DNA from: a virus | Strand: one strand, 5' to 3' | IMG/VR virus record: IMGVR_UViG_3300008954_000093 | Span: 1-43,101 of that record | Length of the DNA: 43,101 bases | Shown: one piece after another, positions 1 through 43,101 of the stretch | Layout: each line of letters begins with the position of its first letter | How positions within the stretch are numbered: the first letter of the stretch is position 1 | Made by a program: the position numbers and the translations under genes | Notes under the pieces: model-generated | The model's database searches: none | What the model was told of the DNA's origin: nothing | Seen by the model: the letters and a program-made list of their open reading frames with translations, nothing else

Positions 1-538
1 TTCTGCACCAGTCATCCCAGTTCACCTGAAGGGTGAACATCTGCTCATCCCATTGCACGACATTTTCTGGCGCAACTTCGATGGTGTCGAATGATCGCCC
101 AACAATCTCTACTGCGATACCAGATGGGTGGGTTCCAGACTCCTGAACGGACGGCTCCCGCAACCCGAACAGGCACCTGTCGGCCTCATGCACGCCGTCG
201 TCGTCCGTGATTGGCCCCCACGACCAGTCCAATGTCTCCAACTCGAACGCTGGGAAGCGGTACTTGCCGCAACTACAAGGTGCAGCCTGTAACTTTTCGT
301 CTGTTCCACAAGGTGCAGCCTGTACATCCACATCCTGAGATGTACTACCCGCTTCGCTGACATTGCCAATCAGCCACGGGGCCACCCGGTCGAACAGCCG
401 TTTCAAGCCGGGCAGGAACCGTGGCCGGTCAGATTCAACCATTTCCACGAAGTCGTCCCACGCCTCTGGCCCTACGCCAATAGCAGCATCGGGCTCGCAA
501 TAACAAATCTCCCCACAGATGGTGCAACCAACACTCAT
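1..538 (-). CDS. Cys-rich hypothetical protein, C-terminal part cut by window edge
   Basis: An open frame of 179 codons starts at ATG 538-536 and runs off the window at base 1 without a stop. A strong Shine-Dalgarno (GGAGGG, 543-548) sits just upstream and supports the start. The N-terminus has Cys at residues 5, 8, 12 and 14, which suggests a small metal site. The middle contains a short internal repeat, QAAPC twice, encoded by a 17-bp direct repeat at 275-291 and 308-324. I do not recognise the family. The frame is in register with the partial frame 42875-43101 if the window is closed into a circle, which would give a 254-residue protein. That join is inference. Confidence 0.65.
   Translation of the reverse strand, partial: MSVGCTICGEICYCEPDAAIGVGPEAWDDFVEMVESDRPRFLPGLKRLFDRVAPWLIGNVSEAGSTSQDVDVQAAPCGTDEKLQAAPCSCGKYRFPAFELETLDWSWGPITDDDGVHEADRCLFGLREPSVQESGTHPSGIAVEIVGRSFDTIEVAPENVVQWDEQMFTLQVNWDDWCR
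275..324. repeat. 17-bp direct repeat, 33-bp period
   Basis: The sequence acaaggtgcagcctgta occurs at 275-291 and again at 308-324. The 33-bp period keeps frame, so the encoded protein carries QAAPC twice. It looks like a small local duplication inside a coding region. Confidence 0.7.
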
Positions 539-547
539 GGTGCCCTC

Positions 548-634
548 CTATAAAAATGTGGCTTGGCCATCACACTGTATCTTCCCAACAGGATCGTGAC
601 GGCCACCAATGGTCTTTGCCTTGAGGGGTGTCAT
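548..634 (-). CDS. possible 28-residue small protein
   Basis: An ATG at 634-632 opens a 28-codon frame that ends with TAG at 550-548. That stop overlaps the Shine-Dalgarno of the next leftward gene (start 538), an arrangement typical of translational coupling. There is no clear ribosome site of its own, because the upstream sequence is already the (GGNNN)n tract. The predicted peptide has a single Cys and no recognised motif. It may only be untranslated leader of the gene at 1-538. Confidence 0.25.
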   Translation of the reverse strand: MTPLKAKTIGGRHDPVGKIQCDGQATFL

Positions 635-640
635 ATAGCA

Positions 641-1376
641 GCCACGCTGCCTAACCACGCCTGCCACGCCTCTCCTCTCCTCGCCCTGCCGTAACATGCC
701 ATGCCTTTCCTGCCACGCCTCACCGATCCCGGCCACGCCTAACCGATCCTACCCTACCGCACCGTTCCTAGCGTCGCCTCGCCTCTCCATGCCTGACCGC
801 GCCGCACCAGACCGCGCCGCACCTAGCCCGACCGTGTCACGCCATGCCTGCCCAACCCCGCCATGCCGTACCGCTCCATGCCGAGCCTTGCCGAACCCTG
901 CCTGCCGTGCCGGACCAAACCCTGCCTCACCAAACGCAACGAGGCCAAACCTAACCGATCCTGCCTTGCCGTGCCTTACGCTTCCGGAACGCGCCAAGCC
1001 CAACCGTGCCTGCCTTACCTCGCCGCTCCCAGCCTCACCGCGCTGCGCCCAGCCTCACCGATCCATGCCTGCGATGCCCAACCATACCTTGACCAGCCTA
1101 ACCAATCCCAACCACACCGAGCCTGCCGTGCCTAACCAGACCCCACCCAACTCTGCCGCGCCGCGCCTAGCCCGCCTGACCGCGCCTGCCGTGCTAAACC
1201 TGACCGCGCCATGCCGAACCGGGCCGCGCCGTGACGAGCCTGTCCTAGCCTGCGCTGCCGAACCCAACCAGACCTTGCCTAAACACGCCGAACCGTGCCT
1301 AGCCTGCCGCGCTATCCGTGCCTTAACATGCCGAACCGGGCCTGTCCTTGCTTGACCCAGACTGCCGTGTCTAACC
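641..1376. repeat. degenerate pentanucleotide tract (NNNCC)n
   Basis: For about 735 bp the plus strand is built from five-base units ending in CC. From 861 to 902 nine CC dinucleotides fall at exact 5-bp steps. After a one-base slip the series continues at 905, 910, 915, 920, 925 and 930. Occasional 4- or 6-base units shift the phase elsewhere. The three variable bases are mostly from ATG, GTG, TTG, GAA, TAA, GAC, CGC and CAA. The minus strand therefore reads (GGNNN)n. The tract begins after the small leftward frame at 548-634 and ends inside the last codons of the AP2-like gene (stop 1371-1373). It opens long frames in several registers because 5 and 3 are coprime and CC-rich units rarely form stops. 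I do not regard those as genes. Confidence 0.9.
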
Positions 1377-1763
1377 TATTAGATATCCATCCTTACCGTA
1401 TCGGTCGTGGATATCATTGAAATCTTCTTCTGCGATGGTTCTATCTACACCTTTGCCAAACCAAGTTGCAGCCTTGCTGGCCTGTTCCATTCGCTTAACA
1501 AGATTAGACCTAGCCACAATGATCTCTTTGAGTTGTTCGATCACAGGATCGTAAACACCTTGAGAAATAAAGTGCTTTAACGTTTCAACGCTAGGCAACT
1601 TCCGCTTCGGCGGGGGCTTAGGAGGGTTGAGTTCTTCCCACTTGTCCAAAGCCGCGTGCGCTCCAGCCTTCGCTGCGGTCGCTTGGGCTTGAGTTTGATA
1701 ATAACCCAAGTGAATGTCTTTATTCTTATGTCGGATTTTAGCCCGAACAGCGTTTCTACTCAC
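1371..1763 (-). CDS. AP2-like DNA-binding domain protein
   Basis: A protein of about 130 residues whose N-terminal third resembles the AP2/ERF DNA-binding fold: a basic beta-strand stretch (AKIRHKNKD), the LGYY turn, then an Ala-rich helix (AQATAAKAGAHAAL). Phages often carry this domain, alone or joined to HNH nucleases. No HNH motif follows here. The C-terminal half is helical and unrecognised. I chose GTG at 1763 because GAGAGGAG lies 8 bases upstream. An in-frame TTG at 1781 would overlap the previous stop and has no ribosome site. It is the last gene of the lysin-methyltransferase operon, 14 bases after the methyltransferase stop. Its own stop lies inside the (NNNCC)n tract. Confidence 0.7.
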   Translation of the reverse strand: MSRNAVRAKIRHKNKDIHLGYYQTQAQATAAKAGAHAALDKWEELNPPKPPPKRKLPSVETLKHFISQGVYDPVIEQLKEIIVARSNLVKRMEQASKAATWFGKGVDRTIAEEDFNDIHDRYGKDGYLIG

Positions 1764-1777
1764 TAATACTCCTCTCT

Positions 1778-2506
1778 TCAACCCGCCATGATATCAGATG
1801 CTTCTGCTCTTAGCAATGGTTTCTCAAAGACTAGCAATGACTCATGAGGTATTCGTTGATTGAAGTTCTCTCCATGTGTTAAACCCGTAACAGGAATAAT
1901 GATCGTATCGACCTGCTTGAATCCGACACGGACACAGGTATCGCTATGCCATTTTGTTACATGTTGAATTACTCCACCCCGAACGTGGTCTTTGATGTTG
2001 ATGATCAAAATTCCACCGGGTTTTAGGACACGCTTTGCTTCCGACCATGCTTCTGTGTGGAAATGTTGGTAGTCCTCGCCCCATTGCATGACAGCAGAAC
2101 TTCCATCTGTGAGAGGTCTGCCCAAATAATGCCTGTAGGTGTGTCGTTTGCTGTCGTCTTTAGCGTCGTGGTGGTCGGCCATCCTGTTACCGAAGCAGGG
2201 CGAGGTTATGACTGCGTCGAAACACCCATTTGGGAATTTGGTGTTGAGGGCGCTTCCTACGTCTGTTAGTTGATGCTGGTTTGCCCATTCTGGTTCAAGT
2301 TCGATGCCCCGTGTGGTGAATGGCAGTTCGTGGATTGTGCCTATACCGGCGAAAGGATCCAAAATTGAAACGTCATTACCGGGTCCATAGAGGTCTTCAA
2401 GGATTTCGGTGATTGCGTTCAGATGTCTAGGGGTGAACTTCGCTGGATGGGGAGCGGGCAGCGGATAATCGGCGTCGGTATCTACTGCGTTGGGATCGTA
2501 ACTCAT
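1778..2506 (-). CDS. DNA methyltransferase (N6-adenine or N4-cytosine type)
   Basis: The 242-residue protein shows the SAM-binding motif I, DPFAGIGT (residues 50-57), followed by a motif IV-like segment TSPCFGNR (101-108). Motif I before motif IV places it in the alpha/gamma order of exocyclic-amino methyltransferases. The catalytic segment is SPCF instead of the usual (D/S)PP(Y/F), so the second Pro is replaced by Cys. Phage methyltransferases of this kind usually protect DNA from host restriction, and no cognate endonuclease is next to it. It overlaps the upstream 64-residue gene by 4 bases (ATGA), so the two are probably translationally coupled. Target base and site cannot be read from sequence. 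Confidence 0.85.
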   Translation of the reverse strand: MSYDPNAVDTDADYPLPAPHPAKFTPRHLNAITEILEDLYGPGNDVSILDPFAGIGTIHELPFTTRGIELEPEWANQHQLTDVGSALNTKFPNGCFDAVITSPCFGNRMADHHDAKDDSKRHTYRHYLGRPLTDGSSAVMQWGEDYQHFHTEAWSEAKRVLKPGGILIINIKDHVRGGVIQHVTKWHSDTCVRVGFKQVDTIIIPVTGLTHGENFNQRIPHESLLVFEKPLLRAEASDIMAG

Positions 2507-2697
2507 GACTGGTTCCGGTATTTCTTCTTTAGTTTCATCCGGCGGGCGACTGGCTGACCCTCATGGGGAACCATCTGGCTCGTTCCGGCTTTACCGTCCT
2601 TCAAGCCCGGTGCGTCTTTCTTGAAAACGGTGAGGATTCCAAAGGAAGTCCGATACACGATCTTCGTGTCGTCCTCTTCAAGTATCTTATTAGCCAT
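2503..2697 (-). CDS. small hypothetical protein, basic C-terminus
   Basis: This 64-residue protein starts at ATG 2697 behind a good ribosome site (GGGGAGG, about 7 bases upstream). It overlaps the lysin stop by 8 bases and the methyltransferase start by 4, so it is a middle cistron of a tightly packed leftward operon. The C-terminus is Lys/Arg-rich (RRMKLKKKYR). No domain was recognised. Its packing and ribosome site argue that it is a true gene. Confidence 0.7.
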   Translation of the reverse strand: MANKILEEDDTKIVYRTSFGILTVFKKDAPGLKDGKAGTSQMVPHEGQPVARRMKLKKKYRNQS

Positions 2698-3631
2698 GTG
2701 CGGTTCCTCCCCAGCACGCTTTTGACGGGTTCCAGTGGGAATCCCCGCTCCTATAGAACAGCCATGCTGCTACGGCAACATTTGGCTCAGTATCGAATAT
2801 GTCATAGCCGCGCCATCCGGCAGCGGTGCTTCTGTCCAACCAGAATTTGCTTAGATGTTGGAACCATCCTACGGCCAGAGCCGACGAGACAGAGTTTGAA
2901 TAGGAGTCTGAGGGTAGCCCACTGGATTCACAAAAGGCAACCTTGAGTGCCCATTCCCTGTCTTCTGGTAGGAAATAGATGTCAACCAACTCTTGCAACG
3001 TGGGAGGTTCTTCCCAGTTCATCCAGTTGTGCTGCCAATCTATTTCTGGATCGTGGGTTTCTACCCACCAGTTGCTCCGGTTGTAGAAGTATCTCTGGGC
3101 CGCTTCTGTGGAACCGAACCATTCCATGTGGATTTTGCGGGTATCGGGTCCATAGATGCCGTCTACATATCGCATCCCCAGTAGGCGCTGCAATTCTGCG
3201 ATGTGGGAACCCTTCTCGTAGAAGCCGTATTGGTTGTCGATGAGGAAGGGGATCGAATCAAAAGAACCGCCGGGAGGATAGGACTCATACCAAATGTCGC
3301 TTGCTGAACCAGCGGGAGGCAATGAGGCTTCATACGTTTTGTTCGGGTTGGCGAAATTGGTGTTGTTCGGGTTGGCGAAATTGGTGGAGTGGCGTGGTTC
3401 GACCGCTTTGTGAACAATCGTCGTAGTAGTCGTACTGGTCGTAGTCGTCGTCGTGGTAGTCGTACTGGTCGTCGTCGTACTTATGGCAAATAGTAGTTCT
3501 GGATTAACGTTTGTTGTCGCTGCACGCGCCATGGGATGATCAGACGGTGATGCATTGTTGATGTGGGCCTGAGAAACCAAAGCAGCACAAATGAAAGCGA
3601 TCCCGATTTTGAGTATTCTGGGTAGCGGCAT
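2690..3631 (-). CDS. secreted lysin: PG-binding-like plus transglycosylase-like domain
   Basis: A 313-residue cell-wall hydrolase. Residues 1-27 form a signal peptide (positive start, hydrophobic IGIAFICAALV core). Residues 51-72 are almost pure Thr, a flexible linker, followed by an exact 24-bp tandem repeat (TNFANPN twice, 3339-3386). Residues 135-172 resemble a peptidoglycan-binding domain (LQRLLG, then DGIYGPDT). Residues 220-310 resemble lysozyme/transglycosylase domains of actinobacterial secreted proteins: probable catalytic Glu235 in AFCESSG, then GWFQH and a closing W/C-rich stretch. A start at 3631 is supported by GGAGGG eight bases upstream. It leads the leftward operon lysin, small protein, methyltransferase, AP2. 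An N-terminal signal means it may act from outside the membrane without a holin, or be a virion or host-envelope factor. Assignment to endolysin is inference. Confidence 0.8.
   Translation of the reverse strand: MPLPRILKIGIAFICAALVSQAHINNASPSDHPMARAATTNVNPELLFAISTTTTSTTTTTTTTTSTTTTTIVHKAVEPRHSTNFANPNNTNFANPNKTYEASLPPAGSASDIWYESYPPGGSFDSIPFLIDNQYGFYEKGSHIAELQRLLGMRYVDGIYGPDTRKIHMEWFGSTEAAQRYFYNRSNWWVETHDPEIDWQHNWMNWEEPPTLQELVDIYFLPEDREWALKVAFCESSGLPSDSYSNSVSSALAVGWFQHLSKFWLDRSTAAGWRGYDIFDTEPNVAVAAWLFYRSGDSHWNPSKACWGGTAHG
3339..3386. repeat. 24-bp perfect tandem duplication in the lysin linker
   Basis: Two identical 24-bp units (3339-3362 and 3363-3386) encode TNFANPN-type repeats next to the poly-Thr linker. 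The poly-Thr stretch itself (about 3418-3482) is a low-complexity run of ACN codons. Both suggest slippage-driven linker-length variation. Confidence 0.85.
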
Positions 3632-3673
3632 TCCAAATCCCTCCTCTGACAGTTGCAGTCGCTGTTAGTAATG

Positions 3674-3702
3674 TTGCACGACCGGCACCGATGTCGTACA
3701 GT
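3674..3702 (+). promoter_or_regulatory. sigma70-type promoter
   Basis: TTGCAC (3674-3679) and TACAGT (3697-3702) are separated by 17 bp. Transcription would start near 3709 and run into the rightward replication operon. It lies in the divergent gap with the lysin. If real, it rules out an upstream in-frame ATG at 3691 and favours ATG 3766 for the first gene. Confidence 0.55.
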
Positions 3703-3765
3703 GTAACATCTAAAGGGGTCAGTCCGCAAGAATTTCATAACAGTTATTACAAAGGGTTTCAAAAC

Positions 3766-4116
3766 ATGTCAGAAACAACCTTTTCAATTCCAGAAGATTT
3801 AGTTCAAGCCATTGAGATCTCTTCGTTTGAACGCCAGTTGCCCAAACAGGGAGATTCCTGTGTCCATCGTTACCTGATGACACCTGATGACAAGGAACTT
3901 CAGCAAAAGGTAGAAGACTGGATTGAGATTCAAAAGGGCTTGTGGCCTAAAGTGGATGAAGTAATCATCAAGTTGCATGAAACCGTTGACATCCACTCCG
4001 AAGAGTTTCCATGGATTTATACCGACTGGTGGATGTCACTCTGTATGCCTTGGTCCTCTAACCTTGAAGTAGCAATCCAATCTGCCCACCAATGGTGCGA
4101 TGCCCAGTCCGCGTAA
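3766..4116 (+). CDS. hypothetical protein, first gene of rightward operon
   Basis: A 116-residue protein beginning at ATG 3766, preceded by AAAGGG nine bases upstream. An in-frame ATG at 3691 exists but sits upstream of the predicted transcription start. The protein is mildly acidic, with helical segments and several Trp residues near the C-terminus (PWIYTDWW, MPWSS). I recognise no family. Its 3' end overlaps the following zinc-ribbon gene by 17 bases. Confidence 0.65.
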   Translation: MSETTFSIPEDLVQAIEISSFERQLPKQGDSCVHRYLMTPDDKELQQKVEDWIEIQKGLWPKVDEVIIKLHETVDIHSEEFPWIYTDWWMSLCMPWSSNLEVAIQSAHQWCDAQSA

Positions 4117-4501
4117 TGCCCCTCGTCGGGAAATGGTCAGTGTTACCAAATTGGGCAAATATGGTCATGTCCAATGGGTTCATCAGTTGGTGTGCGGGCA
4201 TAGCGTGGTTAGAAAACGCAAGTCTCCGACTGGTGTCCTTGGATGCATCAAATGCATCGACGCTGAAAGGTTTGAAGATATGAGTCAGTCTCTTGCCATC
4301 CCTGTGGAGAGTCCTTACGACGACGATCTGTCCGGCGCTGAGTTGGAAGCGTCAAAGATGAGAGCGCTTCTGGCTGGTCGGTTCAAGGTTCCTCCCGAGC
4401 AGGTTGATGTAGTGATCCGACCTGATCAGTGGGGACGAATGGTCGTAGATTCCGCAACGATCTCTTTAACGAGAAGGCAGATACGAGACACCACCCCATA
4501 G
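4100..4501 (+). CDS. small Cys/His zinc-ribbon-like protein
   Basis: Up to 133 residues. The N-terminal part has a conserved-looking core: HVQWVHQLVCGHSV followed by LGCIKC, giving Cys-Gly-His and Cys-x-x-Cys pairs able to bind one zinc. Similar short proteins with a CGH...C..C layout are common in actinophages and have no known function. The start is uncertain. ATG 4100 overlaps the preceding gene and has no clear ribosome site. ATG 4133 (MVSVTKLGKYG) would keep the whole zinc core. The stop at 4499-4501 directly abuts the tRNA gene. Confidence 0.65.
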   Translation: MPSPRNAPRREMVSVTKLGKYGHVQWVHQLVCGHSVVRKRKSPTGVLGCIKCIDAERFEDMSQSLAIPVESPYDDDLSGAELEASKMRALLAGRFKVPPEQVDVVIRPDQWGRMVVDSATISLTRRQIRDTTP

Positions 4502-4503
4502 GC

Positions 4504-4575
4504 GGGAGTGTAGCCAAGCGGTAAGGCAGCGGACTTTTAATCCGAAGAGCGCGGGTTCGATCCCCGCCACTCCCA
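4504..4575 (+). tRNA. tRNA-Lys (anticodon UUU)
   Basis: A complete cloverleaf folds by eye. The acceptor stem GGGAGTG/CACTCCC is perfect, the D arm is GCC...GGC, the anticodon loop is CTTTTAA (anticodon TTT), and the T arm GCGGG-TTCGATC-CCCGC is perfect. The discriminator base is A and CCA is not encoded (next bases CCC). The outermost anticodon-stem pair is a G/A mismatch. It sits between a zinc-ribbon gene and the replication genes on the same strand. The D arm resembles that of tRNA-Gln, but the anticodon reads Lys. Confidence 0.9.
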
Positions 4576-4639
4576 CCCCATTTGCGGAACCTGAATCCAT
4601 GATCTATGATGGACGGACAGGACGGAAGGAAGGGTACCC

Positions 4640-4987
4640 ATGTCCGAACCATCGCCAGAAGAAGTCTTTGAGGTATTCCAAGAATGGGTGCTTCTCTGCC
4701 GAACCTCTCCCAAAGGACGTAAACCGGTTCTTGGGGAAAAGCGTCGCAGGAAAATCAAGCAGGCTATCAGAATGTATGGCATTCAAGACTGCAAGGACGC
4801 TATCCGTGGATGCACCAACTCTCCATGGCATATGGGGCATAACCCGCAGGGAAAAAAGTACGACGATATCGAATTGATCTTAAGAGACGAGCAGCACATT
4901 GAAATGTTTTTGGAACTTTGCGACAAGGCGGAAGATGGCTTTGAAGTCTTAGAAGCCTTCGCCAACGGTGAAGACACAATGTTCTAA
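4640..4987 (+). CDS. probable replication-associated DNA-binding protein
   Basis: This 115-residue protein starts at ATG 4640, with AAGGAAGGG upstream. It carries a basic helical stretch (EKRRRKIKQAIRMYG), then SPWHMGHNPQGKKYDDIELILRD-type text (here split across residues 60-85). That pattern is familiar from phage replication-initiation or helix-turn-helix proteins located before primase genes. The position, directly upstream of a helicase-loader-like gene and the primase-helicase, supports a role in replication initiation. The function is inferred from context and resemblance; no catalytic residues are expected. Confidence 0.65.
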   Translation: MSEPSPEEVFEVFQEWVLLCRTSPKGRKPVLGEKRRRKIKQAIRMYGIQDCKDAIRGCTNSPWHMGHNPQGKKYDDIELILRDEQHIEMFLELCDKAEDGFEVLEAFANGEDTMF

Positions 4988-5450
4988 TCTGACAGTGGAA
5001 AAGTCAGATCTCGTCCCTATCTTAAAAAAGGTGTGCATCAACTGGGATGCTGCCACGGGCGGTCCTCCGTTCAAGGAACGGTGTTCATTATGGTGGAAGT
5101 TCCTTGAAGACTTGTCAGCCGATTCAGTGAATGAAGCAGTTGACCAAATAATAGTTTTGGATCAGCAGCGCCTGCCGCGGGTGGGACAGGTCAGGCGATT
5201 GGCTATTGACCTTGCGTTGGGAGATGAAATCCCGGCTGCGCCTCAGGCTTGGTCACAGTTTCGTGCTGCCATAGATGCGGCTGAATCTGGAACCAGTTTC
5301 AACAAGCCCCACGATTTGGTGGGAGAAACTATGCGTTCATTTCCCAAGAATGGTGCAGGTCTAAGAACGAATTCTGATAGAGAACTATTTCTAAAGGCTT
5401 ATGAAGCGATAGTTCTAAAGGCAGAAAGAAGCAGGTATCTAGGTGGCTGA
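4968..5450 (+). CDS. helicase-loader-like replication protein
   Basis: About 160 residues. The N-terminal half is helical and contains LPRVGQVRRLAIDLALGD and then PQAWSQFRAA, a layout seen in phage proteins placed between an initiator and the primase-helicase that are usually thought to load helicase. It overlaps the preceding gene by 20 bases and the primase-helicase by 8, as expected for coupled translation. GTG 4968 and GTG 4995 are both possible starts and neither has a good ribosome site. The loader role is inference. Confidence 0.6.
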   Translation: MKTQCSNLTVEKSDLVPILKKVCINWDAATGGPPFKERCSLWWKFLEDLSADSVNEAVDQIIVLDQQRLPRVGQVRRLAIDLALGDEIPAAPQAWSQFRAAIDAAESGTSFNKPHDLVGETMRSFPKNGAGLRTNSDRELFLKAYEAIVLKAERSRYLGG

Positions 5451-7128
5451 TAGAACACCTGAAATAGATCTCGTTCTTTCTCGTTTGAACAAGGTAACAA
5501 GTTCTGGAACCGGCTGGAACGCTGCTTGTCCCTGCCGGGGAGATGATCAAAATCCTTCCCTTACTGTTGGGTTGGGCCGTGAAGGACAGGTTCTGCTCAA
5601 TTGCCATCGTGGCGACGGCTGTGATTTTGGTCAAATTTGTGAATCCATGGGACTCAAGCCAAACGAGTTGTTTCCGGATTCAGGGGAAAAGAAGTCTAAA
5701 GGTAAAATGAAACTAGAAGATACCTACGTCTACAAGAACGCTGCCGGAGATCCGGTGATGCAAGTGCTTCGTTTCCGTGAAGACGATGGCGGGAAAACTT
5801 TCCGTCAGCAACGTTACGAAAATGGTGAATGGGTTTGGGGGACTCAGGGAATAGAAAAACCCCTGTACCGATTGCCTGAGATTATTGAGCAGATCAAAAA
5901 CGATAGGATCGTTTACGTCGTAGAGGGTGAAAAGGATGTTGCCACTCTGGAGCGACTAGGGAAGGTTGCTACCTGTAATCCCGGTGGGGCAGGAGCCGAA
6001 GGTCAAGAGAAGTGGTTGCCAAACCATACAAAGGCGTTGGCTGGAGCAAAGGTTGTCATTATTGCCGATAATGACAGACCCGGCGAGATTCACGCAAGCA
6101 ATGTTGCCGCTCAACTTCGTAAAGCCGGATCGAAGGTAAAGGTATTTAAGCCCACCCGAGGTAAGGATATTTCGGATCACATCGGATCCGGTTTGGAACT
6201 TTCAGATCTTGAGATTGTGGCAGGTGAGATCCGTGACGAGTTCACGAACTTTGTCGAATCGCTCATGGATCTAGACCACAGTCTCCCACTGGCTCAACGG
6301 GTCAACAAGGCTCAACGATTACTGGACGGTTTCAATGTCGATAACTCCTTGGAGGAACCGGGGCGACTGGTTGATTGGGCAACCCTGCTGCAAGAGGAAG
6401 CCAGTGACCAATATGAATGGTTGATCCCTCACCTGTTGGAACGTCAAGAACGGGTCATCGTTGTTGCAGCGGAGGGAGTTGGGAAAACCTTCCTAGCAAG
6501 ACAAGTTGCGTTAATGGCGGCAGCAGGGATTCATCCATTCAAACGAGACAAGATGCCTCCGATAAAGACCTTGTTTATCGACTTGGAAAACCCTGAACGA
6601 ATCATTCGCAGGACAGCCCGTCGCATCTACCATCGGATCGACATGGTAGGGAAGGCGAAAGAGATGGAAGCCAATCTCGTCGTAAAACCCGACGGACTGG
6701 ATCTGCTCAAGGTTGAGGACCGCAACAAACTTATTGGTTGGATTGATGAGACTCAACCAGACCTACTGGTTTTGGGTCCGCTGTACAAAGCGTTCTTGGA
6801 TCCGGGTGGACGTACCTCTGAATCGGTAACTACAGAAGTGGCAAAGTTTTTTGATTACATCCGATATGAATATGATTGCGCTCTCTGGTTGGAACATCAT
6901 GCCCCATTGGGGTCAGGTACCAGCAGGGATTTGAGGCCGTTTGGTTCAGCCGTTTGGAGTCGATGGTCTGAGTTCGGTATTGCTATCAGCCCTGACCCGA
7001 CAGATCCCAACACAATGGAAGTCAATCATTACCGTGGAATGAGAGATCAGCGGGAATGGCCGGTTCGGATGCGTCGTGGCAACGACGATGAGTGGCCGTT
7101 TATTGTTCTTGAATTCACCACTATGTGA
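5443..7128 (+). CDS. primase-helicase fusion
   Basis: A 561-residue bifunctional replication protein. Residues 29-60 carry a zinc-binding primase-type finger (C29, C31, then C54-H55 and C60). A TOPRIM domain follows, with VVEGEKD (Glu161) and VVIIADND (Asp209, Asp211), which binds metal and makes primers. The C-terminal half is a RecA-like ATPase. Walker A is AAEGVGKTF (Lys348), and Walker B is in PDLLVLGPLYK (about 440-449). Together it should prime and unwind at the phage fork. It starts at GTG 5443, overlapping the upstream gene by 8 bases. The ATPase half resembles RepA/AAA_25-type helicases more than classic DnaB. It is followed 9 bases later by whiB. Confidence 0.9.
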   Translation: MADRTPEIDLVLSRLNKVTSSGTGWNAACPCRGDDQNPSLTVGLGREGQVLLNCHRGDGCDFGQICESMGLKPNELFPDSGEKKSKGKMKLEDTYVYKNAAGDPVMQVLRFREDDGGKTFRQQRYENGEWVWGTQGIEKPLYRLPEIIEQIKNDRIVYVVEGEKDVATLERLGKVATCNPGGAGAEGQEKWLPNHTKALAGAKVVIIADNDRPGEIHASNVAAQLRKAGSKVKVFKPTRGKDISDHIGSGLELSDLEIVAGEIRDEFTNFVESLMDLDHSLPLAQRVNKAQRLLDGFNVDNSLEEPGRLVDWATLLQEEASDQYEWLIPHLLERQERVIVVAAEGVGKTFLARQVALMAAAGIHPFKRDKMPPIKTLFIDLENPERIIRRTARRIYHRIDMVGKAKEMEANLVVKPDGLDLLKVEDRNKLIGWIDETQPDLLVLGPLYKAFLDPGGRTSESVTTEVAKFFDYIRYEYDCALWLEHHAPLGSGTSRDLRPFGSAVWSRWSEFGIAISPDPTDPNTMEVNHYRGMRDQREWPVRMRRGNDDEWPFIVLEFTTM

Positions 7129-7137
7129 GGGGTCGCT

Positions 7138-7434
7138 ATGGAAAATGTTAGCGGTATTGACGATTGGATGAAGGGTGCGGCGTGTCGGGATCAGGACACT
7201 GCCGACTTTTTCATCCTTCGTGGTGACCCGCAGCAGCGGGTAAAAAGAATTCGGGCGTATGCAATTTGTAGAGGTTGTCCGGTGAAGCGAGACTGCCTTG
7301 ACTACGCCATCGTCAACCACGAACTAGGCATATGGGGTGGGACGACCGACAGAGAGCGGAGGATTATCCGCAGAAATTGGACACCACTCAGCGAGAAACG
7401 GGCGAAGGTGAAGGGGTACTCGCAGTTCGCATAG
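7138..7434 (+). CDS. WhiB-family iron-sulfur transcription regulator
   Basis: This 98-residue protein has the four WhiB cysteines C16, C44, C47 and C53 (C...CxxC...C), which hold a [4Fe-4S] cluster, and the signature turn GIWGG (64-68) followed by a basic tail (ERRIIRRN, KRAKVKG). WhiB proteins are restricted to actinobacteria and their phages. They bind the primary sigma factor and redirect transcription, so this gene probably helps take over host or phage promoters. It is the last cistron of the rightward replication operon. Its 3' end overlaps a leftward zinc-ribbon gene by 47 bases. Confidence 0.95.
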   Translation: MENVSGIDDWMKGAACRDQDTADFFILRGDPQQRVKRIRAYAICRGCPVKRDCLDYAIVNHELGIWGGTTDRERRIIRRNWTPLSEKRAKVKGYSQFA

Positions 7435-7567
7435 CAAATATTCTGCCTTGTCGCCACAGGTAATGTCTGCCGCATTCGCAGACAATCCGGAATGTCCACA
7501 TCCCGGTTGTAGCGCCGCTTTCGGCTTCTTCGCTTAAATCGTTAGAACATTTGGGACAGTGAATCAT
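7388..7567 (-). CDS. 59-residue zinc-ribbon protein
   Basis: Reading leftward from ATG 7567 there is a 59-codon frame ending at TGA 7390-7388. It is preceded by an excellent ribosome site (GGGAGG, five to six bases upstream). The N-terminal half has CPKC (residues 4-7) and CECG (30-33), the two knuckles of a zinc ribbon, separated by a Trp-containing beta-like segment (MWTFRIV). The Ser/Pro tail lies antisense to the end of whiB, so the two convergent genes overlap by 47 bases. It is the last gene of the leftward 9569-7388 group. Function unknown; such ribbons often bind nucleic acid. Confidence 0.7.
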   Translation of the reverse strand: MIHCPKCSNDLSEEAESGATTGMWTFRIVCECGRHYLWRQGRIFAMRTASTPSPSPVSR

Positions 7568-7622
7568 GATTAACCTCCCACAACCAAGGTACCACTACTA
7601 CTAATAGTAGGTTGTAAGTCCA

Positions 7623-8219
7623 CTAAAATAGTTCCGGGCCGACCAAATCCTTGAGATAACGATTCATTTGGTAATGATAAACGTTCCACTGGTCTTTGTG
7701 TGACCTGAACTGATTGTTGTTTGATGGACGAGGATCCACTTCACCCTTTTTCAAAGGGGTGGCACGGTCGTAGAAGTCCTTCTTCGATAACCATCCTATG
7801 AACCAGCCGACGTTCCCCGGCACCTTCACTCCGTCAACCATTGCTTCTTCGTGGTAGCCGATACGCATAAAGGCGAAAGCATCTACGTCTTGGTTGTCTT
7901 CACGACCCATGGCAACGCTGCCCTCCCAAAGTTTGTCGGGCATGGTTTTGGCCCATTTGGTTTTTACGTCGATCTTGATCTGGTTGACATCTAGATCGTA
8001 ATGGGGGTTGGGCTTGTGTTCGATCTCTAACGGGAACTGGTACTGGTGTGTTGTCAGAACTTCCTTGAAGGCGAGTTCTCCAAGACAACCCAAGAGGTCG
8101 CCCCCACCTTCCAGAATAGAACCACGACGACCTGTCCCGTCGCCCATGGCGTCAGCCATCTGTTGGGCCTCCGCTTTCATCTCTTCGGTCAGAACGACCT
8201 TGTTTGGAGGTAACCACAT
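7623..8219 (-). CDS. PD-(D/E)XK nuclease-like protein
   Basis: A 198-residue protein with the spaced residues of a restriction-endonuclease-like fold: Glu48 in CLGELAF, Asp75 in YDLDV, then IDVKTK with Asp84 and Lys86. A conserved Trp-rich segment (GWFIGWLSKKDFYDR) follows. Stand-alone phage proteins of this shape may be Holliday-junction or repair nucleases. The motif match is visible, but activity is inferred. It lies 4 bases after the upstream gene in a leftward operon. The start has no clear ribosome site, so an internal ATG cannot be excluded. Confidence 0.6.
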   Translation of the reverse strand: MWLPPNKVVLTEEMKAEAQQMADAMGDGTGRRGSILEGGGDLLGCLGELAFKEVLTTHQYQFPLEIEHKPNPHYDLDVNQIKIDVKTKWAKTMPDKLWEGSVAMGREDNQDVDAFAFMRIGYHEEAMVDGVKVPGNVGWFIGWLSKKDFYDRATPLKKGEVDPRPSNNNQFRSHKDQWNVYHYQMNRYLKDLVGPELF

Positions 8220-8223
8220 AATT

Positions 8224-8553
8224 TTACCAATCGTGAATTGTTTTAAGAATAATTGGGGTTCCCTCGCCCAACCACGCGTTGAACGTGTTGTGACTTAGGA
8301 AGTCCCAAGCATCCTCAAAGTCCCAGCCCTCTGTCCAGACGAGATGTTCTACCATCTTTTGTTCGTCATAGACGAGGACTGGGTCTTTTGAGTATTGGCA
8401 ACCGATGCCGATAATGGCTTCGTCAAAAGTTGGATCAACAAAACGCAATGCTTTGGGATTCGATTCTTGGAGTTCATCTAGCATGAAATCCAGTTGCGTT
8501 TGTTTTGGTTCCTCTTGATCCATAGGGATAACCCTGAACTTTGGCCTTGGCAT
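8224..8553 (-). CDS. conserved small phage protein, function unknown
   Basis: A 109-residue acidic protein with the text FDEAIIGIG...DPVLVYD...W.FEDAWDFLSHN...WLGEGTPI. This matches a widespread but uncharacterised family of about 80-100 residues in phages and bacteria, where (D/E)EAIIG, VxYD and GEGTP are the constant parts. It follows the DUF932 gene after 11 bases. ATG 8553 has no obvious ribosome site. ATG 8523 (MDQEEPK), with CAGGG upstream, is an alternative that keeps all conserved parts. Confidence 0.7.
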   Translation of the reverse strand: MPRPKFRVIPMDQEEPKQTQLDFMLDELQESNPKALRFVDPTFDEAIIGIGCQYSKDPVLVYDEQKMVEHLVWTEGWDFEDAWDFLSHNTFNAWLGEGTPIILKTIHDW

Positions 8554-8564
8554 CGGAGACGATT

Positions 8565-9569
8565 CTAAACAGTCTGTAGAATCAAATCTGTTGCTTTGGC
8601 CTTCATCAGATGGGACTTGTTCCCAATCGTCATCGCAGCCATTGCGTTGCGCTTCGGGTCATCGAACCAATGATGGTCGTAGTATTCCCCAACTGCGTTC
8701 AACAGGCTCCAACCGTTGTAGCCATAACCACCTGCGTTCTTCGCATTCCCGTACAGGGAACGAACCATCGAAATGGTTTCGTCGCGGTTGACCTTCTTAC
8801 GGTCGGTATCTGCATCCCTCTCAGGCCACAGACCATTCAGAACGCTGTCAATCTTGTTGCTGGAAGCAGGCATAGGAGCCGCAAGCAGCCTCTCCGCTTT
8901 GGCGCTGAATTCACTCGCCCAATCCCGTGAGATCTGGAGAACCTCGTTGGCCTCTTCCAAAGCCCTGTTGTAATTGGCCGTATGACGAGCAGTCACTACG
9001 GATCGTGCAGACTTCAATCCCATGCGAACCGTGTTTGCACAGACGGCCCGAATGTCGGTATTCGCATAGGTGATCGGCGTGGTGCCATCGTGGCTTGTAT
9101 GAACGACAAGGAACCGCTGGATCCTGTCGGCTACGCCCATGGGATCCAGAACGAGGGTTCCCAAGTCAATGGTCGCGAAGAACTCACGACCGTCCTTGAG
9201 GACGCCTGCTGTATCCATAATGGCATCGCCTGCGGAGGCTCCGACAACATTCAAAGCCTTCTCCAAGACCGTGGAGTTCTGTACGATCCGGTATCGGTCT
9301 TTCACAACCTCAAACGGAACGACGCCACCGTCATCGTTCAGACGGGCCGTGATGTGCCTGTCTTCCATTTCCATCAAGATCCCATTGGGGGTGATGTACT
9401 TTACGGGCAGGAGGGTAACCTCATAGTCGGCCTTCGCTGCCTCTAGGATGGCTGGTGCCGTCTGGTATCCCGACAGGGCTACGCCCAGCCGGTGCCATGG
9501 CGCACCACCTTCTTTACGATAGGCGAAACTGGCTTCGCCGCTTCCTGATACTTCTAATTCGTGACTCAT
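8565..9569 (-). CDS. DUF932 phage/plasmid-like protein
   Basis: A 334-residue protein starting MSHELEVSGSG with the PWHRLG motif near residue 25, the hallmark opening of the DUF932 (phage/plasmid-like) family. Family members are often among the most strongly expressed early phage genes, but their biochemical role is unknown. The start at 9569 is chosen because GAGGAGG lies just upstream and the promoter at 9601-9629 puts the transcript start near 9594. That excludes a longer frame from 9689. It heads the leftward group DUF932, conserved small protein, PD-(D/E)XK-like protein, zinc ribbon. Confidence 0.85.
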   Translation of the reverse strand: MSHELEVSGSGEASFAYRKEGGAPWHRLGVALSGYQTAPAILEAAKADYEVTLLPVKYITPNGILMEMEDRHITARLNDDGGVVPFEVVKDRYRIVQNSTVLEKALNVVGASAGDAIMDTAGVLKDGREFFATIDLGTLVLDPMGVADRIQRFLVVHTSHDGTTPITYANTDIRAVCANTVRMGLKSARSVVTARHTANYNRALEEANEVLQISRDWASEFSAKAERLLAAPMPASSNKIDSVLNGLWPERDADTDRKKVNRDETISMVRSLYGNAKNAGGYGYNGWSLLNAVGEYYDHHWFDDPKRNAMAAMTIGNKSHLMKAKATDLILQTV

Positions 9570-9600
9570 ATTTTCTACCTCCTCAAAGGTCGTTGAGATA

Positions 9601-9629
9601 ATACTATCCCATCCGGAGTCATTTGTCAA
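9601..9629 (-). promoter_or_regulatory. near-consensus sigma70-type promoter for DUF932 operon
   Basis: On the minus strand TTGACA (9629-9624) is followed by a 17-bp spacer and TAGTAT (9606-9601). The predicted start near 9594 gives a short leader carrying the GAGGAGG ribosome site of the DUF932 gene. It is one of the two strongest promoters in the window, as expected for an early operon recognised by host sigma factor. Confidence 0.75.
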
Positions 9630-9660
9630 GCATTTAGATTTGTAGTAGGTTGGAATCAAC

Positions 9661-11601
9661 ATGACCACCGAAAAGGCGATTCGCCTCAACGATGACCAAA
9701 TAGTTCTGAACAGCCCCTATGAGGCCAATGAAGTGGCTGCTATCAAGGGGGTTCCGGGCGCTAAGTGGGATCGACTGGGCCAAGTGTGGAGAATCCCAGT
9801 TTCCAGTTTGAAGCCCTTGAAGATCTTTGCCGTTCAGTTCGATTATTGGCTTGATCCTGATCTGCGCGTGTTGGATCTGCCTGACCCTCCTTATGAGATG
9901 CAGGGAATAGAACTGGTTGACGAAAGTCTGATCATCAGGTTTGCCTATGATTCCGTGAAGGTCGCTGCTGTTCGTCAAATCGCAGGTTCGTGGTGGAACA
10001 CGAAGAAGAAGGTTTGGGAGGCTCCAAGATCCAGTCTTTCCCAAGCACTTCAGTTCGCACGAAACTTCCGGATGAATGTTCCCGAAGAACTTGAGTCGAT
10101 GGAACTCAAGGTTATTGAGGAGCAAGCACAGAAGATTGCTGCTTCCCGTTCACTGAACGCTGAGATTGAAGTTCCAGACCTTGTTGGTGAATTGCTCCCC
10201 TACCAGAAGGCCGGAGTTCAATACCTCGTAGATCATAAGAAACTGTTCCTAGCAGACGAAATGGGAACCGGAAAATCAGTCATGTCGTTGGCTGCGGTCC
10301 AATGCGAAAATGCGTACCCCTCTCTCATCGTATGTCCACCCAACTTGGCGTTGAATTGGGCCACGGAAATCGACAAGTTCTTTCCAAGTCGAACATGGCG
10401 ACGGGTGATCAACCGAAGCGAGTTTCCAGAGGAAGAAGCAGACTTCACTATCATTGGGTATTCCAACATCGACTATCACCCCGAAGCGTTGAAGGGATAC
10501 CAGTCCTACATATTTGACGAAAGCCACTATCTCAAAAATCCCAAAGCGAAGAGAACAAAGTGTGCCCAGAAACTCGCAAAAACAGTACCGAATACAGGGT
10601 TGGTTTTTTGCCTTACTGGAACGCCTATTACATCTCGTCCGGCTGAGTACGGACCCCAACTGGAAATCATCGGAAGACTTAAGGAATTCGGAGGACTCTG
10701 GGCCTTCTACAAGAGGTACTGCGGAGCCTTCCAAGACCGGTTCAAGCAATGGCACATCGACGGAGCCACCAACCTAGATGAACTCAACGAACGCCTCAGG
10801 GGATCGTGCTATATAAGAAGGACTAAAGATCAAGTCCTCAAGGATCTTCCACCCATCCGGCATTCTGAATGGATGATCGAACCTGATCCCAAATACGCAA
10901 AGGAATACAAACAGGCAGAAGAGGACATCGTTCAGTTCCTTGCTGACCGGGCTGCTGAGTTGGCTGCCGAACTAGGTCAGGATCCAAGGAGCGCTGCGGT
11001 GCGGGCCAGATTCAAAGCAGAAGCACACGAACATTTGGTCAGGCTTTCCGTTCTAAAGAAAATCGCAGCCAAGTCAAAACTCAAAGCAGTGGACGAATGG
11101 GTTCAGATCCGCATCAACGAAGGACGCAAGGTGGTGTTGGCTGCCCATCATCGTGAAATCGTTGATGCCTTAGCGGATGAATATGGCGGGTTGAAAATCC
11201 AAGGCGGGATGAAAGTAGACGATGTAGAGAAGGCCAAGAGCGCATTCATGGAGCAATCGGCGGAAGATGCTCCTGTGATTGTGCTGTCCATTCAGGCTTC
11301 CAAGGCTGGACACACTCTGACGGCTGCACAGGACATGCTTTTTATTGAGCATCCTTGGACACCCGCAGATGTGGATCAGGTGTCTGCGCGAATACACCGC
11401 ATAGGAACCAAGGGAAGCGTACAGATAACTCATGCTTTGGCGGCTGGAACTATTGATGAATCGGTCTATAGCCTCATCAACCACAAGCGTTCCGTAGTGG
11501 ATGCGGCCACTGAAGGTACGGCAGAAGGGTCGGAAGGCGTAACTGCCGCAAGTCTGATGGAAGACTTTCTTTCTGAGGCAGACACTAGAGGTAAGATCTA
11601 G
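9661..11601 (+). CDS. SNF2-family helicase, SMARCAL1-like
   Basis: A 646-residue ATPase. Two N-terminal copies of a HARP-like annealing-helicase module are visible (residues about 20-60 and 90-130, each with W....W at the end: AKWDRLGQVWRIP and GSWWNTKKKVWEAP). The SNF2 core follows: Walker A DEMGTGKS (199-206), DESH (286-289), LTGTP (about 320), and in the second lobe SIQASKAGHTL and QVSARIHRIGT. Family members rewind or remodel forked and stalled DNA, so a role in fork repair or recombination-dependent replication is likely. It stands alone, divergent from the DUF932 operon, and ends just before a strong terminator. The ribosome site is weak. Confidence 0.9.
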   Translation: MTTEKAIRLNDDQIVLNSPYEANEVAAIKGVPGAKWDRLGQVWRIPVSSLKPLKIFAVQFDYWLDPDLRVLDLPDPPYEMQGIELVDESLIIRFAYDSVKVAAVRQIAGSWWNTKKKVWEAPRSSLSQALQFARNFRMNVPEELESMELKVIEEQAQKIAASRSLNAEIEVPDLVGELLPYQKAGVQYLVDHKKLFLADEMGTGKSVMSLAAVQCENAYPSLIVCPPNLALNWATEIDKFFPSRTWRRVINRSEFPEEEADFTIIGYSNIDYHPEALKGYQSYIFDESHYLKNPKAKRTKCAQKLAKTVPNTGLVFCLTGTPITSRPAEYGPQLEIIGRLKEFGGLWAFYKRYCGAFQDRFKQWHIDGATNLDELNERLRGSCYIRRTKDQVLKDLPPIRHSEWMIEPDPKYAKEYKQAEEDIVQFLADRAAELAAELGQDPRSAAVRARFKAEAHEHLVRLSVLKKIAAKSKLKAVDEWVQIRINEGRKVVLAAHHREIVDALADEYGGLKIQGGMKVDDVEKAKSAFMEQSAEDAPVIVLSIQASKAGHTLTAAQDMLFIEHPWTPADVDQVSARIHRIGTKGSVQITHALAAGTIDESVYSLINHKRSVVDAATEGTAEGSEGVTAASLMEDFLSEADTRGKI

Positions 11602-11671
11602 AAGTCACAATGGTTCAGGTTCCCCGGCAGGGAATCTCCGACTTAGGTTAGGAGGTGCGACCGCTACACCG

Positions 11672-11707
11672 AAAGGGGCGGGTCGGACTTCCGGCCCGCC
11701 CCTTTTT
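11672..11707. terminator. bidirectional intrinsic terminator
   Basis: AAAGGGGCGGG (11672-11682) pairs with CCCGCCCCTTT across a short loop and is followed by TTTTT. The complement also ends in a T run, so it can stop both converging transcripts: the SNF2 gene (ends 11601) and the ParB-like gene (ends 11706). Confidence 0.9.
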
Positions 11708-12218
11708 ATGCGTCTGGCGTAGGCGGTCGCTCTATACTGAAATCTTCACTGGCCGTGGATTCGATAGGGATCCACGCCTTGCTGTAAGAATGCTCTGAAA
11801 CTTTCCTCTTCTTGACGAGGGATCCATCCAGCAGCACATCCAGTTCATCTATTTTCATATTGAATGAATTCAAGATGACCTGTTCGTCCATGGCTACGCT
11901 CAATAGACGAATCGTTTTACTGAGACGATGTGGGACAATCTCTCCTCTGGCCCTGTTGAGTTGGATGTGAAGCATCATTGCTTCTGTCTTTCCACAATCG
12001 CGCCTTTGAACGGGAATCTTTTTAAGACCCAGCGACTGTGCGGCGACCCAGCGGGCGAAACCGTCGATGATGGTGCCATCTGTCATAGTGAGAATTGGAT
12101 TGATCATTCCGTATTCTTCTATAGACTTCATCAGCCCAATCAGGTTGGGTTTTAGAATATGAGTGGTTCTCCAGTCGGGAACCTTGAGGTTTTCCGTTTT
12201 GAGAAGTTCCAAGTTCAT
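11706..12218 (-). CDS. ParB/sulfiredoxin-fold protein (IbrB/YbdM-like)
   Basis: A 170-residue protein with a ParB N-terminal-like domain: LKPNLIGLMKSIEEYGMINPI, then TIIDGFARWVAAQSLGLKKIPV. The usual G(E/N)xR turn is replaced by DGFARW. It overlaps the upstream PAPS-reductase-like gene by 4 bases (ATGA). That pairing mirrors the known IbrA/IbrB and YbdN/YbdM couples, in which a PAPS-reductase-like protein and a ParB-like protein are encoded together. ParB-fold domains can hydrolyse nucleoside triphosphates. A role in chromosome partition is unlikely, because no ParA is present. The pair may modify nucleic acid or act in regulation; this is inference. Confidence 0.75.
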   Translation of the reverse strand: MNLELLKTENLKVPDWRTTHILKPNLIGLMKSIEEYGMINPILTMTDGTIIDGFARWVAAQSLGLKKIPVQRRDCGKTEAMMLHIQLNRARGEIVPHRLSKTIRLLSVAMDEQVILNSFNMKIDELDVLLDGSLVKKRKVSEHSYSKAWIPIESTASEDFSIERPPTPDA

Positions 12219-13369
12219 AAAAGATCATCTACCTTATCTAAGTCGTCGGCTTCCTGTAAGGCAGCGACGCGCATCCTGTGGGCTTTCGTTTTCGGACCGA
12301 CCGGTGATGGGGCTGTATGGCGAAATTCATTTAGCAGCAGTATCCGAATCAAGTGATCAATCGGATAGCCATAGGGATCGTTATTACGCTTTTTGCGAAA
12401 TTCTGCTACGAATTTCATAGCGTCTTGGTGTTTTCCCGGTGAAAGCATGTTCTCGTTGATGCAACGACGAACGCCGTCCCAACTTTCCTGAGCGTAAGAA
12501 GCAATCAGGGATTCGATATTGAAATCCTTCCACAGCCGACGCTGGGCATCTATGTGTGGAAATGCCGTCACTAGAGCGTCATAAAACTCTGGCTCCGTTG
12601 TAACTACATCATTGAGCCTGCGAGCAGCAACAGAGTGTAACGGAATTCCCACCCGTGTGTTTGCTCCCGACATTGCTGCGTAGTCGTAATACTCGCAATA
12701 GGGGAAGTTGTTGTCCACGGATACATACTTGAGAACATCGTCTGTAATCCAATCGTAAATAGGTTTGATGAGTCGCAACGGAATGGCCTTGCTCAGCCGG
12801 TATGGACGATTGATGTAGTTCTCATGGAGTTTTTGGACAACGGACCGATATCGAATCATGGATTCGTTTGCCCGAATACCCGTGAGGAAGGCGGTTCGAC
12901 CTTCCTTCCCTTGCATCGTGTAATAATCAACAGGCTGCGGAACCACCACGCTATTATCTAGTCCGAAATCTTGGGCGGTGATAGCCCACGGGGGTATCTC
13001 CCGAACCAAGCGTCCTTCTTCTTGTCGCTGTTTTGACCAGAGCAGAACGTACTCTCTGCGACCAAGCACCCAAATTTCCTGCCCCATCGGCAGGCAGTAC
13101 CACTCCATGTCAACCCACGGAAGATCTTTGACCCATTCCATGTAACGGATAACGGCAGGACTGACCATTTCTTCATCACGGAAGATGGTCTTGACGGGTC
13201 CAAGTCCTCGTTCTTCATGGATTTCTTTCGCAAGAAGTAGGACGGCAGAAGAATCTTTGCCTCCGCTGAACTGGACACAAACCGTGTCGAAAGTATCGTA
13301 AACGTGTCGGAGCCGTTCACGGGCTGCTTCGACTACGTTCATATCTAGGAATAGACGCTTACGCGGCAT
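12215..13369 (-). CDS. PAPS-reductase-like PP-loop ATPase (DUF3440/IbrA-like)
   Basis: A 384-residue protein with the PP-loop SGGKDS (residues 35-40), which binds ATP and adenylates a substrate. A long C-terminal region follows, with a Cys/Tyr-rich core (FPYCEYYDYAA) and segments typical of the DUF3440 branch of the PAPS reductase superfamily. Real PAPS reductases carry a C-terminal Cys motif that I do not see, so sulfate reduction is unlikely. Relatives modify nucleobases or DNA backbone, or act as regulators. It is translationally coupled to the ParB-like gene downstream. Its own ribosome site is poor; a 12-codon leader peptide with a strong site ends 9 bases before the start and may feed ribosomes to it. 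Confidence 0.8.
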   Translation of the reverse strand: MPRKRLFLDMNVVEAARERLRHVYDTFDTVCVQFSGGKDSSAVLLLAKEIHEERGLGPVKTIFRDEEMVSPAVIRYMEWVKDLPWVDMEWYCLPMGQEIWVLGRREYVLLWSKQRQEEGRLVREIPPWAITAQDFGLDNSVVVPQPVDYYTMQGKEGRTAFLTGIRANESMIRYRSVVQKLHENYINRPYRLSKAIPLRLIKPIYDWITDDVLKYVSVDNNFPYCEYYDYAAMSGANTRVGIPLHSVAARRLNDVVTTEPEFYDALVTAFPHIDAQRRLWKDFNIESLIASYAQESWDGVRRCINENMLSPGKHQDAMKFVAEFRKKRNNDPYGYPIDHLIRILLLNEFRHTAPSPVGPKTKAHRMRVAALQEADDLDKVDDLL

Positions 13370-13378
13370 AGGATTACT

Positions 13379-13417
13379 CTAGTTGTAACGCGGGACGGGA
13401 GGAGGGATGGTCCTCAT
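13379..13417 (-). CDS. possible 12-residue leader peptide
   Basis: ATG 13417-13415 is preceded by a textbook ribosome site (GGAGG, 13427-13423, five bases away) and opens MRTIPPPVPRYN followed by TAG. The stop lies 9 bases before the start of the PAPS-reductase-like gene, which lacks a good site of its own. The Pro-Pro-Pro run could stall ribosomes. A longer in-frame ATG at 13453 gives 24 codons but lacks a site. Either a translational-coupling leader or an attenuation device is possible, and a chance match cannot be excluded. Confidence 0.4.
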   Translation of the reverse strand: MRTIPPPVPRYN

Positions 13418-13446
13418 GCCAACCTCCGGCCCCGCGCCACAACCGA

Positions 13447-13472
13447 TAAGCATCCCCCGGCAGGGGGGCTTA
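13447..13472 (-). promoter_or_regulatory. stable hairpin in operon leader
   Basis: TAAGC and CCCCC pair with GGGGG and GCTTA around a GGCA loop. No T run follows on either strand, so it is not an intrinsic terminator. It lies in the 145-base leader of the PAPS-reductase-like/ParB-like operon, upstream of the mini-frame at 13379-13417. It may be a processing or regulatory structure. Confidence 0.5.
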
Positions 13473-13514
13473 GCATACCACAACCGCAAATACTGCTTAC
13501 TGCAACTAATAGTG

Positions 13515-14231
13515 TTAGGCGCGTGCGGCTTCAATGGCCTCTATTAGTTCTGCTTTTCGCAAATTCCGATATGCAACACCTGCTTCGGAAGCGATTTCTT
13601 TGAGTTCTGCCACGGTCAGTGAATCCAAATCTTCTGTTGGGGTTTCTACCGCTGCCTCTTCTTCATCTTCGTAGACCCTTGTGTCTTCTCCGCCGACGCC
13701 CAACAGTTTAGGAGTTTTAAAGTCCTGCAAACCTTTGTTCAGGTTTGTCCAGTTGATTTTGCCCGGAGATGTCCGCCCACTCGGCATGGAGGACCAAAGT
13801 AGAATCCCTTCAAAGGTAGTAAAAGTTTGTGTTCCCATTTCCCCACCTTCGTAGGTGATGGCGGGGACGGCCTCTGTGTCACACAGAAGTCTTAAAAGAC
13901 GACCAGCAGATTCTTCTTGCTCCGCTGTCAGGCTCACGTTTTCCTCTTTGACAATGGCGACAAAAATGCAACGAGATGACCATTGTGGTTGAGTGGGATG
14001 AAAATCGCCTATAACCCCATAATCCGTATTGAGGATCTTATGGATCTTCAACTCATCTGGATCAATCACATAGTGGGGGCGATGAGATCTAGAATCTCGC
14101 CCATAGGACCAAAGCGCTTGTTCTCCGGTCGGTGTACCTGTGGCCTCTAGGATCAACTTGGGGTTGATGAAGGGAAGTTCTGGTCCGCGCTTGTACGAAT
14201 CGGACAATATTTCTGTAAGGACTTCTATCAT
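13515..14231 (-). CDS. hypothetical protein with C-terminal Rho-N/SAP-like helix pair
   Basis: A 238-residue protein beginning behind AGAGGT at 14231. The N-terminal 180 residues are unrecognised but well ordered, with mixed beta and helix. An acidic hinge (EDEEEAAVETPTED) leads to LTVAELKEIASEAGVAYRN and a closing helix, the Rho N-terminal/SAP-like fold used to bind nucleic acid. It lies between the SSB gene and the PAPS-reductase-like operon on the same strand, which fits a DNA-transaction role. Function beyond that is unknown. Confidence 0.65.
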   Translation of the reverse strand: MIEVLTEILSDSYKRGPELPFINPKLILEATGTPTGEQALWSYGRDSRSHRPHYVIDPDELKIHKILNTDYGVIGDFHPTQPQWSSRCIFVAIVKEENVSLTAEQEESAGRLLRLLCDTEAVPAITYEGGEMGTQTFTTFEGILLWSSMPSGRTSPGKINWTNLNKGLQDFKTPKLLGVGGEDTRVYEDEEEAAVETPTEDLDSLTVAELKEIASEAGVAYRNLRKAELIEAIEAARA

Positions 14232-14284
14232 GTTGACCTCTGAAACTAGGCGCTAATATTCAGAGTTTACACCAACTATGTGTG

Positions 14285-14737
14285 TCAGAAGTCTAGTTCC
14301 TCATCGAACGGATCCTGCGAAGCGGCAGGCTTGGCCGCAACCGCTGCTGGCTGGGCGGCGTCGTCGCGCTTTTCGCGCTTCACCCGAACGAGGCTTTCGA
14401 TGTCCTCAACGGGAATCGAAATATCGTTGGCAACGACCTGAGTAGCGTAACGCTTCTCGCCTGTATTCTTATCTTCCCAACTGCGCTCTTCTAAGTAACC
14501 AGTAACGATGATCCGCTGGCCCTTCTGAACGATTCCTGCTGCCGCTTCAGCCAAGTCGCCCCAGACCTGAACGTTAAAGAATGAGGTGTTGGTCTTTTCC
14601 CAAGAATCACCCTGCTTGCGCCAGCGTTCGGTCGCCAGTCGCAACTTCAACATGCCGTTGCCGTTGCTGCTGTACTTGAGTTCAACGTCGATGACGTTAT
14701 TACCCTTGACGGTTACTTCTGTTCCTGAACGAGCCAC
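14285..14737 (-). CDS. ssb: single-stranded DNA-binding protein
   Basis: A 150-residue OB-fold protein. It has the typical SSB core (VELKYSSNGNGMLKLRLATE, FFNVQVWGDLAE, KGQRIIVTGYLEERSWED) and an acidic C-terminal tail DPFDEELDF, which recruits partner proteins. It starts at GTG 14737 behind AGGAGAG. It coats phage single strands during replication and annealing, and works naturally with the Rad52-like protein (18901-19545) and the primase-helicase. It is the usual size for bacterial and phage SSBs. Confidence 0.95.
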   Translation of the reverse strand: MARSGTEVTVKGNNVIDVELKYSSNGNGMLKLRLATERWRKQGDSWEKTNTSFFNVQVWGDLAEAAAGIVQKGQRIIVTGYLEERSWEDKNTGEKRYATQVVANDISIPVEDIESLVRVKREKRDDAAQPAAVAAKPAASQDPFDEELDF

Positions 14738-14821
14738 GGTTCTCTCCTAATACAAAATGGTTGATTGCCCGAAGCCCGTAGTGTAGCGTGGTGGGCACGC
14801 CACCGCAAGGGGAGGAGTACC

Positions 14822-15049
14822 GTGAGTAATTCAGATTCCATTCTGACTATTCGGGAACATCTGATTCAGGTCTGTATGGATTTAGTCGAAATTGGTGAAG
14901 AAGACGAGGCTGAGGTTCAAGAAGATTTTGAACAGATGGTCGATCTGATTCTTGAGTCCTTGGATTTGAAGATCACAGAAACCAAAGAGTCAGAGGACTC
15001 CACGATTTTCAACTGCACTATTCAGTTGATGTCGAACCTTCAGGACTGA
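14822..15049 (+). CDS. small acidic hypothetical protein
   Basis: A 75-residue acidic protein. GTG 14822 is chosen because GGGGAGGAG (14810-14818) lies just upstream. A longer in-frame ATG at 14765 has no such site. It is predicted to be mostly helical (VCMDLVEIGEEDEAEVQEDFEQMVDLILESLD). It is the only rightward gene inside the leftward 11.7-20 kb block, divergent from ssb and convergent with the ParB-like gene, which it overlaps by 32 bases. Function unknown. Confidence 0.65.
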   Translation: MSNSDSILTIREHLIQVCMDLVEIGEEDEAEVQEDFEQMVDLILESLDLKITETKESEDSTIFNCTIQLMSNLQD

Positions 15050-15764
15050 TGTGACGATTTAAAAAGGCTGTCACTTGCTCTGAGGTTGTGGCTAAACCTG
15101 CATAGGCTGGGTTTGCCTTCAAATATCTTAGGAACGAATACCACACCGCCTGCTGTTCAGCGTCGTTGAATACCAAAGTGTATTGAACCACTGTTTTGGC
15201 CCCAGCAGAACCGGTGGCTGTAGCGCCTTGGGTCACTAAAGACCTCATCGTCTCTTCGTCTGCTTCCGTTGGAGGCGGAGCGATCAGGGTCGGAGCGGTC
15301 CATCCGTCGTTGGATTCCACGGCAGATTCTGCTCCAGCAGCCGGGGTTGAAATGGTGGCAATCTCAAAATCATCCCAGCCAAGTTCCTCAAAGAAATCCG
15401 GCATGTCTTCCACCACCGAAATCAGCATGTCGTGGAGAAGTTCCTGATTATCTTCTCCCAACTCTGAGGTTCGATTGTCGGCCAAGGCAAACGCTATGGC
15501 CTTGTCGTGGTCGAACGGAACGTACAGCACCGCCATGTGGGTCCACCCCAATTGCTTGGCTGCCGCCAATTGGTGATTCCCGGCAATGACGGTGCCCGTG
15601 CCGTCCTCGTTATCCACGGCCACGATGGGTTTGACTTGTCCGAACTTTTTATACGAAGCCGCAATAGAAGAAATGTTTCCTTTGCGTGGGTTGTTGGGAA
15701 GCGTTTGTAATTGTTCTATCGGAACAAGAAGATTTTCCAAGTCTGGACTTACGCCATGGTTCAT
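15018..15764 (-). CDS. second ParB/sulfiredoxin-fold protein
   Basis: A 248-residue protein. The N-terminal 110 residues are a ParB-like domain: PIEQLQTLPNNPRKG, then a helix and GTVIAGNHQLAAAKQLGW, where GNHQ takes the place of the usual GExR turn. A Pro/Ala hinge separates it from a C-terminal domain of about 70 residues (VVQYTLVFNDAEQQAVWYSFLRYLK). This layout is frequent in phage proteins found near DNA methyltransferases. It differs clearly from the other ParB-like protein at 11706-12218. It overlaps the upstream gene by 4 bases. Confidence 0.75.
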   Translation of the reverse strand: MNHGVSPDLENLLVPIEQLQTLPNNPRKGNISSIAASYKKFGQVKPIVAVDNEDGTGTVIAGNHQLAAAKQLGWTHMAVLYVPFDHDKAIAFALADNRTSELGEDNQELLHDMLISVVEDMPDFFEELGWDDFEIATISTPAAGAESAVESNDGWTAPTLIAPPPTEADEETMRSLVTQGATATGSAGAKTVVQYTLVFNDAEQQAVWYSFLRYLKANPAYAGLATTSEQVTAFLNRHISPEGSTSTE

Positions 15765-16096
15765 GTTTGCGCCCTCACGTTTGCCGCAAGCGTCCTGAGA
15801 GAATCAAGCGCTGTGCGAATAGAGTTTAGTTTCTCCTTCTTGGCTTTGAGGAGAGCATCTGCCACCTTGACTTCATAGTTCTCATCGGAGAGTTTGTAAT
15901 CGGCCCATGACTCACGCTCCTTGATGGAGCCGTTTGCGGCGAGATATTCCTTAGCCCAAGAAGACTTGTAGCGAGCATCTTTTTTGGAGTGATCCACAGC
16001 AAGAACTTCAAAGGCTTCGGTGTGTTCCTCTAAGTCTTCAACCAGCCTGATGATGTTGTCTTCAACGTCGGCTAGGGCTATGGGGGATGTTCTCAC
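15761..16096 (-). CDS. helical hypothetical protein
   Basis: A 111-residue protein starting at GTG 16096, which overlaps the HNH gene stop as GTGA, with AGAAGGA upstream. An in-frame ATG at 16150 would overlap the HNH gene by 58 bases and is less likely. The C-terminal 50 residues form a Lys/Leu-rich amphipathic helix (KVADALLKAKKEKLNSIRTAL). Middle gene of a cluster with an HNH nuclease and a ParB-like protein. Function unknown. Confidence 0.6.
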   Translation of the reverse strand: MRTSPIALADVEDNIIRLVEDLEEHTEAFEVLAVDHSKKDARYKSSWAKEYLAANGSIKERESWADYKLSDENYEVKVADALLKAKKEKLNSIRTALDSLRTLAANVRAQT

Positions 16097-16452
16097 AGCA
16101 GTCCTTCTTCTTTCGCTATGGCATTCAAGCGTTTCGCTTCTTCTTCCCAATCAAACTTATCTATTGAGTTTCGTTTGAGAATAAGTTCGTCAAACATGTC
16201 GTCACCGATCTTGTCGATTGTGAAGATCCCAAACTCCACGGGGTTGTCGGTGAAGAACCGATGGCATGAGGCGCACAAACAGAACGCATTATCCAAGTCC
16301 GTTCGGGTCCATGAATATTTTCTAGAGATAATATGAGCGCACTGTAGAACATGCTTAGATCCACACTTCTCACATCTCCCACGGGATCTGACAATCAGGG
16401 CGTGCAGTTTGGTCGCCTTGCCCTTTGCCCCCTTGCCATAGATGTTGCTCAT
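16093..16452 (-). CDS. HNH endonuclease-like protein
   Basis: A 119-residue protein with a zinc-framed HNH core: CEKCG (C27, C30), LQCAHIISRKYS with the first His, then LDNAFCLCASCHRFF with the Asn, CxxC and last His. The size and single domain resemble small phage HNH nucleases such as NinG-like recombination nucleases. It could nick or trim recombination intermediates, or act during packaging. Terminase lies about 4 kb away, so the recombination role is favoured. It begins directly after the glycosyltransferase stop. Confidence 0.8.
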   Translation of the reverse strand: MSNIYGKGAKGKATKLHALIVRSRGRCEKCGSKHVLQCAHIISRKYSWTRTDLDNAFCLCASCHRFFTDNPVEFGIFTIDKIGDDMFDELILKRNSIDKFDWEEEAKRLNAIAKEEGLL

Positions 16453-17532
16453 TCATCGCACGCTTTCTAAGATCTTCTGCAATCTTAGTGCGCCGTACCT
16501 CGCGTCTAGGGCTTCTAATGCTTTCAGATTCTTTTCAGATTCTTCGTTTCTGATTTCAGGATCAGAAAGGGCTTCAAAGTGTTTGACCCAATCTCTGAAT
16601 CTCTTGGCTGTCCTGCCAACCCCGTATTCTTCTTTGAACCGAATATATTCAGGAGACTTGGACATAACAAAAGGAATGCCAGCCGCAGCGTATTCAAGTG
16701 GTTTGATCCACGATTTAGCATGGTTGAAAGGTATGTCATTGAGGGGAGCAATACCTATATCAAATGGAAGCATCTTGCCGATGATGGTCGGTGACACCAT
16801 GGGATACAAACTGACCCGATCTTGCGTTATTCCAGTCTCTTCCCAAAATGTGGGATGACCTCCGTAGTGTCCCGTATGGTGGAAAGAAAATCGGTCTTCA
16901 GGCAATTGTGGAAAAACTTGTTTAACTTCTTCCAAATCTCCACTTCTGTGTCCTGTGGAGCCGTGCCATCCGATAATAGTTTTTCCATCGTCGTTATGTT
17001 GTCGTGGCTTGAAGGCACTAAAATCAACATGATTTTCTAACATTTGTACGTTCGACACTCTTAGTTTATCTTTTGCTCGTTCATATAGAAATGGTGTAGA
17101 AATAATTACCAAGTCTGATGCTGCAAGAACATTTCCATAAATGGCTGTATTTTGTTCTTTATTGTTTTTAGGGTCAATTTTTGTTTTAGCCTGATGACGT
17201 TCATGAAGACCCCAATACCAGTCATCTAAATCGTTTACAATAGTTTGACCGTTTTGTTGTGCTATCTTAATATTTTCTGGAATGCCTTTTACCATCCAGC
17301 GTTGCATATAAATAACGTTGCAATCAAAATGATGATTGTTGTTCCAATCTGTTACGCCAAAGATTCCCAAATCGTTATTGAATACAAGCACACCAATAAC
17401 GTGGGGCATCGTCAGGTATTTTGTATATTGGCCGAAGCGGATCCAACCCGATCCCCCCATACAGGGAGAGCCGTCTGGTTCGTTGATCGAACCAGACCAG
17501 TCGCCAGAAGCAAACCCGACTTTTAGTTCCAC
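16453..17532 (-). CDS. GT-B fold glycosyltransferase (group 1-like)
   Basis: A protein of about 359 residues resembling family-4 glycosyltransferases. The start MELKVGFASGDW is a typical first strand. The C-terminal half has GWHGSTGHRSGD, the sugar-donor loop, and later HAKSWIKPLEYAAAGIPFVMS, matching the donor-binding helix with its Glu. Possible targets are phage DNA bases, virion proteins or host surface glycans. GTG 17532 is chosen because it places the first strand at the N-terminus; GTG 17568 is possible. The stretch 17040-17350 is visibly more AT-rich than neighbours, which suggests separate acquisition. Confidence 0.75.
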   Translation of the reverse strand: MELKVGFASGDWSGSINEPDGSPCMGGSGWIRFGQYTKYLTMPHVIGVLVFNNDLGIFGVTDWNNNHHFDCNVIYMQRWMVKGIPENIKIAQQNGQTIVNDLDDWYWGLHERHQAKTKIDPKNNKEQNTAIYGNVLAASDLVIISTPFLYERAKDKLRVSNVQMLENHVDFSAFKPRQHNDDGKTIIGWHGSTGHRSGDLEEVKQVFPQLPEDRFSFHHTGHYGGHPTFWEETGITQDRVSLYPMVSPTIIGKMLPFDIGIAPLNDIPFNHAKSWIKPLEYAAAGIPFVMSKSPEYIRFKEEYGVGRTAKRFRDWVKHFEALSDPEIRNEESEKNLKALEALDARYGALRLQKILESVR

Positions 17533-18017
17533 TGACTCAACTGTTTTTCTAGGTCCACGAAACTCCACACGCCGTCAATGGAATTCCACAACGCATGATC
17601 TATGGGTGTTGGCTCAAAGTCGTACTGCTGCATAACAGAGCGATGTTCTAGAATGGCGTTTCGATAGAAACTGGCAAGGCGTAGGTCTTCTTCTTGACCG
17701 CTTTCACCCAAGGCGATCATTCTCTCTGCCTCAGAAAGTTTCTGAGTGACATAGAAACGAAATCTACCAATCTTGGTTTTCTTCTCGTCCGTTTCTATTC
17801 TATATGAGGAAACCAAAGAGGTTGGAAGTTTCTCCGTAACCACGGCCTCGTCTTGACCCAGTCCAGAAATCTGTTCGTCAAGGTTTTCCAATAACCTAAG
17901 AAGGGACTTCTTCCATCTTTCTAGATTTTCGTTAAGACGAAGATAGTCTTGCTTCTCAGAGGATAATACGTTTTTGACATCTTCTGAGACGATGCGGTCG
18001 AATTCTTGTTGATCCAT
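17523..18017 (-). CDS. helical hypothetical protein
   Basis: A 164-residue protein starting at ATG 18017, with AGGA upstream. The first 60 residues are charged and helical (LERWKKSLLRLLENLDEQISG). The C-terminus is Trp-rich (HALWNSIDGVWSF). No family is recognised. It lies 12 bases after the Fe-S nuclease gene and overlaps the glycosyltransferase start by about 10 bases, so it belongs to the same leftward operon. Confidence 0.6.
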   Translation of the reverse strand: MDQQEFDRIVSEDVKNVLSSEKQDYLRLNENLERWKKSLLRLLENLDEQISGLGQDEAVVTEKLPTSLVSSYRIETDEKKTKIGRFRFYVTQKLSEAERMIALGESGQEEDLRLASFYRNAILEHRSVMQQYDFEPTPIDHALWNSIDGVWSFVDLEKQLSQWN

Positions 18018-18029
18018 TAGTTTTATTCC

Positions 18030-18788
18030 TTAGTTCCATGCTGGACAAATATTTTTATAGGCGCACCAATTGCACAGTGGGCCTGTCTGCGTAGAAAAAT
18101 GGCCGCTTTCACATCCGGCCATGACTCCCTCCCAAGTTTGATCAATTAGTTTTAAAACCGTCTTTCGTCGCTTGGGTGTAGGGGCATACCTTTTTCTTTC
18201 TTTGAATTTCACATACATTATTTCAGCGTTATTAACTTCTAAATCATTCAAACGTTCAAGCATCTCTACATAAAGAACAATTTGAAAGATCTTATCACCC
18301 TCGTATTGAGGCTTAGAAACTTTTCCGCTTTTATAGTCCGTAACAGTTAATGATCCGTCCTCTTCCTCAGTCCAACGATCAATGAACCCCAAGAGAGGAA
18401 CATCGTTGATGGAAGCAGAGAACTTGTCCTCTATCCCACGGATCTTGACATCTGGCGGGTTCTCCATGCCGAAAACGTTTTCGACACACCACCATGCCTG
18501 CCAGCGGAAGTCATTTAGGTTCTTGATCCGAACCGTACTGGTTTCTTCTATGAACTTATTTTCCCATAGTTCCCGAGCGATCCGCCTTGCCTCCGAAACT
18601 GTTCGATCTTCTGGATCCAGCGCATAGAACCCTTCCAGAATTTCGTGAACGAACGTTCCCAAAATCATTGCCTCTGAGGTGGGTTCCGGTATTCGATCTA
18701 TGCGAGAAAATCTGAACCGAAGAGGGCATTGCTCGTAGGTTGTAATGCTGGAGGCCGATAAGTGGGTGGGCAGCGGCAATTGTGTCAT
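18030..18788 (-). CDS. Cas4/RecB-like PD-(D/E)XK nuclease with Fe-S cluster
   Basis: A 252-residue exonuclease-like protein. The start SASSITTYEQCP is the RecB-family opening, with Cys21. GTFVHE gives His48, LLGFIDR gives Asp137, and VTDYKSGK gives Asp151 and Lys153, completing the active site. Cys239, Cys242 and Cys248 near the C-terminus join Cys21 to ligate a [4Fe-4S] cluster, as in AddB and Cas4. It probably resects DNA ends for the Rad52-like annealing protein encoded two genes upstream, a classic phage recombination pair. It overlaps the 38-residue gene by 4 bases. No CRISPR array is present, so a Cas4 role in spacer acquisition is not indicated. Confidence 0.9.
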   Translation of the reverse strand: MTQLPLPTHLSASSITTYEQCPLRFRFSRIDRIPEPTSEAMILGTFVHEILEGFYALDPEDRTVSEARRIARELWENKFIEETSTVRIKNLNDFRWQAWWCVENVFGMENPPDVKIRGIEDKFSASINDVPLLGFIDRWTEEEDGSLTVTDYKSGKVSKPQYEGDKIFQIVLYVEMLERLNDLEVNNAEIMYVKFKERKRYAPTPKRRKTVLKLIDQTWEGVMAGCESGHFSTQTGPLCNWCAYKNICPAWN

Positions 18789-18901
18789 TGCTCACGCTTC
18801 CGTTTCTCCTCCTTTTCTGACAGGTATTTCTCATATTCCTTTTGCCGCTCGTCCATGATCTGCTTGTGCGTAAAGGTGTCAGGTTGATGATCAATGCCCA
18901 T
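18785..18901 (-). CDS. 38-residue highly charged helical protein
   Basis: A short frame starting at ATG 18901 with GGAGGAAA upstream. Its start overlaps the stop of the annealing-protein gene (TGATG), and its stop overlaps the start of the nuclease gene. It encodes MGIDHQPDTFTHKQIMD followed by a Glu/Lys-rich helix. The strong ribosome site and coupled ends suggest it is translated, perhaps to adjust the ratio or contact of annealase and nuclease. Function unknown. Confidence 0.55.
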   Translation of the reverse strand: MGIDHQPDTFTHKQIMDERQKEYEKYLSEKEEKRKREQ

Positions 18902-19545
18902 CAGTAGGTTTCCTCCTCTTCTACATATTCGGCATCCAACGACAGTCGAATGACCTCTACTTGACATTTGGCGAACAGGTCGGAATCCATGTGTCGGTTG
19001 GGCTTACTCTCACCCGGAACGTTCTCAGCGAACCATGTACGGAATAGGTTTTTCTTGGCGTCGTCCAAAGATCGGAAATTTTCAGCAAAAACCTGCCAAT
19101 GATCTCCCTCTATTGGATAAGACTCTTCCAACTCCAACGTCAAGGCTTCTTCGCTTCGTGCCAGATGCAAGGCAATGCCAAGACCTTGACACGCCTTCTT
19201 GAAGGCATCGCTGGTTGCAATCTTGAAATCGTTTCCAAGATCCATCACCCCGCCGCCCTTGAGCATCTTGATTTTGGTTCCGCCATATGCTTCCTTAACG
19301 GCAGTTACTCCATCGACAGAAGCGACAACCCGAACATGAGAAATCACATGCTCTTTGTATTCGGGCTGGACATGGCACTTAAGAACTTCGTAGTTCCATC
19401 CGCCCGTACCAAGCACCTTGTTCAACCGGGCGATGTATTCCGCCACGGCGACGTAGTCAAAGTTGCGCCCCCCAAGAGAGCGCTGATAAATAAGTGTCTC
19501 GTCAAACGGTTCTGCTAGTTGATCGGCTTGCGACTTCTCAGCCAT
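18901..19545 (-). CDS. Rad52-like single-strand annealing protein
   Basis: A 214-residue protein with the Rad52/Sak-type core: FDYVAVAEYIARLNKVLGTGGWNY, then HVRVVASVDGVTAVKEAYGGTKIK, and DLGNDFKIATSDAFKKACQGLGI. That pattern is seen in phage annealases that pair complementary single strands. The C-terminal third is acidic. ATG 19545 (MAEKSQ) is chosen because AGGAG lies about 8 bases upstream. With SSB and the Cas4/RecB-like nuclease it forms a complete single-strand annealing recombination module. Confidence 0.85.
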   Translation of the reverse strand: MAEKSQADQLAEPFDETLIYQRSLGGRNFDYVAVAEYIARLNKVLGTGGWNYEVLKCHVQPEYKEHVISHVRVVASVDGVTAVKEAYGGTKIKMLKGGGVMDLGNDFKIATSDAFKKACQGLGIALHLARSEEALTLELEESYPIEGDHWQVFAENFRSLDDAKKNLFRTWFAENVPGESKPNRHMDSDLFAKCQVEVIRLSLDAEYVEEEETY

Positions 19546-20032
19546 TCTCATTACTCCTATAGATAAGGTTCGTATTCGGTTCTCCGACATCGCAATACTC
19601 GTCGGCATCAATTCCTAAATCACGCAAAGCCTGCACCCTCCAATAAGAGACGGCTCCGTATTGCAGCAACTCCTTGATCATCTGTCGGGGAGTTTTGGTT
19701 ATCTCTCCAGTGTCCATGTCGATAGCGGTGTCAGAAATTCGTTGAGCGACCAGTTCCGCCAATTTGTCATGGTCCCACTTTTTGCGCGGCGCACCAGTTT
19801 TGGTTTCCATGTTGAACTGTTGAGCGTGAAACGGGCTTCGATCCCAATCGGAATCCAACAGGATTGTCTTGGCCTCTTCCTGCAAAGAAGCGATAATTTT
19901 TTTTGCCTCAGACAGTATGAACCCCAAATGCATCAAACGGTAAATTCGTTCCGGGTCTTCAGTCGTCTTCTCCAAGTGGACAGAGTCGTCCAACTTGTTT
20001 AGCATTTCCGAAAGTTCCTCTTGGATCCCCAC
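19538..20032 (-). CDS. hypothetical protein heading the recombination operon
   Basis: A 164-residue protein starting at GTG 20032 behind AGGAGAGG, downstream of the promoter at 20062-20090. An in-frame GTG at 20071 would lie before the predicted transcript start. It is helical and acidic in the N-terminal half (MLNKLDDSVHLEKTTEDPERIYRLMHLGFILSEAKKI, seen in pieces). WDHDKLAELVAQRISD and RVQALRDLGIDADEYC follow. It overlaps the annealing-protein start by 8 bases. I do not recognise a family. Position suggests a recombination accessory factor. Confidence 0.6.
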   Translation of the reverse strand: MGIQEELSEMLNKLDDSVHLEKTTEDPERIYRLMHLGFILSEAKKIIASLQEEAKTILLDSDWDRSPFHAQQFNMETKTGAPRKKWDHDKLAELVAQRISDTAIDMDTGEITKTPRQMIKELLQYGAVSYWRVQALRDLGIDADEYCDVGEPNTNLIYRSNENG

Positions 20033-20061
20033 GGGTTCCTCTCCTAGTAGTAGTTGAAAAC

Positions 20062-20090
20062 AAGATAGCACAGTGGTGAGACAAGCGCAA
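20062..20090 (-). promoter_or_regulatory. sigma70-type promoter for recombination operon
   Basis: On the minus strand TTGCGC (20090-20085), a 17-bp spacer and TATCTT (20067-20062) precede the gene starting at 20032. The implied start is near 20055 and leaves a short leader with the AGGAGAGG site. Confidence 0.5.
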
Positions 20091-20177
20091 CCGGCGGGTG
20101 GGCGAACGATTTTTCGCGTTTTTACTAATGTACCTTTTAAGTAGTAATACTTAACAAGTAAGAGAATCGTTACTCTG

Positions 20178-20451
20178 GGAGCAGGAGGGCGAGAGTTCTT
20201 GGCCCTCCAAGCGGAGAGCCAAGATTTACTCCGGTCACAGTCGGACTGTCGTAAATGGCACCTTGCGCTTTGAACAGAAGCGGTCGGTCAGCGGGCATCC
20301 GCACTTCATCCGATTTCGTTCTGGTACTGGTGCTGACTGCTGCCGAGTTCCACCATGAAGTGTAGGTCAGTGCGCCCTACCACTGGGCGTGAAAATTCCA
20401 AGCCCCTCTAACGGGCGAACGACGCTGGTCAGGCGACGCCGGGGAACCGGA
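20178..20451 (-). ncRNA. candidate structured RNA beside terminase
   Basis: No confident gene lies between 20091 and 20489, yet the minus-strand transcript from the promoter at 20458-20486 would fold strongly. Helices visible by eye are: 20373-20377 with 20385-20389 (5 bp, 7-base loop); 20302-20309 with 20355-20362 (8 bp, perfect); 20287-20292 with 20332-20337 (6 bp), which crosses the 8-bp helix and so makes a pseudoknot; 20266-20270 with 20278-20282 (5 bp, 7-base loop); 20224-20229 with 20251-20256 (6 bp) enclosing 20237-20240 with 20246-20249; and 20198-20208 with 20213-20223 (11 bp, complete only if U-G is allowed on the minus strand). I recognise no known RNA class. Competing explanation: short coding frames on the same strand. 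Confidence 0.45.
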
Positions 20452-20457
20452 AGGCAG

Positions 20458-20486
20458 AACATATCCCCGTCGCTGGAAGATGTCAA
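20458..20486 (-). promoter_or_regulatory. near-consensus promoter just after terminase
   Basis: TTGACA (20486-20481), 17 bp, then TATGTT (20463-20458) on the minus strand, starting 4 bases beyond the terminase stop. Transcription would begin near 20451. A strong dedicated promoter with no obvious gene downstream is the main argument for a non-coding transcript here. Confidence 0.65.
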
Positions 20487-20489
20487 GCC

Positions 20490-21794
20490 CTAGATAATAA
20501 TTGACACCCGGCCACGCTGGCGATGACCCAGACCGGCCACCTCGTTGAAGCAAGAAGAGGTGGCATCTACCTGATCGTCGTGCCATGCCGCCTCTGGGAA
20601 GGTTGCCACTTCGTCAAGGAAGTCTGAAATGTATGGTCCTCTGACAAGCCTGACGTTTCCGTTGGCAACCGCAGCAGACAGAGGTTTGGCACGGGTAACT
20701 TTGTCGCCCGTGGAACGAATACCGATGAAGTCGATGCCGGGTAGGACGTAGCGGGCGTATTGGTCGATCAGGTTTTTGCCGCTGCTCCCCGGCTCCTGTT
20801 CCATCCGGACGGCGACATGAGGACCGTCCAGTTGGGCAGTCTGTGCGATTAGTTTTTCTATGTCCGCTCCGTTCTTCCTGCACCTCTGGATGTCGATGAT
20901 GTAGAACACCCCTTGGTCGAATGCTCCAAGGACACCGACGGTCCAGTCGGGGTCCGGGTTCACATGGGATGGTTCGGTGGCAGCAAGATCCCAGAAGCGG
21001 CACCACTCAGGGTCCACGAAATCGGGAAGGTCGCTTGGCTCCATGATGACAAAGTTTTCACGGTCGAACAGGCTTCCTGAGGACACCGCCCACCAGTCGC
21101 CGTTTTCCAATCGTTGACGTTCGATGGGGTCGATTTCTTGCAGGGCACGCCGATACGACTCAGGGTCGATGCCGGGGTTGTCGTCTAGGAAACTGGGAAC
21201 AAAGATTCGATCAGGACTTTTTTCTCCCTCTTCGATGAAACGTTGTCTTACCCAGTTAGGCGCAGGGTTGGATGCTGCACGCATTCTTAGTGGTACTTTA
21301 GAGAGTTCGCCAGAGTTCGGTTTACGCAACCGAGAGAAAAGGTAACGATAATCAAATTCACGAATTTCAGTTACTTCGTCCATTCCAATGAACTGGAATT
21401 CTGAAGACTTGTAACGAAGGTAGTCATTTTGATTGTTTAGATAACCGAAAGTGACTCTTGCACCAGATGGAAAGGTGGCTACATAGGTGGAGCCATTCCA
21501 CCTGATCTCGTCGTACTCTTTAACCCACGAAAGAAATCTGTCCATGAGTGCGCCGGGAAGTGCGAGGTCGGCATATGTGCGTCGGAAAAGAATGGCGGAG
21601 TAGTCGGGAACGTCAACGTATTGGAGAGCAGCCATTAAAAGTGCAGAGGATTTTCCGCCACCAGCGGCTCCACCAAAGAGTCCTTCAAGGTGCCCAGCGC
21701 GCAAAAAGGTCTTTTGAGTCAGTGATGGGGTTTCTGGGCAAAAATGTGGTTCCTTCGGTTGAAGGAACTCATAGATGTCGGACCAATCTTTCAT
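20490..21794 (-). CDS. terL: terminase large subunit
   Basis: A 434-residue packaging motor. The ATPase has Walker A GGAAGGGKSS (residues 41-50, Lys48), Walker B FQFIGMDE and a following coupling stretch (ASNPAPNW). The C-terminal RNase H-like nuclease is marked by FWDLAATEP (first Asp), GVFYIIDIQR and the closing HDDQVDA. It pumps DNA through the portal encoded at 22016-24241 and cuts it. The gene points leftward, opposite to the portal and all other structural genes, which is unusual. No small terminase was recognised. Its ribosome site is weak. Confidence 0.95.
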   Translation of the reverse strand: MKDWSDIYEFLQPKEPHFCPETPSLTQKTFLRAGHLEGLFGGAAGGGKSSALLMAALQYVDVPDYSAILFRRTYADLALPGALMDRFLSWVKEYDEIRWNGSTYVATFPSGARVTFGYLNNQNDYLRYKSSEFQFIGMDEVTEIREFDYRYLFSRLRKPNSGELSKVPLRMRAASNPAPNWVRQRFIEEGEKSPDRIFVPSFLDDNPGIDPESYRRALQEIDPIERQRLENGDWWAVSSGSLFDRENFVIMEPSDLPDFVDPEWCRFWDLAATEPSHVNPDPDWTVGVLGAFDQGVFYIIDIQRCRKNGADIEKLIAQTAQLDGPHVAVRMEQEPGSSGKNLIDQYARYVLPGIDFIGIRSTGDKVTRAKPLSAAVANGNVRLVRGPYISDFLDEVATFPEAAWHDDQVDATSSCFNEVAGLGHRQRGRVSIII

Positions 21795-21845
21795 GATGGG
21801 TTATGATACCTTGAAACCTTTGTCTGAACGTGACAGGATATAAAT

Positions 21846-22013
21846 GTGAGAAAGATTATCGCTTCTTTGGGACGTTCTAATATTGCTCATCTGTTCATGG
21901 TGTTGTCTGTAATACTATTGGGTTTAGGACTGGGTCAATTTCACATCGGCTGGGGGATTACGGCATGGGGACTTGGGCTAGGCATATACGGCTATCTGTT
22001 AGGTGCTGAATAA
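21846..22013 (+). CDS. 55-residue membrane protein before portal
   Basis: GTG 21846, preceded by AGGA eight bases upstream, opens a 55-codon frame ending 2 bases before the portal start. It encodes a positive N-terminus (MRKIIASLGRSN) and two hydrophobic segments (FMVLSVILLGLGLG and a Gly/Trp-rich ITAWGLGLGIYGYLL). Small two-helix membrane proteins in phages are often holins or membrane-associated factors, but there is no direct evidence for lysis here, and the lysin gene is far away. It opens the rightward structural operon. Confidence 0.7.
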   Translation: MRKIIASLGRSNIAHLFMVLSVILLGLGLGQFHIGWGITAWGLGLGIYGYLLGAE

Positions 22014-22015
22014 AT

Positions 22016-24241
22016 ATGGCTTGGAATAACAATAAGGCAATCCAACCTGACGGTAAAAAGGCTGTTTCTATCGGAGCGCCGGTTGCCTATAACGCCGGTC
22101 TTGTAGGCAAACCTTACACCGACGGTTGGGACATTGAGAGAGCCTATCGCGAAGGAGTAGCGAAAGTCACTTGGGTCTATCGTGCTATTGATGCTATCGC
22201 TAGTAATCAGGCGCGATTGCCTATCATGTTTCTTCGGGACAACTCTCCGTTTGGGGAGCGGGTGGAACGTGAAGATGAAAATGCGAGCGTTACGAAAATT
22301 CTGAACCAGCAATCTAATGATGGCGAGAACTCTTTCGCTTTTCGGTATCGGCTTTCTGCTCAGTTGTTGATGAGTACCCGTGGAGCGTTTATTGAGATCG
22401 TTCGTGGCCGCGGCGGTGACCCGGTGGCGTTACATTTGCTTCCTCCTCAGAACACGGCTCCGATCCCCCACGAAAAGAAGTTTGTATCGGCGTTTGAGGT
22501 TGAGTTGCCGAACGGCAAGAAACAAAATCTGAATCCGAAGAATGTTATTTGGATCCGTCGCCCACATCCATTGGATCCGTATCTGTCTATGACCCCAATG
22601 GAATCATCGGGTATTGCGATAGAAACTGAAACACTAGCAAAGTTGTATAATAGAAACTTTCTTTTGAATGACGGTCGGCCCGGTGGGCTGCTCGTCTTGC
22701 GAGGGCAGATTGATGATGACGACAAACAGGAACTCCAAGCCCGATTCCGAGGAAGCCTCTCAAGAGCAGGTGGTATCGGAGTTATTGCATCTGATGACGG
22801 CGCGGACTTTGTCGATACTGGTGCCTCCCCGCGTGACGCGGCGTATGAGGCTCTTAGACAGATTACGAAGGAAGAAATCCTCGCCTCCTTCGGAGTCCCC
22901 GAATCCGTAATCGGCAACGCGTCCGGTAGGACGTTTGCCAACGCCTCCGAAGAGGGGCGTGTGTTCTGGTCGGAGACAATGGACCCACATCTGGAACTGT
23001 TGTCTAGAGGACTAGATGTTTTGGATGACAACTACTATGTAACGTTTGACACTTCTACGGTGCCCATTTTGACTATGGGTAAGCAGGAACGTGATCGGTT
23101 CTATTTGACGGAGCATCAGCAGGGTTTGATCACCGCTAATGAGTATCGGGATAAAACTGGAAAAGAAAAGGTCGATTCCTATCTGGCGGATTCGATGTTG
23201 GCGAACCCGAACTTGGCTCCGATTGGAAACACCGAAGAGCCGATGACCAAGGAAGAGGCGATGGGCGGAGCGCAAGGTCCGGGCGGACCGATGCCTCCGG
23301 GCGCTGAGGGTATGCCGCCACCTGAAGGTGAGGCTCCTCCGGGCGAGGCTCCTCCGCCGGGTGCCGCTCCCCCGATTCCCGCACCCACGGAGGGTGTTCC
23401 TGAACCGGAACTACCTATTGGCGAGTTCCCGATGCCGAAAGAGGGAACACCGGAAGGAATCGAAGTTAAGCATTTTGAATTGGGTGGCGAGTGGGAAAAC
23501 AAAGCCGCACAGGATGTGGATCGTTGGGAAGCCATTTTCGCCCGGTCGTTGGAACGCTATTTTCAGCGTCAAGAGCGAGTAATCACTGAGAAGATTTCCG
23601 GAGCCAAGGCCAAGCGCTTATTGGGCAGTGGCGATCTCACTGTTGACGCTATATGGGATGCTGATACTTGGAACAAGCAATTGCGGGAAGACATGGCTCC
23701 GGTTATTGAAGGGGCGATGCTGGAAGCAACGGCTACAGCGATGAAGGAATCTGATGAAAAGGTGGATCCTTCAGAGGAAGAGATTCAAAAGTATATTGAA
23801 TCTCAGTTGGTGCGAACCGAAAAAGCAAATGAAACCACAAAGAAGGAACTTGCAGCAGCAATTTTGTTGGCAATGATGCTTTTGGGTGACGATGACGATT
23901 CGGCTCCGATTTCGGCAAAAGTTGCTTTGTTGGCGACTTCTGTGGCGGCAGTATTTGTTGCGTTGCAGACGAAACGCTTGAAGCGGATTGCGGAGGTTGA
24001 GAGTAACGGCGCGTATAATGCTGGTCTGTATTTTGGTGGTCGCCGTGCTGGGGCTGCTACTAAGACTTGGTTGACTCGCAAGGATGACAAAGTTCGTACT
24101 GGTCATGCGGTGATTGAAAGTCAGACCATTCCTATTGGGGATAGTTTTAAAAAGGGTGTGACTTTGAGGTTCCCCGGTGATCCTTTGGCTCCGCCGTCCC
24201 TGACAATCAATTGTCGGTGCTTGTTAAAATTCGGGGATTAA
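22016..24241 (+). CDS. portal protein fused to MuF-like head morphogenesis domain
   Basis: A 741-residue fusion. Residues 1 to about 400 match an HK97-type portal (WVYRAIDAIASNQA, NVIWIRRPHPLDPY, ITKEEILASFGVPESVIGN, GLITANEYRD), the ring through which DNA enters the head. A Pro/Gly-rich linker (about 425-480) joins the C-terminal part, a MuF-like domain with its closing signature TWLTRKDDKVRTGHAV...GDPLAPP...NCRC. In most phages these are two neighbouring genes, so the fusion fixes one MuF copy per portal subunit. It begins 2 bases after the membrane-protein stop. It may be cleaved later by the protease encoded downstream. Confidence 0.9.
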   Translation: MAWNNNKAIQPDGKKAVSIGAPVAYNAGLVGKPYTDGWDIERAYREGVAKVTWVYRAIDAIASNQARLPIMFLRDNSPFGERVEREDENASVTKILNQQSNDGENSFAFRYRLSAQLLMSTRGAFIEIVRGRGGDPVALHLLPPQNTAPIPHEKKFVSAFEVELPNGKKQNLNPKNVIWIRRPHPLDPYLSMTPMESSGIAIETETLAKLYNRNFLLNDGRPGGLLVLRGQIDDDDKQELQARFRGSLSRAGGIGVIASDDGADFVDTGASPRDAAYEALRQITKEEILASFGVPESVIGNASGRTFANASEEGRVFWSETMDPHLELLSRGLDVLDDNYYVTFDTSTVPILTMGKQERDRFYLTEHQQGLITANEYRDKTGKEKVDSYLADSMLANPNLAPIGNTEEPMTKEEAMGGAQGPGGPMPPGAEGMPPPEGEAPPGEAPPPGAAPPIPAPTEGVPEPELPIGEFPMPKEGTPEGIEVKHFELGGEWENKAAQDVDRWEAIFARSLERYFQRQERVITEKISGAKAKRLLGSGDLTVDAIWDADTWNKQLREDMAPVIEGAMLEATATAMKESDEKVDPSEEEIQKYIESQLVRTEKANETTKKELAAAILLAMMLLGDDDDSAPISAKVALLATSVAAVFVALQTKRLKRIAEVESNGAYNAGLYFGGRRAGAATKTWLTRKDDKVRTGHAVIESQTIPIGDSFKKGVTLRFPGDPLAPPSLTINCRCLLKFGD

Positions 24242-24244
24242 GGG

Positions 24245-24270
24245 TTTTAGTAAACTACTTTTAGTAAACT
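24245..24270. repeat. two direct repeats of ttttagtaaact
   Basis: The 12-mer ttttagtaaact occurs at 24245-24256 and 24259-24270, in the 89-base gap between portal and protease. A downstream extended -10-like TTGTATACT (about 24294-24302) may mark a promoter. The repeats could be operator sites or a transcript-processing signal. No terminator is evident in the gap. Confidence 0.6.
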
Positions 24271-24330
24271 TGCCATTTCAGATTATGGTGTGGTTGTATA
24301 CTCCGGACAGTTCATCTATCTGGAGTCACC

Positions 24331-25677
24331 ATGCCTACATTGACTGTTATAGAAGATACAGATATTCAGTTTAAAACCCGTGCTGGTCAGGTCAATATTG
24401 ACAAAGCACAGGGCATTGTTGAATGTTTTGTCGCCGCGATTGGGAACAAGGATTCCGTGGGCGACATCATTATTCCGGGGGCGTTCAGTGGCTCATTGAA
24501 ACGTCGCAAGCCGCGTGTGGTTTGGGGACATAACTGGAATGAGCCAATCGGCAAAGTGTTGACGATTGAAGAGGTCAAGCCCAAGGACAGTCGGCTTCCG
24601 AAGAAGATGTTCGATGCTGGAGTAGGTGGCCTGTATGCACGGGTTCAGTTCAATTTGAACTCCCAGCGTGGCAAGGAAGCCTTTGCCAATGTTGCCTTTT
24701 TTGGCGATGAGCAGGAGTGGAGCATCGGCTACAAGACAATTGATGCCGATTATGACTCCACTCATCAGGCAAACGTTCTGAAAGAGGTGGAACTGTACGA
24801 GGTTTCGCCCGTCCTCCATGGAGCAAACCAGTTGACCGGCACGCTGTCCGTGAAGGACAACGAGGCGTCCGAGTGTGGCACAGAGGGGGAGTTGTGTACC
24901 GTCAAGAATTTGGCAGCGGATGAGGTTGAAGAAAAGGTCGATGAAGTCGATGAAGAGGTAACCGTATTTGCGTCATTGCTTGAGACGGCGGTTAAGGGAT
25001 CCTTCGATGACGAAGATGTCAAGTTGTGGGACTTTGACGCGGAGCAGGCTGCCGTCACTAAGGGTGACGAAGCGTGGGTTGTGAGTTACCACTACAACAA
25101 GGACAGTTCCGAGTTTCTGTTCGCTCAGCCCAAGGCTGCGGTTTTGGAAACTTTCGTTCGCGTGCTGGAGGAAACGGCATGTGGCTGCGAAAAGGAGGAA
25201 ACGGCATGTGGCTGCGAAAAGGTAGACGGATCGTGCGGCTGCACCCACGAAGAAAAGTCCTTAGAGGAAGATGTTGAGGTCAAGGCTGGTCGCAAGATTT
25301 CTTCTAGGAACATTCAAAAAATCTCTAACGCTATTGAAATTCTTCAGAGTGTTTGTAACGAGGTAATGCCATCTGAGGGTCCGTTGGAGCGGAAAGAACC
25401 TGTTGAACAAAAGGTTTTGATTCCGGGCACCTATTCAAATTACGAGGAGTCCATTCCGTTTGAGTGCGCTACGGAAGAAGAGATTGCTGATGTCGTAGAG
25501 GCATTGGTGAAAGTTGGGGTTCCAGTTCAATGTCCAACCCCAGAATCTGTTGCCTTGGGTTACAAGACCGTAGAGGTCTTGATGCCTGAAGGCGAAAATG
25601 AAAAAAAGAGCGTTGCCCGAATCATGGGTAAGGCTTTGCTACATATCGACTGGTTAGTTAACGAGCCTTCCCAATAG
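24331..25677 (+). CDS. HK97-type prohead protease (S78) with long Cys-rich extension
   Basis: A 448-residue protein. The N-terminal 165 residues form a typical prohead protease: DSVGDIIIPGAF, VVWGHNWNEPIGKV with His67, EWSIGYK with Ser131, and ELYEVSPVLHGA. It trims head proteins during assembly. The C-terminal 280 residues are an unusual acidic extension. It holds three CGC motifs (about 282-303), two of them from an exact 27-bp tandem repeat, a metal-binding-like arrangement. The extension may act as scaffold, since protease-scaffold fusions are known. It starts at ATG 24331 with GGAG upstream. Confidence 0.9.
   Translation: MPTLTVIEDTDIQFKTRAGQVNIDKAQGIVECFVAAIGNKDSVGDIIIPGAFSGSLKRRKPRVVWGHNWNEPIGKVLTIEEVKPKDSRLPKKMFDAGVGGLYARVQFNLNSQRGKEAFANVAFFGDEQEWSIGYKTIDADYDSTHQANVLKEVELYEVSPVLHGANQLTGTLSVKDNEASECGTEGELCTVKNLAADEVEEKVDEVDEEVTVFASLLETAVKGSFDDEDVKLWDFDAEQAAVTKGDEAWVVSYHYNKDSSEFLFAQPKAAVLETFVRVLEETACGCEKEETACGCEKVDGSCGCTHEEKSLEEDVEVKAGRKISSRNIQKISNAIEILQSVCNEVMPSEGPLERKEPVEQKVLIPGTYSNYEESIPFECATEEEIADVVEALVKVGVPVQCPTPESVALGYKTVEVLMPEGENEKKSVARIMGKALLHIDWLVNEPSQ
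25168..25221. repeat. 27-bp perfect tandem duplication encoding CGC motif
   Basis: Units 25168-25194 and 25195-25221 are identical and encode EETACGCEK twice. A diverged third CGC motif follows. Perfect identity points to a recent duplication that multiplied a CxC metal-binding-like motif. Confidence 0.95.
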
Positions 25678-25686
25678 GAGTCCAAA

Positions 25687-27330
25687 ATGGCTAAAAACGA
25701 TAAAGAAACAGAAGCAGTGGAGCCTGAAGAGAAGACTCTTGAGGACGAACTATCTGCTCTAGAAGAGGTAGCAGCCTCTTTGACGGAAACCAAGTCGGGT
25801 GATCATCCCGAAGAGGACTGTGACGACGAGGATTGTGAAGAGCATGGAACCAAGGCTGCCACCATCACCGGTCATCCTTACGACATGGTCGTGGTCGATG
25901 ACGACGATCAGGAGGATGACGCCGAGGGCTTGTTGAAGCCTCCGGGTGGCGTTGAACAGGCCAAAGAGATGGGTCCGAAAAAGCGGGTTGTCGTTGTTGA
26001 GATGGATCCGGAACAGATCACTGACGACATGAAGGCTTATGTCGTTGAGGTTCCTGACGAAGATGACGAGTATCCCAAGGCGCATGTTCCGGACCACGAA
26101 GAAGAGGGTCCAGAATTGCGCCGTCGTCCGATCTCACCCATGCAGGCTGTACCAACGGAGGCAGTGCCTAACACTTCTCCGATGACGCCTGTTGGTGCTG
26201 GTGCTGTCGGTCCGCCGTTTGTTCCTGAAGAGGATGATGACGATCTCAAGGGCTATGGCAAGCCGGGTAAGGGCCGACTGGCCCGCTTGATGGCATTGGC
26301 TAATGGCGAAGATCCGGACGCTGAGGAAGAGGAGGACGATGACGAAAAGAACATGGTTCCTGCTCTCCCGACGGCTGTTCTGATTGGCAAAGAAGATGAT
26401 GCAAACACCAATGGTATGGAAAAGCGTTTGGAGCGCATGGGCGTCAAATCTCTAGGCAATTTTGACTTCATGTGTGCCATTGAGCGGACCATCCGAAGCG
26501 GTGATGTGTGTAACTTCTGCCGCGGTGGGTGTGCCAGTGAGAAGGGTTTGCCCGGATTGCTGGAGATTGAGGTTTCTGCCGAAGCCGAGTTTGGTGGCGA
26601 GGTTGTTGACTCCGGATATGCGCCTAAGGACGACATGTTCGTTCTGGATTTGAAGACCGCAGACGGTTACAAAGAGGCGTACTACGCAGGCAACGGAACC
26701 CGATTGGGTTGGATCGCCTTGGACGAGGGCTTGAGCGTAAAGAGTCTTGAAGACGAAGGTGCTTCAAACCCGTTGATCGTTTCATTTGAGGAAGCCGAAA
26801 TGACGGCTCTCAAGTATGTCAATGGAAAGTCATACGGAGTGGATGTTGACTTGTTCCACGGCGAAGACGCTTACGTCGTTGAGATTGACGGTGTAGACGG
26901 CAAGTCATATGACGTTTATGTGTCGATTGATGGGAAGGTTCTTGGAACCGACATGATCGAACTTACCGATGATGAGCAGGACGACCTCACCGAACTGCGT
27001 CGGGAAAAGGATGCTTTGGAAGCCGAGTTGGCTCTCAAGTCCAATTATGAAGGCGAGGCGTTGCAGGGTCTTGTAGAGGAAGGCGCTGCGCTAGAAGATG
27101 GATCTTTCCCGATTGTGGATGCCAACGATCTTGAACTTGCAGTCAAGGCTGCCTACAGGCACGTTGAGGCGAAGTCTCATATTGAGCGTCGTGCAGAAGA
27201 ATTGGAACGAACAGACATCATTCCTTCTGAATGGGTCGAAACGAAGCAAGCAGAAACAGATGAGTTCATGGCTTCCTTGATGGAACTTCAGATGTTGGAA
27301 ATTGACTCTGACGAATCGACAACAGAATAG
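25687..27330 (+). CDS. acidic structural-region protein with PepSY-like repeats
   Basis: A 547-residue, very acidic protein starting behind AGGAG. Residues 1-230 are low-complexity acidic text with Pro-rich breaks. A Cys cluster DVCNFCRGGC follows (about 278-287). Residues about 300-440 contain two PepSY-like units, the second ending YDVYVSIDGKVLG. The C-terminus reads DANDLELAVKAAYRHVEAK, then RRAEELERTDIIPSEW, a pattern frequent in phage proteins beside prohead proteases. It occupies the genomic place where a scaffold or major capsid gene is expected. I see no HK97 capsid signature. Scaffold or head-associated protein is the best guess. Confidence 0.6.
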   Translation: MAKNDKETEAVEPEEKTLEDELSALEEVAASLTETKSGDHPEEDCDDEDCEEHGTKAATITGHPYDMVVVDDDDQEDDAEGLLKPPGGVEQAKEMGPKKRVVVVEMDPEQITDDMKAYVVEVPDEDDEYPKAHVPDHEEEGPELRRRPISPMQAVPTEAVPNTSPMTPVGAGAVGPPFVPEEDDDDLKGYGKPGKGRLARLMALANGEDPDAEEEEDDDEKNMVPALPTAVLIGKEDDANTNGMEKRLERMGVKSLGNFDFMCAIERTIRSGDVCNFCRGGCASEKGLPGLLEIEVSAEAEFGGEVVDSGYAPKDDMFVLDLKTADGYKEAYYAGNGTRLGWIALDEGLSVKSLEDEGASNPLIVSFEEAEMTALKYVNGKSYGVDVDLFHGEDAYVVEIDGVDGKSYDVYVSIDGKVLGTDMIELTDDEQDDLTELRREKDALEAELALKSNYEGEALQGLVEEGAALEDGSFPIVDANDLELAVKAAYRHVEAKSHIERRAEELERTDIIPSEWVETKQAETDEFMASLMELQMLEIDSDESTTE

Positions 27331-27339
27331 GTAAATGTC

Positions 27340-27558
27340 ATGGACAAGAAAAGTTATTTTGATCCCAACTTGGGACGGGTTGTGCATGTGGGAGAAGAGC
27401 CAGAGGCTCCTGCTCCCGCTCCTGAGGCTGCGGCCACGGGCGAACGGGCGCGGACAGCGAAGGGCCATTTCGTTAAAGATGACGAAAGCACCCCTGATGT
27501 GAATGAAGCGTATAAGGACGGGAAGACCCCCAAGAAAAAGGGCAAATCGAACAAGTAA
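27340..27558 (+). CDS. small basic hypothetical protein
   Basis: A 72-residue protein with a Pro/Ala-rich middle and the text TAKGHFVKDDESTPDVNEAY, a short motif that recurs in actinophage proteins near capsid genes. The tail is Lys-rich (KTPKKKGKSNK). It sits 9 bases after the acidic protein and 18 before the first giant gene. Function unknown. The upstream ribosome site is weak. Confidence 0.6.
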   Translation: MDKKSYFDPNLGRVVHVGEEPEAPAPAPEAAATGERARTAKGHFVKDDESTPDVNEAYKDGKTPKKKGKSNK

Positions 27559-27576
27559 ATCACCTTAGGGAGTGCT

Positions 27577-30500
27577 ATGAGTGATAAGCCTCTTGAGGTC
27601 AAAGGGCCGCAGGACTTAATCGACGTAATCCCGCAGGAGAGAATTACCGGCGATATTTTGCGTGGTCATGGACCGCGTAGAGGTGGGTTGGAACACCTGC
27701 TCAAATTCTGGCGACCGATTATGCGGAAGCCGGGTGGTTTTCGGCGGTGCATTGTCATTCTTGCGAATCATCCAGAGTTGTATCCGCTCCAACCGTTGTG
27801 CGCGTGGTTGCACCATGAAACAACTGGCAAGTGGCCGAATGAAGGCAACCATCACGGTGGTGGTGGGGCGGCGCGGGCAGCAGGCCGGGTGGCCCGTCGC
27901 GCTATCCCCGGCAAGCGTCGTCGCCGTCGTGGCAAAAGCGAAGACGGGGTGGAGATAGCAAGTTGGAGGGTGTACCGCCGAGTGGCCCGCATGGACGGAG
28001 GTATCACGACTCGTCCTATTGATGGGGATCAAAATGCTGTCGCCTATAAGGCGGCACGGTTTGTGCAGGGTCTGCAATCGGTTCCAATGCCGGGTTCGTT
28101 CGACTGGACTAAACAACCAATTGAGGTAAAGGGCCGTGGTCACGGTCGCCTTGGGCGGACGCTTTCAAGTATCGCTTCTTATTTTACACCGGGCGATATG
28201 AGCAAATATCGCAGTCCGATCCGCTCCGCCCTGTGGGGGGCTTTGTTCCCCGGCGGTGGAGGTATTGGACCGAGTGGTGGCATTGGTGGTGGTGGCGCTA
28301 GGCCGTCTATTGGCGGTGGGGCGCTGCGTTGTCCCACGGGGTACATCAACGGTGGCAGGTTCACTGATCCCAAGTTGAGCAACTGTGGTGGTTTGGTGTT
28401 TGACGTTCCGGCAAAGGGGCCGGGAGCGGTCACATCAGGTGATGTTTCCAAGATGACTCGTCGTTTTGAAAGCATTACGGCAGAGGACGTTCCAGATGTG
28501 GTTCGTGATGTGGTTGTCAAGAAGCCTAAGGGCGATCCTTTCGCCGTTGTACGCGAAGCGGCGATTCGTCCTAATCGTGCAGGTAGCCCTGCCCGCCGCG
28601 AGTCTGTTGTAAATGATGTTGTTGATTTTGTTGGCAAGAATGTTGGAACCACTCGTTTGGTTCGGCGTGACGGTGTGGTGTATGAACCCACGCTGACTCC
28701 AGAAGAACTAGTGAAGATGAAGGATCATGACGCGATCAAGGGTGCCGTGTATGTGACTTCAAAGATCGGGAAGGGTGCAATCGCAGGAGACGAGATACGC
28801 CTATTGAGCAAGGGTGTTGAGGCTATTGAGTATGCGTTCGGTCAGGGTTCTGTCCGGGTGGAACGCAAGACGGACATTCCGGTTGGGGTTGGAGCAAAGA
28901 TGCGTACCCGCTGGGCGTCTATTTCTAGGGATCCCGACATCATCATCAATCCGTTTGCCCATGTTGAAAAGTTCGTTCAAGAATTTCCAGAGTTTGTGGA
29001 AATCAAACCAAAGTTTGACGGTGTCAAAAAGCCGAACGAGCGCGTTGTCGTTACTTCTAGTGATGGTCAGAAGCGTGTGGTTTCAAGATGGATTCATCAC
29101 ATGTTTCTGTCACCTCGCGCTCCTCGTCGTCTGGCGGGCGTCAAGCCTTACAACATTGCAAAAGAATCTGGAACTAAAACTCTGCGTGAGCAACGGTTCA
29201 ACCGTGAGCAGTATGCAGTGTTTTCTGTGGAGAAAAAGAATCTGGCGTTGAGGCCGGATCTTTCCGATCAGTTCGGAAAGCCGAGTTTGGCAGACCTTCG
29301 GATTAGCGACACCGATGGTATGAGCAGAGATTCGCTAGTTGATCTAAAGGCAGCCCGGTTTGTATTAGCCCAACTTGATGAAGATATGGCAGTCAAGGTG
29401 TTTGGTCGCCGTCGGATGCGTGGCGTGCGTCTGTCTCGCTTTGCCCGCCGGATTCCCAAGGTTGTTCCTTACAACCCACGGGCACGGGATGCTGATGGTG
29501 ATGGTCTGGTTCAGGAAGGAACTATCTGGGAGCGACCGTCGGGAACTATTTTCCGTGGTTTGAAGGCTGGCGCTAGGAAACTGGCTGGTTCTGTTCAACT
29601 TGTTGATGGAAATGGCAAGAATGTTGATTACAAGCCGGGTGAAAACCAGCGTTCTCCGCTTCGGACTTCCCGCTTTGATCCTCTGAAGCGTCGTTTGGCG
29701 GGAGCGTCTGAACGTTTTGGTGGACGACGCGAACAGGGCATTCGTCGCAGGGATCAGGAGTTGGATGCTACAGCCGACTTCACTGAGGTCGAATTGCGGC
29801 GTCAGGCACGAAAGGCACGCAGGCAGCGGGCACTTGCAAGGATTAGACAGAGGGGGGCTGGTGTCCGTGAGCGTCGGACAGCGCGAATGGAGCGTGGCGC
29901 TGAGCGAGATGAGGCTGCCGCAGGGAGACATACTGAACGGGCTAGGGAACTGACTAGTCAACGACGCGACCGTGACGAGTTCGATAGGTCACGGCGGGAT
30001 ATGCGCGGTAGGCAGCGTGCTGAACGAGAAGAACTTGATCGGCGTTCTCCGCGTCGTGAACGCAGGACGCAGCGTCGTGATGAACGCCGTCGGAGGATGC
30101 AGGAGAGACTTACTGAATTTGGGGAGCGGAACGAGGAGGCCATCCGTCGTCGTGACCGTGAGGAGGGGGCGAGGGTTGACTTCGGGAGGCGTCGTCCAAG
30201 TATTGCGGAGCGTGCTGCTGCCGCGGCTGAACGCTTCCGTGAACGCAGAGAAGAAGGTATCCGTGCCGAAGATCGTCGTCGTGGCGCTAGGGCAGATTTT
30301 GGGAAGTTGGATCGGGAACGTGAGAGTCGTCGCAGGGATCGTCGCGGCCCAACGAGGAGGAGCGAGAGGACTCCGGGGGAGCAGCGCGGTCGGGCGGCTG
30401 GCGCAGCAGACAGGCTCAGGGAGCGTAACGAGGAAGCGATTCGTCGTCGGGATCGTGAACAAGGTGCGCGAGCCGACTTTGGCATTTTGGAACGCGAGCG

Positions 30501-33500
30501 TGAAGCCAGACGACAGCGACGCGCTGAGCGTGGCGCGCAGCGTGGCCGTGGTTTGGCAGAGGCAACTGAAAGGTTTAGGGAGCGGAACGAGGAAGCAATT
30601 CGTCGTAGGGACCGGCGAGAAGGAGCGCGAGCCGACTTCCAGATTTTGGAACGTGAACGTAAAGCCCGTGCGGATGCCCGTGTTAAGCGAGAATTGGATC
30701 GACAAGCGGTTCGTGATCAGCGTCGGGAACGGATTCGTCGCCGGGTTGAAACGTTCGGAGAGCGCCAAGAAGCAGCGATCAGGCTGAGGGATCGGGAGGA
30801 AGGAGCGCGAGCCGATTTCACTGAGATCGAATTGCGGCGCGAGATGCGGCGTCAACGGGTCCGTGATTTTGCCCGTCGGGTCAGAGAAATCAATGCTGAT
30901 AGGACTCCTGAAACCCGCGAGGTGGGCAGGAAAGCGGCAAGGGCTAGGAACGACCGGTCGGCAGGGGTGTCTAGAAGGTTCGATGAAATCCGTGTTAGGC
31001 AGGAATCGTTGCGTGGGATGCCGAGTTCCGATAGATACTACGAACCGGATGATGATCCAGAGTTCCAGCGTGACTTTGAGCGCACTTTGGAACGCTTCTA
31101 TGTAGATATGCAAGATTACACGCTTGTAGATCTTGGCGACGCGCTTTCAAATGCTGGTAACCGTCAATTGGAGGAGGCTTTCGACTGGGAAGACCCGGAA
31201 GTTGACGCACGACTTGAGACGCCGATCAGGGACTTTCCTGAAGATTGGAAAGCAACAATTAGGGGTATTGTCGAAAACTCCTTCTATGACGACCCCGAAG
31301 CGCTTATGGGTCAACGTCGGTCACGAAGAAATATGTTTGGGCAAACGCTCCAGAGTCTGGGGAGCGACAAGGAGCCTGTTATTAGTTGGACAGCGAGGAT
31401 TGAGGAGATCGACGCTCTTATTACAGAGTTGAACGATGTGTTCTTCGACAAGTATTGGGATTTGGATGCGGACGGGTACAACATTACGTCTGGCGTTTAT
31501 ATGGATAGCCGATTCGGGGATCGGATATCTCAGGGTGGCGGGAATGCAGTCGGGCGCAAATATGACGAATTGATTGCTGAACGTGAAGCACTTTTCGATA
31601 AGCGTTGGATGTTGACCGATGAGGAGGAAGCGAGGATTTATGAAATTAGTGGTGAAATCGAAGCGTTATATGCAGAGACAGACTGGATGGGCGTATCAGA
31701 TGTACATCGTGAACGGTTTGAGGCGATACGAGCGAGGCTTGATGAACTAGATCGACCGATAGTGTTGGATAGAGGGATGATTCAGGGGATGCCCTCTGTC
31801 AATGAGATGGTTCGATCTGAAGAGATTTTTGAGAGGGCGAAGGAGCGGCGTGAACGTTTGAGGGACATTCGGAGACGAGTCAAAGCGGGCGAAGAAGTAG
31901 ATCCAGCAGAAATATTTAATGAACCGGTTCGGGGTGTTCCCGTTGTCAACGAATGGCAGGAATCACTAGAGGACAGGATAAGTGGAATTTCTGCACAGGA
32001 GCGCGTGAAGGCTAGGCGTGAACGTTTGGAGGCCATTCGGGAACGTCGCATTGCGGAGGCAAAAGCCAGAGATGCAGACTTCGATCCAGATGATATTGAT
32101 CCAGACGAATGGCATGACGAAGGCTCTCCGGCGGGTGGCATATTTGATTTGGATCAGCAGATTCGGGGGATGCCTTCTGTCGAAGAGATGGTTCGGGCTG
32201 AAGAGATGCATGAGAGGGCAATGGCGCGGCGTGAACGTTTGAGGGACATTCGGAAACGAAAGGAAGCGGAGGCTAGAGAAGTTAGGGATGCTGGTGTATC
32301 GCCTGCGCTTGTCGGTCAGCCGATACAGAACTTGGTGCCGACGCCAAACGATTCGGATCTTCCCGGTGAAGATGTTCTGATTCGGTATCGGCAGGGCGAT
32401 GAGGTCAAGATTGGAAACCGCTGGGGCACGGTGGTTCGCAGCGATCCGGGTGGCGGTGGTCGCGGACCCTTCTATGTAGTCCAATTTGAAGATGGACATA
32501 GCGAATCTTTCCCCATGTATCGGGTGACGGGGGATTCGGACTTGAGGCGCAAGCGTCGTGCTGAAGGAGTTGAACGACACTTTTACCCAGATGGGGCGAT
32601 ACCAGTTGAAGATTTCACTTCACAGGGACTAATTGACGAAATGGCGATGATTAAGGAAAGGTGGGATGGCGCAGATGTCATCCCAGTCGAAGACATGATT
32701 CGTTTCGACAACCTGCAAATTGCGTGGCATGAGAAGAATCCCGGCAAGGATTTAGGATCGGTTCGCAATAGTCGGGGTTATCCCGTTGATGTTGAGTCTG
32801 TTGAATATGGTGATGGAACGAGGGCTGATTTCGGTAGCAGCGGTGTAGGTGGCGACCTGAACTCCCAAATGGTTCGGGGGATGCCTTCGGTAGAACGAAT
32901 CTTGAGTGCGCCTCCCGACAGGTTCGATCCAGAGATTGATATTGATCCTGACACATACCACGATGATCCGCTTCGTCCGGGTCGGGATGAGCGGATTGTT
33001 AGGAGTTTGTCTGCTGCGGTAGATAAGTGGTTGGGCGAAGATTATTTTGATGCTTTTGAAGATCATGAACTTGAAAAAGCAATGAGTGATGCCATATTGC
33101 TGATTAGGGCAAAGAATGGTGGAGATCTCAAGTTTGCTGACTTCATTGAACCTAGTGCAAATTGGCCGGAAGGCTTCCTACATGCCGAACTTGGGGCAGA
33201 GGAAATGTTCACTAGGGAAGGAATTGAAAAGGGATTGCTGGCTGGCGTGTATGACGGCGACATTCCTGAGGGAGTTTTGCTTGAACTGCAAAATGATCAT
33301 GGTTGGAATCGTGATCCGGTTGAACGAGTTTCGGCCATAGTTGAGGCCATGTTGTTTCATCGTGAAGATATGGACAACCCGGAAGTTTTCCAAGAGAACT
33401 TGACGGCGATGTTGGACAATCTTTCGGTATGGGACGGCATGATGAACCGTTACGAACTAAACAAGTTGAATAATAGGGATCGTGATAGAGAGCCGTGGCA

Positions 33501-36117
33501 TGGTCGTCAACGCAAGATTCTTGTGAAGTTGACTCAACGATTTTTGAGTGATCGGAAGTCGGAAAACGAACGGCGACGCAAGGCTCTTACCGCACCGTTG
33601 GAAGATGCGTCGATGGAAAGAAGGTTTGATCCGGTTCCGGGTGAAGGCGAAGTAGATGTGCCCGAAGATGAACAAACGTTCTTGCAGAAGATTGTTGACA
33701 GGATTTGGAACAAGCGGCTCAAGGTTGTGAAAAAGGAATATGAGCGTCGCGGCAAGCCGCCGGAGACGATGCCTCGTTCCTTTGAAGAGTTGGGTATCAA
33801 TGTAGATGAGATTTTGGCTAGGGGTAGTACGACTCCAGAAGAAGATGAAATTATCAAGAAGTGGGTTATTTCAGCGTTTTCGTTGGGTGATGCCAATCAG
33901 TTTGCTGGAACAGATAGTTTCATGTGGCGGCTGCGAAACCAGTGGGGGAATGATGATGATGACATACCGAATATAACTATTCAGCAGACTGGGGGACAGA
34001 TCACTGCCAGTTTTAATGCTTCTATCGAATTTAAAGCCCCTAGAGACATTGAGGATCGCAATGGTCAAACAGTAAAGGGCGGCGAATGGGTTGCGAGCGG
34101 TAACACTGATCGGGTTATTACGATCAACAGAAGCAGGGGAGGTAATCCGCCAAAGATTCATGTTAAGAATAGTGAAATGTTTGTTGATACATACTCAACA
34201 TACGGTGTTAGAGGAAAAGGTTTCGCAACCTTCTATAACAGCAATACTTGGATACATGTCAACCAGTTGGGTGGACCTGATTCATATATTGGTGTTACTG
34301 CTGCTGATGATGGAAAGGTGGTTTGGGGTATACAGGGATTCAATGACCCTACTGTGGTTAAAACAGCGATGTCTAACATCCTCAAAGAATTGATTGCCTA
34401 TGAGACGGATCGTAAGCCCGGTTTGATTCGCAATGATCAAATGCACGAAGACTTGAAGAGGCTTTACAACATTCATTCCGCCAATGAAAACGACTCTCCT
34501 GTCACTCTTCAAATGATTCATCATGTTTTACGAGGGGGCGGCAAACATCCTTGGGAAGACATTGCACATACTGATGATCGTCCTTCTGGTATTAGCACAG
34601 ATGTGTTGTCTAGAGACAAGGATATTGATGCTATTGAAAAAGATCTATCCAAGAAGATTAACAAAGACGATCCCCTAGAAGCCGGGATGCTTAAAAACGC
34701 TTATGGCAATTGGTGGGCATCGAATGGACTCTTCGGCGGTGGAGATTTAGGTGTCGGGTCGGACGATCCTATCGGCAAGATTATGGCGGAGGCTGCTGAT
34801 GAAATTAGGGGTGGTCCGCCGGATGCTGATGTTGATACGCCGGATTCTCCACGACGACGGGATCGGGCAGCGGAGCGTAGGGCGAGAGGCAGAGGAGAGG
34901 AAGGACCAGCAGAAGTTCCTTTGTATAGGGGATTGAGGAGGGGGCGGTCGAACTTGACGATTGGCACTTCAGACGAACTGGGTCGTTCTGGGTTGGTTTC
35001 AACTTCGATGGAAGATAGCGACATCAAAACGCCCGCAGCCGCTGCTGAACATATTCGTAATGGAGGAAATATCTCTGATGTTCCTCGCGAGTTGATTCTG
35101 GAAGCAGCGTTGAAAAATTCCAGCGGAGACGAAAAAGACGAGTCAAAACTTTTCAGACTGGTGACCGTTGACGAAGATGGCAATCCCGGCGCGAACGTCA
35201 GTGGTGGCACTTTTGGTACATCGTATGTTTTCCTTAAGAGGGATCCAGACGGCAGGTCCGATAGTGAGCCGGGGACGGAACAAGGATTTATTATCAAAAG
35301 CCCGGACTATGCATTTGAAACGCCCGGAAGCGACGGGGGAGGCATTGCAAATGTCAGCCAATACAACGAGATTATTGGACGACAGATAAGTCAATTGCTT
35401 GGAGATCCGACCGGTGGCGTGATGGTAGATGGAGAAGACCCACGGGGTAATCCTTATATCGTTATGGAGTTCAATAATGTAACTGCGGATATCGGACTTG
35501 AAATCCCTCTAGCACATATGAGTTTTGAGGAGCGCAACGAACCGGAAATGTTGAAGTCTCGCCTTAGGGCTTTACTGATCGGTTACAGCATGGGTCTGGG
35601 AGATAGGCACGGCGGCAACTTGTTGGTTGGTCAGAGCGAATACACGGGCGGAACAAACCAGACAGGCGTGACCAATATCGACTTCCAGCGGGCTTGGGGA
35701 GCGACAACAGATCTTCGTGGTTACATAGATGGGCATATGGCTGAAGGCAGCGGTTTCCCCGGATTTGGATTGCTTAGTGAATTGCGACAGGCGGTTAGGG
35801 AGGGCAAGTTGAGCGAATCAGAGTTGGGGGGAGTAGTTCAGGAAGTCCATGATCAGATGAGAAACATCAAAGATGTTCACTTGGAAAGAATCTTTGGGGA
35901 TCTTCCCGAAGTCCACGCTTTGGGTGGGCGAGACATGTCAACTATGGGTGCTGCTCGTCGTGGGCCGGACGATGTGGAGACTCACGCGACGAACGTTAGC
36001 AACCATCTGGAGATGACATTAGCCACCCTTTCCGGTGGAGAAATGCTAGTGATGGAACTTTTGGAAAATGATGAAGATGAAGAACCATGGTATGGGGAAG
36101 GGCAGCGGACGTTCTAA
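27577..36117 (+). CDS. giant polyvalent-type protein with C-terminal PI3/4K-like kinase
   Basis: A single 2846-codon frame, started at ATG 27577 behind AGGGAG. Regions in order: a basic N-terminal domain (PGGFRRCIVIL, LCAWLHHETTGKWP); a Gly-rich stretch; CPTGYINGGRFTD...NCGG (about 251-270); a Ca-loop-like module DADGDGLVQEGT (638-649); six Arg-rich repeats (about 713-1095); five GMPSV-like motifs; an SH3-like segment (about 1600-1652); a possible GNAT-like segment (about 2185-2257, RGKGFA); an ADP-ribosyltransferase-like piece (LYRGL with Arg2451, STS at 2475-2477, no clear ExE); and a kinase-like domain with GDRHGGNL (Asp2676-Asn2681) and NIDF (2700-2703), as in PI3/4-kinases. It fits phage polyvalent proteins thought to be delivered with the genome. 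Delivery and targets are inference. Confidence 0.85.
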   Translation: MSDKPLEVKGPQDLIDVIPQERITGDILRGHGPRRGGLEHLLKFWRPIMRKPGGFRRCIVILANHPELYPLQPLCAWLHHETTGKWPNEGNHHGGGGAARAAGRVARRAIPGKRRRRRGKSEDGVEIASWRVYRRVARMDGGITTRPIDGDQNAVAYKAARFVQGLQSVPMPGSFDWTKQPIEVKGRGHGRLGRTLSSIASYFTPGDMSKYRSPIRSALWGALFPGGGGIGPSGGIGGGGARPSIGGGALRCPTGYINGGRFTDPKLSNCGGLVFDVPAKGPGAVTSGDVSKMTRRFESITAEDVPDVVRDVVVKKPKGDPFAVVREAAIRPNRAGSPARRESVVNDVVDFVGKNVGTTRLVRRDGVVYEPTLTPEELVKMKDHDAIKGAVYVTSKIGKGAIAGDEIRLLSKGVEAIEYAFGQGSVRVERKTDIPVGVGAKMRTRWASISRDPDIIINPFAHVEKFVQEFPEFVEIKPKFDGVKKPNERVVVTSSDGQKRVVSRWIHHMFLSPRAPRRLAGVKPYNIAKESGTKTLREQRFNREQYAVFSVEKKNLALRPDLSDQFGKPSLADLRISDTDGMSRDSLVDLKAARFVLAQLDEDMAVKVFGRRRMRGVRLSRFARRIPKVVPYNPRARDADGDGLVQEGTIWERPSGTIFRGLKAGARKLAGSVQLVDGNGKNVDYKPGENQRSPLRTSRFDPLKRRLAGASERFGGRREQGIRRRDQELDATADFTEVELRRQARKARRQRALARIRQRGAGVRERRTARMERGAERDEAAAGRHTERARELTSQRRDRDEFDRSRRDMRGRQRAEREELDRRSPRRERRTQRRDERRRRMQERLTEFGERNEEAIRRRDREEGARVDFGRRRPSIAERAAAAAERFRERREEGIRAEDRRRGARADFGKLDRERESRRRDRRGPTRRSERTPGEQRGRAAGAADRLRERNEEAIRRRDREQGARADFGILEREREARRQRRAERGAQRGRGLAEATERFRERNEEAIRRRDRREGARADFQILERERKARADARVKRELDRQAVRDQRRERIRRRVETFGERQEAAIRLRDREEGARADFTEIELRREMRRQRVRDFARRVREINADRTPETREVGRKAARARNDRSAGVSRRFDEIRVRQESLRGMPSSDRYYEPDDDPEFQRDFERTLERFYVDMQDYTLVDLGDALSNAGNRQLEEAFDWEDPEVDARLETPIRDFPEDWKATIRGIVENSFYDDPEALMGQRRSRRNMFGQTLQSLGSDKEPVISWTARIEEIDALITELNDVFFDKYWDLDADGYNITSGVYMDSRFGDRISQGGGNAVGRKYDELIAEREALFDKRWMLTDEEEARIYEISGEIEALYAETDWMGVSDVHRERFEAIRARLDELDRPIVLDRGMIQGMPSVNEMVRSEEIFERAKERRERLRDIRRRVKAGEEVDPAEIFNEPVRGVPVVNEWQESLEDRISGISAQERVKARRERLEAIRERRIAEAKARDADFDPDDIDPDEWHDEGSPAGGIFDLDQQIRGMPSVEEMVRAEEMHERAMARRERLRDIRKRKEAEAREVRDAGVSPALVGQPIQNLVPTPNDSDLPGEDVLIRYRQGDEVKIGNRWGTVVRSDPGGGGRGPFYVVQFEDGHSESFPMYRVTGDSDLRRKRRAEGVERHFYPDGAIPVEDFTSQGLIDEMAMIKERWDGADVIPVEDMIRFDNLQIAWHEKNPGKDLGSVRNSRGYPVDVESVEYGDGTRADFGSSGVGGDLNSQMVRGMPSVERILSAPPDRFDPEIDIDPDTYHDDPLRPGRDERIVRSLSAAVDKWLGEDYFDAFEDHELEKAMSDAILLIRAKNGGDLKFADFIEPSANWPEGFLHAELGAEEMFTREGIEKGLLAGVYDGDIPEGVLLELQNDHGWNRDPVERVSAIVEAMLFHREDMDNPEVFQENLTAMLDNLSVWDGMMNRYELNKLNNRDRDREPWHGRQRKILVKLTQRFLSDRKSENERRRKALTAPLEDASMERRFDPVPGEGEVDVPEDEQTFLQKIVDRIWNKRLKVVKKEYERRGKPPETMPRSFEELGINVDEILARGSTTPEEDEIIKKWVISAFSLGDANQFAGTDSFMWRLRNQWGNDDDDIPNITIQQTGGQITASFNASIEFKAPRDIEDRNGQTVKGGEWVASGNTDRVITINRSRGGNPPKIHVKNSEMFVDTYSTYGVRGKGFATFYNSNTWIHVNQLGGPDSYIGVTAADDGKVVWGIQGFNDPTVVKTAMSNILKELIAYETDRKPGLIRNDQMHEDLKRLYNIHSANENDSPVTLQMIHHVLRGGGKHPWEDIAHTDDRPSGISTDVLSRDKDIDAIEKDLSKKINKDDPLEAGMLKNAYGNWWASNGLFGGGDLGVGSDDPIGKIMAEAADEIRGGPPDADVDTPDSPRRRDRAAERRARGRGEEGPAEVPLYRGLRRGRSNLTIGTSDELGRSGLVSTSMEDSDIKTPAAAAEHIRNGGNISDVPRELILEAALKNSSGDEKDESKLFRLVTVDEDGNPGANVSGGTFGTSYVFLKRDPDGRSDSEPGTEQGFIIKSPDYAFETPGSDGGGIANVSQYNEIIGRQISQLLGDPTGGVMVDGEDPRGNPYIVMEFNNVTADIGLEIPLAHMSFEERNEPEMLKSRLRALLIGYSMGLGDRHGGNLLVGQSEYTGGTNQTGVTNIDFQRAWGATTDLRGYIDGHMAEGSGFPGFGLLSELRQAVREGKLSESELGGVVQEVHDQMRNIKDVHLERIFGDLPEVHALGGRDMSTMGAARRGPDDVETHATNVSNHLEMTLATLSGGEMLVMELLENDEDEEPWYGEGQRTF
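29712..30850 (+). repeat. six Arg-rich protein repeats in first giant
   Basis: A unit close to RFRERNEEAIRRRDREEGA followed by RADF recurs near 29712, 30116, 30229, 30412, 30569 and 30748. Each copy is followed by charged helix. The DNA copies are diverged, so the repeats are old or under codon-level drift. The segment is strongly basic and probably forms long single helices able to contact DNA or RNA. Confidence 0.85.
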
Positions 36118-36398
36118 TGGCTAAATTTTTAATCACTCCTTACCAACATTCAGTTAAGCCTGCGATTATTGTTGAGAACAACGATAATCATTTTGATATT
36201 GGCGGGAATGAACGAATGGCAGCACAACTAGTTGAAGCCATGGATAGTTATGACGTTGATGAAGAAAAAAGATTGGCTGCTTTGATTCATGGTTCTACGG
36301 GCATCATGAGGTCGCATAAACTAGGAGACACAGATAATCCAGATGATAGAAAGATACTCAACGAGTATAAAAAAAAGTGGATGAATAGCGATGGGTAA
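36117..36398 (+). CDS. small hypothetical protein between the giants
   Basis: A 93-residue protein starting at ATG 36117, which overlaps the giant's stop (TAATG), so it is probably translated by re-initiation. It has a mixed N-terminal half (MAKFLITPYQHSVKPAIIV) and a charged C-terminus. A longer frame from 36087 would lie inside the giant gene and is less likely. No family recognised. Confidence 0.6.
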   Translation: MAKFLITPYQHSVKPAIIVENNDNHFDIGGNERMAAQLVEAMDSYDVDEEKRLAALIHGSTGIMRSHKLGDTDNPDDRKILNEYKKKWMNSDG

Positions 36399-36636
36399 TG
36401 TAAGTGCAGAGACGATTGGCAAGATGCAGAACTACATAGAGGCGCGCAATACGCCGGAGCGGTTGGGCATTGTCGAAATGGTGTCTCAGTATGTTCTATC
36501 CGATCTTCCTCCAGAAGAAGATAAAGAAGAGGCTTTGATTCTGTCGCGCTATCACCTGTCTACGGATAGGGGAACAGAAGATTTGAAAGCGTTGTATCCG
36601 GATGCTGTCAGTTGGATGGAGGAAGGCAATTCATGA
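36391..36636 (+). CDS. small acidic hypothetical protein between the giants
   Basis: An 81-residue helical, acidic protein that overlaps the previous gene by 8 bases and the second giant by 4 (ATGA). The tight coupling of both small genes with the giants suggests a common complex, for example chaperones or immunity partners for toxin-like domains. That is inference only. Confidence 0.6.
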   Translation: MGNVSAETIGKMQNYIEARNTPERLGIVEMVSQYVLSDLPPEEDKEEALILSRYHLSTDRGTEDLKALYPDAVSWMEEGNS

Positions 36637-39600
36637 GATATCCGGAATACCGTCTGAACGAGGTCGGTTTTCGCGCTCGTTTATATGATGTAAACCATAT
36701 CCCTCTTGAAAAAGGGATAGGGAGCATAATCAGACGCGTTCCGAAGGTGGTTCCGTATGACAACGATGCCCGTGATGCTGATGGCGATGGTCTAGTTCAA
36801 GAGGGGACAATCTGGGAGCGTCCTGCTGGTACCCGTTGGGTGAGCAAGTTGGGTAGCGCTCTTTCTTCTGGCTTGCGTGCCATTCCGGGTAACTCCAAGA
36901 TTGTGGATAAAGACGGCAACGATGTTGATTACAAGCCCGGAGATAAAGCACAGGGTGGACGGGCGAAACTTCGTGGTCTGTTGGCTCGTCGCCGGTTGCG
37001 TCGGGCAGGTAAACGTCGGCGTCGTGCAGCGGAAAGGCGCGAAGAGGACAGGGAGCGTAAGGCTCCTGAAGAATACGACAAGTTAATTGAAACTTTGGAA
37101 AACGCCGCTAATGCTGCAAGTCAAGAGCGGCTGATCGAAGCAGAGAAGCAGCGCGGCGATGCGCCGATGGACGGACCTTTCCGTTCATTCTGGGACACGT
37201 TCATGGAAGCGTTCACGGGCATGAAGGGGGGGAGGGAGGATCGCAATTCCCGTGACAAGGCGCGTGGTAGGAGCGCTATTCGCAAGGCTCTTCAGATGGA
37301 GGGAAACCGGCGGACGGCTGGCGACGAGAACGGTAATGAGCCTGATCATGACAGGGAAAAGGAGTTCGATGAGGAGGCATTAGACGGTAAGGGTGTGATG
37401 CCTTCTGCGATTGAAGAGCATCACAGGAAACTTAGAGAGGATCCTGAGTATCGCAAGCGGTGGAATCGTGCGTTGCGTGAGGGCAAGGTAGATCAGTTTA
37501 TTGAGAAGGAAGGTTTGAGGCCGATTCCCGATGGCGGGGATCGCGATCCCGACCGACCCCGACCCCGAATTGATCCCAAGCCACCAACGGATGCTCCAGA
37601 GGCCGGGAAGCCGTTGACTGATTTGACCGACGACGAGTTACAGGCTCGGATTGAGGCATTGCAAGACATCAATGATGACATGTCTCTGGATGATTTGTCA
37701 CCGGCACATCAGGCGGAGTTGGATGCGCTGTATGAGGAGCGTAATAACCGTTGGCTGCGGGGCGAGGGTCCGCGACCCCGCCGCCCAGAGCCGGATGATC
37801 CAGAGGCAGATGTTGAACCGGGGTTTGAATTACCCGATGAGGTAATCGAAAGCATTGAACATTACAGGGATACCGTACTGCCAGAATTGAGTGATCAAGA
37901 CTTGGCTCAAGAACTTGCTGAACTGCGAGAAGCGCTGAACGCTGATGATTTGGAGGACAGGTTCCCAAGAAATGATGGGCCTGAACGGTTTGCTTTGGCG
38001 TTGCAGGAGCATCGTCGTCGTCTTGTTCAGCAAAGGGAAGAGCGGAACAGCCCGGAAGCGATGATCGCCCTCGCTGACGCTGTATCTGAAGAGGATTTAG
38101 ACCAAGCGGTTGGGGGCGTACTGCCCCTACATCTTTACCCGCGGGACATGGTGGACAACCCACGTTCGGAAGAGGCGGTGAAGGCTTTCAATGAGAGGAT
38201 TCGTGAGCGTCTTGCGGAAAGGGATGAGGCTAGGGCGGCACGGGGTCTTCGTTGGAGTGACGAACGAATAACAGGTGCGTCCGATGAGGAATTGCAACGT
38301 CGTCGTGCAGAACTGGTTGCTTTGGATCCAGTTGGCAACGATTCGGCAATTAGGACAGAACTTGAACGGCTGGAGAGCGAACGGATTAGGCGTGAAGTAT
38401 TAGCGGGGATGCAGAGAGATCTAGATGAATATGAAGAATCTGACGACGATCTTCCGGGCGATGCGTTCTTCGATAACGAGGGTTGGATTGAAGGCGACTT
38501 CGCTTGGGACGATGATGCTATTGACGCCGCGATCAATGTTGCTCTTGCTACTGACGATACGAGGACTATAGAAGGAATAGAACGCTCGCTTCAAAGGTAT
38601 AAGTACGATATGACTACGAGCGAGTGGCGTGGCGCTAAGGGTCGTCGGCATCGGGAAATTCAAGCGATTTTGGATCGTAGGCGTGAGGAGAGGGAGCGTC
38701 CGACTAGGACGGTGCCGCCAAGGGACGTTGATCCCTATGGAGATGACGAATTCGGGTTTATGAGCGATGAAGATCTTCAACGCCATATAGATGATCTTGA
38801 GAATATTGAGGATCGCTCCCCGGATCAGGAGGCGCGTTTAGAGGCTTTGGGTAATGAGTATGACGAACGGTTTGGAACAGAAGCAGATGTTGAAGACATG
38901 GAGCGCGAGGAGCGGTTGGAATGGTACGAGACTGATCCTGCAAGTCTTTCCGATGAGGAACTTCAAACTGAAATCAATGAACTGAATTCTGAATCGGATT
39001 TGGACGACGATGCAATGGCGTGGTTGACCAAACTTTCTGAGGAGGATGACAGGCGGCAGAAAGCCCGAAATGAACAAGAGGATCAAGAAGCGGCAGAAGC
39101 GGAAGCGGCGGAGGAAGCCCGTCAGGCTGAACTAATTGAAGAGCAGCGAGATCCACGGGATATGACTCCTGAGGAAATGGCTGAAGAAATCAACGCCATT
39201 AACGAGGCTGATGAAGATGAGTTAAATGAGCATTGGGGTTCGTCTGAAGCGGCGATGGATCGTTACAACGTTTTGCAGGATGCGCTTAGTGAGCGCGAAG
39301 AGCAGGATGCTAGAGATCGTGATCAGGAAGAGATTGAGGATCGTATTGCTGAGCAGGATGATCCTACGGAGATGCGGGATGAGGACATCGGTGAAGAGAT
39401 GTCTGAACTGTTTGATATTTCCGAAGATGAAGATTACAACGAGGAAGCGCGGGCACAGGCTAGGCAGCGATGGGAGTTGTTGGCAGCCGAACAGGACAGG
39501 CGTGAACGGGAAAGAGAACAGGATGAACGGGATCTGTCGGATGCGTTAGACGAGCGGCAGGCTGAAGAGGATGCTGAGGAGGATCGCATCCGTGAAGCGG

Positions 39601-42600
39601 AAGAACGAGAAGCCGAAGAGGCAGCCGAAGCCGAAGCAGCCCGAGAAGCGGAGATAGAAGCCGAAGAACGTCAGGTTCGTGTCGATGAACATGAGAACAA
39701 TCCTCCGAGCAGTCTTTCTGAAGAAGATCTTGCTAATGAGATAGCCGAACTTAGTGATTCGGAAATCATGGATGATCTTGATAGGGATCGTTTGAATGAT
39801 CTTGAAGCCGAAGTTGAACGTCGTATGGAAGCGGCGGCTAGGCGTGAAGATTCCAATAGGGGTGAACGTAGTAGAAGCCTGAGGTTCCGCGATGATGAAA
39901 GTCTTCAGGAAGAACTAGACGAGTTGATGGAGGATCCTGACGCCGATGAGGCTCGTATGGATGCGCTTGAAGCCGAATTGGATCGTCGGGAAACGCAACG
40001 GAGTCGGCGCACAAGGGAACGTACCCGTGAACGCACAGACGAGTTGGAAGCGGCGGAACAGCGCGAGTATGAAGGAGAGGGAGAAGATGACGAAGAAATT
40101 CTCCTGCCGGAAGTAGAGCCTGATTATTCCGACGAGGACGAAGAGGATGCTGGAGGCCCAACGGATGGGGATTTGATTGATCCTTACGCGGAGATGGAAA
40201 GGGATATGACGACTCCGCCTCCGGACGAAGAAGATGAAGAAGATGATATTGATGAGTCTGGCGCGAGGCCAATTCCGGAAGAGGACGAGACACCGGACCG
40301 AACCGGTATGCCCGATGAAGGTGGTTCGGGTCCGAATGGCGAGTGGACGGATGCGGATGAGGCGGCAGATCCAGCCGATGATCGTTTCGCTGAGTTGGAA
40401 GACAAACTGGATAGTTTGGATTGGAACATACATGCAGCGATGGCTGCCGGTGATGACGAACAAGTTTTGGGCTACTTGCTCAGACGGGAAGAATTGTTAG
40501 AGGACGACGGCGGTTTGATCGGAACTCACCGTGAAATTATGAGGCATGAGCATGATGCTGAAATCTTGCGGTATCTGACCGAACATGAATATAAGGATGG
40601 AGCGAAGGCGAGGGAAGACGGGGGTCCATCCCATGAGCATTATGAAAATAATCAAAAGTATTTGAATGTGTACGCGGAGGCCCAGAAACGTGGCTTGTTA
40701 GATCCCGATCCTGATCCGGTTGATGATTCGCCGGAGGCGGATCTTCCTGACCCTTTAGAGGGTAAGACCCCGGAGGTCGCTGAGGCAGAGGAAGCCATAA
40801 GGCGGGATTGGGACGGTTATTCTCCAGAAGAGAAAGAGTATTTAGCCCTTCATTTCGTAGATACTGAAGTAGCGAAACTTGAACAAGGATTGATTGACGG
40901 GTACCGCGGCAAGTCTGCTGTAACTGTGCCTCCACTTCCGGATGATGCTACGCCGGAAGAGAGGGAGATCTCTGCCTTGCAGCAGTCGTACCTGAATGCG
41001 AAGGAAGCCACGTTTCAGTTGTTGGCACGAAGGGATATGTCTGGCACGTTGGGGGGTATAGATCATTCCGTTCAAGAGCAACATGCGTTTACCGGCGATA
41101 TTTCGGCTAGACAAATTCTTGCTGCCCATATTTTCGACAAGTTAGATCAAGCCGATTTGAGCAGAGTAATAGACGCACTTAATCCAAACACAAACATGCT
41201 GGGTAATGTTCCTTACGATCCCAATTGGTCAAGGATGGACTTTTATGATGACTTCGACAATCGGGACATTCCTTCGGGAATAGTAGCGTTGGCAGTTAAA
41301 CGTATGCAGGACAAGATGCAAGCAGATGGAACAGTGGTTACTGATGAACAGGTAGCCGAAGCAATGTCAGAACTAGAAGTAAATTTTGCGGCTCCGCTTG
41401 GGGAGGCGATGAGAGCCGAATTGGATCGTCAGATAAAACGAATGGGTAGTGAAGAATTAGGCGGTACGGCTGATCCTTTCCTTCTGAATTTGATACTGCC
41501 GATGGGTGGTCCTCCTACCGGTATTGATGCCATGAATACGCGAAATTCATTCATGGACGATCTCTGGTCGCCGGATGGGTACGGTCGTATGCATAGTGCT
41601 GACTTGTTGCGGATAACTATAGGCGCTCCGAATGTTGGTAAGGGTATGGGCGAAATTGGTCGTCTCATAGTTGAAGATCTTGATGTTGGTTTTGTTCCGC
41701 AGAATATGCTCCATAATCCCGATTTGCTTATTCAGGGTATAATTCAGGCTTACGCTAGGCAACTGAGTAGCGGCGCTATTGACGAAGCGACTTTTGTTAA
41801 TAATCTTAAGAGCCTTCCTGCTGACTTGGCAAAGGGTTACAGGAAGCACGCGACAGCGGGATTAGCAGCATCCCGATCAGGTCCGGGCGCAAGACTCCAT
41901 AGGGATATGGCGACAGCACTTTTTGGGAAGATTGGAGCAGCCGACGAAGCATCCGCTAGAGAAATGTTTGATGCTGGAGTCAAGTTAGCGCTGTTTAAGT
42001 CGGCTGAAGAGGGAGATCTCAGACATTTGGCGTTGGATGGAGTTATTGATGTTCAAATGCCGTTGACTGAGACAGAAGTCGTTGCTGGCTTGATCAGAAA
42101 GTTCCGGGTAATTACAGATGTGCCCGTATCGTTCGGCACCGCAGCGGACGGAGGATCGTTAAAATGGGAGCCTCCTATAACAAGTCGGGGACGAAAGTAT
42201 CAATTGAATCCTTCAGAACAGCAGGCAGCAGCCAATGAGATTGAGGCAGCCGCTGCCCTGTTGTTGCCAGATGATTGGATTGACCTTAGCAATTCATCCG
42301 GCAGAGTTGTTCTGTATAAGCAAGATCTGGACCGTGCTTCGTTTGGTAGTAAGACAACACTTGGCCTTGAGGCTGCCATGCCTGAAGGTGTAGGCACTAG
42401 TGACGGCGCTATAGATATCACTAGAAAGGATTTCACTATTACAGATGGTGGTCATGAAATAGTCCACAGGATTCAGTCCGTAAACGTATTCTTGCTGTTG
42501 CAGGATGATGCGTTTGCACGGCGAAGGCAAACTCCTGCTACTGAGGCAGAAGCAAGATCTCCGAAGTTTAGAAAGCGAACCTTCAATACAATTCTAGGTA

Positions 42601-42878
42601 GGACTGGTATGGGTAGTGAGTCTGCTATTGAAGATCACTTTTCTTTGCCTTACATGGGTAAAGCCTATAAGTCACGGCGTGGTGATCTAAGAATAGAGGT
42701 AAGTTCTACAGGTGTAGAACTTTTGCTTGGAGGGAAGGTTGGTGCCGGACACCGTCCCAAAGATCAGCAGAGAGATGCTAATGGAATACCTCAGGAGTAT
42801 ACGCTAGCGGATGCCTTAGCGGAAGATCGAAGCAGTTCTTGGATCGGTCACGTTTTGGCAATGCTGGTTGGCGTTTAA
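36633..42878 (+). CDS. giant polyvalent-type protein with C-terminal HExxH metallopeptidase
   Basis: About 2081 residues. ATG 36633 is chosen because GGAGGAAGG lies just upstream; an in-frame TTG at 36612 lacks a site. It opens with a module shared with the first giant: RRVPKVVPYD, DADGDGLVQEGT (48-59), WERPAGT and DVDYKPGD. Residues about 330-1130 are highly charged helices containing nine diverged repeats of the type LSDEELQxEIxEL. An acidic linker (about 1130-1250) follows. The last 700 residues are globular and end in a zinc-protease-like domain: HEIVH (1941-1945), YMGKAY (2007-2012) and RIEVSSTGVELL (from 2020), a layout I associate with metallopeptidase domains attached to phage head-morphogenesis proteins. 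Protease activity on host or head proteins is inferred. Confidence 0.85.
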   Translation: MRYPEYRLNEVGFRARLYDVNHIPLEKGIGSIIRRVPKVVPYDNDARDADGDGLVQEGTIWERPAGTRWVSKLGSALSSGLRAIPGNSKIVDKDGNDVDYKPGDKAQGGRAKLRGLLARRRLRRAGKRRRRAAERREEDRERKAPEEYDKLIETLENAANAASQERLIEAEKQRGDAPMDGPFRSFWDTFMEAFTGMKGGREDRNSRDKARGRSAIRKALQMEGNRRTAGDENGNEPDHDREKEFDEEALDGKGVMPSAIEEHHRKLREDPEYRKRWNRALREGKVDQFIEKEGLRPIPDGGDRDPDRPRPRIDPKPPTDAPEAGKPLTDLTDDELQARIEALQDINDDMSLDDLSPAHQAELDALYEERNNRWLRGEGPRPRRPEPDDPEADVEPGFELPDEVIESIEHYRDTVLPELSDQDLAQELAELREALNADDLEDRFPRNDGPERFALALQEHRRRLVQQREERNSPEAMIALADAVSEEDLDQAVGGVLPLHLYPRDMVDNPRSEEAVKAFNERIRERLAERDEARAARGLRWSDERITGASDEELQRRRAELVALDPVGNDSAIRTELERLESERIRREVLAGMQRDLDEYEESDDDLPGDAFFDNEGWIEGDFAWDDDAIDAAINVALATDDTRTIEGIERSLQRYKYDMTTSEWRGAKGRRHREIQAILDRRREERERPTRTVPPRDVDPYGDDEFGFMSDEDLQRHIDDLENIEDRSPDQEARLEALGNEYDERFGTEADVEDMEREERLEWYETDPASLSDEELQTEINELNSESDLDDDAMAWLTKLSEEDDRRQKARNEQEDQEAAEAEAAEEARQAELIEEQRDPRDMTPEEMAEEINAINEADEDELNEHWGSSEAAMDRYNVLQDALSEREEQDARDRDQEEIEDRIAEQDDPTEMRDEDIGEEMSELFDISEDEDYNEEARAQARQRWELLAAEQDRREREREQDERDLSDALDERQAEEDAEEDRIREAEEREAEEAAEAEAAREAEIEAEERQVRVDEHENNPPSSLSEEDLANEIAELSDSEIMDDLDRDRLNDLEAEVERRMEAAARREDSNRGERSRSLRFRDDESLQEELDELMEDPDADEARMDALEAELDRRETQRSRRTRERTRERTDELEAAEQREYEGEGEDDEEILLPEVEPDYSDEDEEDAGGPTDGDLIDPYAEMERDMTTPPPDEEDEEDDIDESGARPIPEEDETPDRTGMPDEGGSGPNGEWTDADEAADPADDRFAELEDKLDSLDWNIHAAMAAGDDEQVLGYLLRREELLEDDGGLIGTHREIMRHEHDAEILRYLTEHEYKDGAKAREDGGPSHEHYENNQKYLNVYAEAQKRGLLDPDPDPVDDSPEADLPDPLEGKTPEVAEAEEAIRRDWDGYSPEEKEYLALHFVDTEVAKLEQGLIDGYRGKSAVTVPPLPDDATPEEREISALQQSYLNAKEATFQLLARRDMSGTLGGIDHSVQEQHAFTGDISARQILAAHIFDKLDQADLSRVIDALNPNTNMLGNVPYDPNWSRMDFYDDFDNRDIPSGIVALAVKRMQDKMQADGTVVTDEQVAEAMSELEVNFAAPLGEAMRAELDRQIKRMGSEELGGTADPFLLNLILPMGGPPTGIDAMNTRNSFMDDLWSPDGYGRMHSADLLRITIGAPNVGKGMGEIGRLIVEDLDVGFVPQNMLHNPDLLIQGIIQAYARQLSSGAIDEATFVNNLKSLPADLAKGYRKHATAGLAASRSGPGARLHRDMATALFGKIGAADEASAREMFDAGVKLALFKSAEEGDLRHLALDGVIDVQMPLTETEVVAGLIRKFRVITDVPVSFGTAADGGSLKWEPPITSRGRKYQLNPSEQQAAANEIEAAAALLLPDDWIDLSNSSGRVVLYKQDLDRASFGSKTTLGLEAAMPEGVGTSDGAIDITRKDFTITDGGHEIVHRIQSVNVFLLLQDDAFARRRQTPATEAEARSPKFRKRTFNTILGRTGMGSESAIEDHFSLPYMGKAYKSRRGDLRIEVSSTGVELLLGGKVGAGHRPKDQQRDANGIPQEYTLADALAEDRSSSWIGHVLAMLVGV
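37615..40000 (+). repeat. nine diverged helical repeats in second giant
   Basis: Units of about 40 residues begin with a line like LSDEELQTEINEL and continue to LEALxxExDRR. Starts lie near 37615, 37878, 38268, 38754, 38937, 39159, 39363, 39705 and 39885. Each looks like a helical hairpin. The array alternates acidic and basic charge and would form a long rod. Confidence 0.8.
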
Positions 42879-43101
42879 TGGATAACTTCTTCGCCGGGAC
42901 CGTCGCCTGTTTCGGCGTCATCAAATAAATCTGTATCAATGTTTAGGACTTCGCAGAATTCGCTGAGATAAGCGTCGATGGTACGAAAGATGCGTATCTC
43001 TGGTGGCTCATCGAAAGAGGGCTTATGTCCACTACCGGGTGGGACACCGACATCGCCCCATGTCATGACAACGGAAGAAAGCGCTTCCAACTGTGTTGAT
43101 G
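42875..43101 (-). CDS. partial hypothetical protein, N-terminal part beyond window edge
   Basis: A leftward frame open from the window end (43101) to TAA at 42877-42875, giving at least 75 codons. It ends EVLNIDTDLFDDAETGDGPGEEVIH. No start is required inside the window, although TTG 43090 is possible. It is convergent with the second giant, and their stops overlap by 4 bases. If the window is circular, this is the C-terminal part of the gene at 1-538, because the junction codon (ACA) keeps frame. No domain recognised. Confidence 0.6.
   Translation of the reverse strand, partial: STQLEALSSVVMTWGDVGVPPGSGHKPSFDEPPEIRIFRTIDAYLSEFCEVLNIDTDLFDDAETGDGPGEEVIH

What the first reader, a model, noticed from the sequence alone, without database searches (positions are those of the whole stretch)
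641..1376. 735-bp phase-locked (NNNCC)n tract with no coding explanation
CC recurs every 5 bp for about 140 units with only occasional 4- or 6-base slips; between 861 and 902 there are nine in perfect register. The minus strand is (GGNNN)n, so any leftward transcript or displaced strand can form stacked two-tier G-quadruplexes. The variable triplets are not random: ATG, GTG, TTG, GAA, TAA, GAC and CGC dominate. It is not a simple tandem repeat, and selection seems to keep only the CC spacing. Possible roles: replication or packaging landmark, transcription roadblock, decoy for a host GG-binding protein, or a hypervariable slippage element.
Basis: partly seen in the sequence, partly recalled or inferred. 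Interest (0 to 1): 0.85.

Follow-up and report, generated by a model that had tools for sequence, protein, structure and literature searches.

The report
Long VIPR guide-RNA array in a phage
The odd 735-base stretch is almost certainly a string of about a dozen guide RNAs of the newly described VIPR system, a relative of CRISPR that viruses use against rival viruses; it is a real and striking feature, but the system itself was reported in 2026.

Summary
In detail: CC recurs every 5 bases far above chance (lag-5 count 102 versus 30 ± 5 in shuffles). Read on the other strand the tract is (GGYNN)n: GG and a pyrimidine are kept, the last two bases are almost free. This is the vrRNA signature of VIPR (Viral Interference Programmable Repeat; preprint PMC13142463, 2026). 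Searched blind in IMG/VR, the same spacing turns up in at least 73 phage contigs. A ~200-aa protein, PHROG 4652, lies within 1 kb and on the GG strand in 61 of them, and in 0 of 67 control loci. The vipr-like gene of phage SUSP1, where VIPR was characterised, belongs to that family (E 1.4e-96); a relative's predicted fold resembles Cas7-type RAMPs. The "slips" are regular: a 4-base unit GGCA/CGCA closes each block of about 10-13 units, giving about 12 guides here, and the same mark recurs in many other phages. Cluster F mycobacteriophages gain or lose whole GGCA-to-GGCA blocks. No vipr gene lies in the 43-kb window or its 67-kb twin; the contig breaks inside the next gene, which in another phage lies 0.8 kb upstream of vipr. 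No guide target was found. Verdict: new member of a known kind.

The parts
647..1376 (-). vrRNA-type array, (GGYNN)n, about 140 units in about 12 blocks; transcript would run leftward
638..651 (-). small hairpin GCAGC-GTG-GCTGC at the 3' end of the array, two units plus GGCAGC after the last GGCA; same position as the hairpin of the single vrRNA in L253
   Evidence: the window fold is not more stable than shuffles, z = +1.31
1363..1366 (-). first GGCA punctuation unit; the other 4-base marks begin at 1308, 1254, 1190, 1127, 1073, 1014, 965, 906, 852, 714 and 665 (minus strand, 5' base given)
1371..1781 (-). 136-aa protein P0001 whose stop codon lies in the first unit of the array; weak HNH-endonuclease-like N-terminus (phrog_24751, E 5e-5); neighbour, not shown to belong to VIPR
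2..538 (-). 179-aa start of gene P0002, cut by the contig end; 92% DNA identity to a gene in phage contig L253 that lies 0.8 kb upstream of a vipr gene

Best explanation
The tract is an array of about 12 overlapping or adjacent VIPR guide RNAs (vrRNAs), transcribed leftward. Each GGY is held by one subunit of a Vipr (RAMP, Cas7-like) protein filament, and the two free bases of each unit pair with DNA of a competing phage or satellite, skipping one target base per unit, which blocks transcription. A 4-base unit GGCA every 10-13 units marks the guide boundaries. Shown here: the sequence pattern, the block structure, the link of the same kind of array to the Vipr family in other phages, and a RAMP-like predicted fold. 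From the preprint: RNA binding, skip rule, repression. Inferred: that this phage uses a Vipr coded just beyond the contig end, and that GGCA is a boundary or processing mark.
For: GGYNN consensus in the window and in 5344 units of the other arrays plus this one: GG[C 68%/T 24%]NN, with 0.05 and 0.01 bits on NN. PHROG 4652-type proteins lie within 1 kb and on the GG strand in 61 of 73 such loci, median distance 16 bp, versus 0 of 67 control loci. SUSP1, the phage in which VIPR was characterised, carries at 28474-29061 a 195-aa gene beside intergenic (GGYNN) stretches that is PHROG 4652 (E 1.4e-96; E 2.5e-33 with my profile; hhalign probability 99.8). AlphaFold model pLDDT 87; the best PDB folds are Csm, Cmr and type VII CRISPR complex subunits. 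GGCA marks are regularly spaced in most loci that have six or more, and in the window. Cluster F mycobacteriophage arrays differ by whole GGCA-to-GGCA blocks.
Against: No vipr was found in the window or in the 67-kb twin contig. No target was found for five guides in IMG/VR or for any array segment in related phages. Foldseek E-values are weak (best 0.007) and the modelled protein lacked its first 22 residues. There are no expression data. GGY is fully intact in only 104 of 151 five-base units parsed (flanks included).
Confidence: 0.92

Rival explanations
1. Orphan array (a variant of the best explanation): the phage carries VIPR guides but no vipr of its own and borrows the Vipr of a co-resident prophage, satellite or helper, or the array is a relic.
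For: No vipr or phrog_15946 in 43 kb here or in the 67-kb twin record. Some other arrays with long flanks also lack a detectable vipr: L009, L020, L071, L094, L116.
Against: The contig ends inside P0002, and in L253 the P0002 homologue is followed 0.8 kb later by vipr, phrog_15946 and a vrRNA. Window and L253 are otherwise unrelated phages, so the shared gene may mark a transferred VIPR segment.
Confidence: 0.3
2. A protein-coding repeat: the 219-aa + strand ORF or a minus-strand ORF is translated.
For: Long ORFs overlap many tracts; annotators of Mycobacterium and Gordonia phages called CDSs on them.
Against: 4-base units shift the frame every ~11 units; some tracts overlap no ORF of 60 aa (L023, L048, L087, one of L123); gain and loss of 12-unit blocks (59 bases) changes frame.
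Confidence: 0.03
3. A DNA element acting through structure (G-quadruplex, half-turn CC phasing, packaging or replication landmark).
For: GG every 5 bases can form two-tier quadruplexes in principle; not tested.
Against: Does not explain the pairing with a RAMP-like protein on the GG strand, the pyrimidine after GG, the free NN pair, or the GGCA blocks.
Confidence: 0.03

Closest known systems
VIPR system of Escherichia phage SUSP1 (type II; PMC13142463)
   Same: GGY/NN pentanucleotide guide repeats; adjacent Vipr of PHROG 4652 in related loci; found in phages; intergenic
   Different: SUSP1 has separate ~100-nt vrRNAs each with its own tail; here one continuous run of about 140 units divided by GGCA marks; the accessory candidate in L253 and UmaThurman is phrog_15946, whereas SUSP1's neighbour gene is phrog_5926; no vipr seen in this contig
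VIPR 'staggered arrays with overlapping vrRNAs' (same preprint, fig. S18)
   Same: The text describes overlapping guides, which fits the window
   Different: Figure and supplement not readable here, so whether the GGCA mark was noted there is unknown
Class 1 CRISPR-Cas backbone (Cas7/Csm3)
   Same: RAMP-type fold of the partner protein; guide RNA with regularly skipped bases
   Different: No CRISPR repeats or cas genes; 5-nt rather than 6-nt period; gapped guide

Membership tests
VIPR | Guide RNA of tandem YNNGG (GGY/NN) repeats with hypervariable NN | tested here: met
VIPR | 9-16 repeats per vrRNA | tested here: inconclusive
   GGCA-delimited blocks of 10-13 units, one of 28, fit, but only if the marks bound the guides, which is not shown
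VIPR | Vipr RAMP gene beside the guides, in this genome | tested here: inconclusive
   absent from the 43-kb contig and its 67-kb twin; contig cut within the neighbouring gene; present beside 61 of 73 similar arrays and 0.8 kb from the same neighbour gene in L253
VIPR | The array-linked protein family is the same family as characterised Vipr | tested here: met
   SUSP1 28474-29061 is PHROG 4652; that this gene is the vipr of the preprint rests on its size and locus layout
VIPR | RAMP fold with glycine-rich loop | tested here: met
   in relatives only: model, folds (weak E-values), invariant glycines and near-invariant RP motif
VIPR | Invariable structured 3' tail | tested here: inconclusive
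   hairpin at 638-651, same place as in L253; not more stable than shuffles
VIPR | Targets follow the 1-nt skip rule | tested here: inconclusive
   no target found
VIPR | Array transcribed into small RNA that co-purifies with Vipr | not testable with these tools
   needs RNA-seq and pull-down
CRISPR array | Identical repeats separated by unique spacers, with cas genes | tested here: not met
   no constant repeat longer than GGY; the tandem-repeat finder shows only short imperfect units

The most novel reading that the evidence does not exclude
A punctuated VIPR array type: a 4-base GGCA unit acts as a boundary or processing mark that splits one long transcript into many guides, and GGCA-to-GGCA blocks are the units in which phages acquire and lose guides, a CRISPR-like turnover of memory without CRISPR repeats.
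Probability: 0.4. Interest if true: 0.8.

Novelty: new member of a known kind. Interest (0 to 1): 0.55.

Why it matters
It places a very long VIPR guide array in an uncultured phage and shows that the same architecture is common in phage metagenomes and present in cultured Mycobacterium and Gordonia phages, where it can be tested at the bench. The regular GGCA mark and block-wise turnover give a concrete handle on how these guides are delimited and renewed, which the main text of the preprint does not address.

Tried and rejected
Target search with 8- or 9-unit seeds (1-nt skip) for five window guides in IMG/VR: 16, 39, 0, 0 and 12 contigs. The first set lies in mixed codon phases; the second and the last are repeats of a few short matches that do not extend into the flanking units, about what chance gives. 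Array windows against related phages and the phage itself with skips of 0-3: no better than shuffled guides. Two cluster F guides against 396 mycobacterial genomes with up to 2 mismatches: 0 and 4 scattered matches, reversed-pattern control 1 and 1. Cellular genome contigs with the same spacing: mostly poly-C, simple repeats or GC-rich DNA. Plasmids: one weak match. Protein-coding and simple-repeat explanations rejected. A motif search for a divergent Vipr in the window and the twin contig found nothing.

Full report
OBSERVATION. The tract at 641-1376 is real and far beyond chance. CC at lag 5 occurs 102 times against 30.4 ± 4.7 in dinucleotide shuffles, with perfect runs of 12, 11 and 9 CCs. 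Parsed on the minus strand it reads (GGYNN)n from 1376 to about 647: each G of GG is kept in about 89% of units, the third base is C or T in 87%, and the last two bases carry 0.06 bits each.

WIDER OCCURRENCE. Most are long tracts with varied triplets. After filtering, 77 arrays in 73 contigs were kept. BLAST of the window tract found the same kind of tract in cultured Mycobacterium cluster F phages and Gordonia phage UmaThurman and one weak match in plasmids.

PARTNER PROTEIN. An all-against-all comparison of proteins near the tracts gave one family in 45 loci, nearly always close to the tract. With a profile, 61 of 73 loci have it, all within 1 kb and all on the GG strand, median distance 16 bp, against none of 67 control viral loci; the profile was trained on these loci, so the control is the test of specificity. 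One further locus, L102, starts inside what looks like a truncated copy. The family is PHROG 4652, of unknown function there. BobaPhett gp52, UmaThurman gp39 and Quico 57 belong to it and sit next to their arrays. The model of the L253 protein (pLDDT 87, first 22 residues missing through my choice of start) matches subunits of Csm, Cmr and type VII CRISPR complexes best, with weak E-values.

KNOWN SYSTEM. A literature search found the preprint that describes VIPR: a Vipr RAMP protein with vrRNAs of 9-16 YNNGG repeats that bind DNA by a one-base skip rule and repress rival phages. To test identity, the SUSP1 genome was fetched. Its gene at 28474-29061, near intergenic stretches that hold (GGYNN) repeats, is PHROG 4652 (E 1.4e-96) and matches my profile (E 2.5e-33; hhalign 99.8%). 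The array-linked family and Vipr are therefore one family, given that this SUSP1 gene, by size and layout, is the one in the preprint.

PUNCTUATION. The 4-base slips are mostly one word, GGCA (227 of about 320 tallied), and recur every 11 units (median), with less scatter than random placement in most loci with six or more marks. In the window 12 marks GGCA or CGCA lie 10-13 units apart, with one gap of 28 (p = 0.002). In L253, a phage contig with vipr, phrog_15946 and a single vrRNA, GGCA stands two units before the terminal hairpin; the window's last GGCA stands in the same place before GCAGC-GTG-GCTGC. SUSP1 vrRNAs, read by eye, lack the mark and are separate. Cluster F arrays are the cleanest: BobaPhett, James and Mattes have blocks 1-2-3-4-tail and ByChance has 1-2-4-tail; Donkeykong has about two more blocks than Zizzle; the tail block GGAAT GGCGG GGCTT GGCTG GGCAA is invariant. 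The ByChance loss could be ordinary recombination, since blocks 3 and 4 begin alike.

THE MISSING VIPR. No vipr or phrog_15946 is in the window or in the 67-kb contig that is identical over at least 9.8 kb and starts at the same base. Gene P0002 is cut at window base 2. Its 92%-identical homologue in L253 is full length and lies 0.8 kb upstream of vipr. L253 shares little else with the window phage, so P0002 is probably a recently transferred gene and may mark a transferred VIPR segment. I put about 60% on vipr lying just beyond the contig end; an orphan array is the main rival.

TARGETS. None found; see the field on failed attempts. This counts little against the identification, since the natural targets may be unsampled phages and the seeds demanded exact matches.

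VERDICT. It is a long guide array of the VIPR kind. The GGCA punctuation and block turnover are, as far as the readable text shows, additional to the preprint, but its supplement was not available to me.

Noticed in passing
L248, L320-L326, L250 (Mycobacterium phages), L249 (Gordonia phage UmaThurman): Clean GGCA-punctuated vrRNA-type arrays beside PHROG 4652 in cultured phages; deposited annotations place hypothetical CDSs on several arrays (BobaPhett gp51, UmaThurman gp40, Donkeykong gp48, DRBy19 gp51).
   Followed up: yes
window 2-538 and L253 1576-2334: Gene P0002 is 92% identical in DNA between otherwise unrelated phages, both times near VIPR parts: likely recent horizontal transfer.
   Followed up: partly
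L253 3808-4284, L249 3505-3927: phrog_15946 protein directly next to vipr or array in two different phages: candidate accessory (vap) protein.
   Followed up: partly
L080 7608-9162: 1.55-kb array of about 312 units with almost no 4-base marks: a different, unpunctuated array form.
   Followed up: no
L020, L071, L094, L116, L009: Arrays with long flanks and no detectable vipr: possible orphan arrays or divergent Vipr.
   Followed up: partly
L016, L072, L088, L115: A second Vipr-family match on the other side of the array.
   Followed up: no
window 27577-36117 and 36612-42878: Two giant ORFs (2846 and 2088 aa) with only a marginal or no PHROG match, downstream of portal and protease genes.
   Followed up: no
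window 12215-13369, 3339-3481, 25167-25222: PAPS-reductase-like moron gene; Thr-rich linker repeats in a putative secreted protein; a perfect 27-bp tandem repeat within the protease ORF.
   Followed up: no

Follow-up and report, generated by a model that had tools for sequence, protein, structure and literature searches.

A promoter and a gene-free stretch follow terL

The window analyzed here, 43,101 nucleotides of DNA from a marine phage (IMG/VR record IMGVR_UViG_3300008954_000093), covers 43.1 kb at the start of a contig of 67,432 bases. The terminase gene terL (20490-21794, minus strand) ends in a stop codon at 20492-20490, and the -35 box of a promoter on the same strand begins 4 bases beyond it. 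This sigma-70-type promoter (20458-20486) consists of TTGACA at 20486-20481 and TATGTT at 20463-20458, with a spacer of 17, and matches the consensus at 10 of 12 positions; 0.3 promoter-like sites are expected per shuffled region. It leads into a structured non-coding RNA of ~280 nt (20170-20451, minus strand) with approximate ends, the start being placed ~7 nt past the -10 box and the end at the limit of conservation just past the last hairpin, P10. The next gene (19538-20071) lies on the same strand, starts ~100 nt after the RNA, and encodes a 177-aa protein with no family match. Leftward, the RNA heads a run of genes that includes rad52-like, exonuclease, ssb-like, and ParB-like genes.

The phage also carries a primase/helicase gene (5443-7128) and a gene for a WhiB-type regulator (7138-7434), and regulators of this type have been described in actinobacteriophages (PMC8612146). 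The best terL homologues are found in Actinomycetota genomes (45% identity, E = 1e-105, versus 8e-31 in Pseudomonadota), and terL itself belongs to Terminase_6-type families, not with phi29 gp16. Given the WhiB-type regulator and the terL homologues, the host is probably actinobacterial, and these sequence matches indicate the same phylum as that of the proven RNA origins described below. The structural region of the 67-kb contig includes a B12-dependent ribonucleotide reductase (L173:3185-5089, minus strand).

A terL search of IMG/VR yielded 35 loci, and we aligned the DNA following terL. A strongly conserved RNA-like block follows the promoter in these loci. Our comparison set comprises 24 distinct relatives, including L040 and L119 (terL 74% identical). 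The promoter is kept in 19 of the 24, with a spacer of 17-18, a -35 box of TTGACA or TTGACT, and a -10 box of TATGGT, TATGTT, TACGGT, or TATAGT. For L014 and L020, it lies upstream of the scanned stretch and is visible in the alignments of DNA after terL; in the remaining three of the 24 (L040, L119, and L073), no such promoter was found. A preliminary description of this DNA had proposed a promoter 4 bases past terL leading into about 270 bases with no confident gene. The promoter is confirmed on the minus strand, and the second proposal also holds, as no reading frame is conserved across the 24 relatives and indels between landmarks occur in all three phases; we therefore rejected a protein-coding frame.

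The RNA lies directly downstream of terL in relatives of the window phage group, and the genes adjoining it in L019 and L024-L026 differ from those of the window. Distant terL homologues in Actinomycetota genomes showed no copy of the RNA next to them. The scan for known RNA families suggested in the preliminary description, run against all 4227 Rfam families at gathering and relaxed thresholds, gave zero matches, pRNA included, and a search of GenBank phage DNA with the 3-kb region gave no match.

The RNA folds into a conserved structure

We built a structure of 62 base pairs, in helices P0 to P10, on the alignment of 24 relatives. In this alignment, 93.5% of cells are paired, compared with 38-45% after sliding the partners 1-3 columns along, a somewhat favorable control since the structure was partly drawn from the same sequences; firmer evidence comes from two-sided changes, which occur at 22 of the 62 pairs (1-11 when slid). 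The observed covariation was reached by no shuffle. Covariance among homologous loci, which the preliminary description had named as a check, thus bears the structure out. Folding energy, the first check named there, does not: with z = -0.48 on both strands, the single sequence folds no more stably than its dinucleotide-shuffled versions.

All helices are given for the minus strand. P0 (20439-20450) is a variable 5' hairpin, 80% paired. It is followed by P1 (20420-20438), whose 7-nt loop CUGACCA is of the form CUNRCCA and whose innermost and outermost pairs covary; then, after 6 nt, by P2 (20402-20416), a GCCC/GGGC stem with the 7-nt loop GUUAGAG (GUNAGAN); and, after a further 10 nt, by P3 (20373-20389), a CGCCC/GGGCG stem with covarying versions of the CGUCC, UGCCC, and CGCUU types. 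The long stem P4 (20299-20365) covaries and is 98.5% paired. It contains the 8-bp perfect stem of the preliminary description (20362-20355 with 20309-20302), which is real and extends to 11 pairs; the 6-bp stem described as crossing it is a putative pseudoknot only. The nested stems noted there are likewise borne out by covariation in P4 and P5. Pair counts place P5a (GGUG/CACC) and P5b (ACU/AGU, elsewhere GUC/GAC) at 20329-20354, closed by the 7-nt loop CGGCAGC. P7 (20266-20282) covaries at all five pairs, and P8 (20237-20249) is weakly supported, with 78% of cells paired and no two-sided change. P9 (20198-20223) corresponds to the 11-bp stem described earlier as complete only on the minus-strand RNA; its halves (20223-20213 and 20208-20198) require U-G pairs. 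The 3' hairpin P10 (20172-20196, ACUCU/AGAGU) is again placed by pair counts.

Covariation is best in P1, P3, P4, P5b, and P7; P2 and P5a are invariant in the window phage group. G·U pairs occur at several positions, for example at columns 149/240 (24 of 24 sequences) and 329/342 (22 of 24). The opposite strand would have A·C there, and selection therefore acts on the minus-strand RNA. We conclude that this is a real, evolutionarily conserved folded RNA. The P1 and P2 loops may also form a kissing pair between UNRC and GUNA, a candidate that fits many of the members, though not every one. Two other readings, CGCCCGUCA as a mimic of the host 16S decoding site and GUNAGAN as a Leu-anticodon loop, were set aside, since the third loop position is variable and no further tRNA or rRNA features were seen.

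The 5' domain resembles that of mycobacteriophage origin RNAs

Regions of ~600 bp from the mycobacteriophages RedRock, Alma, LadyBird, Gladiator, and Et2Brutus replicate autonomously as plasmids and do not require their flanking ORFs (PMC7157519). The non-coding RNA of these prophage origins is transcribed opposite to parA, and deletion of the RNA region in Alma or LadyBird gives unstable lysogens; that work did not prove separately that the RNA itself, as opposed to its DNA, is the primer (PMC7157519). In RedRock, the P2 core lies within the tested origin region, on the strand of the RNA.

We aligned the origin RNAs, leaving out Et2Brutus. They show a P1 loop of CUUGCCA, CUAGCCA, or UUCGCCA, the 6-nt linker GUCGUC, and a P2 with the 7-nt loop GUYAGAK, and their P2 stem changes from GCCC/GGGC to GCCG/CGGC or GUCC/GGAC. 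Thus, the P2 stem that is invariant in the window phage group covaries in the origin RNAs. In an eight-sequence core set, 72 of 72 cells are paired and five of nine pairs show two-sided changes; for the full origin RNA, 94.1% of cells are paired and 17 pairs show such changes.

Models built only from RNA-type origins of extrachromosomal mycobacteriophage prophages were then compared with the window. R1 was made from eight origin RNAs of parABS phages, R2 is a hold-out of members lacking the searched GCCC-stem core, and R3 represents the full-length origin RNA. The best R1 match in the window is the RNA itself (20440-20401, minus strand; 23.1 bits, next 11.0), a score to be read against chance R1 matches of 24.3 bits in a 5.9-Mb bacterial genome and 23.5 bits in a 4.2-Mb bacterial genome, as model E-values are optimistic for GC-rich DNA. 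With R2, the RNA scored 20.2 bits (next 12.0), and with R3 it scored 20.1 bits (next 4.4) with P1, P2, and P3 aligned in register. Among the top candidates scored over three bacterial genomes (12.2 Mb), the R3 maximum was 16.8 bits, below the window RNA. The comparison carries a selection effect, since it was the search for the P2 core that led to RedRock; P1, P3, and the R2 hold-out did not depend on this search.

The R3 alignment covers P1-P3 only, and the origin 3' domain (CAUCCC plus the CGAGUAAU hairpin) is unaligned in the window RNA. No parABS cassette adjoins the window RNA. The phage encodes two different ParB-like proteins (15018-15764 and 11706-12218), 4-8 kb from the RNA, and no parA was found. 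As judged from these alignments, the predicted 5' domain of the window RNA is shared with proven RNA origins. We did not place the RNA in the RedRock family because the 3' domain is unaligned, no parABS cassette is adjacent, and Bachome, itself a parABS phage, is without the core.

The Gordonia phages McGonagall and Coeur matched the whole origin model with 37.4 and 29.8 bits (L162:2479-2666 and L163:2478-2668, respectively). Their RNA, near the right end and so far unrecognized, resembles the window RNA in its P1-P2 part. These are, however, small integrase-bearing phages, and the CGAGUAAU 3' hairpin is common to them and the mycobacteriophage origins but not to the window. A short coding sequence annotated over the match in McGonagall (gp25, 2499-2651) is probably not a gene.

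The P2 core recurs in other actinobacterial phages

Scanning IMG/VR with the P2 core TTCGCCCGTNAGANGGGC returned 91 stretches, a count that by our own estimate includes of the order of 20 chance matches. Most belong to the window phage group, and many have quite different RNA-like contexts. Because of the expected chance matches, and because some matches lie inside genes (FARQKG-like), each core-bearing group was judged separately. Matches in bacterial genomes lie mostly in coding sequence, often encoding FARQKG, and were taken as chance, with the exception of one marine Actinomycetota MAG (L129). A plasmid collection gave only scattered borderline matches and no family.

A 42-nt BLAST search of GenBank phages matched 167 records, 164 of them Mycobacterium phages. 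The mycobacteriophage matches fall at two unannotated sites: the right end of cluster A4 phages and, in RedRock-type phages, the interval that separates parA from the tail genes. In the cluster A4 phages Wile (L157) and Kampy (L160, at 50.7 kb), the core lies just after a TTGACA promoter, the early lytic promoter Pleft, in a leader region that is unannotated in the records examined. This Pleft non-coding RNA region (PMC4626039, PMC5712189) is like the window locus in being unannotated, following a TTGACA promoter, and carrying the P2 core; it differs in having another P1 and no alignable sequence elsewhere, so that the match is to the P2 core only. The Pleft region of L5 is toxic and partly essential (PMC5712189). 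We did not use these data as evidence, as the Pleft region of D29, which belongs to the same subcluster as L5, is without the core (L165, 47.8-49.1 kb); a link to the L5/D29 Pleft RNA was accordingly rejected for D29. Also present in this D29 region are a stretch resembling a tRNA T-arm, CCAGGTTCGATTCCTGG, and several copies of a promoter/stoperator-like site, TTGACAGC.

Several further occurrences of the core were recorded. Seven marine phage contigs and the Actinomycetota MAG (L037, L039, L045, L061, L064, L083, L086, and L129) carry a second core-bearing RNA family, in which an upstream stem covaries (CACATC/GATGTG, CAGACT/AGTCTG, and CATACT/AGTATG) and which sits at the GC-skew minimum in the L083 and L086 contigs. 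In two unrelated phage groups (L050/L068/L095 and L070/L072), the core hairpin pair lies directly upstream or at the start of a gene for a small secreted-looking protein; L070 scored 28.4 bits with R1. Curtobacterium phage Sunfish has an intergenic origin-core match (L164:1470-1518, 20.9 bits). One phage contig with a core-bearing RNA, L044, also contains a Pistol ribozyme at 11841-11906 (Rfam RF02679, 64.6 bits).

An AT-rich segment and a switch in GC skew adjoin the RNA

The 70 nt past the RNA have a mean AT content of 73% in the 24 relatives, compared with 42% for the RNA. All 24 are AT-rich here, and within each locus the segment falls in the top few per cent for AT content. In the window, the segment (20098-20167, minus strand; 67% AT) is a candidate region of DNA unwinding or RNA-to-DNA transition. 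A palindrome, CGAACNNNNGTTCG, lies 56-61 nt past the RNA end in 20 of the 24 relatives (L005, L008, L014, L021, and others) and is reduced by a short deletion in the window, near 20103-20112. It resembles the LexA/SOS box of Actinobacteria and Firmicutes and could serve as an operator or initiator site.

Genes to the right of the RNA have positive plus-strand GC3 skew regardless of their strand, with few exceptions (terL, +0.35, equivalent to -0.35 on its coding strand; RNR, +0.41). Genes to the left have skew close to zero or weakly negative (-0.15 for the one adjoining the RNA). The coding-strand GC3 skew of terL is negative in 19 of 19 relatives, and genes beyond the RNA average +0.08. Within 15-30 kb, the cumulative skew reaches its minimum at 20,044. 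The switch therefore lies at the RNA and not at the switch of gene orientation, and is strong on its right side and weak on its left. Two contigs from a different RNA group, G011 and G010, have their global minimum of cumulative skew 259 and 334 nt away from the core, where it coincides with divergent gene orientation. Together, the AT-rich flank and the skew switch fit an origin without proving one.

An RNA-based replication origin is the best explanation

There is strong support for a structured non-coding RNA that has its own promoter, and we regard it as a new family, a new version of a barely described kind of RNA. Its function is best explained as that of an RNA-based replication origin, consisting of the transcript and the AT-rich melting region, of an actinobacterial phage. 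The reading draws on the conserved promoter, the covarying RNA, the 5' domain held in common with proven origins, the AT-rich flank, and the skew switch. We give it a probability of about 0.5, held at that level mainly because the P2 core also follows Pleft in Kampy-type phages, a site with no demonstrated origin.

Under this model, host RNA polymerase would transcribe the RNA leftward. The transcript would fold, and its 3' part would stay paired with the AT-rich segment or deliver unwinding to it. Either the transcript end or the opened strand could then start leading-strand synthesis, and the phage primase/helicase, together with a host or phage polymerase, would extend the forks. The conserved loops CUNRCCA and GUNAGAN may bind a shared host factor or each other. 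In ColE1, RNA II similarly combines a promoter, a long folded transcript, and a downstream replication start; the likeness to the window RNA is a functional analogy only, with no match in sequence or structure seen, and no RNA I-like antisense promoter was found. The RedRock-type origins of RedRock, Alma, LadyBird, and Gladiator (PMC7157519) are closer: they too are structured non-coding RNAs without an ORF, with a P1 loop CUNRCCA, a short linker, a P2 loop GUNAGAN, and P3 at similar spacing. Unlike them, the window RNA has no match to the CGAGUAAU hairpin and lies beside terL instead of parA, in a myovirus with its own primase/helicase.

Several points count against an origin. On alignment, only the 5' domain matches proven origins, and the CGAGUAAU-containing 3' domain does not. 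A phage with its own primase/helicase may start replication by other means. The skew left of the RNA is near zero, not clearly negative. Bachome is a parABS phage without the core.

The RNA could instead act in cis at the head of the early leftward transcript, in a role like that of the HK022 put RNA, with its two 5' hairpins altering RNA polymerase to allow read-through of terminators into the genes for recombination and replication. A pair of hairpins with conserved loops does lie directly past the promoter at the head of the leftward gene run, a position compatible with cis action on RNA polymerase. The P2 core past Pleft in Kampy and Wile is likewise upstream of early genes, and an AT-rich segment with a fixed CGAACN4GTTCG box after the RNA would also be in keeping with this role. 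Nevertheless, conservation takes in nearly all of the ~280 nt, far beyond a two-hairpin element, and the genes adjoining the RNA in L019 and L024-L026 are not those of the window. Moreover, RedRock-type origin RNA is transcribed away from parA, in a region needed for plasmid replication (PMC7157519). We consider a put-like role unlikely.

Action in trans is also improbable in our assessment. Here, an abundant, stable phage RNA would divert a host factor such as RNA polymerase, an RNase, or the ribosome, as the uncharacterized abundant Pleft RNAs of cluster A mycobacteriophages might do. The RNA has its own promoter, a compact covarying fold, and invariant hairpin loops of a kind typical of factor binding, and the core does occur in the non-coding RNA region of Kampy-type phages. 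The toxic, partly essential Pleft region of L5 would be in line with such an activity, but these data are not transferable given the lack of the core in D29, and the AT-rich segment and skew switch would be left unexplained.

That the RNA is a long riboswitch-like 5' leader of the 177-aa gene is very unlikely: although that gene follows on the same strand, downstream genes vary among relatives (L019, L024-L026) where the RNA stays, and the AT-rich stretch and operator-like palindrome intervene with no conserved expression-platform hairpin. Least probable of all is the packaging role, or packaging-site RNA, which the preliminary description had raised beside a regulatory one on account of the position next to terL; replication origins are its closest relatives with a tested function, many phages carry the 5' domain at a distance from the terminase (beside parA in RedRock-type phages and in Gordonia phages, with the P2 core alone at the cluster A4 Pleft), the Terminase_6-type terL families are not known to need an RNA, and phi29 pRNA, also a phage RNA near packaging genes, differs in size and terminase type and gave no Rfam match.

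Beyond the origin reading for the window RNA, the P1/P2 loop pair may mark one class of replication-initiator RNA across many unrelated actinobacterial phages, lytic replication included, such that RNA-primed origins would be a common, unannotated strategy. Such a class would span marine myoviruses, small Gordonia phages, cluster A mycobacteriophages, and several marine groups. We offer this tentatively, as a possibility that is rather doubtful at present.

The start of DNA replication is unknown in most phages, and RNA-only origins have been reported only in a handful of mycobacteriophage prophages and with no structure given. A shared covarying domain would define the RNA-origin class structurally and tie it to marine phages and to the abundant non-coding RNA region of cluster A4 phages. 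The location and mechanism of the origin would then become testable through point mutations in the existing M. smegmatis origin plasmids.
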